Source of the DNA: Methanosalsum natronophilum
GTDB taxonomy: Archaea; Halobacteriota; Methanosarcinia; Methanosarcinales; Methanosarcinaceae
NCBI RefSeq assembly: GCF_024808815.1
Contig: NZ_JANUCS010000010.1
Location: 1-64,000, forward strand
Reading direction: 5' to 3'
DNA: 64,000 nucleotides
Shown here piece after piece: positions 1 through 64,000 of the stretch. Each line of letters begins with the position of its first letter. Position 1 is the stretch's first letter. The notes under the pieces were generated by a model. The model did not search any database, had not been told where the DNA came from, and saw only the letters and a program-made list of their open reading frames with translations. The position numbers and the translations under genes were made by a program.

Positions 1-77
1 TGTTCACGAAGAACATTTGACTCGCATGGCTTAGTCGAACACCGATAGCAGTGATCTCTGGCAGGATCAACCAGAAT
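1..77 (-). rRNA. 16S rRNA gene, 5' end only
   Basis: Read on the minus strand, the segment begins near position 77 with the archaeal 16S 5' signature ATTCTGGTTGATCCTGCC and continues through the conserved stretch ending near GACTAAGCCATGCGAG. The gene runs off the left edge, so only about 77 bases are present. It is transcribed away from the aIF1A gene, so the rRNA operon and a translation/ribosome-biogenesis cluster are head to head. Confidence 0.97.
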
Positions 78-796
78 TATTTGCACACCTTTTTTGCTTT
101 GGTTTGTATTTGGTTTGAATTGGTGGGAGAACTCAATCACTTTGTTGAGTTCAATGCACAATTCAGTCAATCTTGGTTTAGTGTATTTTATTATACATTA
201 CCTGACTGATAGTTTAGTACACATTCATGTTTTAGTATTATTCGTTATGCCATTTCTGTTCTCATGCCTTTAATTTAAGGCTTAGAACAGTAAATGTCAT
301 TGAATAATATACAACTATCAGCCGAAATTAACTGAACTGCCAGATCTAGCGTCAGGCAAGAAATAACTCCTGCCTCCATATAAGATGAATATTAGGATAG
401 TATGATATTGTATTCAAGCAATATCTCCGTGTTTTTCACGGGAAATGCCATATGTATTCATATCGCATATAACTATTATCCTATTGTTGTTCAACAAAAT
501 CATATTCTGTTGAACATATAATGCACGACTTGCGTGCAGGACTCTCTACATATTCATGCTGATATAAATAGTTTCTTATTATTTTGCCAACACATATCAT
601 TATAGCTAGAATTTTATTTCATGCCATATGGAGTTAGAGATAATTCACTTTTGTACGATAGTTCTCTTATCTAACAGAACAGTAAATTGATATCATCGCA
701 ACATTTAACTTTTTATATGTAATATATTGTAATAAGTTATATCCCACAGGTGATTTTATATCAAATTATCAATAAATAGTCATAAGAGGTATTAAT
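78..796. promoter_or_regulatory. rRNA leader and divergent promoter region
   Basis: This 719-base AT-rich stretch has no convincing gene. On the 16S side there is a perfect 8-bp inverted repeat at 129-136 and 145-152 (GAACTCAA/TTGAGTTC), placed where a pre-16S leader hairpin would be. A second hairpin, TGCACG/CGTGCA, lies near 522-537. A TATA-like TTTATATC on the minus strand near 562-570 is a candidate rRNA promoter. On the plus strand TTTTATATC near 755-763 could serve aIF1A. The hairpins are seen directly; the promoter roles are inference. Confidence 0.5.
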
Positions 797-1120
797 CTGG
801 ATCACAAGAACAATAAAAAGAACAGTACTGGAGATGAACCCCAGGTAACTCGTGTAAGAATCCCTAAAAAAAGCGAAAATGAGGTACTTGCAATAGTCGA
901 AACTTTACTTGGTGCTAATAGACTCAAACTAAGATGTTTGGACGGTGTTGTCAGGATGGGTCGAATCCCGGGATCTATGAAAAAAAGAACATGGATCCGC
1001 GAGGGAGATATTGTTATTGCAGTACCATGGAATTTCCAGGACAGTAAAGCAGATGTCATTTGGAAATATACCAGACCACAAGTAGACTGGCTTGAAAGAA
1101 AAGGGTTCTTGAAAGGATAA
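797..1120 (+). CDS. eif1A: translation initiation factor aIF1A, non-canonical start
   Basis: Archaeal homologue of bacterial IF1 and eukaryotic eIF1A, an OB-fold protein of the small-subunit A site. The frame encodes an acidic/basic N-terminal tail, then the family core: [21 protein letters not shown] (about residues 53-59), REGDIV and KADVIWKY, ending in [10 protein letters not shown]. The conserved coding begins well upstream of the first TTG at 938, and the frame is open back to a stop at 773. No ATG, GTG or TTG exists in that part. A GAGGT ribosome-binding site at 786-790 sits six bases before CTG at 797, which I take as the start (107 residues, normal for the family). ATT at 791 is the alternative. 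The gene ends 3 bases before the Rio1 gene, so the two are surely cotranscribed. The function is secure; the exact start is not. Confidence 0.88.
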
Positions 1121-1123
1121 AGC

Positions 1124-1909
1124 ATGAAAAAACGATTTGACAAAAAAGTTGAAGCTATTGATAGTAAAGTCGATAAGTATCGAATCAAGTTCAAAGATGA
1201 TAATGCCCGTAAGGTAAAAGAGGATGTTTTTGACGAGTATACACTTAAAACATTATACAAACTATCAAAATTAAATATAATCCAAGCTATGGGCGGTATT
1301 GTCAGTAGAGGAAAAGAAGCTAATGTATTCCTTGCTGATGGTGCTGATCAAACAGAAATTGCAGTGAAAATTTACAGGATAACCACTAGTTCCTTCAATT
1401 CGATGGAAGAATATATTGTAGGTGACCCTAGGTTCAAGAACGTTGGACAAAAAAAACATGAGATAGTCTTTGCTTGGACCAAAAAGGAATATCGTAACTT
1501 AAAACGTGCACATGAAGCAGGTGTTAGGGTTCCTGTCCCAATAACAAGCAATAGAAACGTATTGATAATGGAATATCTTGGTAAAGATGGTGTACCCTAC
1601 CCTTTATTAAAAGATATTCGACTAGCTGATACAGAAGCTGCAACCATTTGTGACAAACTGATCGATTATATCAACAAATTATATACAGACGCAAGACTAG
1701 TACATGCTGATCTAAGCGAATACAATATAATGGTTGAGCCAAATAGTAGAGAACCGATCATAATTGACATGGGTCAATCTACAACTTTAGAGCATCCACG
1801 TGCTAATGAGTTTCTTTTGAGAGATATTAGAAACATAACAAAGTTTTTCACTCGGTTTGGTATTGAGAATGATCCAGATAAATTGTATAACTTCATAAAA
1901 TCACCATGA
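1124..1909 (+). CDS. rio1: RIO1-type serine/threonine kinase (Rio1)
   Basis: Atypical kinase/ATPase of the RIO family, which in archaea and eukaryotes acts in late maturation of the small ribosomal subunit. The 261-residue protein shows the RIO signature nucleotide loop SRGKEANVF at about 61-69, the ATP-contacting lysine in VKIYR (81-85), the catalytic loop HADLSEYN at 194-201 and the metal-binding IDMGQS at 214-219. The N-terminal 45 residues are lysine rich, as in Rio1. It follows aIF1A by 3 bases and precedes a KH protein of the Dim2 type, a common archaeal gene order that supports a role in 30S assembly. Full length, with no missing catalytic residue. Confidence 0.95.
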   Translation: MKKRFDKKVEAIDSKVDKYRIKFKDDNARKVKEDVFDEYTLKTLYKLSKLNIIQAMGGIVSRGKEANVFLADGADQTEIAVKIYRITTSSFNSMEEYIVGDPRFKNVGQKKHEIVFAWTKKEYRNLKRAHEAGVRVPVPITSNRNVLIMEYLGKDGVPYPLLKDIRLADTEAATICDKLIDYINKLYTDARLVHADLSEYNIMVEPNSREPIIIDMGQSTTLEHPRANEFLLRDIRNITKFFTRFGIENDPDKLYNFIKSP

Positions 1910-1975
1910 TTGAGCTTAAATTCAATTAAATTAACGTATAATACCCATTAAAGTTATTACCACAGGAGAAATTAA

Positions 1976-2512
1976 ATGACGCACATAAAAATTCCACAGG
2001 ACCGAATAGGTGTTCTCATAGGACCCGATGGAAACACTAAAAAAACAATCGAAGAAATGAGTGAATCAGAACTTCGCGTTGATAGTGAAAGTGGAATGAT
2101 AGAAATTATTCCAGGAGAAGATCCTGTTAAATCCATGCGAGCTGCGGACGTAGTTCATGCAATTGCTCGGGGTTTCAATCCCGAAAAAGTATTTGAGATG
2201 TTCGATGACGAAATGATGATCTTTGATTTTATTGATATATCTCAAAACACAGGGTCACAAAAAGAGATGAAACGTCTTAAGGGTAGGATTATAGGTAAAG
2301 ATGGAAAAGCACGTATAACTATAGAAAACTTGACTGGTGTTAAGGTTTCAGTTTATGGTAAAACCGTGAGCATGATAGGGTACCCTGAACAGATACAGAT
2401 TGCTAGAGCCGCTTTTGAAATGTTGATCAAAGGTGTAGATCACGGATCAGTCTTCAGTTTCTTAGATAAGAAAAGACCAGAGATCCAACACCTTGAAGCA
2501 GGTTTTAGGTGA
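1976..2512 (+). CDS. KH-domain protein, Dim2/Pno1-like
   Basis: Archaeal relative of eukaryotic Dim2/Pno1, an RNA-binding factor for 3' processing of small-subunit rRNA. The 178-residue protein has two KH domains. The first carries the loop IGPDG at about 15-19, the second GKDG at about 107-110 with the following helix ARITIENLTG. A GGAG ribosome-binding site lies just before ATG. It is the third gene of the aIF1A-Rio1 group. A palindrome-ended element begins directly at the stop codon; both copies of that element are preceded by GTGA, so the element may supply the last bases of this gene. The normal C-terminus of the family ends about here, so function is probably intact. Confidence 0.92.
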   Translation: MTHIKIPQDRIGVLIGPDGNTKKTIEEMSESELRVDSESGMIEIIPGEDPVKSMRAADVVHAIARGFNPEKVFEMFDDEMMIFDFIDISQNTGSQKEMKRLKGRIIGKDGKARITIENLTGVKVSVYGKTVSMIGYPEQIQIARAAFEMLIKGVDHGSVFSFLDKKRPEIQHLEAGFR

Positions 2513-2776
2513 ACTACTCCTGAGCTAAAGACTCAGGTGCTTCCTTCGACCGATTCCTTGAGGAATCTGATATCACAGTTCATACCCAACTGGAAAGGCA
2601 ACGAACTATGGGAACCCTTTAAGAAGACCCCTATCCCATGGGAGTCCAGTTTTAATTCCTTTTGGCTTGGTTCTCGCCATCGGTTAATTAAATACATATT
2701 GAGACTTATTTATAATATAGTTGACGCTTACATCCACTATGCTAAAGACATAGTGGTTTTACGCTTTAACTATAAA
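2513..2776 (-). mobile_element. IS200/IS605-like palindrome-ended miniature element, copy 1
   Basis: About 264 bases repeated in opposite orientation at 44885-45147 with only a few differences. Each end has a hairpin with the same loop: CCTGAG-CTAAAGA-CTCAGG near 2518-2536 and CACTATG-CTAAAGA-CATAGTG near 2737-2757. Subterminal hairpins without terminal inverted repeats or target duplication are the hallmark of IS200/IS605 elements and their non-autonomous PATE derivatives. There is no intact transposase. Open frames inside it are short and I do not believe they are genes. The internal 180 bases are conserved between copies and could derive from a tnpB 3' end or its guide RNA scaffold; that is inference. 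It separates the KH gene from the next gene. Confidence 0.75.
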
Positions 2777-2816
2777 TCAATCTATAATATAAATCACATG
2801 GAATTAACGTGGAATA

Positions 2817-3512
2817 ATGATGCGAGATTATACTTTAGAATACAAAAAGCGTGAAATCAGTATATTTATTGCAACTCTAATCCCACTTGCAGTTTTAGCA
2901 TACCACAGCAATATTGAATTGGGTTCACTCGGTCCATTTTCCTTAATAGCTATTTTAGTACTGGTTTTAATACTGGCCAATTATGAGATTCCCATTTATA
3001 AAACGCGTACTATAAAGCCAGAACATTTAATGAAAAACGCACTGTTATTAGAGAAAATCTATGGAGTTCCTGTACTAAAAGAACTTGAAATTGGGACAAA
3101 AAGAACTTTTGATACAACTGTTTCCCTAAACTTGGGAGGATGTATACTACCTTTGATCACATTGATATATGTTCTAGTGTCCCATCACAATACTGCCATT
3201 CTGCTTATAACCTCACTTATGATAATTGCAGTATTTCTAGGAAGCGAAATGGTTGACGGTATTGGGATTGTTATTCCTAACTATATATCACTTTTAGCTA
3301 TCCCACTTGCGTTATTGGTTGCTCCTAGCTCAGCTGCGGAAGCAGTTTATATTGCAAGTGTTTCAGGGATCTTAGTAGGAACTTTGATCTCAGCTGCTAC
3401 ATTCAATCGAGAGAAGAAAGGAAGTGCTTATCTCAGCATCGGTGGTGCCGGTAGTTTCATTCCAATATATGTGACATTTTTGATTTCAGTAATTTTAGCT
3501 TTCTTTATGTAA
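2817..3512 (+). CDS. DUF1614 family membrane protein
   Basis: The 231-residue protein is largely hydrophobic, with roughly six membrane segments: near 17-30, 38-54, 105-123, 125-142, 150-180 and 205-230. The loop with PIYKTR and the central part with GCILPLI and GSEMVDGIG resemble the archaeal DUF1614 family, whose function is unknown. It starts at ATG 2817 or 2820; no strong ribosome-binding site helps the choice. It lies just downstream of the miniature element, so it may have lost an ancestral link with the KH gene. I give no function. Confidence 0.7.
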   Translation: MMRDYTLEYKKREISIFIATLIPLAVLAYHSNIELGSLGPFSLIAILVLVLILANYEIPIYKTRTIKPEHLMKNALLLEKIYGVPVLKELEIGTKRTFDTTVSLNLGGCILPLITLIYVLVSHHNTAILLITSLMIIAVFLGSEMVDGIGIVIPNYISLLAIPLALLVAPSSAAEAVYIASVSGILVGTLISAATFNREKKGSAYLSIGGAGSFIPIYVTFLISVILAFFM

Positions 3513-3568
3513 TTGTAATAGGATAAGAATCAATTAAAAAAAATAATCTATTTTTCTATCACTATATA

Positions 3569-4471
3569 TTAAGAACTCTCTAATTTAATATCATCCTCTT
3601 CAATTTTGGGAGGAATTGATATCCTAGGATACTTTGATGTAGTTACTGCCTTATATCTAGCAATCCCGTTATCTGTAAACTTGAAAGGTTGGAGTGATGA
3701 ATCTATCTTAGTAGCCCTCATTTTCTGAACAGCTATTACAGGCATTGGAGTATTATCGATCTCATTAGTAGGCACTGAATCAAGGAAAAATATACCGTCA
3801 CCTAAAAAATCAAAATTATCAAATTCTTTAACTTCAATACCGTGTTTCTTCTCTGTAATAAAAAATGATGTTATCTTCTTATTCTTAAGTAACCTATGCA
3901 ATGATCTCCATGACCCTGATGACCTGAACTCATCACCATTGGTTAAAACATTCATTGAATCAAATGCTACTCTTTCTGGATTATAGAACTGTATTATTTC
4001 CATCATTTCTTCAGATGTTAATTTTGACATTCCGAATATATCCAAGTAACCATCATCTATATATTCTCCAATATCGCAACCAAACCGCATAAAATGTTGA
4101 ACCAGTTGTTCAACCCTCTCTTCAAACGAAAAGAATAAACATTTCTCTTGATTACGTGCACCTTCCAACATTGCTTGCATACAAAAAGTAGTTTTACCCG
4201 TTCCCGGTGGTCCTGTTACTATCACAAGAAATCCTTTTGGAATCCCGCCTTCAAGAGTATCATCCAAACCTTTAACGCCTGTAGATATCCTCTTAATTGT
4301 GCGTTCGATATTACCAGCATCAAACTTTCCTTTAAAACGAGAACTGTCAAGACTTAGTAATGCTTTTTCAAGAACAAGGTTTTTGGCACCTATCTCTTTC
4401 TCATAACGCTCTAAAATCCTAATAGCATCTGAACTTAGTGTTGTGTGGATAGGTAACTTGTTTCTTGCCAT
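3569..4471 (-). CDS. KaiC-like RecA-superfamily ATPase
   Basis: A 300-residue protein with one RecA/KaiC ATPase domain. The Walker A motif GPPGTGKT is at 87-94, after the KaiC-type lead ISTGVKGLDDTLEGGIPKG; a Walker B strand ending RVAFDSMN lies near 170. The first 50 residues (LPIHTTLSSDAIRILERYEKE) look like a small helical, ribbon-helix-helix-like N-terminal domain, which would fit DNA or partner binding. Such single-domain KaiC paralogues are abundant in methanogens, and most have no known role; a clock function should not be assumed. There is no ribosome-binding site before ATG, and a TATA-like box lies 27 bases upstream, so the mRNA is probably leaderless. Confidence 0.82.
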   Translation of the reverse strand: MARNKLPIHTTLSSDAIRILERYEKEIGAKNLVLEKALLSLDSSRFKGKFDAGNIERTIKRISTGVKGLDDTLEGGIPKGFLVIVTGPPGTGKTTFCMQAMLEGARNQEKCLFFSFEERVEQLVQHFMRFGCDIGEYIDDGYLDIFGMSKLTSEEMMEIIQFYNPERVAFDSMNVLTNGDEFRSSGSWRSLHRLLKNKKITSFFITEKKHGIEVKEFDNFDFLGDGIFFLDSVPTNEIDNTPMPVIAVQKMRATKIDSSLQPFKFTDNGIARYKAVTTSKYPRISIPPKIEEDDIKLESS

Positions 4472-4493
4472 TACTTTTATGTATCGTATATAC

Positions 4494-4501
4494 CTTATAA
4501 A
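4494..4501 (-). promoter_or_regulatory. TATA box of a leaderless transcript
   Basis: On the minus strand TTTATAAG lies about 27 bases upstream of the ATG at 4471, and no Shine-Dalgarno sequence is present in between. That distance is what separates TATA box and transcription start in archaea, so transcription would begin at or beside the start codon. Position is seen; use is inference. Confidence 0.45.
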
Positions 4502-4537
4502 TCATTTATGGTTCTATGTCCATAAAATTAGGGTTAT

Positions 4538-5902
4538 TCACGAGTTTATGTCCATAGATGAACCTTTACCGTTCAAAAAATTACCACGTCCTTTCTCACC
4601 AGTTACCTCTTCATCAAAAACAATTTCACCTCTAGCTATTGTGATACGTGGAAATACACCTTCCATACCTTCGTATGGAGTCCAACCGGCTTTACTGTGT
4701 AAATCATCTGCAGAAATCTTTCTCAATTGTGAGTCTAGTATAATAAGATCTGCATCATAACCTTCACCAAAAATACCTTTACCGTGTTCAACCAGACCAA
4801 AACGTTTTGCGGGATTTCTGCTAGTTACATCAACCATTGTTCCAAGTGGTAAAAGATTCTTTTTCACTGCACTCAACATTAATGGCATTAATGTTTCCAC
4901 ACCAGGAACTCCTGAAGGAGCATTCTTAATATCGGAATCTTTTTCGTGTTCAAGGTGTGGAGCATGATCCGAAGCTATCATATCAACAGTACCATCATTA
5001 ATGGAATTTAGGAGTATTTTTACACTAGATCGATCCCTTAATGGCGGATTCATTTTACCAAAACTTCCTAACCTATCCCAATCCCTTGTTGACAAAAAAA
5101 GATGATGTGGGGCTACTTCACAGGTTATGTTATTGAACCCTGCCTGCTGGGACACATATTTCTCTCTTCGAATTAGGCCAAGTCCTTCTTTAGTACTCGT
5201 ATGACAAAAATGTACTTGTAGGTGATTCTTTTGGACAATATCGAGTGCTTTCTCAATGGCTATAGCTTCACACATATTAGAACGTTCTCTAGAATGAGAC
5301 ATAGGAGTCATGTCATGGATTAAATATTTCTGGTTCTTAAGCCGAACCTCTTCATCCTCGGCATGAATACATGGTATTGCATCCAGTTTATTTATTCCAA
5401 TCAATGCATTTTCTAAAGTATCCATATCAATTCCAAGCCCAGCAGTTGACTCGGCCATAAATATCTCACCAAATGAGGTTATTCCGGAGTCCCAGAGTTC
5501 CGATAGTAAGCTCATATCATGACTTACGCCCCCATTAAGTCCAAAATCAATAATACTTTTCTTTTCAGCTAATTTGAGCTTTGCATTAAATCTTTTTTTG
5601 TTGGTTACAGGTGGGAGTGTGTTAGGATGTTCTATAACTGTAGTGATTCCACCTGCTGCAGCAGCACTGGAACCTGTATACCAATCTTCTTTATGGGTCA
5701 TCCCAGGTTCTCTGAAGTGAACATGTACATCTATCCCTGCAGGTAAAGTTAAAGCTCCGTTTGCATCGATGACCTTATCAACACTGTTCAATCGAATATC
5801 CTTACCAATCCGAGCTATCTTGCCATCCTCGATCACAACCTCCCCTGGTTGTAAATAATTATTGTATAACACTTTGGTGTTCTTGATCAATATATCAGCC
5901 AT
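4538..5902 (-). CDS. pyrC: dihydroorotase
   Basis: Cyclises carbamoyl aspartate to dihydroorotate, the third step of pyrimidine synthesis. From the ATG at 5902 it encodes 454 residues; an in-frame TTG three codons upstream is less likely. Amidohydrolase metal motifs are present: HVHFRE at about 60-65, IHAEDE, VHFCHTST and SDHAPH. NGKG and GEEVTG-type strands close the small beta domain. It starts 20 bases after the stop of the polB gene on the same strand, so the two are probably cotranscribed. The length and motif set match class I dihydroorotases. Confidence 0.93.
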   Translation of the reverse strand: MADILIKNTKVLYNNYLQPGEVVIEDGKIARIGKDIRLNSVDKVIDANGALTLPAGIDVHVHFREPGMTHKEDWYTGSSAAAAGGITTVIEHPNTLPPVTNKKRFNAKLKLAEKKSIIDFGLNGGVSHDMSLLSELWDSGITSFGEIFMAESTAGLGIDMDTLENALIGINKLDAIPCIHAEDEEVRLKNQKYLIHDMTPMSHSRERSNMCEAIAIEKALDIVQKNHLQVHFCHTSTKEGLGLIRREKYVSQQAGFNNITCEVAPHHLFLSTRDWDRLGSFGKMNPPLRDRSSVKILLNSINDGTVDMIASDHAPHLEHEKDSDIKNAPSGVPGVETLMPLMLSAVKKNLLPLGTMVDVTSRNPAKRFGLVEHGKGIFGEGYDADLIILDSQLRKISADDLHSKAGWTPYEGMEGVFPRITIARGEIVFDEEVTGEKGRGNFLNGKGSSMDINS

Positions 5903-5922
5903 TGCAATCAATCCAAATAATA

Positions 5923-8640
5923 TCAGAAATCGAATAATGAACTTTGTGATTTAGTTCCTAGGCCATTTGAACTTGTTCCTGAACTATCTTTTTTCTTATT
6001 CAGTTTTCCTTCCTTTTCTCGTTCACTGGCAGGTGAGAATTCGAAAAGACCTTTTTGCTTAGAATCATAGTCAAGTGAAGTATTATCTACACCAAAAACC
6101 TCGAGTATACGTTTTACTGGTGGTAATATCTGTTTCTTGATATAATAATCTACATCAATGGGAATATTATTTTGTCGGACATGTTCTGGATCCTCTGCAC
6201 GGTTAACAAAAAGGTCCTTACCCGCAACTATCACAAACGGGATTCTCTCGCCTATAGATGGAGCTATTCCAGTCCTTTTTTTCATTTTCTCAATAACGGT
6301 GACATGTGGCTGTTTATTCTTATAACTACCCATACTTTTAGAGTAAAGACGAGTTAATGTAAGATCATCTATTATCTCAGAATCATTTACTACATCGATA
6401 TTGCGAATCCTATCTACAGTCTCTCTGACATACTCTACTGCCTGATCAACATCTCCTTCTTTCAATATCAATTCTAGGACCGAGTTAAGTGTCCTTGATG
6501 TAAGTTCACACCAATCCCTTCTAACCGTTTCCATGCCTTTGACCTTGATACCTTCATCCCAATCCTGTCCAGAGCGTTCAAACATCCATAATGCGTACCG
6601 TTTTTTTGCAATGAACAGCGCTCTCTTAGCAGCAGACTCGAACTCCAGTTCCATTGGGTTAGGTAATGACTCGGATACAATAACCGCAATACGATCTCCA
6701 ATTTGTTCAAGATCATCTAAATTTAAGGCACTGTCGGAGATACATTGGACAAAAACACTATCAGTATCCCCATAAACTACGGACAGTGCAACTTTGGTAC
6801 CCTCAATTTCATTTCCATCTACCTCACCCTGTAGATAAACAGTACCATCTCTTAAAATAACATATCCAATATCCTTTTCTACGATAGTTCGTGTTTTTAG
6901 AATATTATCTCGACCAAAACTAGTAACTGCATTTGCAAGGGATAAACTATAAAGCCGAGCCCTAGTGTAACCAGAATAACCATAAAAACTGTTCAATAAT
7001 ATTTTCAGTGCTTGTTGGGTTGCATCATATACTCTATACTCATCATCATTTTGAGCACTTTTCATAAGTTTTTTGGTCTCAGTCCTCCGGTTCAACAGAT
7101 TCTCTAAAATAGATGGAACTATTCCCTTGAAAACATCTTCTCTAACAAATTCTCCTCCTGATGGTGGAACTATCGTTTTACCTTCAGGTCGGTATTTATC
7201 AACTACAGTAGTGTAACAAAGATTATGTGCCATCATTATTGTAGGATAAAGTGACTTGTAATCGAGAACTACCACATCTTCAAGTAAACCCTTTTTAGGT
7301 TCAAGAACCTCCCCACCTTTTAACCCTTCACTTTCCTGATTCCTTTTATAAACAAGTTCGTCATTTGGACGTGGTGGTAGAACATAACCTGACATTTTAA
7401 ATTCACGCAAGAACAGGTTCTCTACCATGGAAGTTTGACCACCTTCAAGGATCTCCTGGGGTACAGAACCACTTATTTGAGCTAATGCTATATACTTATC
7501 CAACAATCTCAGCTTTTTAACCAGTTCGATAGCAAGGTCGGAGTCACGCCGTGCATATTCGACGAATTTAAAGATTTTATCTCCATTATCATGCCAATAT
7601 TCTTCCATTTGGTCGGGGTTTACATCAATCTTTTCTTTGCCCAAAAGTTCTTTTGAAACTGTTTGAAGATTGTATCTTTTTAGACTGAACTGTTGTCTTA
7701 TTATAGGTAAAGAATCGAGTACTATCCGACCAGGGATTGAGATGTTGGTCCGGATACCAATTTTACGATAATCCAGTTTTCTACCATCTCGTCCACAGGA
7801 TGTATCTATATGAGTCCCTTCAGACTCTAATTTTTTTACCCTATCAACAATATAAGGTATATCAAAGTCATTTATGTTATACCCTGTAATGACATCGGGA
7901 TCATATGTCCTGAGTATCTCAAAGAACCTTTCCAAAACATTAACTTCATTATTAAGAGATTCTATTCCTTCAATACCATCCCCGAAATCCCTACCAACCA
8001 AAACCAATGAACTAATTCCACTAAATTCGGGTTGGAATGAAAGGCTTATCATAATAATAGGAGATTTTTCAGGTACTGGCATACCACCATCCAATGGCAA
8101 ACATTCAATGTCAAACGCAAGATGTTTCAGTTCCGCATTACCTATATGTTCAAGTTCATGTACTTGCTCTGATCGAACTACTTTATCACAATTAAATCCA
8201 TGTCTTTCAGCTGGATTTACTTGTGCTTGGACCCACTTCATCCCATGGATACCATTATCTATCAAGTACCTATTCCTAAAAAGTATATCAGTTTCATACA
8301 CGTCCTCAATGCCAGGTAATTCCAAAACATCGTCTCTGATCTCAGGTACGTTCTGAGGATCATGGGTTATTACCTTTAACATCTGAGTTTTAGTTGCTTG
8401 ATATCCAACGGGTTCAAACTTTTCCACCTGTTCAACTCTTTTAATTTCAGAAAATGTTTCTTGAAGTATTTGAGTTAGTTCGGATAGATTGTTGGTAGAT
8501 GTGGGTCTCACATAAAAATAAGGTTCGAACCCGGGCACTAAACAGCATACACTAGCACCGTCATCATCTTTTCCAAATAATCTTATAACCGGAGAATTAT
8601 TTTCTCTGATATAATCTGAATCTAATACCTGGAATTTCAT
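5923..8640 (-). CDS. polB: family B DNA polymerase
   Basis: Replicative or repair B-family polymerase with proofreading. The 905-residue protein has the exonuclease I motif FDIECLP (DIE at about 177-179), exonuclease II YNINDFDIPY near 264 and exonuclease III YARRDSDL near 363. It has the polymerase motifs DYKSLYPTIM near 460, LKILLNSFYGYSGY near 550 and the catalytic YGDTDSVF near 621. The last nine residues contain QSSLFDF, a PCNA-interacting peptide, so the enzyme should be tethered to the sliding clamp. No intein interrupts the usual insertion motifs. It is followed closely by pyrC. Function is secure; whether it is the main replicase (methanogens also have PolD) cannot be told. Confidence 0.97.
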   Translation of the reverse strand: MKFQVLDSDYIRENNSPVIRLFGKDDDGASVCCLVPGFEPYFYVRPTSTNNLSELTQILQETFSEIKRVEQVEKFEPVGYQATKTQMLKVITHDPQNVPEIRDDVLELPGIEDVYETDILFRNRYLIDNGIHGMKWVQAQVNPAERHGFNCDKVVRSEQVHELEHIGNAELKHLAFDIECLPLDGGMPVPEKSPIIMISLSFQPEFSGISSLVLVGRDFGDGIEGIESLNNEVNVLERFFEILRTYDPDVITGYNINDFDIPYIVDRVKKLESEGTHIDTSCGRDGRKLDYRKIGIRTNISIPGRIVLDSLPIIRQQFSLKRYNLQTVSKELLGKEKIDVNPDQMEEYWHDNGDKIFKFVEYARRDSDLAIELVKKLRLLDKYIALAQISGSVPQEILEGGQTSMVENLFLREFKMSGYVLPPRPNDELVYKRNQESEGLKGGEVLEPKKGLLEDVVVLDYKSLYPTIMMAHNLCYTTVVDKYRPEGKTIVPPSGGEFVREDVFKGIVPSILENLLNRRTETKKLMKSAQNDDEYRVYDATQQALKILLNSFYGYSGYTRARLYSLSLANAVTSFGRDNILKTRTIVEKDIGYVILRDGTVYLQGEVDGNEIEGTKVALSVVYGDTDSVFVQCISDSALNLDDLEQIGDRIAVIVSESLPNPMELEFESAAKRALFIAKKRYALWMFERSGQDWDEGIKVKGMETVRRDWCELTSRTLNSVLELILKEGDVDQAVEYVRETVDRIRNIDVVNDSEIIDDLTLTRLYSKSMGSYKNKQPHVTVIEKMKKRTGIAPSIGERIPFVIVAGKDLFVNRAEDPEHVRQNNIPIDVDYYIKKQILPPVKRILEVFGVDNTSLDYDSKQKGLFEFSPASEREKEGKLNKKKDSSGTSSNGLGTKSQSSLFDF

Positions 8641-8702
8641 TCACTTATCTAGTGTATTATATGTGTCATATATTTTACCGTACATTAGATACATATACAA
8701 AC

Positions 8703-11153
8703 TCATGACTTTAAACCAATGTTCTTTCTTTTCAGTCTTAATGAATTAAGGACTACTGTCAAAGAGCTTATAGCCATAGCTGCAGCACCGATCATTGGAT
8801 GGAGTAACCCGAAAAAAGCTGCGGGTATCGCTACTGCATTATATATCCAGGCCCAGAAATAATTCTCCTTGATCTTACGAAACGTTGACCTTGACAACTT
8901 TATCGCTGATACTACTGAAGTAATATCACCTCTTATCAGAGTAATATCAGCAGACTCGATTGCTATATCCGTCCCAGTTCCAATAGCAATACCAACATTT
9001 GCTTGTTTTAGTGCAGGTGCATCATTTATACCGTCACCCACCATAGCAACATTACCATATTGTTCCTGTAATTTTTTAATTTCCTCTACCTTACCACTAG
9101 GCAAGACATCTGAAATCACGTAACTGATCCCAACCTTCTCAGCAACAGATTCAGCGGTATTCCTATTATCACCAGTGATCATGGCAGTCCTAATACCCAT
9201 TTTCTCAATCTCTTCAATCGCCCTAACTGAATCTTCCTTTATTACATCAGCAATTGCAATAATCCCTATTATCTGCGAGCTTTTAACAACTATAACCACG
9301 GTTTTACCGGCACTTTCCAGTTCTTCCATGTTAGATTCAAGTTCATCATAACCCAAATCATAAGTCTCTAATATCTTACGGTTACCTACAATAATCTCAG
9401 TTTCGTTGATCTTACCTTTCACACCTTTACCTGTGATCGACTCAAATTCCTGAAGATCAAACAATTCAATATTCTCATCTTTTGTTTTATTTATGATAGC
9501 AAATGCAAGTGGGTGTTCTGATACGGATTCCAAACTCGCTGCATATGATAACAGTTCAGTATCATTGCTACCCTTAAATGAGATCATATCGGTTACTTGA
9601 GGTTCTCCTTTAGTAATAGTACCAGTCTTATCAAATGCAATCAGATTCACATCTTTCATTGTCTGTATGGCTTCCCCGCTTCGAATAAGAATACCGCGCT
9701 CTGCCCCCATCCCACTACCTACCATCAGTGCAGTAGGTGTTGCAAGACCAAGCGCACATGGACATGATATTACCAATACAGCTGTAGTTGCGAGTATAGC
9801 TAATGTGAATAATGGAACATCAGTATTACTCCATGGAAAACTAAAATATTCAACTATACCAATATGAAACTGGGGGAATAGTAGCCAGGAGACGGAAGCC
9901 ATTACTGCAATAAAAATTACCGCGGGTACAAAATAACCAGTAACCCTATCAGCAAACTCTTGAATTGGTACCTTTGAACCCTGTGCCTGTTCCACCATTG
10001 ATATGACCTGTGAGAGAAATGTATCCTTACCAACCTTTGTAACTTTCACTTTCATAGAACCTTGCTGATTAATGGTGGACCCTATAACTTCATCACCTTC
10101 CTTCCTTTCAACAGGCATGGATTCACCTGTTGCCATGGATTCATCTACTGTGCTGTATCCAGATACAACTATACCGTCAGTTGGTATTTTTTCACCTGGC
10201 TTGATCAGCATAATATCTTCAAGTTGAAGTGATTTTACGGGAACTTCCTTTTCAACACCCTCAACAAGTATTCGAGCTTTCTTAGCCTCAAGAGCAACTA
10301 GTTTCTTTATCGCCTGGGATGCCCTTCCTTTTGCTTTCGTTTCAAGGTACCTCCCTACAAGATGAAGTGCCATGATAGTAGCTGCCATTTCCACAAATGT
10401 AGTTACTGGGAACCAGAAACCAAGCATACTCAAGAAGTAGGGTACCAGTGATCCCATAGTGATCAAAGTATCCATATTCGCAGAACCGTGCCGTAACGCT
10501 TTCCAAGTAGCACGATGTGTATCTGCACCTGCGATGAATACCGATGGTATAGCTAGAATTGCTGTTAAAAAGAAATAACCTGGTATAGGTTCATAAAACA
10601 TATGAACTGTCATCAATACCATAATTATACTTGCAGAAGATGCTGCGATCCACATTTTTCTAGCAGCTTTATCAAGTTTAGCCTGTTCTGGATCATGTTC
10701 ATCTTCCACTTCATCATCAAATGAAATACCATAACCCGTATCTTCAACTGTGTCTTTTATGTCATCTAATGTAACAATTGAGGAATCATAGGATATAGTT
10801 GCTCTAGATGTTGCAAAATTCACATTAGCTTCATGTACACCTGTAACTGAACCAAGGGAACGTTCCAACCTTTGTGCACATGCAGCACATGTCATATCTT
10901 CAATCCTAGCACTAATACTTTTGATTGTATCCCCATTTTGGTCAGCTGAACTCGCTTTATACCCTAGTTCCTCAACTGACTTAATTATAGTATCAACATC
11001 TATTTGCTGTGGATCATAGTCTATGAAAGCCTTTTCAGCAGGAAGATTCACAGTAATCGAATTTATACCATTAACCTTTTTCAGCCCTTCTTCTACTCGT
11101 CTGGAACACGAAGAACATGTCATTCCATCTATTTTTAAAACAAGTTTTACCAT
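8703..11153 (-). CDS. copA: copper-translocating P1B-type ATPase
   Basis: Membrane copper exporter of 816 residues. Two heavy-metal-associated domains lie at the N-terminus, with metal sites MTCSSC (Cys 13 and 16) and MTCAAC (Cys 89 and 92). The P-type ATPase core has the TGES phosphatase loop (ATGESMPVE), the intramembrane copper site CPC in ISCPCALGL near 462, the phosphorylated aspartate in DKTGTITKG near 507, the nucleotide-binding HP in SEHPLA and the hinge GDGINDAP near 704. The CPC motif with two CxxC domains points to Cu(I). A good ribosome-binding site (AGGTGGA) precedes ATG. A palindrome 87 bases upstream may regulate it. Confidence 0.96.
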
Positions 11154-11239
11154 AAATCCACCTGATCTGAAAATAAAGTTTCAACTAGAGGTTTCTGAAA
11201 ACTCTATATGAATAAAGAGTATTTGTAGATTTGTGTATT

Positions 11240-11254
11240 GGCATTTAAAATGCC
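11240..11254. promoter_or_regulatory. perfect 15-bp palindrome upstream of copA
   Basis: GGCATTT-A-AAATGCC is a perfect inverted repeat between the end of the unknown gene at 11279 and the start of copA at 11153. A second, looser repeat ACTCT/AGAGT lies near 11202-11221, around a possible TATA region. It could be an operator for a metal-sensing repressor, or a terminator hairpin of the upstream gene, though no T-run follows on the minus strand. Confidence 0.4.
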
Positions 11255-11278
11255 TAATAAAATGAGAAATAGTCTTTT

Positions 11279-11884
11279 TTAGGGGGTTGTAGCTATCTTC
11301 TTTTCCTGTTCTTCACTCATTTTTCTTCTGATCTTTTTTAGGACATAGATCATTGCACGTTCATCTTCTTCGAAAATAGCCCATTTCTTGTCAGCTAACT
11401 CCAAAAGTTCATCTTTATGAGCAATCAATTCTTCATCGGTCATTTTTGGATGAACGTTATGCCTTTCCTTGATCCACTCTTCAAATCGCCAGAGACCGCC
11501 TTCTTCAATTAAAGGTACCTCGAAAAGCTTAGAACCTATCTGATATAAACAATCTTCACCTTTTTCATTGAACTCACAAGCAATCCCATTATCCGTCCAT
11601 ACCGTTTTCATGTTCTTCTTAGCTTCTTCGATCAAGGGCATTAAGTTAGTTTGTATCCAACCTTTCAAGAGTACAGCATTTACATTATGAGGAAGACTAA
11701 ACCTTGAGACTATATTATAATATTCCCTAGCAGGTACCGCATATGTATAGTTCATCCTGACAACCCATATTTTCTCGAGTAACCAATCTATCTTTAACCA
11801 GATAGGAACTTGTCTTGACATCTTGCCTGGACAGTTCAATTCAATTAAATCTGTGGGTTTCTCATAATTAATCTCAATCTTCAA
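11279..11884 (-). CDS. protein of unknown function, 201 residues
   Basis: I do not recognise this protein. It is soluble and highly charged, with no signal peptide or membrane segment. There is a Trp-rich start (VPIWLKIDWLLEKIWVVRMNY near 26-47), two isolated cysteines (19 and about 104, 112) and a long, probably helical, acidic-basic C-terminus (MTDEELIAHKDELLELADKKW and KKIRRKMSEEQEKK). The frame is clean and codon use is like the neighbours. It ends 125 bases before copA on the same strand, so a link with copper handling is possible but weak. Confidence 0.7.
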   Translation of the reverse strand: MKIEINYEKPTDLIELNCPGKMSRQVPIWLKIDWLLEKIWVVRMNYTYAVPAREYYNIVSRFSLPHNVNAVLLKGWIQTNLMPLIEEAKKNMKTVWTDNGIACEFNEKGEDCLYQIGSKLFEVPLIEEGGLWRFEEWIKERHNVHPKMTDEELIAHKDELLELADKKWAIFEEDERAMIYVLKKIRRKMSEEQEKKIATTP

Positions 11885-12044
11885 TTTACTACACCTGTAC
11901 GGACTTTTTTCTAGATTATATTATTCTTTTAGTCGCAATTATTCCCGTTAAACATACCTCGTCCCATAAATAGATTTTGGGTGCAATATATCTTACAGTC
12001 TCTTAAAAATTAAAAGAATGAAAGGTATAGCTAAGTTTACCTTT

Positions 12045-12554
12045 TCATTCAGTCCATGCTTTCTTCTGAGCTACCATATCTTTAGCAAACTCTTCGGCCT
12101 TCTCGAGTTTAGATGCGTCAGGTTGACCTTTGCCAGAAGCGCACATTTCAGCAAACGCTTGCATTTGTGGATCATCCGAGTTCTGAAGCATATCCATAAC
12201 TTTCTGTGCAACCTCACCCTGACAATTAAATGTTCCTACAATGTTAGCGCCCGATGCTAGACCTCTAGCAGTAGAGATCCAATCGGATATTGGGTCAGCT
12301 CCTTCAGGTACACCATGTGTCATGAACAGAGCAATATCTTTACCCACAGTTTTATTCTTCAAAAACTCCTGCGCATCCTTTGGAGCATTGAATTGGTTTA
12401 CGGGGAATCCAATAAATACCAAATCATATTCTTCCAAGCTATTTACCTCAGTTAAAGGTAAGATCTCTTTATCATCACTAACAGCACCATAGATCGATTC
12501 TGCAACTTTCTTTGTGTTCCCAGTCTGAGATACATATGTTACTAGCACTTTCAT
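12045..12554 (-). CDS. flavodoxin-family protein
   Basis: A 169-residue single-domain flavodoxin-like protein, expected to bind FMN and carry electrons. The FMN phosphate loop SQTGNTKKVA is at about 9-18, after the first strand MKVLVTYV; the second strand region reads YDLVFIGFPVN, and the third ALFMTHGVPEG. The C-terminal third (NSDDPQMQAFAEM to the end) is an extra charged helical tail in place of the usual last strand and helix. GGAGG lies upstream of ATG. It stands alone, so no partner can be named. Confidence 0.88.
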   Translation of the reverse strand: MKVLVTYVSQTGNTKKVAESIYGAVSDDKEILPLTEVNSLEEYDLVFIGFPVNQFNAPKDAQEFLKNKTVGKDIALFMTHGVPEGADPISDWISTARGLASGANIVGTFNCQGEVAQKVMDMLQNSDDPQMQAFAEMCASGKGQPDASKLEKAEEFAKDMVAQKKAWTE

Positions 12555-12754
12555 AAACTACTCCTCCATAATTATATTTTGATAATAACCCGTTTTTCAC
12601 TAAGTATATATTATATACTAGGTAGTTTATGTCAGTTTTGGATGTTTCAACGATATTGACCATAATACTAAATAGTCAATGAAAAAAAGAACTGGTGAAT
12701 AGAATAAAGTAAAATTTTTTATTCCATTCATGTCAAATATAAGGTTTACTCAAT

Positions 12755-13564
12755 TTACTCAAATACCATTTCAGGGTCCATCTCTGGATCCATTTGTTGA
12801 GTTTCGTCCATTTCAGGTTCATCTTCAATTGATACGACCTCAATATCGAAAGTTAGGGTCTTACCGGCCATTGGATGATTTGGATCAAACTCAATATGCG
12901 TGTCAGTAACATCTTTTACTGTAAGTTGTTGACCCATTGGTGTAAATACATCTTCTCCAACTTCAGGGACTTCATCAGTTCCCATGAATTCCTGGTATTC
13001 CTCAATTGAGAATAGTATCTGTAACTCAAGCTCAACATGAGTGTCAGTGACATCTACCACAGTAAGTCTTTGTCCCATTTGCTCGATTACGTCACCTTCT
13101 TGCGGTGCATCTTCGGGGTCAGGGATTTCAGCTTCTTCGTCTGTCATTGCAGCTTGTTGTAATAACTGTTGATACTCTTCAATTGAAACAGGTATGACAA
13201 AATCTTCCTGATATTCACCATAAGCATCTTCTGGTTCAAGTGTAACTGATTTTTGTTCACCTTCACTCATTCCCATAAGTGCTTCCTCTAAACCAGGAAT
13301 TATCTGCTGGGTTCCAACTTGAACTGTTAGTGGTTCATATGGCATATCGGGTACATGTATATCATGTTCCTGTGCCACTTCCTCTCTTGATGTTTCAAAC
13401 ACTGTACCATCTTCATGCATTGCTGTATAGTGGAACGATACTATGTCACCAGATTCTACTGTCCGATCATCTGGAATCAAATCTCCATTATCCATTTCAG
13501 CACAGCCACTAAGTAGTACTGCACCTGCTAAGACAATCAAAGATAGCATAATTTTTCGATTCAT
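12755..13564 (-). CDS. FKBP-type peptidyl-prolyl isomerase lipoprotein with duplicated insert domain
   Basis: A lipid-anchored, externally facing FKBP prolyl isomerase of 269 residues. A signal peptide ends in the lipobox LLSGC, with Cys 21 as the anchor. The FKBP core follows: VSFHYTAMHEDGTVFETS near 42-59, then GTQQIIPGLEEALMGMSEGE near 84-103 and EPEDAYGEY. The SlyD-like insert-in-flap domain appears twice. An IEEYQ...MGQRLTVVDVTDTHVE unit at about 128-178 is followed by IEEYQ...MGQQLTVKDVTDTHIE at about 187-225, then DPNHPMAGKTL returns to the FKBP fold. The C-terminus is acidic with repeated MDPE. It probably folds secreted surface proteins. Confidence 0.9.
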   Translation of the reverse strand: MNRKIMLSLIVLAGAVLLSGCAEMDNGDLIPDDRTVESGDIVSFHYTAMHEDGTVFETSREEVAQEHDIHVPDMPYEPLTVQVGTQQIIPGLEEALMGMSEGEQKSVTLEPEDAYGEYQEDFVIPVSIEEYQQLLQQAAMTDEEAEIPDPEDAPQEGDVIEQMGQRLTVVDVTDTHVELELQILFSIEEYQEFMGTDEVPEVGEDVFTPMGQQLTVKDVTDTHIEFDPNHPMAGKTLTFDIEVVSIEDEPEMDETQQMDPEMDPEMVFE

Positions 13565-14107
13565 AGTTGATTAAAATGTGGAGGGGTTCAATAAGTGTTT
13601 TGGTAGATTCGATCAAGTTTGAACCTATTCAAGATAATATATCAAAATATCACTTATTTTATGCATTAGAGTGCTTAAACTTATTTTTAATGGCTTATTT
13701 TAGACAGAATGAACATACAAAATAAAACACAAATAACTAAAACAACACCAAATAAGAGAAATGAAAGTTGATATAAATAGAGCAACCCTAAAGCTTGTAT
13801 GTAAGCTCTATCCACCTATTCCCCATGTTATCTCTACTTCGCTGGCGTTGAAGATTAATTTCAATCTTTTCAATATTTTTGGTGGTGAGTTCGTGAAAAT
13901 GTAATCCTATGTGACCTACATCATTTCAGAAAATGTACCAAATATAGCAACTGGCTAACTATTTTATCTATAACATTAAGGCAAAGTAGCATTTTTTTCA
14001 TCCTTTACAATAAAAAGAGGTTGATAGTTTCTACTAAATGCAGTTCCTACAGGATTTCAAATGTGTAACAAAAAAATGAAAAAATAGTAACTCATGTTAC
14101 CATTTAA
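13565..14107. other. intergenic region without a supported gene
   Basis: This 543-base stretch lies between the start of the FKBP lipoprotein gene and the end of the beta-helix gene. It is AT rich. A 46-codon open frame on the minus strand (13788-13925) reads protein-like (ELTTKNIEKIEINLQRQR) but has no start codon and opens at a stop, so it may be a gene remnant. A TATA-like GATATATTATC near 13636-13646 on the minus strand could serve the FKBP gene. Confidence 0.35.
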
Positions 14108-15610
14108 TTATTTCTTTGTTTCTTTTCTCAGAATCATGAACATAGAAATTCCAAGCAGACCAACGATTAAAAGTAATGGATTCATTGTAGGAACTGAGGC
14201 AAAACTTGAGCATACACAGAAATCGTTTGGTTTAGGATGAATGTCTGTATCCGGGCATTCTGTAGGTGGACACGCATCTAAAGCTTCTGATTTATATGGA
14301 TCAAAATCCACATTCTCTGAAACGAAATCTCCTGTACCAAATAATCCTACACCTGATGGCCCTGAGCTGTCACCCCACCAATTGCTGGTAGCATTAACAA
14401 TTTCATTATTATTGTTCATGTTGACCACTCCATTCACGTTACCATAAATATTGTTTTCATGTGCTGTAGTGTTTTTTACTCCGTAATTATCTCCTCCACT
14501 GACAAGTATACCATATTCGTTATTGTAGAAATCATTGAATCTAAGAGTATTATTCGTGGTAGGTCCAAATGAATTGTATCTGTAATCATTGGTGATTCTT
14601 ATGCCTGCAGTTGAATTATAGATTACATTGCACTCAAATACAATGTTGTGACAAAGATAAACTAAAATTCCGTCACCAGGATTCATACCCATCCCCATTT
14701 CCCAGTCAGGACTTGTGCGGTTTTCATTATCAAATATTATATTCCCTTTTACAAGTGATTCACTTTGAGAATCAGCGATCACTGATTTGTCTGCACCTTT
14801 ATGATTTATCTTGTAAAGTAAAAGACCTGGTCCTTTATTTTTGTAGATCTTATTGTTCTCAATTATGACCTGAGTAATTCCTAGAACATGAGCTTTGGAA
14901 TAAACTATTATTCCACCAACTTTATGTTCATTTGGTGAAATTGCTCCAGCATTCTCATTTTCATAAACTTCATTACAAGAAATTGTAAGCGTTCCAGTAC
15001 CAGTGACAGAACCAACATGGACATAAATTCCTCTTTCTACATTATTTGAAACAATATTGTTGAGAATACTGCCATAAGAATAAAATGTAATTCCATCACC
15101 ATTATTCTCAATAGACTTACTGTTTTGGACTGTTCCGTTTTGATCTTCTCGTACCCTTATACCGTCATTAGAATTGTTATGAGTTACGATATTATCTATT
15201 AACACCCCTTGTGTCTTATCAGCGTACACACCACGGTCAGGTGAATGGTGAACCTCAAAGTTCTTTACAGTAACACCTTCCACACCTTTGATCAAAATTC
15301 CATGTCCACATGTAAAAGTTGATAGATTTAGTACACTATTAGGTACACCATTACCATCTGTAGCTCCAATCAAGCTTAGGTTGGCCTTACTTTCACCAAT
15401 AGTTAACTGTTCCACAAAAGTACCTGGACCCACTTCAATAGTATCTTCTGGAGATGCATTATCAATAGCATCCTGAATAGATTCACCTTCTTCCACATAT
15501 ATTGTAGCTGCACCTGCTGCTCCGACCATACCAAAAACAAAAGTCAGCATCAAACAAGCAACAATAAAAACACTAGTTGATTTTTCATTTAAACTTATCA
15601 CTTTACCCAC
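14108..15610 (-). CDS. secreted right-handed beta-helix (NosD-like) protein with VPxxxP sorting tail
   Basis: A 500-residue cell-surface protein. Residues 1-35 form a signal peptide (VACLMLTFVFGMVGAAGAA). Next comes the AAIYVEEG.SIQDAIDNASPEDTIEVGPG opening typical of NosD/pectin-lyase-like beta-helices, then many parallel beta-helix turns rich in Asn and Gly (NNSNDGI, NNGDGI, NNVERGIYV, NNKIYKNKGPG, NEYGILV). SNWWGDSSGPSG closes the helix, a motif frequent in methanogen surface proteins. The tail has VPTMNP at 473-478, a hydrophobic stretch and the basic end RKETKK. VPxxxP is the pattern described for one archaeosortase class, so the protein is likely sorted and anchored. The ligand is unknown. 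Confidence 0.88.
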   Translation of the reverse strand: MGKVISLNEKSTSVFIVACLMLTFVFGMVGAAGAATIYVEEGESIQDAIDNASPEDTIEVGPGTFVEQLTIGESKANLSLIGATDGNGVPNSVLNLSTFTCGHGILIKGVEGVTVKNFEVHHSPDRGVYADKTQGVLIDNIVTHNNSNDGIRVREDQNGTVQNSKSIENNGDGITFYSYGSILNNIVSNNVERGIYVHVGSVTGTGTLTISCNEVYENENAGAISPNEHKVGGIIVYSKAHVLGITQVIIENNKIYKNKGPGLLLYKINHKGADKSVIADSQSESLVKGNIIFDNENRTSPDWEMGMGMNPGDGILVYLCHNIVFECNVIYNSTAGIRITNDYRYNSFGPTTNNTLRFNDFYNNEYGILVSGGDNYGVKNTTAHENNIYGNVNGVVNMNNNNEIVNATSNWWGDSSGPSGVGLFGTGDFVSENVDFDPYKSEALDACPPTECPDTDIHPKPNDFCVCSSFASVPTMNPLLLIVGLLGISMFMILRKETKK

Positions 15611-16284
15611 CCCAATATATTGTAATATAGGATATAATTTTTTACAAAGATAAATATCAACACAATTTTACATATAAAGATGAGAAACTAAGTTATAGGA
15701 TAATCTCTTATTTGCTCTAAATAAAATAATTCTATTCGTACAATGCATCATTTTGTTCTCTTTTTAGTCCATGATCAAAGGTTTACTAACAAATGAATGT
15801 ATTTTCTAGAAGTAGCATTATTGAACGTGCTTCAAGCTTTGCTTGTGTTAGTACATTAGCAGTTTTTATCCCAGTTGAGTATTCTGAGTAGATGTTGATA
15901 TACTCTTTTTTTAATACTCACCTTTTCTATATTCCCTTGACAAAAGCATAAATAATAGCATAATTCATTGAGCTAACTCTATCTCAATACCACATGTTAA
16001 CCTGATAAACAGTACCAACTCTCTCATATTATTTAATTTTACTATGTCTAAATTCTTTAGAGTTTGATTAAGATTCAGTTGATTCAGTGAATTTAACAGA
16101 TATATAGTTGACAAACCATCTGCATGCAAAAAAGGATAACAAATATAATGAGAATAAGGTATTAATTGTTGGTTCGATTCTTCTATGATATTATAAGCTG
16201 TTAGTTAAGAACTTCTTATAATTGTTAAATCCTCAGAATTAGCAGGTATACAAATATTGATGATTCAATAATATAATATTAGAT
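15611..16284. other. intergenic region without a supported gene
   Basis: A 674-base, very AT-rich stretch between the start of the beta-helix gene and tRNA-Met, both on the minus strand. I see no RNA gene or repeat. A short minus-strand open frame around 15786-15918 (INIYSEYSTGIKTANVL) lacks a start codon because seven A residues break the link to an upstream GTG; it may be a decayed fragment. The promoter of the beta-helix gene must lie in the first 100 bases. Confidence 0.35.
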
Positions 16285-16394
16285 GCCCGGAGCGTGACTC
16301 GAACACGCGACCTCCAGATATCTCAGGAGATTTTGGACGCTCATATTTTATTTCCCTATGAGTCTGGCGCCCCAACCTACTAGGCTATCCGGGC
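16285..16394 (-). tRNA. elongator tRNA-Met (CAT) with a 37-base intron
   Basis: On the minus strand GCCCGGA pairs with TCCGGGC as the acceptor stem. A D arm GCC/GGC, an anticodon stem CCAGA/TCTGG, a T arm GCGTG/CACGC with loop TTCGAGT and a 5-base variable loop are all present. Removing 16320-16356 gives the anticodon loop CTCATAA, anticodon CAT. The intron sits after position 37, the usual archaeal place. The elongator Met gene is one of the two tRNAs that most often carry introns in Euryarchaeota, so Met is preferred over Ile2, which shares the CAT anticodon. No CCA is encoded. Confidence 0.93.
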
Positions 16395-16704
16395 TCTAAC
16401 AAAAACTCTAAAGGTACATAGATATATTAAAGTATATCGATTGTATGTTCAGTTCGAGTTTAACAAAACTATAAACTATTATTCACTGTTCAATAGTTAA
16501 CTATATATTACAAATATTAACAAATAGAATGCAAGCGAAATACCTGTCAATATTGTTAATCTGATATGTCGAAGTTATTCCTAGATAATGACTATTATCA
16601 GCGATAGACGGGTTTTTATGTATTGAAAATATTCTATTGATACTAATATAATATAGTTAAAACCACATGGCTTATTAGACCTTGAAATTTACAGAGGTAA
16701 TTCA
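16395..16704. promoter_or_regulatory. divergent promoter region of tRNA-Met and fwd operon
   Basis: On the minus strand a TTTAATATATC box near 16417-16429 lies about 28 bases before the tRNA 5' end, the right place for its promoter. On the plus strand AATATAATATAG near 16644-16655 is the likely TATA box of the fwd operon, followed by GAGGT and the ATG of fwdD at 16705. Nothing else is recognisable. Confidence 0.5.
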
Positions 16705-17088
16705 ATGAAATTGGAAACAAAGCTCATTACCGGAAGAACAGCATACCAAGGTTCCTATCTCGAGAATAAGACGAACCCTAAATACTTTGAAGAGTGTGCA
16801 TGTTGCGAAATGAACCCTGAAGACTTAAATAAACTTGGTGTCTCAGTTGGAGAAAATCTTAACGTGAAAACAGCTTTTGGTGAAGTTGTAGTTAAAGCAC
16901 GTGAAAATGACGGGAACCCTGAAGGCATTATTTTTATTCCCATGGGCCCCTGGTCTAATGCAATAGTAAATCCTGATACTGGGGGATGCGGGACACCTGG
17001 ATTTAAGGGTATTCCTGCGGAAGTCGAGAAGACCGATAAAGAACCACTTGATATGATATCATTTATGAGAACGTATTACTACCAGTAA
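16705..17088 (+). CDS. fwdD: formylmethanofuran dehydrogenase subunit D
   Basis: First gene of the enzyme that reduces CO2 with methanofuran to formylmethanofuran (or runs backwards in methylotrophic growth). Subunit D forms the small molybdopterin-dinucleotide-binding beta-barrel that completes subunit B. The 127 residues include CACCEMNPEDLNKLGVSVGENL, a strand FGEVVVKA, and IFIPMGPWSNAIVNPDTGGCGTPGFKG, characteristic of the family. GAGGT precedes ATG. It is followed 15 bases later by fwdB. From sequence alone I cannot decide between the tungsten (fwd) and molybdenum (fmd) isoforms; the D-B-A-C order made me choose fwd. Confidence 0.93.
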   Translation: MKLETKLITGRTAYQGSYLENKTNPKYFEECACCEMNPEDLNKLGVSVGENLNVKTAFGEVVVKARENDGNPEGIIFIPMGPWSNAIVNPDTGGCGTPGFKGIPAEVEKTDKEPLDMISFMRTYYYQ

Positions 17089-17103
17089 AGGAGTTAAGAT
17101 AAA

Positions 17104-18408
17104 ATGAACGTAATAACAGATGCCATTTGTCCTTTCTGTGGCTCATTATGTGACGATCTCACAATAAAGGTCGAGAATAATAAGATCACTGATATCCAGC
17201 GTGCATGTGTGCTTGGGCACAACAAAATCGCGGGTGTCACCGATCATGCACGTATAGAAGCGCCACTTGTTCGAAAAGATGGTGAATTGGTTGAAACCAC
17301 ATATGAAGATGCGATTGAAAGAGCTGCTGAGATCCTGGTCAATTCAAAACGAGCTTTATCATACGGTTGGTCATCAACTTCATGTGAAGCTGTGAGCAAA
17401 GCTATTGAATTAGCTGAAGAAACAGGATCAGTCATAGATTCATGTGCAAATGTATGTCACGGGCCCACTACACTCGCGGTCCATGAGAAAGGGTCACCTG
17501 CAGCGTCTCTTGGCCAGGTCAAGAACAGAGCTGACCTTGTGATATTCTGGGGTTGTAATCCTGTACATGCACATCCAAGACACATGAGCAGATATTCAAT
17601 GTATGCTAAAGGATTCTTTACGAAAAAGGGAAGGAAAGGAAGACATATCGCTGTTGTCGATGTTAGAGAAACCGATACTGCCAAGATTGCTGATACCTAC
17701 GTCCAAGTTGACCCGGGTTGCGATTTCATGTTACTCCAAGCAATAAGGTCAGCAATCAATGATAATGAAGATGTTATTCCAGAGATTGTAGGTGGTGTTC
17801 CAAAAGAGACCATACTAGAACTTGCTACTATGATGAAAGAGGCTAGGTTCAGTTGCGTATTCTATGGTATGGGTACAACTCAAACAAGGTCTAAGTACAA
17901 GAACGGTGATGCCGTATCTTCATTATTATATGACCTGAACCAGTACTCAAAATCTGTCATGATACCAATGCGTGGTCACTATAATGTTACTGGCTTTGGA
18001 CAGGTGTGTAATTGGGAGACTGGGTACCCTAACGCAGTAGATTTCACACGTAAGTTCGCTTATTATAATCCGGGTGAAACCGGTGCTAGTGATACATTAT
18101 TAAGAGGTGATGTAGATGCAGCTTTAGTTGCAGCTGCTGACCCAGGTTCACATTTTGCACAGGAAGCTGTAAAATGTCTTGCCAAGATACCATTGATCCA
18201 AATTGACCCGTACCATAACCCAACAACCGAACTTGCTGATATCGTAATACCTGCAGCCGTTGTGGGAGTTGAGGCTGAAGGTACTGCTTATAGAATGGAC
18301 AGTATCCCTCTAAGGATGAAGAAATTCATTGATACTGATTTTAAGAGCGATGAACAAATAGTTACGGATATCCTTGAAAAGGTTAGGGAACTTAAAAGAG
18401 GTGCTTAA
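17104..18408 (+). CDS. fwdB: formylmethanofuran dehydrogenase subunit B (catalytic, pterin)
   Basis: The redox subunit, which carries the tungsto- or molybdopterin and a [4Fe-4S] cluster and reduces CO2 to formate. Of 434 residues, the N-terminal cluster ligands are Cys 9, 12 and 16 (CPFCGSLC) and Cys 35 (RACVLGHNK). Cys 118 in SCANVCHGPT sits where the family has the metal-ligating Cys or Sec, so this is the cysteine form. Pterin contacts include WGCNPVHAHPRH, MRGHYNVTG and VEAEGTAYRMD. It lies between fwdD and fwdA, whose ATG follows the stop by one base. Confidence 0.95.
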   Translation: MNVITDAICPFCGSLCDDLTIKVENNKITDIQRACVLGHNKIAGVTDHARIEAPLVRKDGELVETTYEDAIERAAEILVNSKRALSYGWSSTSCEAVSKAIELAEETGSVIDSCANVCHGPTTLAVHEKGSPAASLGQVKNRADLVIFWGCNPVHAHPRHMSRYSMYAKGFFTKKGRKGRHIAVVDVRETDTAKIADTYVQVDPGCDFMLLQAIRSAINDNEDVIPEIVGGVPKETILELATMMKEARFSCVFYGMGTTQTRSKYKNGDAVSSLLYDLNQYSKSVMIPMRGHYNVTGFGQVCNWETGYPNAVDFTRKFAYYNPGETGASDTLLRGDVDAALVAAADPGSHFAQEAVKCLAKIPLIQIDPYHNPTTELADIVIPAAVVGVEAEGTAYRMDSIPLRMKKFIDTDFKSDEQIVTDILEKVRELKRGA

Positions 18409-18409
18409 A

Positions 18410-20131
18410 ATGTCAGAACTTATTATTAAAAATGCAGCTGTCTGTGATCCACTTAACGGTATTAACTGTGAAAAGATGGACATTGCAGTAAAAGACGGAA
18501 AGATCGTTGAAAGTGTTTCTTCTAATGCAGATACGATCGATGCAAAAGGAAAACTTACAATGGCAGGTGCTATTGACGGTCATACTCATTGTGCAGGTAA
18601 GATCAATGTTGGAAGGTTAATGAGTCCACATGATATGAGAATGAATCCAGTTAACGGTCTCTCAGGTCTACAACCAGCAACTTCTGTTACAAGAGCACAA
18701 GCAGGATATAATACACCTAATACGTTCGCTTTAGGGTACAGGTACTCCAAGTTGGGGTACACTACACTCTCAGAAGCCGCGATCTCAATGATGGCAGCAA
18801 AGCATACACATGAAGAATTCGAATCTATCCCGATCCTAGATAAATGGGGCCTTACACTGTTCGGTAATAACTGGCAAGTAATGAACTATGTGAGGGATGA
18901 GGAACCCGAGAAACTTGCCGCATATTTAGCTTGGGGTCTTAGAGCCACACGCGGATTTGGTATCAAGGTAGTGAACCCTGGTGGCGGAGAAGCGTGGGGA
19001 TGGGGTAAGAACGTTACTTCAATAGATGACGAGGTCCCAGATTTCGATGTAACACCACGCGAAATCTTGGTAGAGTTAGCTAAAGCTAATGAAGACTTGA
19101 ATCTCCCACACTCAATCCATGTACATTGTAATAATCTTGGAAAGCCAGGTAATTACGAAACCACCTTGGATACCATGAAAATAATGGAGGGTATCAAGGC
19201 TGCAAGGGATAGACAAGTATTACATCTAGCACACCTCCAGTTCCATGCATATGCAGGTAATTCTTGGAGAGAGTTCGAATCTGCATCAACACAACTCGCA
19301 GATTACATCAATACTAAAGACCATCTCACCTTCGATATGGGTCAAGTTATTTTCGGTCCTGCGATGACAATGACGGCAGACGGTCCACTTGAGTATTCCA
19401 ATGCAAGAATGTTACATTCTAAATGGAGTAACAAGGACGTGGAGTTAGAGGACGGTGCCGGTGTTGTACCGATCGTATATTCACCAAAGAGTTTCGTGAA
19501 CTCTGTGCAATGGGCAATCGGACTGGAACTCGCATTACTCGTAGATGATCCGTGGAAAGTGATGTTTACTACAGATAGTCCAAACGGTGGTTCTTTCGTG
19601 AATTATCCGGAAGCTTATTCTTTACTAATGAGTGCGAAGAAGAGAGAACAAATCATTGAAACCTTGCCAGAACTGGCGATCGATCGTATGGTCCTACCTG
19701 GAATTGATAGAGAGCTCAGTTTCTATGAACTTGCTGTCATGACACGTGCACTCCAATCAAAGATGTTCTCCGTAGATACTATTGGCCATCTTGGTATTGG
19801 TGCAAATGCTGATATTGCTATATACGACATTATCCCAGACAAAATTGATGCTGGAATTGAGCACGAAAAAGTTAAGCAGGCCTTATCTGCAACCTCATAC
19901 ACGATCAAGAGCGGGAATTTAGTAGTACAAGACGGCGAGATCGTATCATCACCACGTGGTAAGACCTATTGGGTAAATGCATCTGGTCGTGTACCTAGCG
20001 AAATAAATGAGGTTACCTTAAAGGATATACAGAACAATTTCCGTAAATATTACACTGTAGCAATGTCTAACTATGTAGTTGATGACCATTACTTACCAAA
20101 CCCTATAGAGATCAATACCCAGGAGGCCTGA
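18410..20131 (+). CDS. fwdA: formylmethanofuran dehydrogenase subunit A (amidohydrolase-like)
   Basis: Subunit A condenses formate with methanofuran at a binuclear metal site, distant from the pterin of subunit B. The start is the ATG at 18410, one base after the fwdB stop; an upstream in-frame GTG inside fwdB would add 12 residues and is unlikely. The 573-residue protein opens with an amidohydrolase strand and GHTHCAG (metal His 58 and 60). KVVNPGG, with Lys 186, corresponds to the lysine that is carboxylated in this family. Later metal ligands are in SIHVHCNN, LHLAHLQFHAY and TTDSPNGG. Full length. Confidence 0.95.
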   Translation: MSELIIKNAAVCDPLNGINCEKMDIAVKDGKIVESVSSNADTIDAKGKLTMAGAIDGHTHCAGKINVGRLMSPHDMRMNPVNGLSGLQPATSVTRAQAGYNTPNTFALGYRYSKLGYTTLSEAAISMMAAKHTHEEFESIPILDKWGLTLFGNNWQVMNYVRDEEPEKLAAYLAWGLRATRGFGIKVVNPGGGEAWGWGKNVTSIDDEVPDFDVTPREILVELAKANEDLNLPHSIHVHCNNLGKPGNYETTLDTMKIMEGIKAARDRQVLHLAHLQFHAYAGNSWREFESASTQLADYINTKDHLTFDMGQVIFGPAMTMTADGPLEYSNARMLHSKWSNKDVELEDGAGVVPIVYSPKSFVNSVQWAIGLELALLVDDPWKVMFTTDSPNGGSFVNYPEAYSLLMSAKKREQIIETLPELAIDRMVLPGIDRELSFYELAVMTRALQSKMFSVDTIGHLGIGANADIAIYDIIPDKIDAGIEHEKVKQALSATSYTIKSGNLVVQDGEIVSSPRGKTYWVNASGRVPSEINEVTLKDIQNNFRKYYTVAMSNYVVDDHYLPNPIEINTQEA

Positions 20132-20133
20132 AA

Positions 20134-20892
20134 ATGCAAAAAGTCACACTTACACTTCGTGAGAAGAACAGAATACCTATAGTAGCTGATAGTATCACGC
20201 CAGATAATTTTGCAGGACTCTCTGACCGCGACATTGAACAGATACCTGTATGGCACGGTAATTCTCAAGTATTCCTTGGCGACATTTTCGAGGTTGTTGT
20301 TGACGGTTCTGATACTGCTGAGAATGTCGTGATCGAGATCAACGGTGATGTATCAAGGATAAAACGTATTGGCCAGGGTATGACAGCAGGTGAGATCATC
20401 ATTAACGGTAATGTCGATATGCATTGCGGTTGTACAATGTCTGGTGGTAAGATCACAGTTAATGGTCATGCAGATAATTGGATCGGTTGTGATATGAGAG
20501 GTGGTGAGATCGAGGTTAATGGTAATGCCAAGTATTATGTTGGTAGTGGATATCGCGGTGATACTACCGGTATGACTGGTGGTAAGATCACTATCAATGG
20601 TAATGTCCTCGACTTCTTAGCTGAACATATGTCTGGTGGTGAGATACATGTCAAAGGTGATGCGGGACTCTTACTAGGCCTTGCGAATAATGGTGGCACT
20701 ATTATTGTCGATGGCGATGCCACCATGGCTGCGGGTGAAATGAAGAAAGGACTCATTGTAATAAAAGGTACAGTTCACGAAATGTTACCAGTGTATCGAG
20801 AAGATGGTACTGAGGAGTTTAATGGTGAAACGTACCGCAAGTTCACAGGTGATGTAAACATAAGAGGGAAAGGAACACTATTGATCAAATGA
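20134..20892 (+). CDS. fwdC: formylmethanofuran dehydrogenase subunit C
   Basis: Structural subunit of 252 residues related to the C-terminal domain of glutamate synthase. The body is a right-handed beta-helix made of repeated G-x-x-G-N and G-G-x-I-x-V-x-G turns: MTAGEIIINGNVD, MSGGKITVNGHAD, MRGGEIEVNGNAK, MTGGKITINGNV, MSGGEIHVKGDAG and GGTIIVDGDA. It holds the A and B subunits together. It begins two bases after the fwdA stop and ends the operon. The F and G polyferredoxin subunits are not in the window. Confidence 0.95.
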   Translation: MQKVTLTLREKNRIPIVADSITPDNFAGLSDRDIEQIPVWHGNSQVFLGDIFEVVVDGSDTAENVVIEINGDVSRIKRIGQGMTAGEIIINGNVDMHCGCTMSGGKITVNGHADNWIGCDMRGGEIEVNGNAKYYVGSGYRGDTTGMTGGKITINGNVLDFLAEHMSGGEIHVKGDAGLLLGLANNGGTIIVDGDATMAAGEMKKGLIVIKGTVHEMLPVYREDGTEEFNGETYRKFTGDVNIRGKGTLLIK

Positions 20893-20975
20893 AAAGAGTT
20901 TTTGTGTTCTAGCTCTAACTCTTTTCTTCTTATCCACTCCAAACTTTTTTTATTGAAACTTTGAGGTCAAGCTGA

Positions 20976-21248
20976 ATGGACCTATTAATACTATTTTTTA
21001 GTTATCTTGCACTTTTAAACATTTACTCGTTCTACTTGATGGGTGCTGACAAAAAACGTGCAATCAATAGGTCTAGAAGAGTACCCGAGAAAACATTCTT
21101 TTCACTCGCATTTCTTGGTGGGAGTATAGGAGTTTTTATCGGGATGAACTTATTCAGGCACAAGACATTACATCGCAGTTTTAGTGTAGGTGTGCCTGTG
21201 ATAATTTTAGTACAAGTACTGTTCTTTTTAGAGTTCTTGCTAGTGTAA
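20976..21248 (+). CDS. DUF1294 small membrane protein
   Basis: A 90-residue protein with an N-terminal membrane segment (residues 3-22), the family signature MGADKKRAINRSRRVPEKTF near 23-42 and FLGGSIGVFIGM, HKTLHRSF, and a C-terminal membrane segment (70-88). This fits DUF1294, whose function is unknown; in some bacteria it is fused to cold-shock domains. It lies 83 bases after fwdC on the same strand but probably has its own promoter. Confidence 0.8.
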   Translation: MDLLILFFSYLALLNIYSFYLMGADKKRAINRSRRVPEKTFFSLAFLGGSIGVFIGMNLFRHKTLHRSFSVGVPVIILVQVLFFLEFLLV

Positions 21249-21292
21249 ATGTTATTTAGAAAAGGAGAGAAAGAAAAAGTTAGAGGGTTTTT

Positions 21293-21826
21293 TTAGAACC
21301 CTGCAGCTTTCACGAAATCTTTAAGAAATGTGTAATCGTCGGTATTACCTTCAACCACAAAAACATAATTTTGTTGATTCCATATGTAAGTGAACCTATC
21401 AACATATTCTCCACCCACACGAGTAAATTTATTGATCCTTGTCACATCTTGACCATCCACTGTTTCTTCAACAAATCTATCCCGATTATTAAATTCTGGG
21501 TATGTTGCTTTATATTCTTCAACAAAATTGTCTGCTGACTGGGTATCTTCCATTTCAATGACAGTTAGATGAATCTCTGCATCATCACTTTGATATATTC
21601 CTCGTGATGCTTCTACGATACCTGGAACATCCACATAATCATTTGCAATGCTATCACCTGAAATGGTAGGATTCCCTAAATGTTCAAGTTCATGAGGTGT
21701 ATCTTCTACCATTGAAAGGTCCTCTACATCCATATCAGGCAATTCTTCATTATTATCAATACATCCTATACTTAAAGTCAGCATAAGAACAGAAAATGAT
21801 AATATCATCAAAATCTTCAATTTCAT
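21293..21826 (-). CDS. secreted lipoprotein, function unknown
   Basis: The start is the ATG at 21826, eight bases after a strong GGAGG site; a longer frame reaching 21907 has no support. The 177-residue product has a signal peptide ending in LSIGC with Cys 22 as the probable lipid anchor. An acidic region follows, then a compact domain with EIHLTVIEMEDTQSADNFVEEY and DVTRINKFTRVGGEYVDRFTYIW. The latter part resembles small archaeal surface lipoproteins that I cannot assign. It lies next to the S-layer genes on the same strand, consistent with an envelope role. Confidence 0.75.
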   Translation of the reverse strand: MKLKILMILSFSVLMLTLSIGCIDNNEELPDMDVEDLSMVEDTPHELEHLGNPTISGDSIANDYVDVPGIVEASRGIYQSDDAEIHLTVIEMEDTQSADNFVEEYKATYPEFNNRDRFVEETVDGQDVTRINKFTRVGGEYVDRFTYIWNQQNYVFVVEGNTDDYTFLKDFVKAAGF

Positions 21827-21990
21827 TTTAATATCCTCCGTCACCAAACTAGTAATTTTTGTACTAGGATAGTAATGAATATATTTGAAACTATCGACAA
21901 AGTGCAATAGTTAATTAATAATCTATTAAAAAAAAAGAATGGTAGAAAGGATTTTTATTAAATCCTTTTACCTTTTTATTTGTTTTTTAT

Positions 21991-24117
21991 TTACAGTTTT
22001 CTTGCAAAGTATGCAACTGCTAGAAGTCCAGCCATAGCGAAGATAGCTGTAAATCCAGGTGTTGGTTCAGGCTCTGGTTCAGGCTCTGGTTCAGGCTCTG
22101 GTTCAGGCTCTGGTTCAGGCTCTGGTTCAGGCTCTGGTTCAGGCTCTGGTTCAGGCTCTGGTTCAGGCTCTACTGGATCTACTGGATCTACTGGTTCACC
22201 AACAGTTCTCTCAACGAATGGATAGAACCTTATCTCATCATCATCTGCTACACGGAAATAGATATCTCCCATCAAGTGTTGAGCAGTATCTTTTCTCAAT
22301 GTTATTGATGAATCTAACGTAAGATCAATTTGTTCATCACCAATTGTATCAACTTCCATTTTACCAAATGTATCTCCAGATTCTATTTCTATAGCATCAT
22401 CAGAGATCTGATAAACACCTTCAATAACCACAAGTGCATCGACGGTTCCTTGGAATACCTGGTCAACATGAACTGCTAATGTCACTACATCATCTTCATC
22501 AAGTACTGTCTGTTCATAGAACCAAGTTCTATCATGAACTGCAGTATCATCTACATCAATGATTTTATCATCAACAAATTCGCCATCTTTTGTGAGTTCA
22601 AGCCATACTTTGTCACCTTCAACGTCAATCTGTTGTGGAGTAATAGCATATCCTTCTTCAAGGTCAAGGGTTTGGCCTACTCTTAAAGTCCAGCTGTCAT
22701 CGGTATCCATTAAAAGTTTACTTAGTTTACCTACTTCTGAACCTGTCTCTGCGTCGTTTTCAGAGAACAATGGAACATATTCTTCTGCAAAGAATCCAAT
22801 CTTTGAATAGTTAAATTGGTCATTTGCATCATAATAAAACTCGAATTCTGGATTTATTGGATATTGCATATGAGTACTGTAGTTTACATCCCCTTCATCG
22901 AGTTTTCTGTCATTAGCTCCCCCATCTAAAACGTCAACATTAACTTGAAGCCATTCTGAATGCATGTTTTCATCTAAATCATAAAAGAAACCTGCAAATG
23001 AAAAGCCTTCTGTTGCATTAAGAACATCGTTGCCATCACCATCGGTTACATTTGTTCCTGTTGCGGTCCAATTAAGGTGTGTTGTGGTGACCCAGTCATT
23101 TTCATCAGAAACTGTACCTCTTACTTCATATGTACCAGGTTCTGTGATTTTTTGCATTAAATAGAAGAGTTTTTCATCGTCTCCAGTACTATAAGGTGCA
23201 ACTCTGAAATACAGATCTTCCATAATATGTTGCGTAGTATCACTTCTCAAAGTAATATCTGAATCTAAAATCATGACAATTTTGTCATCTAGGCTGTCTA
23301 TGATCATTTTTCCAAAAGTATCGTCAGTTTCTAGCTCAAGACCATCGTCTGCAATCTGCCATACACCTTCAATAACTACAAGTGCATCAACAGTTCCTTG
23401 GAATACCTGGTCAACATCGATTGCAAGTGTAACTACATCTTCTTCACCCATTACTGTCTGCTGATAAACCCAGCTAGTTTCGTTGGTCTTAGTTACATCA
23501 ATGATCTTATCGTCAAGATATTCACCATCTTTTGTGAGCTCTAACCAAACTTTGTCACCTTCAACATCAATCTGTTGTGGTGTAATAGCATAACCATCCT
23601 CTAAATCAAGACTTTGACCTACTCTAAGGGTCCAGCTGTCATCTGTATCCATTAAGAGTTTACTTAATTTATCTACTTCATAGGAAGCTAAATCGTCTTT
23701 ATCATAGACTAATGGTCCATCTTCAAAGACAGGTACATATTCTTGTGCTAGGAAACCTAGTAGTGGATAGTCTCCCCAGTCTTCGTCATCTGCTGTAGTA
23801 AAGTTATGTGATGTTGTTACATTTTGAGGAGTTGCTGTATAAACTAAATCTTCCTCTTTTATTGTATCACCATCTACATCTAACACGGTTAAGTTTTCAC
23901 TAGCACGGTCTTCATCAAGATCATACCAAAAGCCTGCAAAGTTTGTTTCATTTGCAACTAATTGATCTACATCATTATCTAATGCAGAGAAGTTCCAAAT
24001 TGGTCCTCTAATCTCAAGCTCGTCAAGGTAATCGTCGTGTTCATCGGCACTTGCTGCACCAACTGCGAAAACTGACATGAGCATTAGAACAACCAACATT
24101 ATTCCTAATTTTCTCAT
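21991..24117 (-). CDS. S-layer protein, duplication-domain type, with PGF-CTERM (paralogue 1)
   Basis: Major envelope protein of the Methanosarcina S-layer type. Of 708 residues, 1-24 are the signal peptide (AVGAASA). Two tandem copies of the S-layer duplication domain follow, each with [10 protein letters not shown] or [19 protein letters not shown], the conserved [34 protein letters not shown] and [15 protein letters not shown] (about 30-330 and 340-610). A Pro-Val-Asp linker and a perfect Pro-Glu repeat lead to PTPGF, a hydrophobic helix and ARKL: a PGF-CTERM tail for archaeosortase A processing. GGAGG precedes the ATG. Two internal DNA tracts are identical to paralogue 2. Confidence 0.94.
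22064..22171 (-). repeat. nine perfect 12-bp tandem repeats (Pro-Glu linker)
   Basis: GGTTCAGGCTCT on the plus strand is repeated nine times without a mismatch and encodes Pro-Glu-Pro-Glu in the S-layer gene. Every unit keeps the reading frame, so copy-number change would alter the length of the wall-spanning stalk without breaking the protein. Confidence 0.95.
22781..23052. repeat. 272-bp tract identical to 25823-26094
   Basis: Read by eye, every base of this stretch in S-layer paralogue 1 equals the matching stretch of paralogue 2, with no indel, while flanking parts differ at many third positions. This is what recent gene conversion would leave. It covers the start of the second duplication domain. 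Confidence 0.85.
23750..24000. repeat. 251-bp tract identical to 26795-27045
   Basis: Second perfectly shared stretch between S-layer paralogues 1 and 2, covering the N-terminal part of the first duplication domain. Divergence begins abruptly on both sides. Confidence 0.85.
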
Positions 24118-24834
24118 AATTTATTATCCTCCTTATTTTGTGGGAATAGTTTTTGATTTTTCATTGTGTGGTTTTTATTAGATGATAAACATAATGTACT
24201 GTGCATGGTTGCACACTACTTCCTTCAAAAGATGAGAATAGCTCATTTTTTCTGAAGGACATTATCACCCTCCTAATCCCGTCATATTGGATTATCCATC
24301 AAAGATTACCATTTGACTATTAAATGTTTTGTGGTCTATTTGAGAGGATTTAACTAGAAATAGTATTAAAAAACGATTAATTTTTCGACAATACACGTAT
24401 TATTAGTGGATTTTATATAAATTCAAACGTATCTCAATTTTCAGGTTTCAAAATTGTCGAATATATATTTTCTATGAAATTTTATTAACTTACTAATAGA
24501 AAAACAATAACAATAAAACTTTAATTTATTTTATAGTCTTTTTACTGAACTTGATTTTAAAGTATTATTAATAAATAGATATTAGATTGACATATATATC
24601 TTAGATTATTTTAATTCCAAAAAAGTATCGTCTAAATAAAATGAATCTTAGATTAGGATATTATATCTAATATAAAGACATTAAACTAAAATTTAATCAG
24701 AAAAATGAAGTGCGTAACTCTATAAATTAATATTAAGTTACTAATTAAAAAAATAGTTTAAAAGAAGAGTCTTTAGTTAAAAAGCTCTTCATTTAAAAAA
24801 GATGGAGATAGATCCATCTTTATTTATCTCTTTT
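24118..24834 (-). promoter_or_regulatory. long upstream region of S-layer paralogue 1 with shared element at 24278-24336
   Basis: 717 bases without a gene. On the minus strand, 161 bases before the ATG, lies a 59-base block. It runs from GACCACAAAA, through an AT-rich TTTAATA eleven bases on, to ATCCAATATGACGGG. The same block with the same spacing precedes the other two S-layer genes. TTTAATA would be the TATA box and ATCCAATATGACGGG the transcript start, giving a leader of about 170 nucleotides. The remaining 500 bases toward paralogue 2 are extremely AT rich with nothing recognised. Confidence 0.6.
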
Positions 24835-27162
24835 TTATTTGTTATACATTCTTGCAAAGAATGCAACTGCTAGAAGTCCAGCAATGGCAAATATTGCTTC
24901 GAATCCAGGTGTTGGTTCAGGCTCTGGCTCAGGTTCTGGGTCAACTGGCTCTGGATCTACTGGTTCTTCTACAGTTATTGTGGTTTCTGCAGTATCTTCA
25001 CCAACATCGTTAGAGACTGTTAGTGTTGCAGTGTATTCACCTTCTTCTTCATATGTATGGGTTGGGCTTGCTTCTGTTGAAGTTTCACCGTCTCCAAAGT
25101 CCCATTCATAATCGACTGCATATTCAGATTCGTCAATGAAACTGACAGTCAATGGAGCTTCACCTGTGGTTGGGTCAGCTGTGAATGCTGCTACAGGTTC
25201 CTCGTCTACTGGATCTACTGGATCTACTGGATCTACTGGTTCACCAACAGTTCTCTCAACGAATGGGTAGAATCTTACCTCGTCATCATCTGCTACTCTG
25301 AAGTAGACATCTCCCATCAAGTGTTGAGTAGTGTCTTCCCTCAATGTTATTGATGAATCAAGCACAAGCTCAAGTTGATTAGTACCAACTGTATCAACTT
25401 CCATTTTACCAAATTCATCACCAGATTCGATTTCCATACCATCGTCGGCTATTTGGTAAACACCTTCGATCACAACAAGTGAATCAGCTGTTCCTTGGAA
25501 TACCTGTTCTACATGAACTGCTAATGTCACTACATCATCTTCATCTAAGACAGTCTGTTCATAGAACCACGTTTGATCTTCAGTATCATCATCTACTTCA
25601 ATTATCTTATCATCTACAAATTCACCATCTTTTGTGAGTTCGAGCCATACTTTTTCACCATCAACATCTATTTGTTGTGGTGTTATTGCATAGCCTTCTT
25701 CAAGGTCAAGTGTTTGATCCACTCTTAAAGTCCAACTATCATCAGTATCCATTAACAGTTTACTGAGTTTACCTACTTCTGAGCCATCCTCTGCATCATT
25801 TTCAGAGAATACTGGTACATACTCTTCTGCAAAGAATCCAATCTTTGAATAGTTAAATTGGTCATTTGCATCATAATAAAACTCGAATTCTGGATTTATT
25901 GGATATTGCATATGAGTACTGTAGTTTACATCCCCTTCATCGAGTTTTCTGTCATTAGCTCCCCCATCTAAAACGTCAACATTAACTTGAAGCCATTCTG
26001 AATGCATGTTTTCATCTAAATCATAAAAGAAACCTGCAAATGAAAAGCCTTCTGTTGCATTAAGAACATCGTTGCCATCACCATCGGTTACATTGTCACC
26101 TGTTGCGGTCCAATTAAGGTGTGTTGTGGTGACCCAGTCATCTTCATTTGCTACAGTACCTCTAACTTCGTATGTTCCAGGTTCGGTTATTTCTTGCATG
26201 AGGTAGAAACGTTTGTTCTCATCTTCACCTGAAGAATACTCAGCTACTCTAAAGTACAAGTCTTCCATGATATGTTGCTTTGTATCACTTCTTAATGTGA
26301 TATCTGATTCGAGTTCCATCACAATTTCATCTTCTACACTATCAACTTCCATTTTTCCGAATGTGTCATCGGTTTCGATTTCTGTACCGTCATCAGCAAT
26401 CTGCCAAGCACCTTCTATAACAACAAGTGCATCAACAGTTCCTTGGAATACTTGGTCTACATCAACCGCTAGAGTTACTACATCTTCTTCACCCATGACA
26501 GTTTGATCATATACCCAACTAGTTTCATTGTCGTTACCAACATCTATTATTTCATCATCTATGTACTCACCATCTTTTGTGAGTTCTAACCAAACTTTGT
26601 CACCATCAACATCAATCTGCTGTGGTTCGATTGCATAGCCTTCTTCAAGTTCTAGCGTTTCGCCAACTCTTAGTGTCCAGCTATCATCTGTGTCTAATAG
26701 AAGTCTACTTAGTTTATCTACATCATAGGCAGCTAATTCGTCTTTCTCATAGACTAATGGTCCGTCTTCAAAGACAGGTACATATTCCTCTGCAAGGAAA
26801 CCTAGTAGTGGATAGTCTCCCCAGTCTTCGTCATCTGCTGTAGTAAAGTTATGTGATGTTGTTACATTTTGAGGAGTTGCTGTATAAACTAAATCTTCCT
26901 CTTTTATTGTATCACCATCTACATCTAACACGGTTAAGTTTTCACTAGCACGGTCTTCATCAAGATCATACCAAAAGCCTGCAAAGTTTGTTTCATTTGC
27001 AACTAATTGATCTACATCATTATCTAATGCAGAGAAGTTCCAAATCGGTCCCCTTAGTTCAAGCTCGTCAACATAATCATCATTGTTGTTAGCACTTACT
27101 GCACCAACTGCAAACAATGACATGAGCATTAAGACAACCAGTGTGATTCCTAATTTTCTCAT
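24835..27162 (-). CDS. S-layer protein, duplication-domain type, with PKD domain and PGF-CTERM (paralogue 2)
   Basis: The start chosen is the ATG of MRKLGITLV at 27162, by comparison with paralogue 1; a first ATG at 27180 overlaps the GGAGG site. The 775-residue product has a signal peptide and two S-layer duplication domains like its neighbours. It then has an insertion absent from the other two: a PKD-type beta-sandwich (AAFTADPTTGEAPLTVSFIDES, EWDFGDGETSTEASPTHTY, GEYTATLTVSN) placed between the tile domains and a short Pro-Glu linker. The tail PTPGF, hydrophobic helix and RMYNK is PGF-CTERM. The PKD domain would sit in the stalk. It may be an alternative S-layer tile or a minor anchored component. 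Confidence 0.93.
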   Translation of the reverse strand: MRKLGITLVVLMLMSLFAVGAVSANNNDDYVDELELRGPIWNFSALDNDVDQLVANETNFAGFWYDLDEDRASENLTVLDVDGDTIKEEDLVYTATPQNVTTSHNFTTADDEDWGDYPLLGFLAEEYVPVFEDGPLVYEKDELAAYDVDKLSRLLLDTDDSWTLRVGETLELEEGYAIEPQQIDVDGDKVWLELTKDGEYIDDEIIDVGNDNETSWVYDQTVMGEEDVVTLAVDVDQVFQGTVDALVVIEGAWQIADDGTEIETDDTFGKMEVDSVEDEIVMELESDITLRSDTKQHIMEDLYFRVAEYSSGEDENKRFYLMQEITEPGTYEVRGTVANEDDWVTTTHLNWTATGDNVTDGDGNDVLNATEGFSFAGFFYDLDENMHSEWLQVNVDVLDGGANDRKLDEGDVNYSTHMQYPINPEFEFYYDANDQFNYSKIGFFAEEYVPVFSENDAEDGSEVGKLSKLLMDTDDSWTLRVDQTLDLEEGYAITPQQIDVDGEKVWLELTKDGEFVDDKIIEVDDDTEDQTWFYEQTVLDEDDVVTLAVHVEQVFQGTADSLVVIEGVYQIADDGMEIESGDEFGKMEVDTVGTNQLELVLDSSITLREDTTQHLMGDVYFRVADDDEVRFYPFVERTVGEPVDPVDPVDPVDEEPVAAFTADPTTGEAPLTVSFIDESEYAVDYEWDFGDGETSTEASPTHTYEEEGEYTATLTVSNDVGEDTAETTITVEEPVDPEPVDPEPEPEPEPTPGFEAIFAIAGLLAVAFFARMYNK

Positions 27163-27180
27163 TTTTCTTTTATCCTCCAT

Positions 27181-27727
27181 AATTTTTTAATCATAATTCG
27201 AATACAATTTCGTATTCAGGATGTTGTGTGAGAGTTAAAATGATATTTAGCGTCTCAATAACGCTATTTCCAAAATATTGTCACCCTCATTATCCCGTCA
27301 TATTGGATTAACAAGTATCCATTTATTTGGTCTATTATTAAATCTTTTGTGGTCAAATTAACCTTATTTTCAAAAAATAAGTAATAAATAACGTTATTTT
27401 TATCGACATATGTCTTAATTCACCTATTTAGTTATAATAAGTTTTATTTTTACATATAAAACCTATTTTATCAGTATTCTTTTTTATCTTGATTTTATAA
27501 GTCAAATAATAACTTATTATCATAAAAAAAGGTATTTTTTAACTTATTACAAAACCAAAACTGAAAAGTGCAATTGTTATAAATGAAAATATGATTCTAA
27601 TTAAAACCAAGTTAGTACACATAAAAGTAAATTTAATAGAACAAAAGTTATTCGACGATTACTAACAGATAATCTAAAATGAAAAATATGAGCTGCCGAT
27701 TTACAGCTCATGTAACTTATTTTTTTA
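27181..27727 (-). promoter_or_regulatory. upstream region of S-layer paralogue 2 with shared element at 27294-27354
   Basis: 547 bases without a gene. The shared block on the minus strand reads GACCACAAAAG, TTTAATA, then ATCCAATATGACGGG, 132 bases before the ATG. The last 17 bases of the block are identical to paralogue 1. The remainder is AT rich with no gene visible. Confidence 0.6.
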
Positions 27728-29767
27728 TCAAATCTTCCTTAACAGGTACACCATCACTAGAATTCCAATCAGGCCAAGTACTGCTCCAAACCCAGGTGTA
27801 GGCTCGGGTTCAGGCTCAGGTTCAGGCTCAGGTTCAGGCTCAGGTTCGGGTTCTGGTTCAGGCTCAGGTTCTGGTTCTGGGTCAATTGGGTCAACCGGAT
27901 CTACGGGATCAACAGGGTCAACTGGATCCACTGGTTCACCAACTGTCCTCTCAACGAATGGATAGAACCTAACTTCATTTGTATCATCTGCTACACGGAA
28001 GTAGATATCACTCATTAAATGTTGTTTACTATCTCTTCTTAGAGTTAGTGTTGAATCGAGTTCCATCTCGATCTGACCGTCAGTGTTTGTGACCTTCATC
28101 TTACCAAACTTATCATCTGTATCAATATCAATACCATCATCTGATATTTGCCAGATACCCTCGATCACTACAAGACTGTCTACTGTACCCTGGAAAACCT
28201 GCTCGATATTTATTGCAAGTGTGATAATATCATCTTCGCCAAGAACAGTCTGGTCATAGAGCCAGGTAGTATCGGCGGAACCTACATCAATGATCTTATC
28301 ATCAAGGTATTCTCCATCTTTGTTCAATTCAAGCCAGACCTTTTTACCATCAACATCGATCTGTTTTGGTACTAGACTATAACCTTCCTCGAGTTCAAGA
28401 GATTGACCAACCCTAAGTGTCCATTTATCGTCAGTATCCATCAACAATTTAGATAATTTATCTACAGCTATACCGTCAAGTTGAGATTTATCATCTACTA
28501 AAGGACCGCCAGTGAACACAGGAACATATTCTTCTGCAAAAAAACCAATTATAGCATAATGTTCAAATCCATTGAAATTCTGTTCTGAGGTGACATTCTG
28601 AGGTATTGCAATATATTTGACTTTATCATCCTCTAAGCTCCTTGAACCTGGTGCAAGACCTGTTCCATCTACTTTCAAAATCTCTGAATGTTTATCTTCA
28701 CCTAGATCGTACCAGAATCCTGCAAATGAGCCTTGTAAAGATGCCGGTTCTCCATTGATCTGAGTTCCTGTAGCAGTCCAGTTGAACGTAGTTCCATGTA
28801 CTGCAATAGTACCTCGAACCTCATATGTGCCTGGAGTAGTTATCTCCTGCATTAGGTAGAACCTACCATCTGTGGCAGTAGTATAATCAGAGACTCTGAA
28901 ATAGAGACTTTCCATGATATGTTGCTTACTATCCCTTCTAAGCGTGATCGCTGTATCAAGTTCCATCTCGATCTGACCATCAGTGTTTGTAACCTTCATC
29001 TTACCAAACTTATCATCAGTATCAATATCAATACCATCATCTGATATCTGCCAGATACCCTCGATCACTACAAGACTATCTACTGTACCCTGGAAGACCT
29101 GCTCGATATTTATTGCAAGTGTGATAACATCATCTTCACCAAGAACTGTCTGGTCATAGAGCCAGGTTTTGTCAGCAGAACCTACATCAATGATCTTATC
29201 ATCAAGGTATTCTCCATCTTTGTTCAATTCAAGCCAGACCTTGTTACCATCAACATCGATCTGTTTTGGTACTAGACTATACCCTTCCTCAAGTTCAAGA
29301 GATTGACCAACCCTAAGTGTCCATTTATCGTCAGTGTCCATCAACAATTTAGATAATTTATCTACAGCTATACCGTCAAGTTGAGATTTATCATCTACTA
29401 AAGGACCGTCAGTGAAAACTGGAACATATTCTTCTGCCAAAAAACCAATTATGGCATAATGTTCAAATCCATTGAAATTCTGTTCTGAGGTTACATTCTG
29501 TGGTACTGAATAATATTTCAGGTCATCATCTTCCAATTTATTGTCCCCAGTCCATGAATTAATGATAAGTCTTTCACTCGATTTGTTCTCATTCAGATCA
29601 TACCAAAATCCTGCAAAGTTGGTACTGTTCGCTTCAAGGCCAGTATCGCCTATGCCCCATACAGGTCCCCTAATCTCAAGCTTGTCATTTGCTGCAGAGC
29701 TTGGAATTGCAACCGCAAACATCGACATTAGCATCAGGGCAACCAGCACAATTGCTATTTTTTTCAT
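27728..29767 (-). CDS. S-layer protein, duplication-domain type, with PGF-CTERM (paralogue 3)
   Basis: A 679-residue S-layer protein with a signal peptide (LMSMFAVAIPSSA), two duplication domains and a Pro-Val-Asp then Pro-Glu linker before PTPGF, a hydrophobic helix and LLRKI. Its two domains are unusually alike at DNA level. Most of 28020-28600 repeats 28920-29500 with few changes (both contain [19 protein letters not shown] and SLVPKQIDV). In paralogues 1 and 2 the two halves have diverged, so this gene has undergone recent internal homogenisation. GAGGAG lies just before ATG. Which of the three is the dominant tile cannot be told from sequence. Confidence 0.94.
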   Translation of the reverse strand: MKKIAIVLVALMLMSMFAVAIPSSAANDKLEIRGPVWGIGDTGLEANSTNFAGFWYDLNENKSSERLIINSWTGDNKLEDDDLKYYSVPQNVTSEQNFNGFEHYAIIGFLAEEYVPVFTDGPLVDDKSQLDGIAVDKLSKLLMDTDDKWTLRVGQSLELEEGYSLVPKQIDVDGNKVWLELNKDGEYLDDKIIDVGSADKTWLYDQTVLGEDDVITLAINIEQVFQGTVDSLVVIEGIWQISDDGIDIDTDDKFGKMKVTNTDGQIEMELDTAITLRRDSKQHIMESLYFRVSDYTTATDGRFYLMQEITTPGTYEVRGTIAVHGTTFNWTATGTQINGEPASLQGSFAGFWYDLGEDKHSEILKVDGTGLAPGSRSLEDDKVKYIAIPQNVTSEQNFNGFEHYAIIGFFAEEYVPVFTGGPLVDDKSQLDGIAVDKLSKLLMDTDDKWTLRVGQSLELEEGYSLVPKQIDVDGKKVWLELNKDGEYLDDKIIDVGSADTTWLYDQTVLGEDDIITLAINIEQVFQGTVDSLVVIEGIWQISDDGIDIDTDDKFGKMKVTNTDGQIEMELDSTLTLRRDSKQHLMSDIYFRVADDTNEVRFYPFVERTVGEPVDPVDPVDPVDPVDPIDPEPEPEPEPEPEPEPEPEPEPEPEPEPTPGFGAVLGLIGILVMVYLLRKI

Positions 29768-30347
29768 ATTTTTCTCCTCGTTTTATTTTTTTGTATATAG
29801 TTTTGATTACCCCGGGTTTACGGAAGTTAAACTATGTCCACATTAAATCATTATATGCACACAGATTCTTATCATAGTTTCAGAAAAATTAACTTTAATA
29901 CTATGATTGTCGAATTTTAACCCCTAAAATTACCCGTCATATGTATATCAAATACATAATATGGATTGTAAGAATATAACTATTGTGGTCTTTTTTCCAA
30001 ACTATTACACAATTTCGTGTATTGAAATGTTGTGTTCGTCAATTAACGATTAATTTTTTTTAGAGTTTATCTTTATATCTACACAGATTCTTCAACATGA
30101 TCATCAAACTTAAAATCATGTATTCCAAATATCTGTTTATTTCCTTATTTTTCAAAACGGGTCTTTAAATGAATTGAGAAAACTTCAGCAATAGATTTAT
30201 ATTTGCACTTAACATAATCTTTTCAAAATTAAGGTGTGCATTACCTGAGTCTTAAATAAAAACCACATTTTATATATTGTACAGATCAACTCAATCTAAA
30301 ACAAATTGAAACAATACTTAGGTATTTAGCTAACAGGAGAATTTTGT
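29768..30347. promoter_or_regulatory. divergent promoter region; shared S-layer element at 29933-29990
   Basis: 580 bases between the S-layer paralogue 3 and KaiC-like genes. On the minus strand the third copy of the shared block reads GACCACAATAG, TTATATT and ATACATATGACGGG, 166 bases before the ATG. On the plus strand TTTTATATAT at about 30268-30277 is a clear TATA box for the KaiC-like gene, implying a leader of about 50 bases. No gene in between. Confidence 0.6.
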
Positions 30348-31139
30348 TTGTTCGATAATATTCCCGACAATAATGGTACAAGTGGACTTAGTTCAAGTAG
30401 TGATGATGAGGATAGGGTACTGACGGGTATAGAAGGATTTGATGAAATATGCAATGGTGGTTTTTTACGTGATCGTACATACCTGGTTTCAGGGAATTCG
30501 GGTGCAGGTAAAACTAATTTTGCAATTCAGTTCATTTATAACGGTATTGTGAATTATGGTGAACCCGGATTAATTGTTGCTACGGAAGAAAAACCTCAGC
30601 ATATCAGAGAAAATGTTGCTAAGTTCGGATGGGACTTGAAGGCTTTAGAAGATGAAGGGATGTTAGCTATAATAGATGCTAGTTCAACTAAGATTGGAGT
30701 TCCTTCACAAGAGAAGTTCGTTGATGTGAGACCTTTTGATATGAGATCAATGATAGATCAGATCATCACCGCCCAGGAAGATGTGGGTGCTACAAGAGCA
30801 CTGGTAGATTCAAGTACTGCGTTAGGATTCCAAATACAGGACCCTGCCAGGATCAGAGTAGAGTTGCTTAAATTGAGTTCGACTCTAGAGATACTGGGCC
30901 TTACTTCGATAATGACATGTGAGACCATTAATGAGAATGAAGTATCAAGGTTTGGTGTAGAAAATTTCGTGACACAAGGTACTGTAGTTCTAAATTATCA
31001 TAAAGCTGATAATGTACGTACTCGTAGTATCGAAGTTTATAAAATGCGTGGATCGGATCATAGTAAAAAAATGCATCCTTACGATATTACCTCACAAGGA
31101 ATAGTTATACATCCAAACGAAGAAGTATACATGTTCTAA
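30348..31139 (+). CDS. KaiC-like RecA-superfamily ATPase, TTG start
   Basis: A 263-residue single-domain KaiC-like ATPase. A Ser-rich N-terminus is followed by LTGIEGFDEICNGGF, the Walker A motif GNSGAGKT at 49-56, then TEEKPQHIRENVAKFGWDL, the switch pattern typical of archaeal KaiC paralogues, and a Walker B strand RALVDSSTALG near 148. The start is TTG at 30348, eight bases after AGGAG; no ATG fits. It is divergent from S-layer paralogue 3. Role unknown; some relatives work in signal transduction or gene regulation. Confidence 0.85.
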   Translation: MFDNIPDNNGTSGLSSSSDDEDRVLTGIEGFDEICNGGFLRDRTYLVSGNSGAGKTNFAIQFIYNGIVNYGEPGLIVATEEKPQHIRENVAKFGWDLKALEDEGMLAIIDASSTKIGVPSQEKFVDVRPFDMRSMIDQIITAQEDVGATRALVDSSTALGFQIQDPARIRVELLKLSSTLEILGLTSIMTCETINENEVSRFGVENFVTQGTVVLNYHKADNVRTRSIEVYKMRGSDHSKKMHPYDITSQGIVIHPNEEVYMF

Positions 31140-31172
31140 GCTGCTCTGAGAATAAAATATCTTGATCTTATA

Positions 31173-31313
31173 TTAATCGAAATATTCTTGTTCATTCCCG
31201 CATGTGAGACATTTATAGATATAGTTCTGACGTTTGAGCATATCCTCTCTTTTAATAAGTGAACGACGCCATCTGTTCATTCGACCATTACATTTAGGAC
31301 ATATATGAAACAT
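31173..31313 (-). CDS. 46-residue zinc-ribbon protein
   Basis: A very short gene with a clear zinc-binding pattern: HICPKCNGRM at 3-12 and KCLTCGNE at 34-41, so Cys 5, 8, 35 and 38 form a CxxC...CxxC ribbon. Between them lies a basic, Arg-rich arm (NRWRRSLIKRE). GTGATC, part of the full archaeal Shine-Dalgarno sequence, is six bases before ATG. It lies between the KaiC-like gene and the giant AAA gene. A nucleic-acid or rRNA-binding role would fit a basic zinc ribbon but is inference. Confidence 0.72.
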   Translation of the reverse strand: MFHICPKCNGRMNRWRRSLIKREDMLKRQNYIYKCLTCGNEQEYFD

Positions 31314-31399
31314 TTGATGATCACGTTCTCGATAAGTAACTACCAGAAAAGTTTGGATTTATTGTATTGTATTGTATTATATACATGTGATGTGCTGTA
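31314..31399. promoter_or_regulatory. shared promoter region of the zinc-ribbon gene and the candidate RNA
   Basis: Contains four TATTG units followed by TTATATAC at about 31377-31384. On the plus strand this box lies about 23 bases before the start of the structured segment at 31400. Read on the minus strand it reads TATATAATAC and could also serve the zinc-ribbon gene. This would be a bidirectional TATA box. Confidence 0.4.
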
Positions 31400-31472
31400 G
31401 CCCGACGCACTAACTCCGGGAGATCATCCTATGGACGGTCCGCTGTCACTCCCAGTTACCCTCGTGACGGGC
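31400..31472 (+). ncRNA. candidate structured non-coding RNA, no known family
   Basis: A segment much richer in G and C than its surroundings folds into one long interrupted hairpin. GCCCG (31400-31404) pairs with CGGGC (31468-31472), CAC (31408-31410) with GTG (31464-31466), TAACT (31411-31415) with AGTTA (31454-31458), and GGGAG (31418-31422) with CTCCC (31449-31453). At the tip GACGG (31434-31438) pairs with CTGTC (31443-31447) around a TCCG loop, a UNCG-class tetraloop in plus orientation. A TATA box lies at the right distance upstream. It is not a tRNA, 5S, SRP or RNase P RNA that I recognise. Ends are approximate. Confidence 0.5.
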
Positions 31473-31633
31473 ATTATCGCAATAATTGTACCGTATTGAG
31501 GTTGTCTGTACATTCACTGAATGGTATATACCATGTTCTTATGCAAGGACCTAAAAATACGGCTACTCTGTTCATATGTTTCATTTAATATAAAAGTAAT
31601 GTACATTATACGGTTTTTACAATTAATACTATA

Positions 31634-34600
31634 TTATGTACTTGAAACATATCGTCGTATAAGTGAACTTAGTCTTTCAGGTATTTCTGAAGTTTCTTCT
31701 GCAATAGTTGCCTGGTCTTCTGGGTAGAGATCGAGAACAAAGTTGGTACCCTGGGCACCTATACCAAATCCTACTACGATTATGTTAGAGTACTTGTTCA
31801 CAAGGTCCTTGAACTGGTCACGATCGAACTGTTGGTTTGGGTCACCGTCAGAAAAATGGATTATAAGATTAAGTGATCTTCGATCATGTTTGGGTATTCG
31901 TTCAAATGCATAGTATATGGCCTGAAGATCATTATTTCTTCCTTTTGTCCTTGACACATCGTTTACTACCTTAATGATCTTTTTCTTAGTTAAATGTTCA
32001 CCGTATTTCAGGTAGATCTCCATTGGTTTATCGTCATGGAATCCAACTACCTCTACATTAACACCTTTTCTCTGGTCACTTTGGATTGCTGAGAGTAACA
32101 TGAGAACAGCGTCTGATACGTGATCGATCTTATCACCTTGCATACTTGCACTCTGGTCAATAAGTAGAGATATACGGACCATGTATCGTTCAGGTTGTTC
32201 ACGTTTCATGAATACTCGATCATTACCAGCAACAAGTGATGCGAGTTGAGTACTATCAAGTCTACCTTGAGCAAGATGTCTACGCCATATGCCCCTTTCA
32301 TGTCGGTATATTTGTCTAAATTTATCTCGCATTAGTTTAATATGGTCCATTACACGTTCGTACCTGACTTGAAACTCTTTCTGTTCCCGTTCAGTAATAC
32401 CTTCAAGTAACCTTTCTTCTCTTTCGAGTTCAGCTTTCTTTAATTCATCAACTCTTTTTTTCGCCTCGTTATCTTCATCGAGTCGTTCAAGTTCAATTCT
32501 TGACTCTTTAATAGCGTCCAAGATAAAGTTACGTAATTCCTCGAATTCTTCTGATGTGACTTGTCTACCAGTCTCATTGACGGGTTGGGTTGATAGTTTA
32601 GTGTTACGTTCATAATCAGTTAATTTAGTTGATGCCATGGATATTATTGCATCTTTCTCTGATTTAGTTGGGGGATCGATATGAATATCCTCAATAGTAA
32701 GGTATAATGAACGTTTTATCAGTTGTTGGAACTGAGGAGTATAATAGAGTTGTTTAGTTAATTCAATTAACTCGGTCTCGTTTTGGGTTGAGATGATCTG
32801 ATCTATTTTATCTTGAAGTGAATTGAATGCGTTTATTACATCTGTACCAAAATGATCTGTACTTATTCCTCTATTAATAGCCCCAAATCTCCAGTAATAG
32901 AGAAGTAATGTGATGAACTGGATATGTGGATATTCGTCATGTTCTACAACCAGCTTTTCTGAATCGAACGATTCTTCATATAATGCTAATATCCAGTCAC
33001 AGGTTCCAGGGAATTGAGCCATACCTTGTTGATTGATCCAAATATCACCAATTGCATTCACTAGTATTCGCGAGCCTGGTAATGACAGGAATTCGGTACT
33101 GAACTGTGTGGTGTTCCTATACAATATCTCAAATATTTCATGGAATAATAGGCCATAGATACTCTCATCATTGTCTCTATACAACAAATCCCATGGTGAA
33201 AAGAAGACATTTTTTATCCTAGGTATATCTTGAGCGAAAGTACAACCCCAAGAAGGTTTAGATGAAGAGTCTAAAGCATTAGATCTAGGTTTTTTCCATG
33301 GATGCAGAGGTATATCAAGAGCCGTTACAGTTTCAAGTAATCTCTGAAGTATTCGCTGTCTTTTTCTTGCACGTTCACTTTGATATAGAGTCGGTTTACC
33401 CGCTTCCCACCATCGATTGGGGTCATAGGTCTCTATCTCGTTCTCGGGTACTGGGAGAGAAAGGTTATAGCCTCGATATACAACTTCGTTTAGTGGTGTG
33501 CATTTAATACAGGGTTTTGGGTACTGTGTTTCAAGTACGTCTGTTAACATATAAAGGTCATTTAGATCGTTAGTGTTTAGATCGAGCTCATCTTCTCTTG
33601 AACTTAATCTTAGTTCGCGGTTAAGTAGTGTTCTTATATCCATGTCAGGGAAGTGTTTTAAATTCATTGCAATACGTTCAGTGCTCCTGAAAGTGGGTTT
33701 CCCATCATTACACTTCTCCCTAAGTTGGTTTATAAGACGTACAAGTGTCCCGAGTTGATGCATACAGTCATGATCTAGTTCTTTGATACCAATTAACCGT
33801 TTCATCACCTCGACCTCTTCTGAAGGTGGTAAGTATGTCATGTTTATACAGTACATACGGTCCATGAAATCTGCCATCATTGGGTTTATCTGATTAGTAT
33901 CTTCAGGGATAGTTGCTGTGAAGATTAGCTGAAACCCTTTCTTTGCAGTAACTTTATATGAATTACTGGAAATGTTTGGGTTCGAGGTATCTATACCTTG
34001 AGGTAATATTATTTCGCGAAACTGTAATGCGTGGTTCAGGACAGCAAGGACTCCGGGGGGTGCTCTATTCACGTCATCTATGATACAGGGTCGACCTTCA
34101 ACAGCTGATCTCACAAGTGGTGAGAGTTCGAGTTCAATAAACATATCATCTTTTTTTCGTACTGTTTTTTGCCAGACTGTCAGGTCATGGACGGTGGTTG
34201 ATTCGTGGAGTGACATATGTTCCACGTTCTTATCCAGTAGATCAAAGACAGAATGAGCTAACCATGTTTTACCACAACCTTGAGGTCCTACCAAGAGTAC
34301 ATTACGGTTCAAGTGAATTCCCAGTAGGGTCTGATGAAGTGATCGGTCATTCGTTTTAGTTCGTTTATTGAAATAATTGATCGTTGGTTTATTTGATTTG
34401 ATATTGGATTGGGGTAATAACGGGAAACTAAGGTGACCGGATATGAGATGACCTTTATCATAATATGGAGTGATGGTGTCTGATTGTGTATGAGTGGAAT
34501 TTTTTGAAAGTAAAACGTGTTCACCTACTTCTGAAACGAGATATGAGACTTTCGAATTAACCAGTTCATGACCTTCTTCCCAGTAACCTACCATGAACTC

Positions 34601-37600
34601 TGAATGAATTATTGTACTCAATGGTTCTTCGGGATGAGTTACTATATTTTCAACTATTCTTTCAAGTACTCTAAGCGACATTTTTCGCCAAATGGTCTTC
34701 TCGGAATTGATACTTGTTTGAAGTTCTATAAGGCGAGTGAGGAACGAGTAGGGCAATTCGTTATTACATGTCTTTTGTAGAAAGTTTAGTTTTTCTTGTA
34801 CTGGTAATTCTTTTATTTCCAGTACTGCACCGAACCTATCCTCGAAATCTTCACCTAGTTCATATCCTTCGTATCCTTCCTTGACCTCGTTCATTGTAGC
34901 GATTATCTGAAATCCTTGTGTTTTATTGAGCCACGTACCATCAGGCATTTCGAGTTGATCGGATTCCATTATTTCGTTCAGGATTGCACGTACCCCAGGC
35001 CTTACTCGTGTAACTTCATCAAGGATGATGATCTTGCCTTCTCGATATGCTTCAACTATATGACTATATTCCCAAACTGTTATACCAGCCTTAAGTCCTC
35101 TCATTGCAATAAGGTCTTGTGCTTCAGTTTCTTCTGATAGTGATATCACTATGGGGTCTTCACCCATGAGCTCACCGTATGCGAGTGATAACCAATCCTT
35201 ACCAGTACCAGCTTCACCTACAAGAAGTACGTGTTCTGACATACTTCTCATTTTTGAGAGAATGGTTACAACATTATCGTTCTGGCCAATACCGGATATG
35301 TACCTGCACTTGATACTAGGATATTTTCGTTGCCATACTATATCCCCGAAATCTACCTTTTCATAGTTTGTGGATAGTTGTGGTTTCTCAGAAACTATTG
35401 GCACTGATTTATCACCAAATTTGGCTTCCCAGCTTATCTTCCATACCTTGATCTGTTCATCATCAATTGCACCTTCAACACCGCACATCATACCCAGTAT
35501 ATCGATCCAATGTTCATCTGGGTATAATGCCTTGAATTTTATTGTGCGTACAAGTGTTCTTGTAGTAACTGTACGCCTAAAGTTCTGTATAGCAAGTATA
35601 CGTCTGCGATCCGCCATTTCAACAAGTTCGTGGATACGGTCACGAATATGCTCAGTAGGGGTACTGGAAGTTTCATTGTACCATACATTATGTAACAGTG
35701 CCTTTTCTTCGTCCGGTGCTAAATAATCGAGATTTATCGTGAACATACGGTCCATGAAATCTGCAAGTAATGGATTCACATCAACCAAACCACCAGGTGG
35801 AATTGCGGTCATCACGAGCCTGAAGTTCTTGTGTACTGATATCCTGTCAGTGTTCATTGACCCTATACGAACCTTTTTTGGGAGTATGATCTCACGAAAC
35901 TGTAATGCGTGGTTCAGGACAGCAAGAACTCCTGAAGATGCACGGTTCACGCCTTCTATCAAACAAGGTTTTCCTTCGATAGCGGCCCTCACAAGTGGTG
36001 AGATCTCAAGGTCAAGTGAAATATCATGCCCTATCCTTTCAGTCTTTTGCCAAGCAGTAAGATCGAGTTCTGTAGTACTTTCATGTAATGACATTTGTTC
36101 AATATCGGTATTCAGTAACTTGAAGATCGAAGTAGCTATAAATGTCTTCCCTGAACCTACGGGTCCCAATAACAATATATTTCTTTTGAGTGAAAGGCCT
36201 AGCATCAATTTATGTAATGCCTGATTGTTAGAATGAAAATCGGTAGTAAAGTAGTGTAATAGTTCGTTGTTGGTTGAGAGTGTGCTATTCCTTTTGTTCA
36301 CATCGAGTCGTACAGTACCTGATATTAACGCATTTCCTCTATAGTGAGGTACAAGGGTATCCCTTTCCACTGATTCTATGATGGAACTTAGTGGTTCTGC
36401 GAAACTTTCCGGTATTCTCCAGAAAAAAAGTTTTTGATCCTTGGAACTGGAGGCATAGATATAGTTATTTTGAAACTCGATCGTATCGAAATTTGTTGTA
36501 TCTTCGGGTGTGATCAATCTTGTACTGGTACTGGCCCATCCACCTTCACGTGTCTTTGACCACGTATAAAGTGAATTATTCATGCCATATCCAATAATAA
36601 ACTGAGTATTGGGAGATATATGAACAGATTTGAGTTTCTGTGGATTACCATTGAATTTGAGTTCATGGTATTCTATCTGTGGAGGTCTATTATGATATAT
36701 CTTCCATGCATGGATTTTATAGTCATTACCGTATGAGAATAGCCAGTTATGTTCATGGTCACATGACCATTTCATATCAGTCAGTTTACCTACGGGTCCT
36801 TTAAGTTTAATTGGTTCTGACCCGATATTTTCTTCTGAGATTGAATGCCATAAGTACAGGGTACCATCATTAATACCAGCAGCAACCAGGTACCTCCCAT
36901 CTTCGGACCATGAGAGTAACCCAAGATCAGTTGATTCTACCTGTTCTTGGAACAGTATATGTGTTTCTGTATTATTAGAAAGAGTAGGTTTGATTAGATA
37001 GATATTCCCGGCATATCCCACACAAGCTATCAATTTAGAGGTTGGTGACCATATTGCTGTGATCACAGATGTGGGGATTGGAATTGAAATTGATTTTTTA
37101 GTTAGGTCTGATTTTGATATGTCCAGAATATGAAGTGTATCTTTGTCATCAAGTAACAGTAACGATTTGTTGTCAGGGGACAGGGAGGTTACCAGAACTC
37201 TGTTCCCATCTTCCTTTAACCTTATACCATTAGAACGTGCAAATGTCATATCCTCATTTTTGTACCAGATCCAAACAGAGCCTTTTAATGTAACTATAAG
37301 GAAAAAGGAGTTATCAGTAGCTACAAATACTGATATGACTTTACTTAACTGATCCAGAATATGAGATTCGAGTTTTAACCATGTATTGTTCCCACGTTCC
37401 CAAACTTCAGGAGGAGCATACATTCCATTTACAATTAATAGATTGCCATCAGAGGATAGTGTTATTCTGTCTTTATGATCAGGTTCACGGTACAGTTCAT
37501 GCCAGTGACCCACAATTTTCCCGTTGTTTAGCTCTGAAACAAGTAATTTACCTGACCTGTCCATGAGCACTGCAGTTGAGCCGTTACTAGATACACGCAT

Positions 37601-40600
37601 TTGTATAATGTCTGGACATGGGTTATTCAGTTCAGATCCAAATCTCCAATCTCTTTTCCCGAGCAGCTGGGGTGGGAGGATCGAGATCAGTTTATCTACA
37701 GTATTCTTACCGGTTTCCCAATGACCTATCATGAACTCTGATCGTATTATTTCATCTATACCTATATCTGGATATGTTACTTTCATTTCAACTATACGTT
37801 CAAGTACTCGCAATGAGACTTTTCGCCACACATCTTTACTGCCATTAATACGGTTCTGAAGGTCGATCAGGGAGATGAGTGAAGTATCTGAGATCAAGGT
37901 GTTGTTGGGGTCAACTCGTTTCAAGAACTTGAGTTTTTCTTCATCCGGGAGTTCTTTTACTTCTAATACTGCACCGAACCTGTCCTCGAAATCTTCACCT
38001 AGTTCATATCCTTCGTATCCTTCCTTGACCTCGTTCATTGTAGCGATTATCTGAAATCCTTGGCCTTTCTGAACCCAAGTACCGTCAGGCATTTCGAGTT
38101 GGTCGGAATCCATTATTTCGTTCAGGATTGCACGTACACCTGGCCTTGTCCTTGTTACTTCATCGATGATGATTATGGATCCTTCTTGATATGCTTTTAC
38201 TATATGGCTATATTCCCAAACTGTTACGCCTTCATTAAGGTCACGTTTAGCTATCAGTTCTTGCCCTTCAACTTCTTCTGATAATGATATCACCATCGAA
38301 TTTTCGCCCATGAGTTCACCATAAGCGAGTGATAACCAGTCCTTACCAGTACCGGCTTCACCTACAAGAAGTACATGTGAACCCAAATTCCTAGCTTTTG
38401 CTAAAAGGTCGATTATTCGATCGTTTTGTTCTATACCACTGAAATATCTTGACCGGACATTATTATCTTTACGTGACCATATTTTACCACCCGCTTCCAA
38501 TGTCCCTGATGCAATATCAAGTCTGATATGTGGTGATTCAATTTGATTGGAGAAAGTATTAGATGAATCCCAAGTCGATATGAAAAATGACATCTTTTCC
38601 GGGCTTACAGCACCTTCTACTCCAGTTAACATAGAAAGGATATCTAACCAATGTTCTTTGGGGTACTCTTTCTTGAAATGAACAAGTTTTTCCAGTGATC
38701 TTGTACTAATGGCTCGTTGTGGTTCGCCCATATCTTGATCACGGGTGATAGTAGCTATGGATATGAGCTTTCTAAGCTCAGTATCGAAGTTGGCAGTAGT
38801 AGTATCTCCCCCAATATTATACCAAATATTTTTTAGAAGAGATCGTTCCTCTTCTGGTGGTAAATAGTCTATCCATACACAGTACATCCGGTCCATGAAA
38901 TCGGCTAGCATCTGATTGATACCGGTATGTTGTTGTGGAGGGTTCATTGTCATTACCAGTTTGAACCCAGGAGATATGGTGATACGATCAGTTAGGATAT
39001 TATTGTATCTGATCTTTTTTGGAAGAATTATTTCCCTGAATTGTAATATGTGGTTCAGGACAGCTAGTACTCCAGTGGATGCCCTATTTATTTCATCTAT
39101 AATACAGGGTTTTCCTTCAATGGCTGCACGGACCAATGGTGATACTTCAAGGTCAAGTGAGAGTTCGTCTTTTACACGTACGGTCTTCTGCCAAACAAGA
39201 AGGTCCTGGACGGTGGTTCCTTCATGAAGTGACATGTGTTCTACTGACCTTTGTAATAACCGAAACGCTGATTTGCTGAGCCAGCTCTTCCCAGTACCCA
39301 CATTCCCGATAAGAAGAACATTACGGTTCAATGAAAGACCTAAGAATAATTTATGCAAGATATTATTGTTAGTTGGTGTTTCTTTGATATAATAATCATA
39401 TTCAATTCCTGGGCATGAGATTTTGTCATTTCCTAGAGGCAACTTAACAGTACCACTACACAAAAAGCCATCTTTCACTGTGGGAGTCGAGTTTGCTGAT
39501 GATAATGAGCTTCGTAGTGGGGTGAGCGAGATTTCGAATTCGTGTTTATAATGTTCAATAGTATCAGGTGTAATATCAATACATTCACATACCCATTTAT
39601 TTGGAGCTGTATTGTGCCAGAACCACAGTTGAGTGTCTGATATTGCTAGAACAGTACGTTTATCGGTTGTTATTTCGATATGGTCAATTGGACGTGAAGG
39701 ACCTACGAGTTCATCGATCAATAGATATGGACTGTCATTATAGCATAACCATATCCTATTTTCAGCAATACCTATATTATATTCAGTTGTACCTAAGCTA
39801 TCATTTACTGTTCTATCAGTTTTCAGCGAGTTTAGGAGTTCTTTCTCAAACCTATCCTCGATATTAGATGAAAAAGCTAAAATTTCCTTTTCTACGACAT
39901 CATGTCCCTGTTCCCATGTTCCTATCAAGTATTCTGATCGAATAAGATTAGCAACAGGTTCTCTGGGATAGTTCGATTTTGATTCTATTATCCTTTCAAG
40001 CACTCTAAGTGACATTTTGCGCCACACTTTACCACTTGAATTGATACGGTCCTGCAACCTTACAAGTTCTTCAATGAACTGAGTTGGAGTCTTATTGTCA
40101 GCAATTCTTTTCAAGAACCTTATCCGATCATCAAAACTGAGTTCTGGTACATATAGAACAGTCCCAAATCTGTCCTTGAAACCAGGATCTATGTCATAAC
40201 CACCATAAGCTTCACCGGGTTCGTTCATTGTAGCAATTATCTGGAACCCTTGACCTTTCTGAACCCAAGTACCGTCAGGCATTTCGAGTTGATCGGATTC
40301 CATGATATTGTTTAGTGTGGCACAGACGCCCGGTCTTGTCTTATTGACCTCGTCAAGGACGATAATATCGCCTTGTATGTAAGCTTTTACTATCTGACCA
40401 TATTCCCATATAGTAACTCCTTCATGGAGACCTCTTGATGCTATTAGGTCGGGTCCTTCAAGGTCTTCTGAGAGTGAGATGACAATTGGATCTTCACCCA
40501 TGACCTTTCCATACTTCATGGCAACCCAATCTTTGCCCGTGCCAGCATCTCCTATCATAAGCACATGATAACCAAGTATTCGTGCTTGTATCATTTCTTG

Positions 40601-41569
40601 GATAAAATGAATGCTTTGTTGTGTCCATTTCTGAACAGAGTTTAGGTGAGGTATGTCAGGATTTTTTGTAGATGAAAGTTCATAACAGAGGTTTTGTGTG
40701 AGTGAAAGTATTGTGGAATTTGTATATTCAGTACAGTAGTGGAATTTGCCATTTACTTCATCTGAGATGTTGAGCTTGTTTATACTATCAAGTATCTTAT
40801 CAGCTACACACTCAATTGATACTGTTTGATCTATATCAAAATGTATTGAATAAGTCTTAGCTAGTTTAGTGTAAAATAAAGATAGATCTCGTTCAGTTAC
40901 ATTTTGGCATAAGTTGGTTAGTGAAGCAATAATAGCTGACCTTAGATCATTTGGTGAATTATGCCATAGAAATAGGTCACGAAACGTTACATATTCTAAA
41001 TAGAGAGTATCTGATAATACGTTTTCATCAAGATAATAAGTGTGAGTATCATGATCTAAGAAAGATAGGGGAGCAAGACCTCGAACTATAATGATCTCAA
41101 GTTCGTGTTTGGGCGGTTGGTTAGAGATTGTAGATAGTTGTCTGGTAAGAACAGTTATCACTTGCCTATAATTATTGTTGTAATTGTTCAGGTCATTTTC
41201 AGGTTTTAAATCCGAGGTGCAGGTAGAACCGTTACTTGAACTTAATTTAAAGTGTGCCAGATGTTCAATAGCTACAGATATTCTTTTTCCTTGTTCAAAA
41301 TTGTTTTTAAATTTACTATTTTCCCCATTTTTTGTTGGAACTAATTTTTCCAGATTAAGTGGTGGTGATGACCTGAGATTTTTGGCGAGTTGAGATATGA
41401 ACTCAAAATTGAGTTGAGTTTCTGGATATCGTTTTTTGGTTAAGTTTTGACCTGAAACCAATTCTAGAAAATAGGAAGGGGATACATTATTGTCAGTGAG
41501 TTCGGATAAGTGGTATGTTATATACCCTAGATTTTGATTATTGTCATGTGAATGATTTGATAAATCCAT
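31634..41569 (-). CDS. giant midasin-like protein: six AAA+ modules, beta-propeller, C-terminal VWA
   Basis: A 3311-residue single frame. Six MoxR-type AAA+ modules have Walker A glycines at residues 340 (GDAGTGKD), 755 (GNVGTGKS), 1070 (GEAGTGKD), 1802 (GPVGSGKT), 2118 (GEAGTGKD) and 2428 (GPQGCGKT). Modules 1, 3 and 5 form one type (LDEVNK/TR-RPGV, SDQLEMPDGTW), modules 2, 4 and 6 another (MSLHE-TT, LADFMDRM), so the array is three AAA pairs. Module 4 has lost Walker B (LIEGVNR). A WD-type propeller lies at about 1320-1740, between modules 3 and 4. Then comes a helical linker with FHEIFE (His 2810), a charged coiled coil (about 2990-3090) and a VWA domain with the MIDAS motif DQSAS at 3138-3142. 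The N-terminal 310 residues are unassigned. This is the layout of eukaryotic midasin; function here is unknown, probably ATP-driven remodelling. Confidence 0.92.
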   Translation of the reverse strand: MDLSNHSHDNNQNLGYITYHLSELTDNNVSPSYFLELVSGQNLTKKRYPETQLNFEFISQLAKNLRSSPPLNLEKLVPTKNGENSKFKNNFEQGKRISVAIEHLAHFKLSSSNGSTCTSDLKPENDLNNYNNNYRQVITVLTRQLSTISNQPPKHELEIIIVRGLAPLSFLDHDTHTYYLDENVLSDTLYLEYVTFRDLFLWHNSPNDLRSAIIASLTNLCQNVTERDLSLFYTKLAKTYSIHFDIDQTVSIECVADKILDSINKLNISDEVNGKFHYCTEYTNSTILSLTQNLCYELSSTKNPDIPHLNSVQKWTQQSIHFIQEMIQARILGYHVLMIGDAGTGKDWVAMKYGKVMGEDPIVISLSEDLEGPDLIASRGLHEGVTIWEYGQIVKAYIQGDIIVLDEVNKTRPGVCATLNNIMESDQLEMPDGTWVQKGQGFQIIATMNEPGEAYGGYDIDPGFKDRFGTVLYVPELSFDDRIRFLKRIADNKTPTQFIEELVRLQDRINSSGKVWRKMSLRVLERIIESKSNYPREPVANLIRSEYLIGTWEQGHDVVEKEILAFSSNIEDRFEKELLNSLKTDRTVNDSLGTTEYNIGIAENRIWLCYNDSPYLLIDELVGPSRPIDHIEITTDKRTVLAISDTQLWFWHNTAPNKWVCECIDITPDTIEHYKHEFEISLTPLRSSLSSANSTPTVKDGFLCSGTVKLPLGNDKISCPGIEYDYYIKETPTNNNILHKLFLGLSLNRNVLLIGNVGTGKSWLSKSAFRLLQRSVEHMSLHEGTTVQDLLVWQKTVRVKDELSLDLEVSPLVRAAIEGKPCIIDEINRASTGVLAVLNHILQFREIILPKKIRYNNILTDRITISPGFKLVMTMNPPQQHTGINQMLADFMDRMYCVWIDYLPPEEERSLLKNIWYNIGGDTTTANFDTELRKLISIATITRDQDMGEPQRAISTRSLEKLVHFKKEYPKEHWLDILSMLTGVEGAVSPEKMSFFISTWDSSNTFSNQIESPHIRLDIASGTLEAGGKIWSRKDNNVRSRYFSGIEQNDRIIDLLAKARNLGSHVLLVGEAGTGKDWLSLAYGELMGENSMVISLSEEVEGQELIAKRDLNEGVTVWEYSHIVKAYQEGSIIIIDEVTRTRPGVRAILNEIMDSDQLEMPDGTWVQKGQGFQIIATMNEVKEGYEGYELGEDFEDRFGAVLEVKELPDEEKLKFLKRVDPNNTLISDTSLISLIDLQNRINGSKDVWRKVSLRVLERIVEMKVTYPDIGIDEIIRSEFMIGHWETGKNTVDKLISILPPQLLGKRDWRFGSELNNPCPDIIQMRVSSNGSTAVLMDRSGKLLVSELNNGKIVGHWHELYREPDHKDRITLSSDGNLLIVNGMYAPPEVWERGNNTWLKLESHILDQLSKVISVFVATDNSFFLIVTLKGSVWIWYKNEDMTFARSNGIRLKEDGNRVLVTSLSPDNKSLLLLDDKDTLHILDISKSDLTKKSISIPIPTSVITAIWSPTSKLIACVGYAGNIYLIKPTLSNNTETHILFQEQVESTDLGLLSWSEDGRYLVAAGINDGTLYLWHSISEENIGSEPIKLKGPVGKLTDMKWSCDHEHNWLFSYGNDYKIHAWKIYHNRPPQIEYHELKFNGNPQKLKSVHISPNTQFIIGYGMNNSLYTWSKTREGGWASTSTRLITPEDTTNFDTIEFQNNYIYASSSKDQKLFFWRIPESFAEPLSSIIESVERDTLVPHYRGNALISGTVRLDVNKRNSTLSTNNELLHYFTTDFHSNNQALHKLMLGLSLKRNILLLGPVGSGKTFIATSIFKLLNTDIEQMSLHESTTELDLTAWQKTERIGHDISLDLEISPLVRAAIEGKPCLIEGVNRASSGVLAVLNHALQFREIILPKKVRIGSMNTDRISVHKNFRLVMTAIPPGGLVDVNPLLADFMDRMFTINLDYLAPDEEKALLHNVWYNETSSTPTEHIRDRIHELVEMADRRRILAIQNFRRTVTTRTLVRTIKFKALYPDEHWIDILGMMCGVEGAIDDEQIKVWKISWEAKFGDKSVPIVSEKPQLSTNYEKVDFGDIVWQRKYPSIKCRYISGIGQNDNVVTILSKMRSMSEHVLLVGEAGTGKDWLSLAYGELMGEDPIVISLSEETEAQDLIAMRGLKAGITVWEYSHIVEAYREGKIIILDEVTRVRPGVRAILNEIMESDQLEMPDGTWLNKTQGFQIIATMNEVKEGYEGYELGEDFEDRFGAVLEIKELPVQEKLNFLQKTCNNELPYSFLTRLIELQTSINSEKTIWRKMSLRVLERIVENIVTHPEEPLSTIIHSEFMVGYWEEGHELVNSKVSYLVSEVGEHVLLSKNSTHTQSDTITPYYDKGHLISGHLSFPLLPQSNIKSNKPTINYFNKRTKTNDRSLHQTLLGIHLNRNVLLVGPQGCGKTWLAHSVFDLLDKNVEHMSLHESTTVHDLTVWQKTVRKKDDMFIELELSPLVRSAVEGRPCIIDDVNRAPPGVLAVLNHALQFREIILPQGIDTSNPNISSNSYKVTAKKGFQLIFTATIPEDTNQINPMMADFMDRMYCINMTYLPPSEEVEVMKRLIGIKELDHDCMHQLGTLVRLINQLREKCNDGKPTFRSTERIAMNLKHFPDMDIRTLLNRELRLSSREDELDLNTNDLNDLYMLTDVLETQYPKPCIKCTPLNEVVYRGYNLSLPVPENEIETYDPNRWWEAGKPTLYQSERARKRQRILQRLLETVTALDIPLHPWKKPRSNALDSSSKPSWGCTFAQDIPRIKNVFFSPWDLLYRDNDESIYGLLFHEIFEILYRNTTQFSTEFLSLPGSRILVNAIGDIWINQQGMAQFPGTCDWILALYEESFDSEKLVVEHDEYPHIQFITLLLYYWRFGAINRGISTDHFGTDVINAFNSLQDKIDQIISTQNETELIELTKQLYYTPQFQQLIKRSLYLTIEDIHIDPPTKSEKDAIISMASTKLTDYERNTKLSTQPVNETGRQVTSEEFEELRNFILDAIKESRIELERLDEDNEAKKRVDELKKAELEREERLLEGITEREQKEFQVRYERVMDHIKLMRDKFRQIYRHERGIWRRHLAQGRLDSTQLASLVAGNDRVFMKREQPERYMVRISLLIDQSASMQGDKIDHVSDAVLMLLSAIQSDQRKGVNVEVVGFHDDKPMEIYLKYGEHLTKKKIIKVVNDVSRTKGRNNDLQAIYYAFERIPKHDRRSLNLIIHFSDGDPNQQFDRDQFKDLVNKYSNIIVVGFGIGAQGTNFVLDLYPEDQATIAEETSEIPERLSSLIRRYVSST

Positions 41570-41685
41570 TTTCTATCATCTTTTGAGTTTAATATGGAAG
41601 CATAGATTATTAAACCCATTTATTTTACTTTATTCTTGACTGTTGAATAAATATATTTAAAGCAAACAACAAGTATACATATATA

Positions 41686-42837
41686 ATGCCATCTGAAAAA
41701 ATAATTCCCGGTAAAATATTGTATGGACCCGATCTTGAGGTAATTGAAGGTAATGTTTGTGTCAAAGACGATGTTATAGTTGAGGTAAGTGAAGAGAAAG
41801 TAGATTCACAGAACATAATATTACCCTGTTTTATTAATGCTCATACACATATTGGAGATTCAGTATACAAAGATCCACCTCTTGGTACTTATGACAGGTT
41901 CTTGTTAAAGCACGATCTTGACGCTTTAGTGAAACCTCCAAACGGATTAAAGCATCGAATATTAAGACGTACACCTGAACCTGAGCTTGTTATTGGTATG
42001 AAAAAGACGGTATGTGATATGATCAATACAGGTACATGTGGTTTTGCTGATTTTAGGGAAAGTGGAGTTCCCGGAATACTTGCATTAAAGGAAGCTTTAA
42101 ATGAAACTAATATAAAGACCCGTATTTTTGGCAGACCTACTGGAGATCAAAATGAGATTGAATCTGTGATAGAGGAAGTTGAACGATTGTTAGTGAATAG
42201 TGATGGGTTAGGGATAAGTGGCGTGAATGATCTCGATTCCAGAATGATCAGATCTATTGTTTCCACAACAAAGCTGAATAAAAAATTTTTCGCGATACAT
42301 TGTGCTGAGAAGGAAAGGAAAGGTATTGAAGAAACTCTTGAATTAGGCCCGGACCTACTTGTGCATATGAACAGAGCAACTGAGGGTGATCTTAAGCGAA
42401 CTGCTGATATGGATATTCCAATTGTTGTATGTCCACGTTCAAACTTTTTAACGGGGGCAGGGATGGCACCTGTTGCCAAAATGTTTGAAGCAGGTATCAG
42501 TGTGGCTGTTGGTACTGATAATGTAATGTTGAACTCAGTTAATATGTTTGAAGAAATGCAATTACTTTCAAAGGTGTTCGGGTTAGAAGATAAACATATA
42601 TTTAGGATGTGTACATTAAATGGTGCTAAGGCTTTAAACTTTGTTGGATGTGGTATTATAGAGGAAGGTTATAATTCCAATATAATGATATTGAATGGTA
42701 ATTCTAATAACTTATCACATTCTTCGGATATACTTAGTAGTGTTGTGAGGCGGGCAAGACCTGATGATATCTTAGCAGTAATTGGACCGGGTTCTTCACC
42801 AAGACCAACACCAACATCAGAAGGTAGAATAATATGA
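41686..42837 (+). CDS. amidohydrolase-family protein (deaminase/chlorohydrolase-like)
   Basis: A 383-residue metal-dependent hydrolase of the cytosine-deaminase/ATZ-TRZ branch. The N-terminal beta domain is followed by the metal motif NAHTHIGDS (His 53 and 55). AIHCAEKE carries the third His near 206, and AVGTDNVMLN carries the catalytic Asp near 281. It is divergent from the giant AAA gene, with 116 bases between the starts, and its stop overlaps the ATG of the first UspA gene (ATGA), so those two are cotranscribed. Substrate unknown; the region LKHDLDALVKPPNG and the archaeal context do not decide between a nucleoside or another amine. Confidence 0.85.
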   Translation: MPSEKIIPGKILYGPDLEVIEGNVCVKDDVIVEVSEEKVDSQNIILPCFINAHTHIGDSVYKDPPLGTYDRFLLKHDLDALVKPPNGLKHRILRRTPEPELVIGMKKTVCDMINTGTCGFADFRESGVPGILALKEALNETNIKTRIFGRPTGDQNEIESVIEEVERLLVNSDGLGISGVNDLDSRMIRSIVSTTKLNKKFFAIHCAEKERKGIEETLELGPDLLVHMNRATEGDLKRTADMDIPIVVCPRSNFLTGAGMAPVAKMFEAGISVAVGTDNVMLNSVNMFEEMQLLSKVFGLEDKHIFRMCTLNGAKALNFVGCGIIEEGYNSNIMILNGNSNNLSHSSDILSSVVRRARPDDILAVIGPGSSPRPTPTSEGRII

Positions 42838-43304
42838 AAAGCAATATTTATAAACGAATATTGGTAGCTACCGATGGCTCAAAATTGAGCGAATGTACAT
42901 TAAAATATGCAATAGAGATAGCACGCATTAGTGGAGCTAGACTCTATGCTGTTTATGTTGTAGATACTGCAGACTTTGCATCAATACCAATGGAAAGTGA
43001 TGCTGGCTGGGAGACAATGTATTCAGTATTAAGAGATGAGGGTAAGGATGCTACACAGAAGGTCGAAGAGCTAGCAAAGAAGGTAGGTGTTGAAGTCGAG
43101 CAGGTAGAATTGGAAGGTCATCCTAGTGAAGAGATCGTTCAATTTGCAAATAAGGAGAATATGGATATTATAATCCTAGGTACACACGGAAAAAGTGGTC
43201 TCAGCAGTATCCTTATGGGAAGTGTTGCAGAAAATGTCATTCGAACTTCAACAAAACCTATCCTGGTAGTACCTGCGATTTCTAAAAAAGATAAATCTCA
43301 TTAA
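42834..43304 (+). CDS. universal stress protein (UspA family), copy 1
   Basis: A 156-residue UspA-fold protein. It opens with a strand ILVATDGSKLSECTLKYAIE and carries the ATP-binding signature GTHGKSGLSSILMGSVAENVIR near 124-145, so it probably binds ATP. It overlaps the amidohydrolase gene by 4 bases. The gene at 43555 is a close paralogue (YAVYVVDTADFASIPM against FAVYVVDTGAFASIPM). Targets are unknown, as for most of the family. Confidence 0.93.
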   Translation: MKSNIYKRILVATDGSKLSECTLKYAIEIARISGARLYAVYVVDTADFASIPMESDAGWETMYSVLRDEGKDATQKVEELAKKVGVEVEQVELEGHPSEEIVQFANKENMDIIILGTHGKSGLSSILMGSVAENVIRTSTKPILVVPAISKKDKSH

Positions 43305-43554
43305 ATAACCCTAATTTGTATTCAATGTAAAAAATATCTAAAAATAGTTTTGAAACATACTAATATATATTAAGTGTGCTCTATTTGGCACCATATTCTG
43401 CTAAATTATTGTAATGTAGGGTAAACTTTATGATATTAAAACTAGTTTCCTGTAATCATTCAAAAGAACATAATCATATGTTCCACTGGAAAGAGAGGAC
43501 ATTAGATCAAAATATAGATTTCATTCATGCATAGAATTAATTGGAGAGGGTAAA

Positions 43555-44016
43555 ATGGAAAGTACGATTTATAAAAATATCCTTATCGCCACAGACGGGT
43601 CTGAACATAGTGAAAATACCATCAAGTATGGTGTTGAGCTAGCCAAGCTCAGTGGTGCTAGATTATTTGCTGTTTATGTTGTGGATACTGGAGCATTCGC
43701 TTCAATACCAATGGATGCAGAGTGGGAAATGATGTATTCATTACTCCAAGATGAAGGGAAAAAAGCAACAGAACGCGTAGAAGAAATGAGTAATGAGTAT
43801 GGTGTTGAAGTAGAGCAAGTTTTACTTGACGGTCAACCTGCACATGAAATAATTGATTTTGCGGAAAAGAACAATATCAGTGTAATTATCATGGGTACAC
43901 ATGGTAAAAGTGGACTTGACAGGTTCTTATTAGGTAGTGTAGCAGAAAGGGTCATAAGAAGTTCAGATATACCCGTTTTCGTGGTACGAATGTCTGATGA
44001 TGATAATGATGAATGA
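43555..44016 (+). CDS. universal stress protein (UspA family), copy 2
   Basis: A 153-residue paralogue of the preceding UspA gene, with the same start (IYKNILIATDGSEHSENT) and ATP-binding loop GTHGKSGLDRFLLGSVAERVIR. It is separated from copy 1 by 250 bases that contain a TATA-like ACTAATATATATTAAG near 43357-43372, so it has its own promoter. GGAGAGGG precedes ATG. The four-CBS protein gene follows after 18 bases, suggesting a shared transcript and perhaps a common response to nucleotide levels. Confidence 0.93.
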   Translation: MESTIYKNILIATDGSEHSENTIKYGVELAKLSGARLFAVYVVDTGAFASIPMDAEWEMMYSLLQDEGKKATERVEEMSNEYGVEVEQVLLDGQPAHEIIDFAEKNNISVIIMGTHGKSGLDRFLLGSVAERVIRSSDIPVFVVRMSDDDNDE

Positions 44017-44034
44017 TACTAGGAGCTGTAAAAG

Positions 44035-44883
44035 GTGCCAAAAAACACAATTATAGAAGATATTATGGTAACAAATGTTGCATACGCAACAATTCCTGGT
44101 TCAAGGGATGAGGTTCTTAATATACTCAAAGAAAAGAAAATTTCAGGTGTCCCAATTCTTAAAGGGAATAATGTTGTAGGGATAGTCAGTCGAACTGATT
44201 TACTGAAAAACCCTGAAGAAGAGCAGCTTGCAATGTTAATGCAAAGGAATCCAATAACTGTCAACAGGAAAGCAGATATTACTGAAGCTGCAAAGCTATT
44301 CCTTGAAAACAATATCAGAAGATTGCCCGTTGTTAATAATGGGGACCTTGTTGGAATGGTAACTATCGCAGATATTGTTGCAAGTATTGCAGACCTTGAC
44401 ATAACTGAACAAGTAGGCCCATATTTAGATGATGGTGTAGTTGCCGTTTGGTGTGAAACACCTCTTCCCCTAACTGCAAGGATCATGGAACTCTCACATA
44501 AAAAAGCAGTACCTGTATTGGATGCAAATCAAGATCTTGTCGGAATAGTATCTGAGCTTGATATAATTAATGCCAGTATAATAGAAGATAGTGTTGAGAT
44601 GTCGGATATGTCTGCTGGTTCAGATGATGATGAATGGACATGGGAATCTATGAGGGATACCATGAGTATTTATTATAGTGTATCCAGAATAAAGGTACCC
44701 AATATCATAGTAAAAGATGTGATGATAAAAGAGCCTATAACGGCCTCTCATATTTCCGAGGTTAGTGATTGTGCTTTAAGAATGAAACGTGCACGGATTG
44801 ACCAAATGCCTATTGTGAATGCAGATCAAAAGCTGCTTGGCATGCTCAAGGACAAGGATTTACTTAAGGTAATTGTAGACTAA
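44035..44883 (+). CDS. four-CBS-domain protein
   Basis: Encodes 282 residues from a GTG start, ten bases after AGGAG. Four CBS units can be seen, forming two Bateman modules. The first two are IIEDIMVTNVAYATIPGSRDEV and MLMQRNPITVNRKADITEAAK; the third is around VGPYLDDGVVAVWCETPLPL and the fourth IVKDVMIKEPITASHISEV. Between the third and fourth is an acidic insert (DMSAGSDDDEWTWESM). There is no attached enzyme or transporter, so it probably senses an adenine nucleotide and acts on a partner. It follows UspA copy 2 and ends two bases before the second miniature element. Confidence 0.88.
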   Translation: MPKNTIIEDIMVTNVAYATIPGSRDEVLNILKEKKISGVPILKGNNVVGIVSRTDLLKNPEEEQLAMLMQRNPITVNRKADITEAAKLFLENNIRRLPVVNNGDLVGMVTIADIVASIADLDITEQVGPYLDDGVVAVWCETPLPLTARIMELSHKKAVPVLDANQDLVGIVSELDIINASIIEDSVEMSDMSAGSDDDEWTWESMRDTMSIYYSVSRIKVPNIIVKDVMIKEPITASHISEVSDCALRMKRARIDQMPIVNADQKLLGMLKDKDLLKVIVD

Positions 44884-44884
44884 A

Positions 44885-45147
44885 TTTATAATTAAAGCGT
44901 AAAACCACTATGTCTTTAGCATAGTGGATGTAAGCGTCAACTATATTATAAATAAGTCTCAATATGTATGTAATTAACCGATGGCGAGAACCAAGCCAAA
45001 AGGAATTTAAACTGAACTCCCATGAGATAGGGGTCTTCGTAAAGGGTTCCCAGAGTTCGTTGCCTTTCCAGTTGGGTATGAACTGTGATATCAGATTCCT
45101 CAAGGAATCGGTCGAAGGAAGCACCTGGGTCTTTAGCTCAGGAGTAG
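44885..45147 (+). mobile_element. IS200/IS605-like palindrome-ended miniature element, copy 2
   Basis: Same element as at 2513-2776, in the opposite orientation and about 95 percent identical by eye. The left hairpin CACTATG-TCTTTAG-CATAGTG is near 44907-44927 and the right hairpin CCTGGG-TCTTTAG-CTCAGG near 45124-45142; one G in the right stem makes it imperfect. Both copies share a first TTTATA and a last CAGGAGTAG. It lies just after the CBS gene stop, again in the 3' flank of a gene, as IS200/IS605 derivatives prefer non-disruptive sites. Confidence 0.75.
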
Positions 45148-45211
45148 GTCACAAATGAAGCCTAACTATTCTTTTTCCCTTTTTTAATCGGGATTTTTTG
45201 AGTGAGAATGT

Positions 45212-45886
45212 ATGGACAGACCATTTGTTTTCATTAATTGTGCAATGTCATTAGATGGGAAAATTGCAACAAAAGAAAGAAAACAGTTGAAAATATCGGG
45301 TATAACTGATTTTAACAGGATGGACCAACTTCGATCTGGTTCTGATGCTATAATGGTAGGTATTGGAACAGTACTTGCAGATGATCCTAGTTTAACTGTA
45401 AAATCGGATATTCTCAAAAAGGAACGTGTTCAAAAAGGTTATTTTGAAACACCTGTTAGAGTTATAGTGGATAGTTTTGCACGTACTCCTATTAATGCTG
45501 ATATCTTTCAAAAGGGTAGAGGAGATATAATCATAGCTACCTGCAAAAGGGCACCGATTGATAGAATCGCTCAGCTGGAAAAAAAAGCTAGGGTCATGTC
45601 ATTTGGTGAACATCACGTCGACCTTAAACTGCTCATGAATGAACTGAAACATATTGGTGTGAATAGATTGATGGTTGAAGGTGGAGCTACTCTTAATTGG
45701 GGGTTGGTTTGTGAAGATCTAGTTGATGAGATCTATACATTCATTGGTAATATGTTGATTGGAGGTGAAAGTGCACCCACACCATTTGACGGTTCGGGTT
45801 TTATGGAAAATGAAATTAAATTTTTTAAGTTGATGGGAGTGGAGCAGATGGATGAGGGATTGGTCTTAAAGTGGGTTCGCAAATGA
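45212..45886 (+). CDS. arfC: diaminohydroxy-/diamino-ribosylaminopyrimidinone phosphate reductase (riboflavin pathway)
   Basis: Reduces the ribosyl side chain of the pyrimidine intermediate in archaeal riboflavin and F420 (FO) precursor synthesis, with NAD(P)H. The 224-residue protein is a stand-alone RibD C-terminal (DHFR-like) domain: PFVFINCAMSLDGKIATKERK at the start, SDAIMVGIGTVLADDPSLTVK near 46-66, RVIVDSFARTP, and GVNRLMVEGGATLNWG near 149-164. It has the length of archaeal and fungal single-domain reductases. It stands alone after the mobile element. Confidence 0.92.
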   Translation: MDRPFVFINCAMSLDGKIATKERKQLKISGITDFNRMDQLRSGSDAIMVGIGTVLADDPSLTVKSDILKKERVQKGYFETPVRVIVDSFARTPINADIFQKGRGDIIIATCKRAPIDRIAQLEKKARVMSFGEHHVDLKLLMNELKHIGVNRLMVEGGATLNWGLVCEDLVDEIYTFIGNMLIGGESAPTPFDGSGFMENEIKFFKLMGVEQMDEGLVLKWVRK

Positions 45887-46007
45887 GGTCTTTTATGCGT
45901 AAATTAAAACAATATCTCTACAATATATGTGGCTATCCATGAATTAATTAATCATAAGATAACTTTATTATTTAACCTTAAACTTGTTTATTTTACTTGG
46001 TGGAACT

Positions 46008-46466
46008 ATGAAGTATAAAATAGCTATAGTGTTAGTTCTCATGATCAATATATTTTCTCTAGGTTGTATTGATGAAGGAGATATCGATCCCAGTGTTTAT
46101 GATAATATTGATATGATTGTCAGCGAGCAGCCCACTCTAATCACTTTTGGTGCTGAATGGTGTCCAAGTTGCCATGATCAACAAATGATTAACCAGGAAG
46201 TTTCTGACATGTACGAAAATGATATAGAGGTCAAGTATATAGACATTGATGAAAATCCTGAACTTGCACGTGCATTTAATGTTTTCAGGGTACCTGAAAG
46301 TGTTCTAATAATTGAAGGTGAGAGTGGTGATTATCTCTACATGCATGGTACTGAAGTTGTTACGGATACGGAGAATGCAAAGTTTAGAGGAGTTACTAAT
46401 AAAGAAACCCTAGTCACAAATATAGATGAGGTTCTCAGCTACATAAACGAAAATATAGAACAATGA
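46008..46466 (+). CDS. thioredoxin-like lipoprotein
   Basis: The start is the ATG at 46008, after GGTGGA; the frame upstream is probably not translated. The 152-residue product has a signal peptide ending in FSLGC (Cys 20, lipid anchor) and a thioredoxin fold with the redox site WCPSC (Cys 52 and 55) followed by YIDIDENPELARAFNVFRVPE, with the cis-Pro region VPES. Its stop codon overlaps the ATG of ccdA. The pair would move reducing power from the cytoplasm to thiols outside the membrane, for cytochrome c maturation or disulfide repair. Confidence 0.9.
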   Translation: MKYKIAIVLVLMINIFSLGCIDEGDIDPSVYDNIDMIVSEQPTLITFGAEWCPSCHDQQMINQEVSDMYENDIEVKYIDIDENPELARAFNVFRVPESVLIIEGESGDYLYMHGTEVVTDTENAKFRGVTNKETLVTNIDEVLSYINENIEQ

Positions 46467-47104
46467 TAGAACAATTATCATTTAGTCCATTCGTGATTTT
46501 TTTGGCAGGTATTTTGAGTGTGGCATCTCCCTGTATTTTACCATTATTACCTGCAATAATGGCATATTCAGCTGACAATAATAGAGCTAAACCGCTATTG
46601 ATTATTTTTGGGCTTAGCATTTCTTTTATAGTTATGGGTATATTAACTTCAGCTTTTGGTGCATTTATTATCAATTATATCGAATTCATGCAAGTCTTAG
46701 CTGCGTTGATAATATTCATTCTTGGGATAATGCTCTTAATTGATAATTATCAGTTTTTCAATGTTTTCTCTAAGGTATCATTACCTAGTGGGAAAACTGG
46801 CAGTGGTCTTTTAGGAGCCCTTTTATTGGGGATATCACTTGGGATTGTCTGGATACCATGTACTGGCCCTGTTTTGGGTGCAGTATTAGCATTTGTAGCT
46901 TCAGAAGGAAGTATTGGTTATGGAAGTGTTATGTTAGCAATTTATTCGTTGGGTTTTGCAGTGCCTATGCTAATAATAGGGTATTCCACAAATATAACTT
47001 CTGAGAAGTTACGCGAAATGACCAGTAAAGGACATTATATTAAACAGGTTTCTGGGACAATATTGATTCTGATAAGTATTTGGATGGTAATTACATATAT
47101 CTGA
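46463..47104 (+). CDS. ccdA: CcdA/DsbD-type transmembrane electron carrier
   Basis: A 213-residue membrane protein with six predicted segments. The two redox cysteines of the family are in SPCILPLLPA near 25-34 and WIPCTGPVLGA near 130-140. It overlaps the stop of the thioredoxin-like lipoprotein by four bases, so translation is coupled; that protein is the likely electron acceptor. Cytochrome-containing methanogens use such a system for c-type cytochrome maturation, but no cytochrome gene lies in the window. It converges on the cobalamin operon. Confidence 0.92.
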   Translation: MIEQLSFSPFVIFLAGILSVASPCILPLLPAIMAYSADNNRAKPLLIIFGLSISFIVMGILTSAFGAFIINYIEFMQVLAALIIFILGIMLLIDNYQFFNVFSKVSLPSGKTGSGLLGALLLGISLGIVWIPCTGPVLGAVLAFVASEGSIGYGSVMLAIYSLGFAVPMLIIGYSTNITSEKLREMTSKGHYIKQVSGTILILISIWMVITYI

Positions 47105-47202
47105 AAGGCATTGTGAGAAGTTACATCCACCTTGTTTCATTCATTTTTATTGCTTATAATAAAGAAAAAAGAGTAAATGAAATTGAAATTGAAATTGGAA
47201 TT

Positions 47203-47928
47203 TTAATCCATTTCGTTAGCTTCTTCTTCATTTGCAATTGCGATGAGTTCATTCACACAAGCTACAGCTATTGGTGTTCCACCTCTTGTACCTACACATG
47301 TGATAGAAGATACATCAAGATTTCTAACAGCATCCTTTGACTCGGCTGCGTTTACAAAGCCAACCGGTGTACCGATGATAAGTGCAGGTTTGATACCATG
47401 TTCAACCAGTCTACATACGGTAAGTGCAGCTGATGGAGCATTCCCTATAGCTATTATTGAGCCGTTGAGCTGGTCTCTGCTAGCTAAGAATCCAGCGGAG
47501 GTACGAGTTATCCCGTGTTTGTGGGCAAGTTCTGCGTCTGGGTCCCTGTCAAGTACACAGATGATATTGCTAGAATGTCCTTTTTTGCTTATACCGGTTT
47601 TTACCATGTTGATATCCACAAATATTGGTGCACCTGATTTTATTGCTTCTATCCCTGCAGATATTGGGTCATTGTTGAATTGCATCAAGTAGGCTACACC
47701 AGGATCTCCTGTTGCTATCATACATCTCTGGCGGATCCGATCCTCAACCGTATTATCGCCTACAATGAGTTTAGCAATGTTACGGCTAGTCATGGATATA
47801 GCTTTAGCTTCTTGTGTATGTGCACCAAGGTCTCTACATTGTTCTACTAGTTCCGAATCTATATCAGTAGTGAATTGAACGAGGTCGCCGAGTTCATCTA
47901 CTTCGATTTTTTTATTTTCAGTATTCAT
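47203..47928 (-). CDS. cbiC: cobalt-precorrin-8 methylmutase
   Basis: Moves the methyl group from C-11 to C-12 to give cobyrinate in anaerobic cobalamin synthesis. The 241-residue protein has the family strand AISMTSRNIAKLIVGD, AGFLASRDQLNGSIIAIGNAPSAAL near 155-180 and ALIIGTPVGFVNAAESKDA near 185-205. It is the last gene of the minus-strand cbi operon and overlaps cbiH by 11 bases. The sequence is longer at the N-terminus than the bacterial enzyme, with 30 acidic residues before the core. Confidence 0.94.
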   Translation of the reverse strand: MNTENKKIEVDELGDLVQFTTDIDSELVEQCRDLGAHTQEAKAISMTSRNIAKLIVGDNTVEDRIRQRCMIATGDPGVAYLMQFNNDPISAGIEAIKSGAPIFVDINMVKTGISKKGHSSNIICVLDRDPDAELAHKHGITRTSAGFLASRDQLNGSIIAIGNAPSAALTVCRLVEHGIKPALIIGTPVGFVNAAESKDAVRNLDVSSITCVGTRGGTPIAVACVNELIAIANEEEANEMD

Positions 47929-48706
47929 ATTTACGATGATACCCCCTAGGAGTAATTATTCTTTTAGTGCCATTATTTTCCCAAATACGAGATTCACTGT
48001 TCGTGACAAGAATTGTTGTGCTCATGTCAACCCAGTCGTTGTAATTTAATACTTCTTCAAGTGTTGTAACTACAGTATCTTCATCATTACCCCTTAAAGC
48101 ATTTTTTACTAGCCCTACGGGAACTGAAGGGTCACGATGTTTTTTAATAATATCTATTGCTTTACTGAAATTAGATTTTCTTTGCCTACTCTTTGGATTA
48201 TATAACGATATAACAAAGTCACTTGATGCTGCTGCATCTAACCTTTTTTCAATCATTTCCCAAGGAGTTAAGAGGTCACTTAGACTTATAGTTGCAAAAT
48301 CATTTACTATTGGTGCTCCTAAAATACTTGCGGCAGCAGTAATTGCAGTTACACCTGGGACTACTTCTATATCTACATCAAGACCCGTTTTTTCTGCTAC
48401 CTCTAATACAAGTCCTGCCATTCCGTAGACATTAGCGTCACCACCACTGATTATAGATACTTCTTTATTTTGAGAAAGTTTTACTGCACGAGTAGCTCGA
48501 TCTACCTCTTTTCCCATAGAACTTCTGATGATTTCTTGACCTTCAATAAAGTCTGAGATCTGGTCAAGATAAGTGCCATTTCCAATTATACAATCTGATC
48601 TTTTAAGAACATCACACGCTTTAACGGTCATGTGATCAATTGAGCCAGGTCCAATACCTACAATATATAATCTACCATTTTTATTTGTTTTATTCTGCGA
48701 TTGCAA
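47918..48706 (-). CDS. cbiH: cobalt-precorrin-3 C17-methyltransferase
   Basis: SAM-dependent methyltransferase that contracts the ring at C-17. Of 262 residues, the tetrapyrrole methylase signature begins YIVGIGPGSIDHMTVKA near 14-30. VSIISGGDANVYGMAGLVLE and VEVVPGVTAITAAASILGAP follow, the latter characteristic of CbiH/CobJ. The C-terminal half ends with RIITPRGYHRKY. It overlaps both neighbours in the cbi operon, so translation is coupled. Confidence 0.94.
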   Translation of the reverse strand: MQSQNKTNKNGRLYIVGIGPGSIDHMTVKACDVLKRSDCIIGNGTYLDQISDFIEGQEIIRSSMGKEVDRATRAVKLSQNKEVSIISGGDANVYGMAGLVLEVAEKTGLDVDIEVVPGVTAITAAASILGAPIVNDFATISLSDLLTPWEMIEKRLDAAASSDFVISLYNPKSRQRKSNFSKAIDIIKKHRDPSVPVGLVKNALRGNDEDTVVTTLEEVLNYNDWVDMSTTILVTNSESRIWENNGTKRIITPRGYHRKYEY

Positions 48707-49058
48707 CTGTTATCCTTCCATAAACTCTTTTTTTGAATACCAATTTTTTGTTTTGTGATAATGCTAATGCTGCAGGTTCAGCTACTCCTATCAGCCCAAA
48801 CCTATTAGCTTGGGATGGAGTGGGAATATTGTAATTATTAAGAACATCGTGTGGTATGAACTTTAGTTCAATACCAAGGATATGTGATGCTTCTATAAGT
48901 CCACTTTCATTTTCCTTTAATTTTGCAGAAGCAAGATATTTTACCTGACTTATATGATGGCCCGATTCACTTATAGCTTCACCTATTGCATCAATGACCT
49001 CTTTAGAATCAACGCCTTTTCTAGCACCTAAGCCTATTACTATCATTGAATTGTCCAT
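48690..49058 (-). CDS. cbiG: cobalt-precorrin-5A hydrolase, C-terminal part (split CbiG)
   Basis: This 122-residue gene encodes only the C-terminal CbiG domain (MIVIGLGARKGVDSKEVIDAI near 5-24, YLASAKLKENESGLIEAS and ALALSQNKKLVFKKRVYGRITVAIAE). Its ATG overlaps the stop of the preceding gene by one base (TAATG). Together with that gene it makes up one CbiG, which opens the lactone and releases acetaldehyde. In many organisms both parts are one chain; here they are separate and translationally coupled. Confidence 0.88.
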   Translation of the reverse strand: MDNSMIVIGLGARKGVDSKEVIDAIGEAISESGHHISQVKYLASAKLKENESGLIEASHILGIELKFIPHDVLNNYNIPTPSQANRFGLIGVAEPAALALSQNKKLVFKKRVYGRITVAIAE

Positions 49059-49570
49059 TATCTTTTACCGTCATGTTTTCTTTTTAGGACCGAAACATCG
49101 TCACCCACTATAACTACCTTCGGACCTGCAATTTCTAGAATTTCTACGTCCTGTTCAAGAAAAGCACAATTTACCTCTTTTGTGGACTCCTTATTAACTA
49201 TCTCGCAGTCAAGTGATGAAGCTATTCCTTCAACCGAGTTTTTACCATGTACCTCAGTTGCTGTTGTAATAACTGGAATACTACCAAGTTCACATATTTT
49301 TTTCACAAGCTCGTTGGCCCCATGATGGCCTCCAAGTAAAGGTATAGCAAACCTCAAGTTGGAGTCCATTACAACAATACCTGGATCTTCCCATTTATCA
49401 TTGATCAAAGGAGCAATTTCACGAACAACTATACCTGTAGCAAATAAAGCAACTACTGCACTATATTTTTCAAAGGCTTCCCCGAAAATACCTTTAGAAT
49501 ATATAAGAATATCCGCATCTATATGATTAGCTACTTTTCTAGCAGCTTCCATATTTCGCTCAAAGGTAAT
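49058..49570 (-). CDS. cbiG: cobalt-precorrin-5A hydrolase, N-terminal part (split CbiG), probable ATT start
   Basis: Encodes the CbiG N-terminal and central domains: SKGIFGEAFEKYSAVVALFATGIVVREIAP and GGHHGANELVKKI with ITTATEVHG. The first ATG (49552) would cut off the opening strand, because the upstream frame still reads ITFERN, the expected first beta-strand. No ATG, GTG or TTG exists there. ATT at 49570 overlaps the cbiF stop as TAATT, exactly where the next junction has TAATG, so I extend the gene to it (170 residues). If only the ATG is used the product has 164 residues. Confidence 0.78.
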   Translation of the reverse strand: MTFERNMEAARKVANHIDADILIYSKGIFGEAFEKYSAVVALFATGIVVREIAPLINDKWEDPGIVVMDSNLRFAIPLLGGHHGANELVKKICELGSIPVITTATEVHGKNSVEGIASSLDCEIVNKESTKEVNCAFLEQDVEILEIAGPKVVIVGDDVSVLKRKHDGKR

Positions 49571-50301
49571 TACAGCGGGTCTTGTGCGACTCCGTATAGG
49601 TGCGACCTCCTGTAGTTCTTAGGATCAACCACACCACCTATGATTATCATAGCTGAACGCTTGATACCAGCTGATTTTACTTTATCTGCAATGTCCTCGA
49701 CTGTACCCCTTATAACCTTTTCGTCATCCCATGATGCGTGATATATTACAGCTACTGGAGTGTTTTTTGGACATTCAAGTTTGTTCATGATCTCTTCAAT
49801 TTTCTGTGTACCCAGGAAAACTGCCATTGTAGAGTTTAATCTTGAAAATTCTGGGATTAGATCTTTATCAAGTGTTTTACCTGCAGGTCGTGTTATTATT
49901 AATGAATCAGAGACTCCATTAAGTGTCAGTTGAGTATCCAAAGCAGCAGCTGATGCAAATACTGATGATACCCCAGGTACTCTTTCCACAGCTATATCAT
50001 GTTTTTTTAATTCTTCGATCTGTTCTACAATAGATCCATATAATGATGGGTCACCGCTATGTAACCGTACTACAGTCTCACCTTTTTCCACACTTTTAGC
50101 CATCATCTCTGTAATTTCATCTAGTGTGAGACCATAACTGTCAACCTTTTTTGCATTAGAGTATTCAAGAACTATAGGATTGATTAATGATCCCGCGTAT
50201 ACTAACAGATCAGCTGACTCTAATAGTTCTCGGCCTTTAACCGTAATCAGTTTAGGGTCTCCTGGTCCAGCACCTACAAAATATACCTTTTTCTCCGTCA
50301 T
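49570..50301 (-). CDS. cbiF: cobalt-precorrin-4 C11-methyltransferase
   Basis: Methylates C-11 of cobalt-precorrin-4. The 243-residue protein has the methylase signature [17 protein letters not shown] at about 6-22, [21 protein letters not shown] near 78-98, and [17 protein letters not shown] with [14 protein letters not shown], typical of CbiF. It lies 15 bases after cbiL and its stop overlaps the proposed start of cbiG. Confidence 0.95.
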
Positions 50302-50316
50302 AAAAAAACTCCATGA

Positions 50317-50928
50317 TTATTTCTTCTTAGCATAAAGTATACTAAAATAATTACCTTGTTCAGGTATATCGTTTAAATCCTTGATTATTGTCTCTTTATC
50401 TGAAAATAGCTTTTCTGCAAATACAAATTCATCATATCCTTCTTTAGAGAACTGGTCAATAAGCTGTCTTGGGTGGCGAGCTTTTAAAGCTATTTTATGA
50501 TTAGTATCGCTCCCGTCAGTTACCGTAAATGACGAATCAATCTCAGAATCCGTTCTTGAAGCAAATGAAGTAATTGAACTGATACCAGGAACTGTTGAGA
50601 TCTTTACTTCAGGGTAATATCTGTTCATTACTCTTTTTAAATGCGTAAATGTAGAAAAGAAATTGGGATCACCTATAAGCCCAAATGCAACTGTTCCATT
50701 ACTAGCATGGTTTGCTACATGGTCAGCATTCTTTTTCCATATATCATTAAGTGTATCATAATCTCTTATCATAGGAAAATCCAATATCTCGGGTTCAGCA
50801 TACGGTTCTACAAGTTCTGCCGCCATTCTACCTGGCACATATACTTTATCGCTTTGTTTGAGAGCTTCAATCGCTTTTAATGTTAACAGTTCAGGGTCAC
50901 CTGGACCTAATCCTACTCCAATAAGCAT
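50317..50928 (-). CDS. cbiL: cobalt-precorrin-2 C20-methyltransferase
   Basis: Methylates C-20 of cobalt-precorrin-2, the first dedicated methylation of the anaerobic pathway. The 203-residue protein opens with GVGLGPGDPELLTLKAIEAL, followed by VYVPGRMAAELVEPY, FGLIGDPNFFSTFTHLKR and VSTVPGISSITSFASR-type strands. It is somewhat shorter than bacterial CbiL (about 230), mostly in loops; all core motifs are present. Second gene of the operon, 34 bases after cbiT. Confidence 0.93.
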   Translation of the reverse strand: MLIGVGLGPGDPELLTLKAIEALKQSDKVYVPGRMAAELVEPYAEPEILDFPMIRDYDTLNDIWKKNADHVANHASNGTVAFGLIGDPNFFSTFTHLKRVMNRYYPEVKISTVPGISSITSFASRTDSEIDSSFTVTDGSDTNHKIALKARHPRQLIDQFSKEGYDEFVFAEKLFSDKETIIKDLNDIPEQGNYFSILYAKKK

Positions 50929-50962
50929 TCTTTATCTCCATAATGTAAAAATTATAATTTAT

Positions 50963-51526
50963 TTAGTTTGATCTAGATTTACCTACAATTATATATATGG
51001 GATTCTCGGGTTGGAACATTGTTTCTCCAGATATTTCTTTTCCACGAGAAACCGCTATGTTTAAGACTTCATCGAATATACCAAGTTCACGCATCTTTTG
51101 CATGGTACTTACCACGGTTTCAATACGAACAGCGTTAACAACAATATTCCTTGTACCTTTACCTAAAAGATGTTCAAGTACTTGGTGAATATTCTTTGTT
51201 CCACCAACAAATGCACAATCTATCTTATCAATACCACTTTGTTGACTTAAAACCTTTGATACTTCTCCAAATATCAAATTCGCGGTTGTCCCTGTTGTTT
51301 CAAAGTTCTTTCTTGCTACCTCAACGGCTTCTTCTCTAGCATCGATGGCATGTATTTTAAGGTCATTTACATGATTTGAAGCTGCAATCGAAACTGCTCC
51401 TGTACCACATCCAACGTCTACAAAGGTATCGCCATCTTTTAGTTCAAGTTTTGAAAGAGAGATAGCAATCACTTCAGGTTTTGTTGGACCACCACTAATG
51501 TGTAATAAATCAGACACGAAATTCAC
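50963..51526 (-). CDS. cbiT: cobalt-precorrin-6B C15-methyltransferase (decarboxylating)
   Basis: Methylates C-15 and removes the acetate carboxyl at C-12. The 187-residue Rossmann methyltransferase has the SAM loop VDVGCGTGAVSIAA near 36-49, the acidic end of strand 2 IHAIDAREEAVEVARKN, and GGTKNIHQVLEHLLGKG near 109-125. The start LLHISGGPTKPEVIAISLSKL is characteristic of CbiT. It is the first gene of the minus-strand operon and is divergent from cbiP. Confidence 0.94.
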   Translation of the reverse strand: MNFVSDLLHISGGPTKPEVIAISLSKLELKDGDTFVDVGCGTGAVSIAASNHVNDLKIHAIDAREEAVEVARKNFETTGTTANLIFGEVSKVLSQQSGIDKIDCAFVGGTKNIHQVLEHLLGKGTRNIVVNAVRIETVVSTMQKMRELGIFDEVLNIAVSRGKEISGETMFQPENPIYIIVGKSRSN

Positions 51527-51794
51527 CGGGATATAGTATATTAAATTAAATTATCAATAGTAGATTTTAGTTAATTAAGTCAGTCTTAAATGCACATATC
51601 TGCTCGACTTTAACAATATAAACAAAGATATCAGACATATATTTTCCTATTAGCCACTAATACTGAGTATATTAATTCTTGAAGATATATAGATGAGAAA
51701 GAAAGATAAAAAGATAATTAAAAAAACTATGATACTATATACAAACATAGTTACTCTAAAGCTAGAACTGGTTCTACCAGGAGACCTGAACAAA

Positions 51795-53270
51795 ATGCAT
51801 GCAGATAACAAGACTAAAAATAAAAAGCTGTTAATATTGGGTACAGCCTCACATGTGGGAAAAAGCGCTATTGTGACTGCTATTTGTAGATTACTTGCAC
51901 AAAACGATCATAAAGTTGCTCCTTTTAAAGCACAGAACATGAGTTTGAATTCATGGATAACAAAGGATGGAAAAGAGATTGGGATTGCTCAGGCCATACA
52001 AGCAAAAGCGGCTCTGGTTGAACCAAGTGCGGAGATGAATCCTGTACTCTTAAAACCAAAGGGTGACAGGCAGTCACAAGTGATCATACTAGGTGAACCC
52101 TATGCAGACAAGTCGGCAGGAGAATATTATGATTCAATTGATGATATGAATAGTATTCTTGAAGGTGCTTTAGACAGATTATCTGAAGAATATGACATAA
52201 TAGTGATGGAAGGTGCAGGTGGTGCTGCTGAAATTAACCTTTATGAGAGAGATATTGTCAACATCGGTACTGCAAGAATTACAAATGCGCCGATTATCAT
52301 TGTAGGGGATATTGAGCGTGGTGGAGTATTTGCTAGTTTGTATGGAACCCTTGAGCTTTTACCTGCAGACGTGAGAAATAACGTGAAAGGGTTTATTATA
52401 AACAAGTTTAGGGGTGATCCGAGTATACTTGAACCCGGACTTAAGTTGATCGAAGATAAAACGGGTGTCCCTGTATTAGGTGTTCTTCCATATACTAAGT
52501 TGGGTATCCCATCAGAAGATTCAGTTTCGATTGGAGATAAACAATTAGAAGAAAGAGATATTGAAATCGCAGTTATCCGATTCCCACGTATCTCAAATTT
52601 TACAGATTTTGAACCACTTGAATCTGTTGCTAACATAAGATATGTGGAATTAGATGACGATTTAGGCAATCCTGACGCAGTGATCTTGCCGGGAACTAAG
52701 AACACTATAAGTGACCTTTGTGACCTTCAAAAAAGCAGAGTATACAATCAAATTAAAAAGTTCAAGGGAAAGGGTCCCATCATAGGAATATGTGGAGGGT
52801 ATCAGATGATGGGCAATAAGATATATGATTCAGGTATTGAAGGTGGTGTGGATGGTACATATGAAGGTTTAGGATTACTAGATATAGAAACCACTTTTGA
52901 GCGGTATGAGAAAAAAACTGTACAAGTAGAAAAAATAGTTACTGCGCATGGTAAAATCTTCGAGCCTATCAGAGGCCAAACCGTTTCAGGGTATGAGATA
53001 CATATGGGTAATTCTACATCCGATACTTTTGTTTTTGAAGATGATGGATGTATTGATGATGAAGGACTTATCTTTGGGACGTATCTTCACGGACTGTTTG
53101 AAAATGAAAATGTAAGGGATGTGTTATTAAAACACCTGTTCAAGGAGAAGGGGTTACAATATATACCCAATGTGAGTGGAGTTAATAGTGATCCTTATGA
53201 AGATCTTGCACAAATGGTAGCTGAAAACGTGGATATGGAGCAAGTGTATGCCATGTTAGATCTTTCCTGA
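51795..53270 (+). CDS. cbiP: cobyric acid synthase, glutamine-dependent
   Basis: Amidates four side chains of adenosyl-cobyrinate a,c-diamide. The ATG at 51795 is chosen because GGAG lies upstream and the P-loop starts soon after; the longer frame from 51693 has no family counterpart. The 491 residues begin LLILGTASHVGKSAIVTAICR (P-loop near 13-33). MEGAGGAAEINL follows, then PGTKNTISDL and the glutamine amidotransferase nucleophile GICGGYQMMG, ending GTYLHGLFEN. It is divergent from the cbi operon with about 270 bases between starts; no cobalamin riboswitch is seen. Confidence 0.95.
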   Translation: MHADNKTKNKKLLILGTASHVGKSAIVTAICRLLAQNDHKVAPFKAQNMSLNSWITKDGKEIGIAQAIQAKAALVEPSAEMNPVLLKPKGDRQSQVIILGEPYADKSAGEYYDSIDDMNSILEGALDRLSEEYDIIVMEGAGGAAEINLYERDIVNIGTARITNAPIIIVGDIERGGVFASLYGTLELLPADVRNNVKGFIINKFRGDPSILEPGLKLIEDKTGVPVLGVLPYTKLGIPSEDSVSIGDKQLEERDIEIAVIRFPRISNFTDFEPLESVANIRYVELDDDLGNPDAVILPGTKNTISDLCDLQKSRVYNQIKKFKGKGPIIGICGGYQMMGNKIYDSGIEGGVDGTYEGLGLLDIETTFERYEKKTVQVEKIVTAHGKIFEPIRGQTVSGYEIHMGNSTSDTFVFEDDGCIDDEGLIFGTYLHGLFENENVRDVLLKHLFKEKGLQYIPNVSGVNSDPYEDLAQMVAENVDMEQVYAMLDLS

Positions 53271-53333
53271 TCACATACATATTATACATTTTTATTTATT
53301 GATAGCTATTCTTCTCTTTATTGATGCAATACA

Positions 53334-54803
53334 ATGATTCTTGATGATCTGTATAGAAGAACACTTAATGTGGACGAGGTGCAAAGACAAAGCATTGCCA
53401 CCTTCATAAGCAAAATAGTTCTGACCTTTATTGGGTTTCTCAGTACAATGTATTTTGCACATATGGTTGGGTCTAGTGTATTAGGTACTTATTTTTTATT
53501 CACAGCCTATTTTGGAATAATTTATATCTTTACAGATGGAGGCTTAGGTGGTGCAGCAGTAAAAAGAATCAGTGAAGGGGAGGAACAAGATGAATACTTC
53601 ACTGCTTTTGTTGTAATAAGAGCAACTTTAACTATCGTAATAATAACGTTAATTCTAGCTTTAAGGCCCTATATGGATACAAATCCTGTAATATTTGATT
53701 GGCTGATCATAGCTTTGATTATATCTTCATTCCACTGTATGGTCTCTAATGGAATTAAAGGTAGATCCAAGATGGGTATTGCTGCGGCTGGTTCTATGAC
53801 AAAAGAGTTAACTCGATTATTTGTCCAAGTTATTTCCGTTTTATTAGGGTTTGAGATAGGAGGTCTTATTGGTGGGTTTATTGCAGGTTTTATTGTAGCA
53901 ACCATTATGATGTTAAAGTTCTTTGATCTCAAGTTCAAAGTTTTTAAATGGAACCATGTTAAGCAAATCCTATCATTTTCATTCTGGCTCTTTTTAACCG
54001 CTTCTGGTGTAGCACTATATTCACATTCAGATGTTGTATTGATAGGTTATTTCCTTGAAGAATCTGATGTTGGTGTATATCAGGTAGTATTCCAGTTCAC
54101 AGCGATTGCAACAATACTTGCGGGTGCTATTAAAACAACATTATGGCCTAAAGTAAGCAGGTGGGGCAAAATCTATGACACAAGGTCAGTTGAAAATTCA
54201 ATATCCAGGGGATTAACATATTCATTTTTGATGGCTTTTCCTATAATCATAGGTGGAATCTTATTAGGAGAAAGAATGCTATATTTCTTCTATGGTGCCG
54301 GGTTTGCTTGGGGGTATACAGCATTGATAATACTGTTTTCAGTAAAAGCTATTACTATACTTAATTCATTCTTCACAATGAGTTTAAGTGCATTGGATCG
54401 TCAAAAGGATGCTTTTATTGTCACAGCATTTTCTGCCACTATTAACATCGTACTGAATATACTTCTCATACCACAACTGGGTATAGAAGGTGCCGCACTT
54501 GCAACTGCAATCACAATAACTGTAAACAGTGTCCTATCAGGATACATACTGTCTAGAATAATTCAAATAAGAATAGAATTTAACAGTTTAATAAACATTA
54601 TAAAAGGAACCTCAATAATGGCTCTTTTTGTGATGGTTTATATTACTTTTGTTCAGCTTGAATCGGTTTGGCTTACCTTGCTTCCAATATTTGTTGGTGC
54701 AATTATCTACATACATATAATGATACGATTAGAACCAAAAATATATCATGAGTTAAAGGCTATATATACCAAACTAAATTTACCATGGGGGCAAGCTTTA
54801 TGA
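53334..54803 (+). CDS. polysaccharide flippase (Wzx/MATE-like)
   Basis: A 489-residue integral membrane protein with about 14 hydrophobic segments. The first block, SIATFISKIVLTFIGFLSTMYFAHMVGSSVLGTYFLF near 20-56, is the hallmark of the Wzx/RfbX family. Later landmarks are SFWLFLTASGVALYSHSDVVLIGYFL and PQLGIEGAALATAI. It would move lipid-linked glycans across the membrane for N-glycans of the S-layer or an exopolysaccharide. It sits with galU and a glycosyltransferase, supporting a surface glycan role; the substrate is unknown. Confidence 0.9.
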   Translation: MILDDLYRRTLNVDEVQRQSIATFISKIVLTFIGFLSTMYFAHMVGSSVLGTYFLFTAYFGIIYIFTDGGLGGAAVKRISEGEEQDEYFTAFVVIRATLTIVIITLILALRPYMDTNPVIFDWLIIALIISSFHCMVSNGIKGRSKMGIAAAGSMTKELTRLFVQVISVLLGFEIGGLIGGFIAGFIVATIMMLKFFDLKFKVFKWNHVKQILSFSFWLFLTASGVALYSHSDVVLIGYFLEESDVGVYQVVFQFTAIATILAGAIKTTLWPKVSRWGKIYDTRSVENSISRGLTYSFLMAFPIIIGGILLGERMLYFFYGAGFAWGYTALIILFSVKAITILNSFFTMSLSALDRQKDAFIVTAFSATINIVLNILLIPQLGIEGAALATAITITVNSVLSGYILSRIIQIRIEFNSLINIIKGTSIMALFVMVYITFVQLESVWLTLLPIFVGAIIYIHIMIRLEPKIYHELKAIYTKLNLPWGQAL

Positions 54804-54901
54804 TACGATACAATCGAAGTGTGCCTCTATTTATTCAGCTAAAGAGTTAAACATAATTCAATATAACTTTATTTTTCTTGAAAATTAAAGGACTGATCAT
54901 C

Positions 54902-55780
54902 ATGGACGTGAAAAAAGCAGTAATACCAGCAGCAGGCCTTGGAACTCGATTCTTACCAGTAACAAAATCGATGCCTAAAGAAATGTTACCCATAATTGAT
55001 AAGCCCGTTATTCATTACGTTGTAGAAGAAGCAATAGCTTCAGGGATAGATGATATCATATTTATTACTGGAAGAAATAAAAGATCGATTGAAGATTATT
55101 TCGATGAATCACCAGAACTTGAAATGCATCTTTCTCAAAGAAATAAAAACGAGTTGTTGGAAATGGTTCAAGAAATCTCTTCATTAGCAGATATTCATTA
55201 TATAAGGCAAAAAGAACCAAAGGGACTCGGGGATGCAATCCTCACTGCAGAAAAGCATATCGGAGATGAACCATTTGCAGTTCTTCTAGGTGATGACATT
55301 ATCACTAACAATAAACCTTGCACAAAACAACTTATCGAGAAATTTCAGTATTTAAGGCAATCAGTATTAGCCGTGGAGGAAGTTCCATCTGAGAAAGTTA
55401 GCAGTTATGGTATAATTAGTGGTAATCTAATTGATGATTCACTATACTCACTTGAAGAAATAATTGAGAAACCAGCTATTTCTGAAGCACCATCTAATAT
55501 TGGAACCATTGGTAGATACGTTTTTACTCCAGACATATTTGACTGCATAAAAAAAATAGATATTGGTCATGGAGGGGAAGTTCAGTTAACTGATGCCATC
55601 CGTCTACTAAATAAGACACAGCAGGTTTATGCATACAGATTTACAGGAAATCGATATGATACTGGCGATAAGCTCGGGTATGTGAAAGCAATTATAGATT
55701 TTGCTGTGAAAAATGAAGACATGGAAGAAAAAATAAAAGAACACATCAAATGCAAACCATTTCTACAAAGCAGAGATTAA
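54902..55780 (+). CDS. galU: UTP-glucose-1-phosphate uridylyltransferase
   Basis: Makes UDP-glucose from UTP and glucose 1-phosphate. From the ATG at 54902 the 292-residue protein reads VKKAVIPAAGLGTRFLPVTK, then PKEMLPIIDKPVIHYVVEEA. RQKEPKGLGDAILTAE, LLGDDII (metal Asp) and GGEVQLTDAI follow, all standard for GalU. A TTG-initiated longer frame from 54878 is not needed. It lies 98 bases after the flippase gene. It converges on the glycosyltransferase gene. Confidence 0.95.
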   Translation: MDVKKAVIPAAGLGTRFLPVTKSMPKEMLPIIDKPVIHYVVEEAIASGIDDIIFITGRNKRSIEDYFDESPELEMHLSQRNKNELLEMVQEISSLADIHYIRQKEPKGLGDAILTAEKHIGDEPFAVLLGDDIITNNKPCTKQLIEKFQYLRQSVLAVEEVPSEKVSSYGIISGNLIDDSLYSLEEIIEKPAISEAPSNIGTIGRYVFTPDIFDCIKKIDIGHGGEVQLTDAIRLLNKTQQVYAYRFTGNRYDTGDKLGYVKAIIDFAVKNEDMEEKIKEHIKCKPFLQSRD

Positions 55781-55791
55781 TAGATCTCTGT

Positions 55792-56922
55792 TCAAACCTT
55801 CTCTCTTTCAACCGCCTTCCATATATGTTTATCTTTGAACATATGTAATAGACTAACAAAAAGATAGAGTTGATGCCATATAAACGAAGACAATAGGTTT
55901 GGACGTATTTTTCCTGAAATCAGAACAAAGAAAAATAACAGTACAAAAAGAGTCCCATAAATCACTTGAATTTGGCTTAGAACATAAGACCAAAGCATAA
56001 CACTTGCAAAAAAAGTAGTAGGGACTATAAAGAACATAGCAAATCTTAGTGGATAAACTAAAATACCAAACTTACCATACTTTCTAGAAAACATATCCTT
56101 ATTGTATAATGTAGCTTCAAGTAACCTTGCTGCCCTTCTGATCTTTTGCCTTCTTTGTTGCTTCAAATCCGAGGTAATGTACTCATAAAACTTAGCTTGT
56201 GGTTCATAAACAGTCCTAAAACCATTGCGAATGATTCTTAGAGCCATTCCTGCATCTGATGCCCCATGGTTCTCAGGAATAGGAGTAAATGCTTCCTTTT
56301 TTAAAGCTATCAGAGGTCCATTAAAGCAGTAAGTTGAATGGAGACCACTTTCCCAAGTACACATCTTACCATAAACTGAACGATAAGCTTTCTCAGAGCC
56401 CGTGGTAAATGACATTTTTTTTAATACAGGTTGAAGTTCACCGCAAACTGCCCCTATATCATCTTCACTCAAAAGACGTGCTATTGCCCTTTCTAATGCA
56501 TTATCTTCAAAGACCACATCAGCATCAGTGGTGATTACAATATCGGTATTAGCACTCTCTACACCAAGGTTAACAGAAACATTAGTGCCACTCCTCTGTT
56601 CTTTTAATATTACTTCACCCGAAATCCCATATTTATTAAATGCAGTCTTAGCTAGTTCTACAGTACTATCTGAAGACCCATCGTCTACTACAATAACATG
56701 AATATTATTCGTGGGATAGGACACATCATCAACTAAATTTTTAATTCTGTGTTCAATCACTTCACTCTCATTATAGGTTGGAATGACTACACTTATATCT
56801 GGATATTTATCCAGCTCAAGTGCTACAGTGTCATCAGTAAATAAAACTGCAAGCACATAGATCAAATAAATAATAACAGGAATTAAGCTAATAGCCAGTG
56901 CTAAAATAATCATGGAAAGCAT
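55792..56922 (-). CDS. membrane glycosyltransferase, GT2 family
   Basis: A processive-type GT-A glycosyltransferase of 376 residues, with one N-terminal membrane segment (3-29) and a cytoplasmic catalytic domain. VVIPTYNESEVIEHR is near 46-60, with VDDGSSDST for the nucleotide sugar, TTDADVVFEDNA for the metal and QQRRQKIRRAARL, a QxxRW-like motif. Two or three C-terminal membrane segments follow. It resembles hyaluronan/cellulose synthase relatives. It is convergent with galU, whose product could feed it UDP-sugar. Confidence 0.9.
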   Translation of the reverse strand: MLSMIILALAISLIPVIIYLIYVLAVLFTDDTVALELDKYPDISVVIPTYNESEVIEHRIKNLVDDVSYPTNNIHVIVVDDGSSDSTVELAKTAFNKYGISGEVILKEQRSGTNVSVNLGVESANTDIVITTDADVVFEDNALERAIARLLSEDDIGAVCGELQPVLKKMSFTTGSEKAYRSVYGKMCTWESGLHSTYCFNGPLIALKKEAFTPIPENHGASDAGMALRIIRNGFRTVYEPQAKFYEYITSDLKQQRRQKIRRAARLLEATLYNKDMFSRKYGKFGILVYPLRFAMFFIVPTTFFASVMLWSYVLSQIQVIYGTLFVLLFFFVLISGKIRPNLLSSFIWHQLYLFVSLLHMFKDKHIWKAVEREKV

Positions 56923-57058
56923 GAATTACATTATTGTTTATATCTAATATAAGTCTTTGATGTTTTACTATTTCTAATCAGCTTGACTCCTTGTGACCCA
57001 GAACAAATTGATCAATTCAACATTATTTTACCATTTTACCAATAACTCCATTTCCTAC

Positions 57059-57119
57059 TTTATATACCATAATGTATATATATAATGTATTTGTTATTTT
57101 ATTGTACATTATAGTACAA
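57059..57119 (+). promoter_or_regulatory. trp operon promoter and palindromic operator
   Basis: TTTATATA at 57059-57066 and GTATATATATAATG near 57074-57087 are TATA candidates. At 57102-57119 lies the perfect inverted repeat TTGTAC-N6-GTACAA. It contains TGTACA, the core reported for the TRP box bound by the archaeal repressor TrpY. It sits about 33 bases before the trpD ATG, over or just after the expected transcript start, where a repressor would block initiation. Confidence 0.6.
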
Positions 57120-57151
57120 AAATATACATTTTACGCATTGCTGGTGATTAA

Positions 57152-58219
57152 ATGAAGAGTTGCATAAAAAAGGTAACTGAAGGATTCGATCTTACATGTA
57201 AAGAAGCAGAAAAAGCTATGAATATGATATTTAAGGAGGCAACTGATGCTCAAATTGCAGCATTTCTTATTGCTCTAAGAATGAAAAGTGTCACCGACGA
57301 TGAACTTACAGGATTTGCTAAAGGTATGCGAAAAGCTAGCAACAGAATTCATCCAAAAACAACTGGAACTATCATTGATACATGTGGAACTGGAGGTGAC
57401 CTACACAATACGATCAATGTATCGACAATTTCAGCAATAATAGCCTCTGCTGCGGGAGTTCCTGTGGCAAAGCATGGAAACTATTCAGTCACTTCACTTT
57501 CAGGAAGTGCTGATATGTTGAAAAGTTTAGGTATACGTATAGATTGTTCACCAAAAGAAGTAGAAGATTCAATTGAGAAAATTGGGATTGGATTTATGTT
57601 AGCTCCATTATTTCATCCTTCTATGAAAAGGGTTGCAGGTATTAGGAGAGAGCTTGGAGTTCATACAATATTCAATATATTAGGACCTTTAACAAATCCT
57701 GCTGGAGCTGAAGGGCAGGTTATTGGAGTATATGACAAGAATTTGTGTGAACCTATGGCAAGAGTACTAAGAAACCTTGGTGTTAAAAGAGGTTTGGTTG
57801 TCCATGGAGATAGAATGGATGAGATATCAAACATTTCAGAGACCTTTGTAGCTGAAATTAATAACGATTTTATCAAAACCTATATTTTAAAACCTGAAGA
57901 ATTAGGTGTTAAAAGATCAACTGCGCCCGAAATTGTAGGTGGAACCGCTGATGAGAATGCTCAGGATGCTCTTTATATACTAAATGGCGAAAAGGGTCCT
58001 AAAAGGGATCTAATTGTGATAAATGCAGCTGCTTCATTATACGTAGCTGGTATTGTACCGTCTATAAAAGACGGAGTTATGTTAGCTGAAAATATAATTG
58101 ATAGCGGAAAAGCATTGAAAAAACTAGCAGATTTTAAAAAATATTCTAATTCTAAGGACGATTCTAATGATAGTACCTCGAGTAAAGATATGCGGCTTAA
58201 AGTCGGTTGCAGATATTGA
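57152..58219 (+). CDS. trpD: anthranilate phosphoribosyltransferase
   Basis: Transfers phosphoribosyl to anthranilate, the second tryptophan step. The 355-residue protein has DTCGTGGDLHNTINVSTISA near 75-94 (phosphoribosyl pyrophosphate loop), KHGNYSVTSLSGSADML, RRELGVHTIFNILGPLTNPAG and HGDRMDEIS. GGTGAT before ATG is a good ribosome-binding site. The last 25 residues are a Ser/Asp/Lys-rich tail that overlaps trpF by 53 bases in another frame, which suggests a read-through extension after loss of an earlier stop. Confidence 0.95.
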   Translation: MKSCIKKVTEGFDLTCKEAEKAMNMIFKEATDAQIAAFLIALRMKSVTDDELTGFAKGMRKASNRIHPKTTGTIIDTCGTGGDLHNTINVSTISAIIASAAGVPVAKHGNYSVTSLSGSADMLKSLGIRIDCSPKEVEDSIEKIGIGFMLAPLFHPSMKRVAGIRRELGVHTIFNILGPLTNPAGAEGQVIGVYDKNLCEPMARVLRNLGVKRGLVVHGDRMDEISNISETFVAEINNDFIKTYILKPEELGVKRSTAPEIVGGTADENAQDALYILNGEKGPKRDLIVINAAASLYVAGIVPSIKDGVMLAENIIDSGKALKKLADFKKYSNSKDDSNDSTSSKDMRLKVGCRY

Positions 58220-58859
58220 GATCGCTACACGATATGGAGCTGATGCAGTCGGATTTATAACAAACGTTCCTGTTCATACTCCACGAAATATTGATATTAA
58301 AACTGCATCTGGTCTCATTTCTAAGGTTCCACTTTTTGTTAAAAGTGTAATGGTTATCATGCCAGTAGATGCAAAAGAGGCTGTAGATATGATAAGGTTA
58401 GCAAAGCCCGATATTGTCCAAATACACTCTGAAATTGGTGTTGATCAAATGAACAATTTAAGACAAATGTGCAGTATCCCTATAATAAAATCATTTTCAG
58501 TACCAACTGATGACATACTAAACCCAGAAGAAATGGGGGAACAATTGATTAAATCCATCCTGAAGTACGAAAATAAAGATTTGATAGATGCCATTCTTTT
58601 AGACAGTTATAGCTTACAAAGAGCTGGTGGGACTGGGTATGTACATCGATGGGATATTAGTAGAAATATAGTATTGAATTCATCTCTACCAATAATACTT
58701 GCAGGTGGATTGAATTCAAGTAATGTACAGGATGCAATAACTCAAGTCTTGCCTTATGGTCTAGATGTTTCTTCTTCATTAGAGTCAGAGGGACATAAAG
58801 ATGAGACTAAGGTAAAACAATTTATGATGAAAACCAGGTGTCTGAATGATTTCATTTGA
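58167..58859 (+). CDS. trpF: phosphoribosylanthranilate isomerase
   Basis: Third tryptophan step, an Amadori rearrangement on a TIM barrel. The 230-residue protein starts VPRVKICGLKSVADIEIA (catalytic Cys 9 in KICGL) and has YGADAVGFI, PDIVQIHSE and ILLDSYSLQRAGGTG, with LAGGLNSSNVQDAI at the phosphate site. It overlaps trpD by 53 bases and trpE by 14. It is a stand-alone enzyme, not fused to trpC, which is absent from this cluster. Confidence 0.94.
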   Translation: MIVPRVKICGLKSVADIEIATRYGADAVGFITNVPVHTPRNIDIKTASGLISKVPLFVKSVMVIMPVDAKEAVDMIRLAKPDIVQIHSEIGVDQMNNLRQMCSIPIIKSFSVPTDDILNPEEMGEQLIKSILKYENKDLIDAILLDSYSLQRAGGTGYVHRWDISRNIVLNSSLPIILAGGLNSSNVQDAITQVLPYGLDVSSSLESEGHKDETKVKQFMMKTRCLNDFI

Positions 58860-60423
58860 TATTACAAAAGAACAGTTCATTGACTTATACCAAAATGCAC
58901 GATGTCCTGCTATAATTCAGTTAATGTGCGAAATTGATACTTCGTGTACTCCCCTTCAATTATACGAAAGTGTTAAAGATAGTGATTATTCTTATCTCTT
59001 AGAGTCCGTAGAAAAAGAAAAAAAACGTGCTAGATACTCTTTTGTTGGTTTTGAGCCTGAAATGGTCATTTCAATTAAAAATAGAAATATTTATGTGAAT
59101 GAGTTGCGGTCATCAAGTCTTACGAAGACTTTAACTTCCAACATAATGTCTATATCTAAGTTCTCAGATGATATTGAGGAAAAAAATGTTTTCGAGATAT
59201 TAAATGGAATTGATGTCCTTAAAGCACTTAGTCATATATTCCCTAAATCTAATGATACTGATTTTTTAAACTTTAAGACGTTTGATAGGCAAACTTTTCT
59301 TGGTGGAGCAATTGGTTATAATTCATATGATATTGTTTTTGATTGCTGGTTAGATCGTGAAAAACGGGTACAAGATTCAACTAATCCCGATATGCAGTAT
59401 GCCATCAGTAGCAAAACATTCATTTTTGATCACGTTGCTGACAAAAGTTATATCGTTTTAACCCCATTTTTGACTACTAACGATGATCCTGAAAAGATAT
59501 ATGATAGTGCTATAAGTGAAGCTGAAAAACTTTATCAATTAGCAAAAAGTGCAGAAAATATTAATCTTACAGATATACCTCAGCCACAAATTGCAGGTTC
59601 ACCAAAATGTAGCATTGACCAAGATGAATATATGAACATGGTTGAGATTGCAAAGGAACATATCATCAATGGTGATATTTTTCAAGTAGTTCTATCAAGG
59701 AAATATAGTTTCCCATATAATGAAAAACCTGTTAAATTGTATCATAGGTTAAGAAACATTAATCCTAGTCCCTATATGTACTTATTTAAGTTTAAAGAAT
59801 TAAGTATAGTAGGAGCGAGTCCAGAGACCTTATTGACAGTGCATAATAGGAAAATAATTATTAACCCGATTGCTGGTACATGTCCACGAGGTCAAAACGA
59901 AGTTGAAGATAAAAAGTACGCTGAAAAAATGATTTGTGATGAAAAAGAGCGTGCTGAACATACAATGTTAGTTGACCTTGGAAGAAATGATGTGAGAATG
60001 GTATCCAAGCCAGGGACAGTTGACGTTGAAGAATTAATGAGTGTCATTAAATATTCTCACGTACAACACATCGAGAGTACAGTAACTGGGATTCTTAGAG
60101 ATGAGTGTGATCAATTTGATGCCACAAGAGCTACTTTTCCGGCTGGAACACTTTCTGGTGCACCTAAAATTCGTGCCATGGAGATCATTGATGAACTCGA
60201 ACAATCCTCAAGGGGTGTATATGGAGGTGGTGTTGGTTACTATTCTTGGAATGGAGATGCAGATTTTGCAATCGTAATCAGAACTGTAGTTATTGATGGT
60301 AATATTGCAACTGTACAAGCTGGTGCTGGAATTGTTGCTGACTCAATTCCTGAAAATGAATATATTGAAACTGAGCGGAAGATGGGAGCAATGCTTCAAA
60401 CGATTGGAGCTGATACTTTATGA
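58846..60423 (+). CDS. trpE: anthranilate synthase component I
   Basis: Converts chorismate with ammonia to anthranilate. The 525-residue protein shows an N-terminal regulatory half with LLESVEKEKKRARYSFVGFEPE, where LLES is the usual start of the tryptophan feedback site. The catalytic chorismate-binding half carries FQVVLSRKY, INPSPYMYLFKF, GASPETLL, PIAGTCPRG and FPAGTLSGAPKIRAMEIIDELE. The acceptor DLGRNDVRMV is present. It overlaps trpF and trpG, so expression is coupled. Confidence 0.96.
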   Translation: MISFDITKEQFIDLYQNARCPAIIQLMCEIDTSCTPLQLYESVKDSDYSYLLESVEKEKKRARYSFVGFEPEMVISIKNRNIYVNELRSSSLTKTLTSNIMSISKFSDDIEEKNVFEILNGIDVLKALSHIFPKSNDTDFLNFKTFDRQTFLGGAIGYNSYDIVFDCWLDREKRVQDSTNPDMQYAISSKTFIFDHVADKSYIVLTPFLTTNDDPEKIYDSAISEAEKLYQLAKSAENINLTDIPQPQIAGSPKCSIDQDEYMNMVEIAKEHIINGDIFQVVLSRKYSFPYNEKPVKLYHRLRNINPSPYMYLFKFKELSIVGASPETLLTVHNRKIIINPIAGTCPRGQNEVEDKKYAEKMICDEKERAEHTMLVDLGRNDVRMVSKPGTVDVEELMSVIKYSHVQHIESTVTGILRDECDQFDATRATFPAGTLSGAPKIRAMEIIDELEQSSRGVYGGGVGYYSWNGDADFAIVIRTVVIDGNIATVQAGAGIVADSIPENEYIETERKMGAMLQTIGADTL

Positions 60424-60995
60424 AAACATTGTTCATTAATAACAGAGACTCTTTTGTATGGAACCTCGTTGATTATTTCTCTATAAATGGAAGTGAAACA
60501 CAAGTTGTACCTAACAACATTTCATTGAAAAGTATCAAAAAAATAGATCCTGATAGTATTGTAATTTCACCTGGTCCCGGGAATCCTGACAATTTCAAGG
60601 ATATAGGAAATTGTATCAATATCATATCATATTTTAAAGATATGATACCAATCCTAGGTGTGTGTCTTGGACACCAAGCAATAAATACAGCATTTGGAGG
60701 AGAAACTGGACGTTCAATGAGCGGGCCAGTACATGGTAAAGAATGTGAGATTTATCATAATAGATCATCTTTATTTCAAGATATACCTGATCCGTTTTTA
60801 AGTGCTAGATACCATTCATTGGCTATCGTAAAGCTTGGAGACAATTTGGAAGTAACTGCAAAATCTAATGATGGTATTATAATGGGTATTTCTCATGAAC
60901 AACTTCCTATATATGGGGTCCAATTCCATCCAGAATCGATACTCACTCAAGAAGGAAAAAACATTATAAAGAACTTCTTGAGTATAGTTAAATGA
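60420..60995 (+). CDS. trpG: anthranilate synthase component II (glutamine amidotransferase)
   Basis: Supplies ammonia from glutamine to TrpE. The 191-residue class I amidotransferase has SPGPGNPDN near 43-51, the nucleophile in LGVCLGHQAIN near 77-87 and the His-Glu pair in VQFHPESILT near 169-178. Its ATG overlaps the trpE stop (ATGA). It closes the D-F-E-G group; trpC, trpB and trpA must lie elsewhere. Confidence 0.96.
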   Translation: MKTLFINNRDSFVWNLVDYFSINGSETQVVPNNISLKSIKKIDPDSIVISPGPGNPDNFKDIGNCINIISYFKDMIPILGVCLGHQAINTAFGGETGRSMSGPVHGKECEIYHNRSSLFQDIPDPFLSARYHSLAIVKLGDNLEVTAKSNDGIIMGISHEQLPIYGVQFHPESILTQEGKNIIKNFLSIVK

Positions 60996-61017
60996 AATAA
61001 AAAAAAATGAATCGGTT

Positions 61018-61584
61018 ATGTCTAAATTACAATCTATGTTTATAGGAATTACAGGTACACCAGGTACTGGCAAAACTAGTGTTACAAATACTTTAAAATC
61101 AGAGTACAACTATCAAATTCTTGACCTGTATAACTTTATTGAAGAGTATCAACCAGAAAATATTATGGATCCTAAACGTGATTCTTTAATTGTAGATACC
61201 GAGATACTCAGAAAGCAAATAAACAGCACATTAAAGTATACTGTAAATGAGCCACTTGTTATAGATGGCCATTTATCACATTATGTAGTAGATAATGCAA
61301 TTGTCCTCAGGGCTCCACCAGAGATAATTGAAAAGCGTTTAGCATTGAGAAATTATTCTGAATCGAAAGTAACCGAGAATGTTGAGGCAGAAATTTTAGA
61401 TGTGATTTTGGTTGAAGCATTTGAACTCTGTGAAAATGTCTTTGAGATCGATACCAGTGGAAAAGACATTAACACAGTTGCTATGTATGCTGATTATATT
61501 ATATCTAGTTTAAAACAGAATAAAATTGATAGGTTAGAGAAGTTCAGGCCTGGAAATGTAGATTGGACGGAAAGGTCCATTTAA
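61018..61584 (+). CDS. AK6/Fap7-like adenylate kinase
   Basis: Small P-loop NMP kinase/ATPase of the AK6 (hCINAP, Fap7) family, which in eukaryotes and archaea helps final 18S/16S maturation with ribosomal protein uS11. The 188 residues have the Walker A motif GTPGTGKTS near 13-21, IVDTEILRKQI, VIDGHLSHY near 81-89 and the lid region LRAPPEIIEKRLALRNYSESKVTENVEAEI. The start may be at residue 7 (MFIGITG). It lies 22 bases after trpG, in frame for cotranscription, but belongs functionally with the Rio1 and KH genes at the window's left end. Confidence 0.88.
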   Translation: MSKLQSMFIGITGTPGTGKTSVTNTLKSEYNYQILDLYNFIEEYQPENIMDPKRDSLIVDTEILRKQINSTLKYTVNEPLVIDGHLSHYVVDNAIVLRAPPEIIEKRLALRNYSESKVTENVEAEILDVILVEAFELCENVFEIDTSGKDINTVAMYADYIISSLKQNKIDRLEKFRPGNVDWTERSI

Positions 61585-61742
61585 TTCACCTTCTCTTTTA
61601 ACAAAAATGCATGATGCTTTTTTCAATCATTTTGTATCGCTATAGTTCATCTCACATCATTGCTTAACAAAATATGGTATTGTTCGCTCTCATGTATACA
61701 TACTATCTTACAATATGAGGCGAACAGTTTCTAGTTCAATCA

Positions 61743-61949
61743 TCAGTTATCATTTTGTGGTGGTACTGGTTGATCAGGAGTTACTCCATAATATTTTGTA
61801 CGAGCTTTTCCAAAAGGACAGCCCTCTTCGCCCAGAATACTAAGTTCTATTTCCTGAAGTTTTTTAGCTATTGAATTGCCTGACCTTGCTCCTTTGCAAA
61901 TAATACAATAATTTTCACAAAATACTGGTGGCTTATTTTCATCTCCCAT
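61743..61949 (-). CDS. small Cys-containing protein, function unknown
   Basis: A 68-residue soluble protein with Cys at about 11, 15, 18 and 44 (FCENYCIICKGA and EEGCPFGKA), which could bind a metal or cluster. The tail is proline rich (VTPDQPVPPQ). AGGTGAT lies shortly before ATG. It resembles small methanogen proteins that I cannot name with certainty. It stands alone between the kinase and the nicotinamide nucleotide gene. Confidence 0.65.
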   Translation of the reverse strand: MGDENKPPVFCENYCIICKGARSGNSIAKKLQEIELSILGEEGCPFGKARTKYYGVTPDQPVPPQNDN

Positions 61950-62231
61950 ATATTAATCACCTCAATTAATCAGTGTCTTAACAAGTGAAATAATTAACCC
62001 AAAAAATGTTAATAAGAATTTTTTCATTACAGTTCCGTAGTCTTAAGCCCATTGTAACTCAATTTAGGTACAGATTTTAAAATCAATAAAAATAATAAAT
62101 AAATATTCCAATCACTTGAAAGGTTTTAGAAAGAAATGACTATTTCATTAACAATTAAAAAATAATCTTACATAATAATTTGGCTTTTGTTCTACATAAC
62201 CCCTTTAACGCAGGTGTAATGTTAGCAACCT

Positions 62232-62744
62232 TTATGGATCATCACTCATTGCTAGGTTCCTTAGCCTATCGGCTCCATTCACTTCCTCAATAACATCGGC
62301 TACTTCAGGAGATACGAGGTGTTTCCAATCTTCTCCCTTCAACATTCTTGAGCGGATCTCAGTACCAGAGTATTGGCTTCTTAGATACATTGGTGGTTGT
62401 TTTACTTTAACATTAGCTTCCTTAAAAAGTTGAATAACTAATGGATTGTTAGAATAAACTATTTCAAATGGGGGTGTTCTTGCTGTAACATAAGCTACCC
62501 AAACAGTATTTTGTTTTATATCTTCTATTGGCATAGCATAGTGAGGAATACCTGAATTACCTAAAGCATGTCGGATCATCATAACCCTTTCACCTGCCGT
62601 AAAAGGGTCTGTAAGTTCATGACTTCTTTGAGCACTTCCAATCCCAATTACCACTTCATCTACTTCTTTGGCAATCATCTCAAGCACTGCCTGATGTCCT
62701 AAATGAAATGGTTGAAATCTTCCAATATAAAAAGCTCTTCTCAT
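62232..62744 (-). CDS. nadM: nicotinamide-nucleotide adenylyltransferase, archaeal type
   Basis: Joins NMN and ATP to make NAD. The 170-residue protein starts RRAFYIGRFQPFHLGHQAVL, with the nucleotidyltransferase HxGH at about 14-17, and has the second signature YSGTEIRSRML (ISxTxxR type) near 130-140. GIGSAQRSHELTDPFTAGER is the archaeal NadM landmark. The start at 62744 gives the usual family N-terminus; an ATG six codons upstream is possible. Neither has a strong ribosome-binding site. Confidence 0.93.
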   Translation of the reverse strand: MRRAFYIGRFQPFHLGHQAVLEMIAKEVDEVVIGIGSAQRSHELTDPFTAGERVMMIRHALGNSGIPHYAMPIEDIKQNTVWVAYVTARTPPFEIVYSNNPLVIQLFKEANVKVKQPPMYLRSQYSGTEIRSRMLKGEDWKHLVSPEVADVIEEVNGADRLRNLAMSDDP

Positions 62745-62956
62745 GTGCATTTCATGACCCATAATTTAACGAATTAAAAATAAAGTCTAGGAAGTTGGTG
62801 GTTTTTTTATTTGAGAAAAAATTTAATTATCACTAGATATTCGTTGAAAATAAAAACAATGTGCAAACAAGTTTCCGATACATAAAAATTACATCATTAG
62901 CCATACTCTTCACACTAAATTAAAGTTCAGCTTTACATAAGATATATAGATATGTA

Positions 62957-63985
62957 TCAGTAAATGCCTGCATCATCGAAAGTGAACTTTTCACACGCTT
63001 CTAAATAATGTTCGGTATTGTTAGAATGTTTCATGTCAGCTAGTTTCTTAATCAAAGACATACCTGGTTTTGGATCCTCCATAGTTTCTAAACCTTCTAC
63101 TAAATCAAAGTATTTCTGACCGGTTTCGGTTCTAATTAAGACACTATTCCATCCATCTGGTGCTCCAACTGAACCCACTGATATGTCTGCATGTATAGCA
63201 GTATAGTCACAGCAAGCATGGCATGGTTCCCTGGCTAATGGAGCGATTTCTGGGATAGGAACATTATGTGTTTCCCCATCTTTTGTGTATGCCCAGAATT
63301 TTCCTTTCGCAAAATCTAGTTTCATTACATCTGATACTTCAAGACCAAGTTTTTCTGGAATTATCTTTTCAGTCATGACATCATGATAAAAACTTTCCAT
63401 ACAGAAAAGACCTACCAGTAGGACAATCTTATCATTAATATTATCCATAATTAGCCTTGACCCATGGATCTGGCACGGAACACCAACTACAGCTATTCTT
63501 TCATATTGTTCAAATGGTTCCCTTAGTGCAGAAACTACTGAATCATAAGTATATTTAGTACCGGTTGTTTTATCCACGTCCTCTGGTTTGGTCATAAGAA
63601 TAAGTTCTGTCTGCCAGTTTTCATCCCTGACAATCCCAACAACGCAATCAATCTCATTTTTCTCTAATAATGATTTTAGTATAGCAGAGGTCACACCACC
63701 ATCTTGGCCTGGGATCGCACTTTTTGCAGCAAAGAAGTTTTGCACATTTTCAAATTCATCTTTGAGGTAGCCATGGACTACTGGACAAACTCTGCCGCAA
63801 GCGTAACATTTTTCGCATACTTCTGGAGCAGCTCCTTTGACATATAGTGTCAAATCATCTGGATCTCTAATTTCTGCCTTTGTATTAACGCTGACAGCTT
63901 TGACGGGGCACACTGCCGAACATGCCCCGCAAGCAGTACAGACATCATATTCAATGACTTCTGCAATCTTTGGATGCAATCTCAC
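62957..63985 (-). CDS. fpoF: F420H2 dehydrogenase subunit F (FpoF/FrhB family)
   Basis: Input module that oxidises coenzyme F420H2 and passes electrons to the membrane Fpo complex. The 342-residue protein has two [4Fe-4S] ferredoxin motifs, CTACGACSAVCP near 16-27 and CEKCYACGRVCP near 57-68. The FrhB core follows: GQDGGVTSAILKSLLE, GTKYTYDSVV, VVGVPCQIHGSRL, GLFCMESFYHD and CHACCDYTAIHADISVGSVGAP. It starts with GTG at 63985, three bases after GGAGG. In Methanosarcina fpoF lies apart from the main fpo operon, as here. A soluble F420-dependent oxidoreductase is the alternative. Confidence 0.88.
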   Translation of the reverse strand: MRLHPKIAEVIEYDVCTACGACSAVCPVKAVSVNTKAEIRDPDDLTLYVKGAAPEVCEKCYACGRVCPVVHGYLKDEFENVQNFFAAKSAIPGQDGGVTSAILKSLLEKNEIDCVVGIVRDENWQTELILMTKPEDVDKTTGTKYTYDSVVSALREPFEQYERIAVVGVPCQIHGSRLIMDNINDKIVLLVGLFCMESFYHDVMTEKIIPEKLGLEVSDVMKLDFAKGKFWAYTKDGETHNVPIPEIAPLAREPCHACCDYTAIHADISVGSVGAPDGWNSVLIRTETGQKYFDLVEGLETMEDPKPGMSLIKKLADMKHSNNTEHYLEACEKFTFDDAGIY

Positions 63986-64000
63986 TTTCCTCCAATTATG

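Follow-up and report, generated by a model that had tools for sequence, protein, structure and literature searches.

A single gene in the window (the whole 64,000-nucleotide stretch of Methanosalsum natronophilum DNA that was analyzed) encodes a giant protein in which six AAA+ modules, a beta-propeller and a terminal VWA domain are joined in one chain; this chain, conserved in one archaeal genus, is probably a new form of MoxR-VWA machine that converges on the plan of midasin (Rea1/Mdn1). In the reading that we favor, with a probability of roughly 60%, it is a remodeling machine of the MoxR clade of AAA+ proteins, assembled from parts like those of CobS-CobT or NorQ-NorD that were turned into one chain and reached the midasin plan by convergence. 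We found no earlier description of the protein in the literature searched, which covered few subscription journals.

The gene, its homologues and its chromosomal surroundings

The giant gene (Table 1) is one uninterrupted frame without internal stops, as an earlier note made from the sequence had claimed; the six Walker A motifs that the note placed at residues 340, 755, 1070, 1802, 2118 and 2428 and the MIDAS motif that it placed near the C-terminus are all found at exactly those residues. Pfam identifies six AAA_5 domains (summed E 3.6e-145) and, when the C-terminus is searched alone, a VWA domain (2.6e-13); with the motif positions, these matches bear out the midasin-like plan, that is, a single chain with six AAA modules and a terminal MIDAS, that the note had recognized.

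Table 1. Coordinates of the giant gene, its parts and two related cassettes. Positions of the giant gene are those of the window; positions of the cassettes are those of loci L066 and L067.
Feature	Residues	Position	Strand	Description
Giant gene	1-3311	31634..41569	-	ATG start, 3311 aa; [A1-B2][A3-propeller-B4][A5-B6]-degenerate zincin-like domain-coil-VWA
N-terminal region	1-300	40670..41569	-	Matches no known family; low conservation (identity about 18-36% per 50 residues)
AAA1 (odd, A type)		40166..40567	-	Walker A GDAGTGKD, Walker B DEVN, FKDR finger
WD-like repeat, AAA1-AAA2 linker	about 620-675	39545..39712	-	Weak similarity to the main propeller
AAA2 (even, B type)		38885..39322	-	GNVGTGKS, DEIN, TMNPP sensor 1, FMDR; sole fully canonical site
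AAA3 (odd, A type)		37976..38377	-	GEAGTGKD, DEVT
WD40-type beta-propeller, AAA3-AAA4 interval	about 1310-1725	36395..37642	-	Pfam
AAA4 (even, B type)		35744..36181	-	GPVGSGKT; Walker B E-G, sensor-1 Asn replaced
AAA5 (odd, A type)		34832..35233	-	GEAGTGKD, DEVT
AAA6 (even, B type)		33854..34303	-	GPQGCGKT, Walker B D-D, degenerate sensor 1
Degenerate zincin-like domain	about 2786-2865	32975..33214	-	HEIFEILY...NAIGDIWIN
Charged helical linker preceding VWA	2995-3100	32270..32587	-	Sequence composition
GRLDSTQLASLVAG motif directly ahead of VWA		32225..32266	-	Invariant in three species; common to CobT (GYLDSARL)
CobT-like VWA domain	3129-3285	31715..32185	-	MIDAS DQSAS, GRNNDL and SDGD motifs
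MIDAS DxSxS	D3138-S3142	32144..32158	-	DQSAS
Two-gene cassette, L066		4551-8351 and 8356-10857		
Two-gene cassette, L067		6629-10429 and 10351-12858		

The length of the gene is unusual, so we considered the reading, also raised in the earlier note, that an assembly or annotation error has fused several unrelated genes; we assign it practically no probability, and an independent complete genome rules it out. A single-contig, complete genome of a second Methanosalsum species encodes an unbroken homologue (3261 aa, 54-55% identical, same order of parts). Most of a third copy, 90% identical to that in the complete genome, is present in an independent assembly of a third Methanosalsum genome as a 2520-aa open piece and a separate N-terminal piece. 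Purifying selection acts along the whole length of the gene: for the two closest copies (those of the complete genome and the third genome) dN/dS is 0.135 overall, with values of 0.033 for the VWA domain, 0.067–0.124 for AAA2–6, and 0.21–0.23 for the propeller and the zincin-like region. Because a full-length homologue occupies the same chromosomal place and dN/dS is this low, the giant gene is real and under selection and is no assembly fusion.

The host genome (2.03 Mb, 98.9% complete) carries KaiC-like and S-layer-like genes on one side of the giant gene and amidohydrolase, UspA, CBS and cobalamin genes on the other, and this order is kept in the second species. The two flanks are widely separated in other complete genomes of the Methanosarcinaceae, which therefore reveal no simple insertion site. 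The third-position GC content of the gene (32.4%) is slightly higher than that of most of its neighbors (21–38%). A mobile or viral origin was considered and rejected: viral contigs contain no relative, plasmids give no DNA match, and the matches to the giant protein in plasmids and phages are single-AAA or VWA proteins of 25–30% identity. The adjoining S-layer-like genes (21991-29767) encode three tandem paralogues with acidic proline repeats and are syntenic in the second species; at the edge of the window (1-77, minus strand) lies the 5′ end of an archaeal 16S rRNA gene.

The earlier note had proposed that the phylogenetic spread of the chain be examined. Among 393 Halobacteriota genomes searched, other Methanosarcinaceae included, it is confined to Methanosalsum, and neither the chain nor anything similar was found in 294 Planctomycetota genomes; a scan of GTDB contigs for further copies used two exact peptides as its only queries and does not establish absence from other phyla.

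Two alternating kinds of AAA module

The six modules are of two kinds, odd (A) and even (B), that alternate strictly. Identity is 55–79% among the odd modules and 51–59% among the even modules, versus 26–29% between the two kinds; in the module tree, the odd modules form one clade and the even modules another (support 100/99). The short elements that precede the modules are repeated in the same rhythm: LxSGxVxL is located ahead of AAA2, AAA4 and AAA6, and WxRK..RYxxGIxQND ahead of AAA3 and AAA5. Given the alternating clades and the repeated preceding elements, the simplest reading is a threefold tandem repeat of an A-B pair whose middle copy contains the propeller. The propeller was identified with Pfam (WD40_CDC20, 5.5e-16; WD40, 5.1e-9) and replaces the 'helical linker' that the earlier note had assigned, wrongly, to the interval between AAA3 and AAA4. 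A degraded second propeller after AAA1 was also considered; it is weakly supported.

The rule for Walker A motifs is GK-S/T. AAA1, AAA3 and AAA5 instead have GxAGTGKD, and GK-D replaces GK-S/T in every copy of them read from the three species; such a loop may not bind Mg-ATP in the normal way. The odd modules nevertheless keep the Walker B DE, the sensor-1 Asn and the FxDR arginine finger, the last of which is present in all six modules. AAA4 has lost both the catalytic Walker-B Glu (E-G for D-E) and sensor 1, and we predict from these replacements that it binds ATP but does not hydrolyze it. A GK-N loop is also found in two other archaeal MoxR genes that adjoin VWA genes.

With noncanonical ATP sites in half of the modules and long insertions such as the propeller parting AAA3 from AAA4, the chain might form no single ring and instead be a string of AAA domains that act separately or assemble between chains. 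We regard this as unlikely: the F-x-D-R finger is kept in every module, a pseudo-threefold ring would call for just such an A-B alternation, and the moderate AlphaFold model of AAA4-5-6 (from five sequences; pLDDT 67.5, pTM 0.65) is a continuous arc. In Foldseek searches this whole three-module model aligns with the rings of dynein and Rea1 (TMq 0.39–0.55, E down to 2.7e-25, rmsd about 10–17 Å); the model supports an ordering of AAA4–6 as an arc, although a closed ring is not thereby proven.

Concatenated six-AAA chains have been described as a peculiarity of dynein and midasin (PMC4047620, PMC6920918). The dynein heavy chain likewise has six AAA_5-family modules per chain; however, the giant protein lacks the linker, stalk and microtubule-binding parts of dynein and has a VWA domain. 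With midasin it has in common one chain, six AAA+ modules, a terminal MIDAS/VWA domain that follows a charged linker and is expected to dock on its own ring, and some ATP sites without the Walker-B Glu. In Rea1, the MIDAS domain docks on the ring and engages substrate, and AAA1 and AAA6 are unable to hydrolyze ATP (PMC6286127).

The earlier note left open whether the plan is convergent or related. A true relative of midasin, whose chain would descend from a common ancestor or stem from eukaryotes and would act on ribosome precursors, would explain the shared order of six AAA modules, linker and terminal MIDAS, and midasin is the best PDB sequence match for the whole chain (1e-32) and for the profiles of the odd (1e-43) and even (6e-38) modules. 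This top score is no evidence of kinship, because six modules compared with six modules add up. In AU tests a clade of the giant modules with midasin is rejected (p-AU 0.0037), as are clades of the even modules with midasin (0.0002) and of the odd modules with midasin (0.030), whereas the odd and even modules as a single clade are not rejected (0.30). Because the midasin rows of this tree are fragments taken from alignments and several rows have long branches, the AU tests are supportive rather than final. The midasin lid (PF17867) gives no match in the six giant lids at E values up to 10, although the same search finds it in the archaeal cassette L066 (2.9e-13). The giant protein also lacks the long linker and the 600-aa D/E-rich tail of midasin: its AAA6-VWA interval is about 470 aa, and in the charged segment ahead of the VWA domain, which the earlier note had pointed out and which is a charged helical stretch, 26% D/E is balanced by 24% K/R over residues 3000–3100. 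Unlike midasin, it has a WD40 propeller, a strict A-B tripling and GK-D Walker A motifs in the odd modules, its modules do not nest with those of midasin, and it occurs in one archaeal genus, the other Methanosarcinaceae genomes searched having no homologue. Midasin kinship is thus very unlikely, and orthology was rejected on the AU tests and the missing lid. Because the AU tests reject a shared clade and the lids lack the midasin lid domain, the midasin-like plan is most likely convergent, so that of the two options in the note the first is preferred to the second. We find no evidence for a role on pre-ribosomes; the gene is found in one genus only.

The C-terminal arm and the MoxR-VWA systems

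The giant protein has two features of MoxR-VWA systems (clade-7 AAA+ proteins with a VWA co-chaperone), namely AAA_5/MoxR-type modules and a VWA domain with both a DxSxS MIDAS and a second Asp (SDGD at residue 3240). Its VWA domain appears nearest to that of CobT: the C-terminus matches the PHROG CobT family (4.2e-9), and LDS and GRxNDL motifs are common to the VWA domain and the solved CobT; the Pfam matches are weak (CobT, E 0.014–0.023), with CobT_C at 15.5 bits scoring below the curated cut-off of 21. A CobS-like gene followed by cobT is matched by an even module (2e-10), and the lid of an even module is weakly similar to CbbQ_C (0.0032). CobS-CobT, the motor of the aerobic cobaltochelatase, and NorQ-NorD/CbbQ-CbbO share MoxR-clade AAA modules and a VWA protein with the giant; however, in these systems one gene encodes the AAA subunit, which forms a homohexamer, and a separate gene encodes the VWA protein, whereas the giant has everything in one chain.

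The CobT-like VWA domain and the CobS-like even modules suggest a chelatase motor of the cobalamin or another metallo-tetrapyrrole pathway, in which a fused CobS6-CobT would work with CobN; also, cobalamin genes (cbiT-cbiL-cbiF-cbiG-cbiH-cbiC) are located about 6 kb away, in the same neighborhood in the second species. We give this reading some weight but consider it unlikely. CobN was not found in this genome at its completeness of 98.9%, for which reason a cobaltochelatase with CobN was rejected; in the second species, CobN is encoded about 830 kb from the giant gene. The genes in between are unrelated, the giant gene is transcribed separately, and relatives that have this cobalamin cluster presumably do without the giant. 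The cobalamin genes in the window (47203-53270) encode CbiG domains, a protein of the GATase_3/CbiA type and methyltransferases. Inside one of them, on the minus strand, ARAGORN calls a plus-strand tRNA-Tyr (48800-48886) that Rfam does not call and that is probably false.

The preferred reading of a MoxR-clade remodeling machine is also illuminated by split relatives. Among the 393 Halobacteriota genomes, the VWA profile additionally matches six genomes of one other archaeal family and one genome in which a VWA gene adjoins two MoxR genes. The six genomes have a two-gene cassette (e.g., L066 and L067, Table 1): one gene encodes a VWA protein whose zincin-like domain has an intact HExxH, and the other encodes a HEAT-repeat protein that bears two AAA modules in tandem. 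Residues 2670–3311 of the giant align to this split archaeal VWA/zincin protein (99.1% probability, 485 columns), and the degenerate zincin-like segment is homologous to HEIGHY...NTFEDPR in the split partners; the zincin-like motif is decayed in the giant (HEIFEILY...IGDIW) relative to the intact HEIGHY...FEDPR.

The cassettes resemble the giant in this homologous VWA arm, zincin-like domain included, and in the pairing of their AAA modules. The tandem AAA modules of L066 and L067, however, are 34–38% identical to AAA3/AAA5 of yeast Rea1, and those of L066 have the Pfam midasin lid noted above, so that the cassette is a candidate archaeal midasin-like tandem pair; the modules of the giant are not midasin-like, and the cassette modules are therefore not its direct ancestors. 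L053 (1-7314) encodes a VWA protein (1262 aa), a MoxR protein with GKT and a second MoxR protein with GK-N fused to a long tail; with its homologous VWA arm and paired AAA modules, it is a possible split counterpart of an A-B pair plus VWA. These relatives differ from the giant in being divided among two (L066/L067) or three (L053) genes with at most two AAA modules. On a Natronomonas plasmid (L073, 4212-8863), a protein with helix-hairpin-helix and AAA_5 domains and a GK-N Walker A precedes a 985-aa VWA protein. The split cassettes may represent stages of module pairing.

The earlier note had further suggested a conflict or defense role. MoxR-vWA-beta-propeller ternary systems consist of separate genes, with the propeller behind the vWA domain, a GXXXTAKS P-loop and a variable third component (Kaur et al., 2020, PMC7159879), and the giant, which contains the same three domain types, could be such a device fused into one protein. 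Consistent with this, Pfam bpMoxR gives a summed score of 36.5 bits (E 3.4e-9), and on haloarchaeal plasmids MoxR-vWA clusters occur together with giant HEAT proteins or with kinases. No stretch of the bpMoxR match passes by itself, however; the P-loops of the giant are GxAGTGKD or GxxGxGK[ST] rather than GXXXTAKS, and its propeller does not follow the vWA domain but is embedded in the AAA chain. PADLOC matches at the locus are no larger than P-loop-sized fragments and none is convincing; the giant has no effector domain and no variable third component beside it. Its locus is fixed among housekeeping genes, with flanks and architecture identical in the two species in which the locus is readable, and the selection on it is strong and purifying. 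A defense function is thus quite unlikely, and this suggestion of the note is not upheld. The plasmid clusters themselves (L063 and L064) encode MoxR, vWA and a third giant gene and resemble conflict systems; in L063, the third gene encodes a HEAT-repeat protein, with protein-kinase genes upstream.

A proposed mechanism and what it would mean

Returning to the single-chain remodeling machine, we propose that a pair of unlike MoxR modules gave rise to three tandem copies (A1-B2, A3-B4, A5-B6), that a WD40 propeller was placed in the middle pair, and that the end of the chain was completed by a VWA partner of the CobT type whose zincin-like domain is dead. The six modules would close into one pseudo-threefold ring. 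From the motifs that remain, ATP would be hydrolyzed chiefly at AAA2, perhaps at AAA6, and at the odd modules too if the GK-D loop works, and AAA4 would serve as a binding-only site. By analogy with the VWA domains of NorD and midasin, the VWA domain with its GRLDS segment would fold back and dock on the ring of the same chain. Binding or recruitment of the target, most likely a large metallo-enzyme or other protein complex, may fall to the propeller and the dead zincin domain, and ring movements could pull or twist the MIDAS-held target via the charged helical linker; for NorQD, finger-in-pore twisting has been described (PMC13036017). The AlphaFold model of the C-terminal arm (two sequences, pLDDT 39) was unusable.

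We think it somewhat more likely than not that ring motors with six AAA modules in a single chain, known from dynein and midasin, arose independently a third time in the giant, which would be the first of them in a prokaryote; in this case a MoxR heterodimer would have been tripled and its VWA partner captured, and a pseudo-threefold ring with alternating GK-D and canonical sites would remodel its target in cis. A prokaryotic six-AAA chain from a separate tripling would identify a route to such motors, that is, from pair to tripling to capture of the VWA partner, and the split and tandem-pair relatives in other archaea help show how six-AAA motors can arise. The A-B alternation lets one test which sites must hydrolyze ATP and why unequal modules share a ring, and Methanosalsum offers a smaller, culturable archaeal system in which to study a VWA domain pulled by an AAA+ ring.
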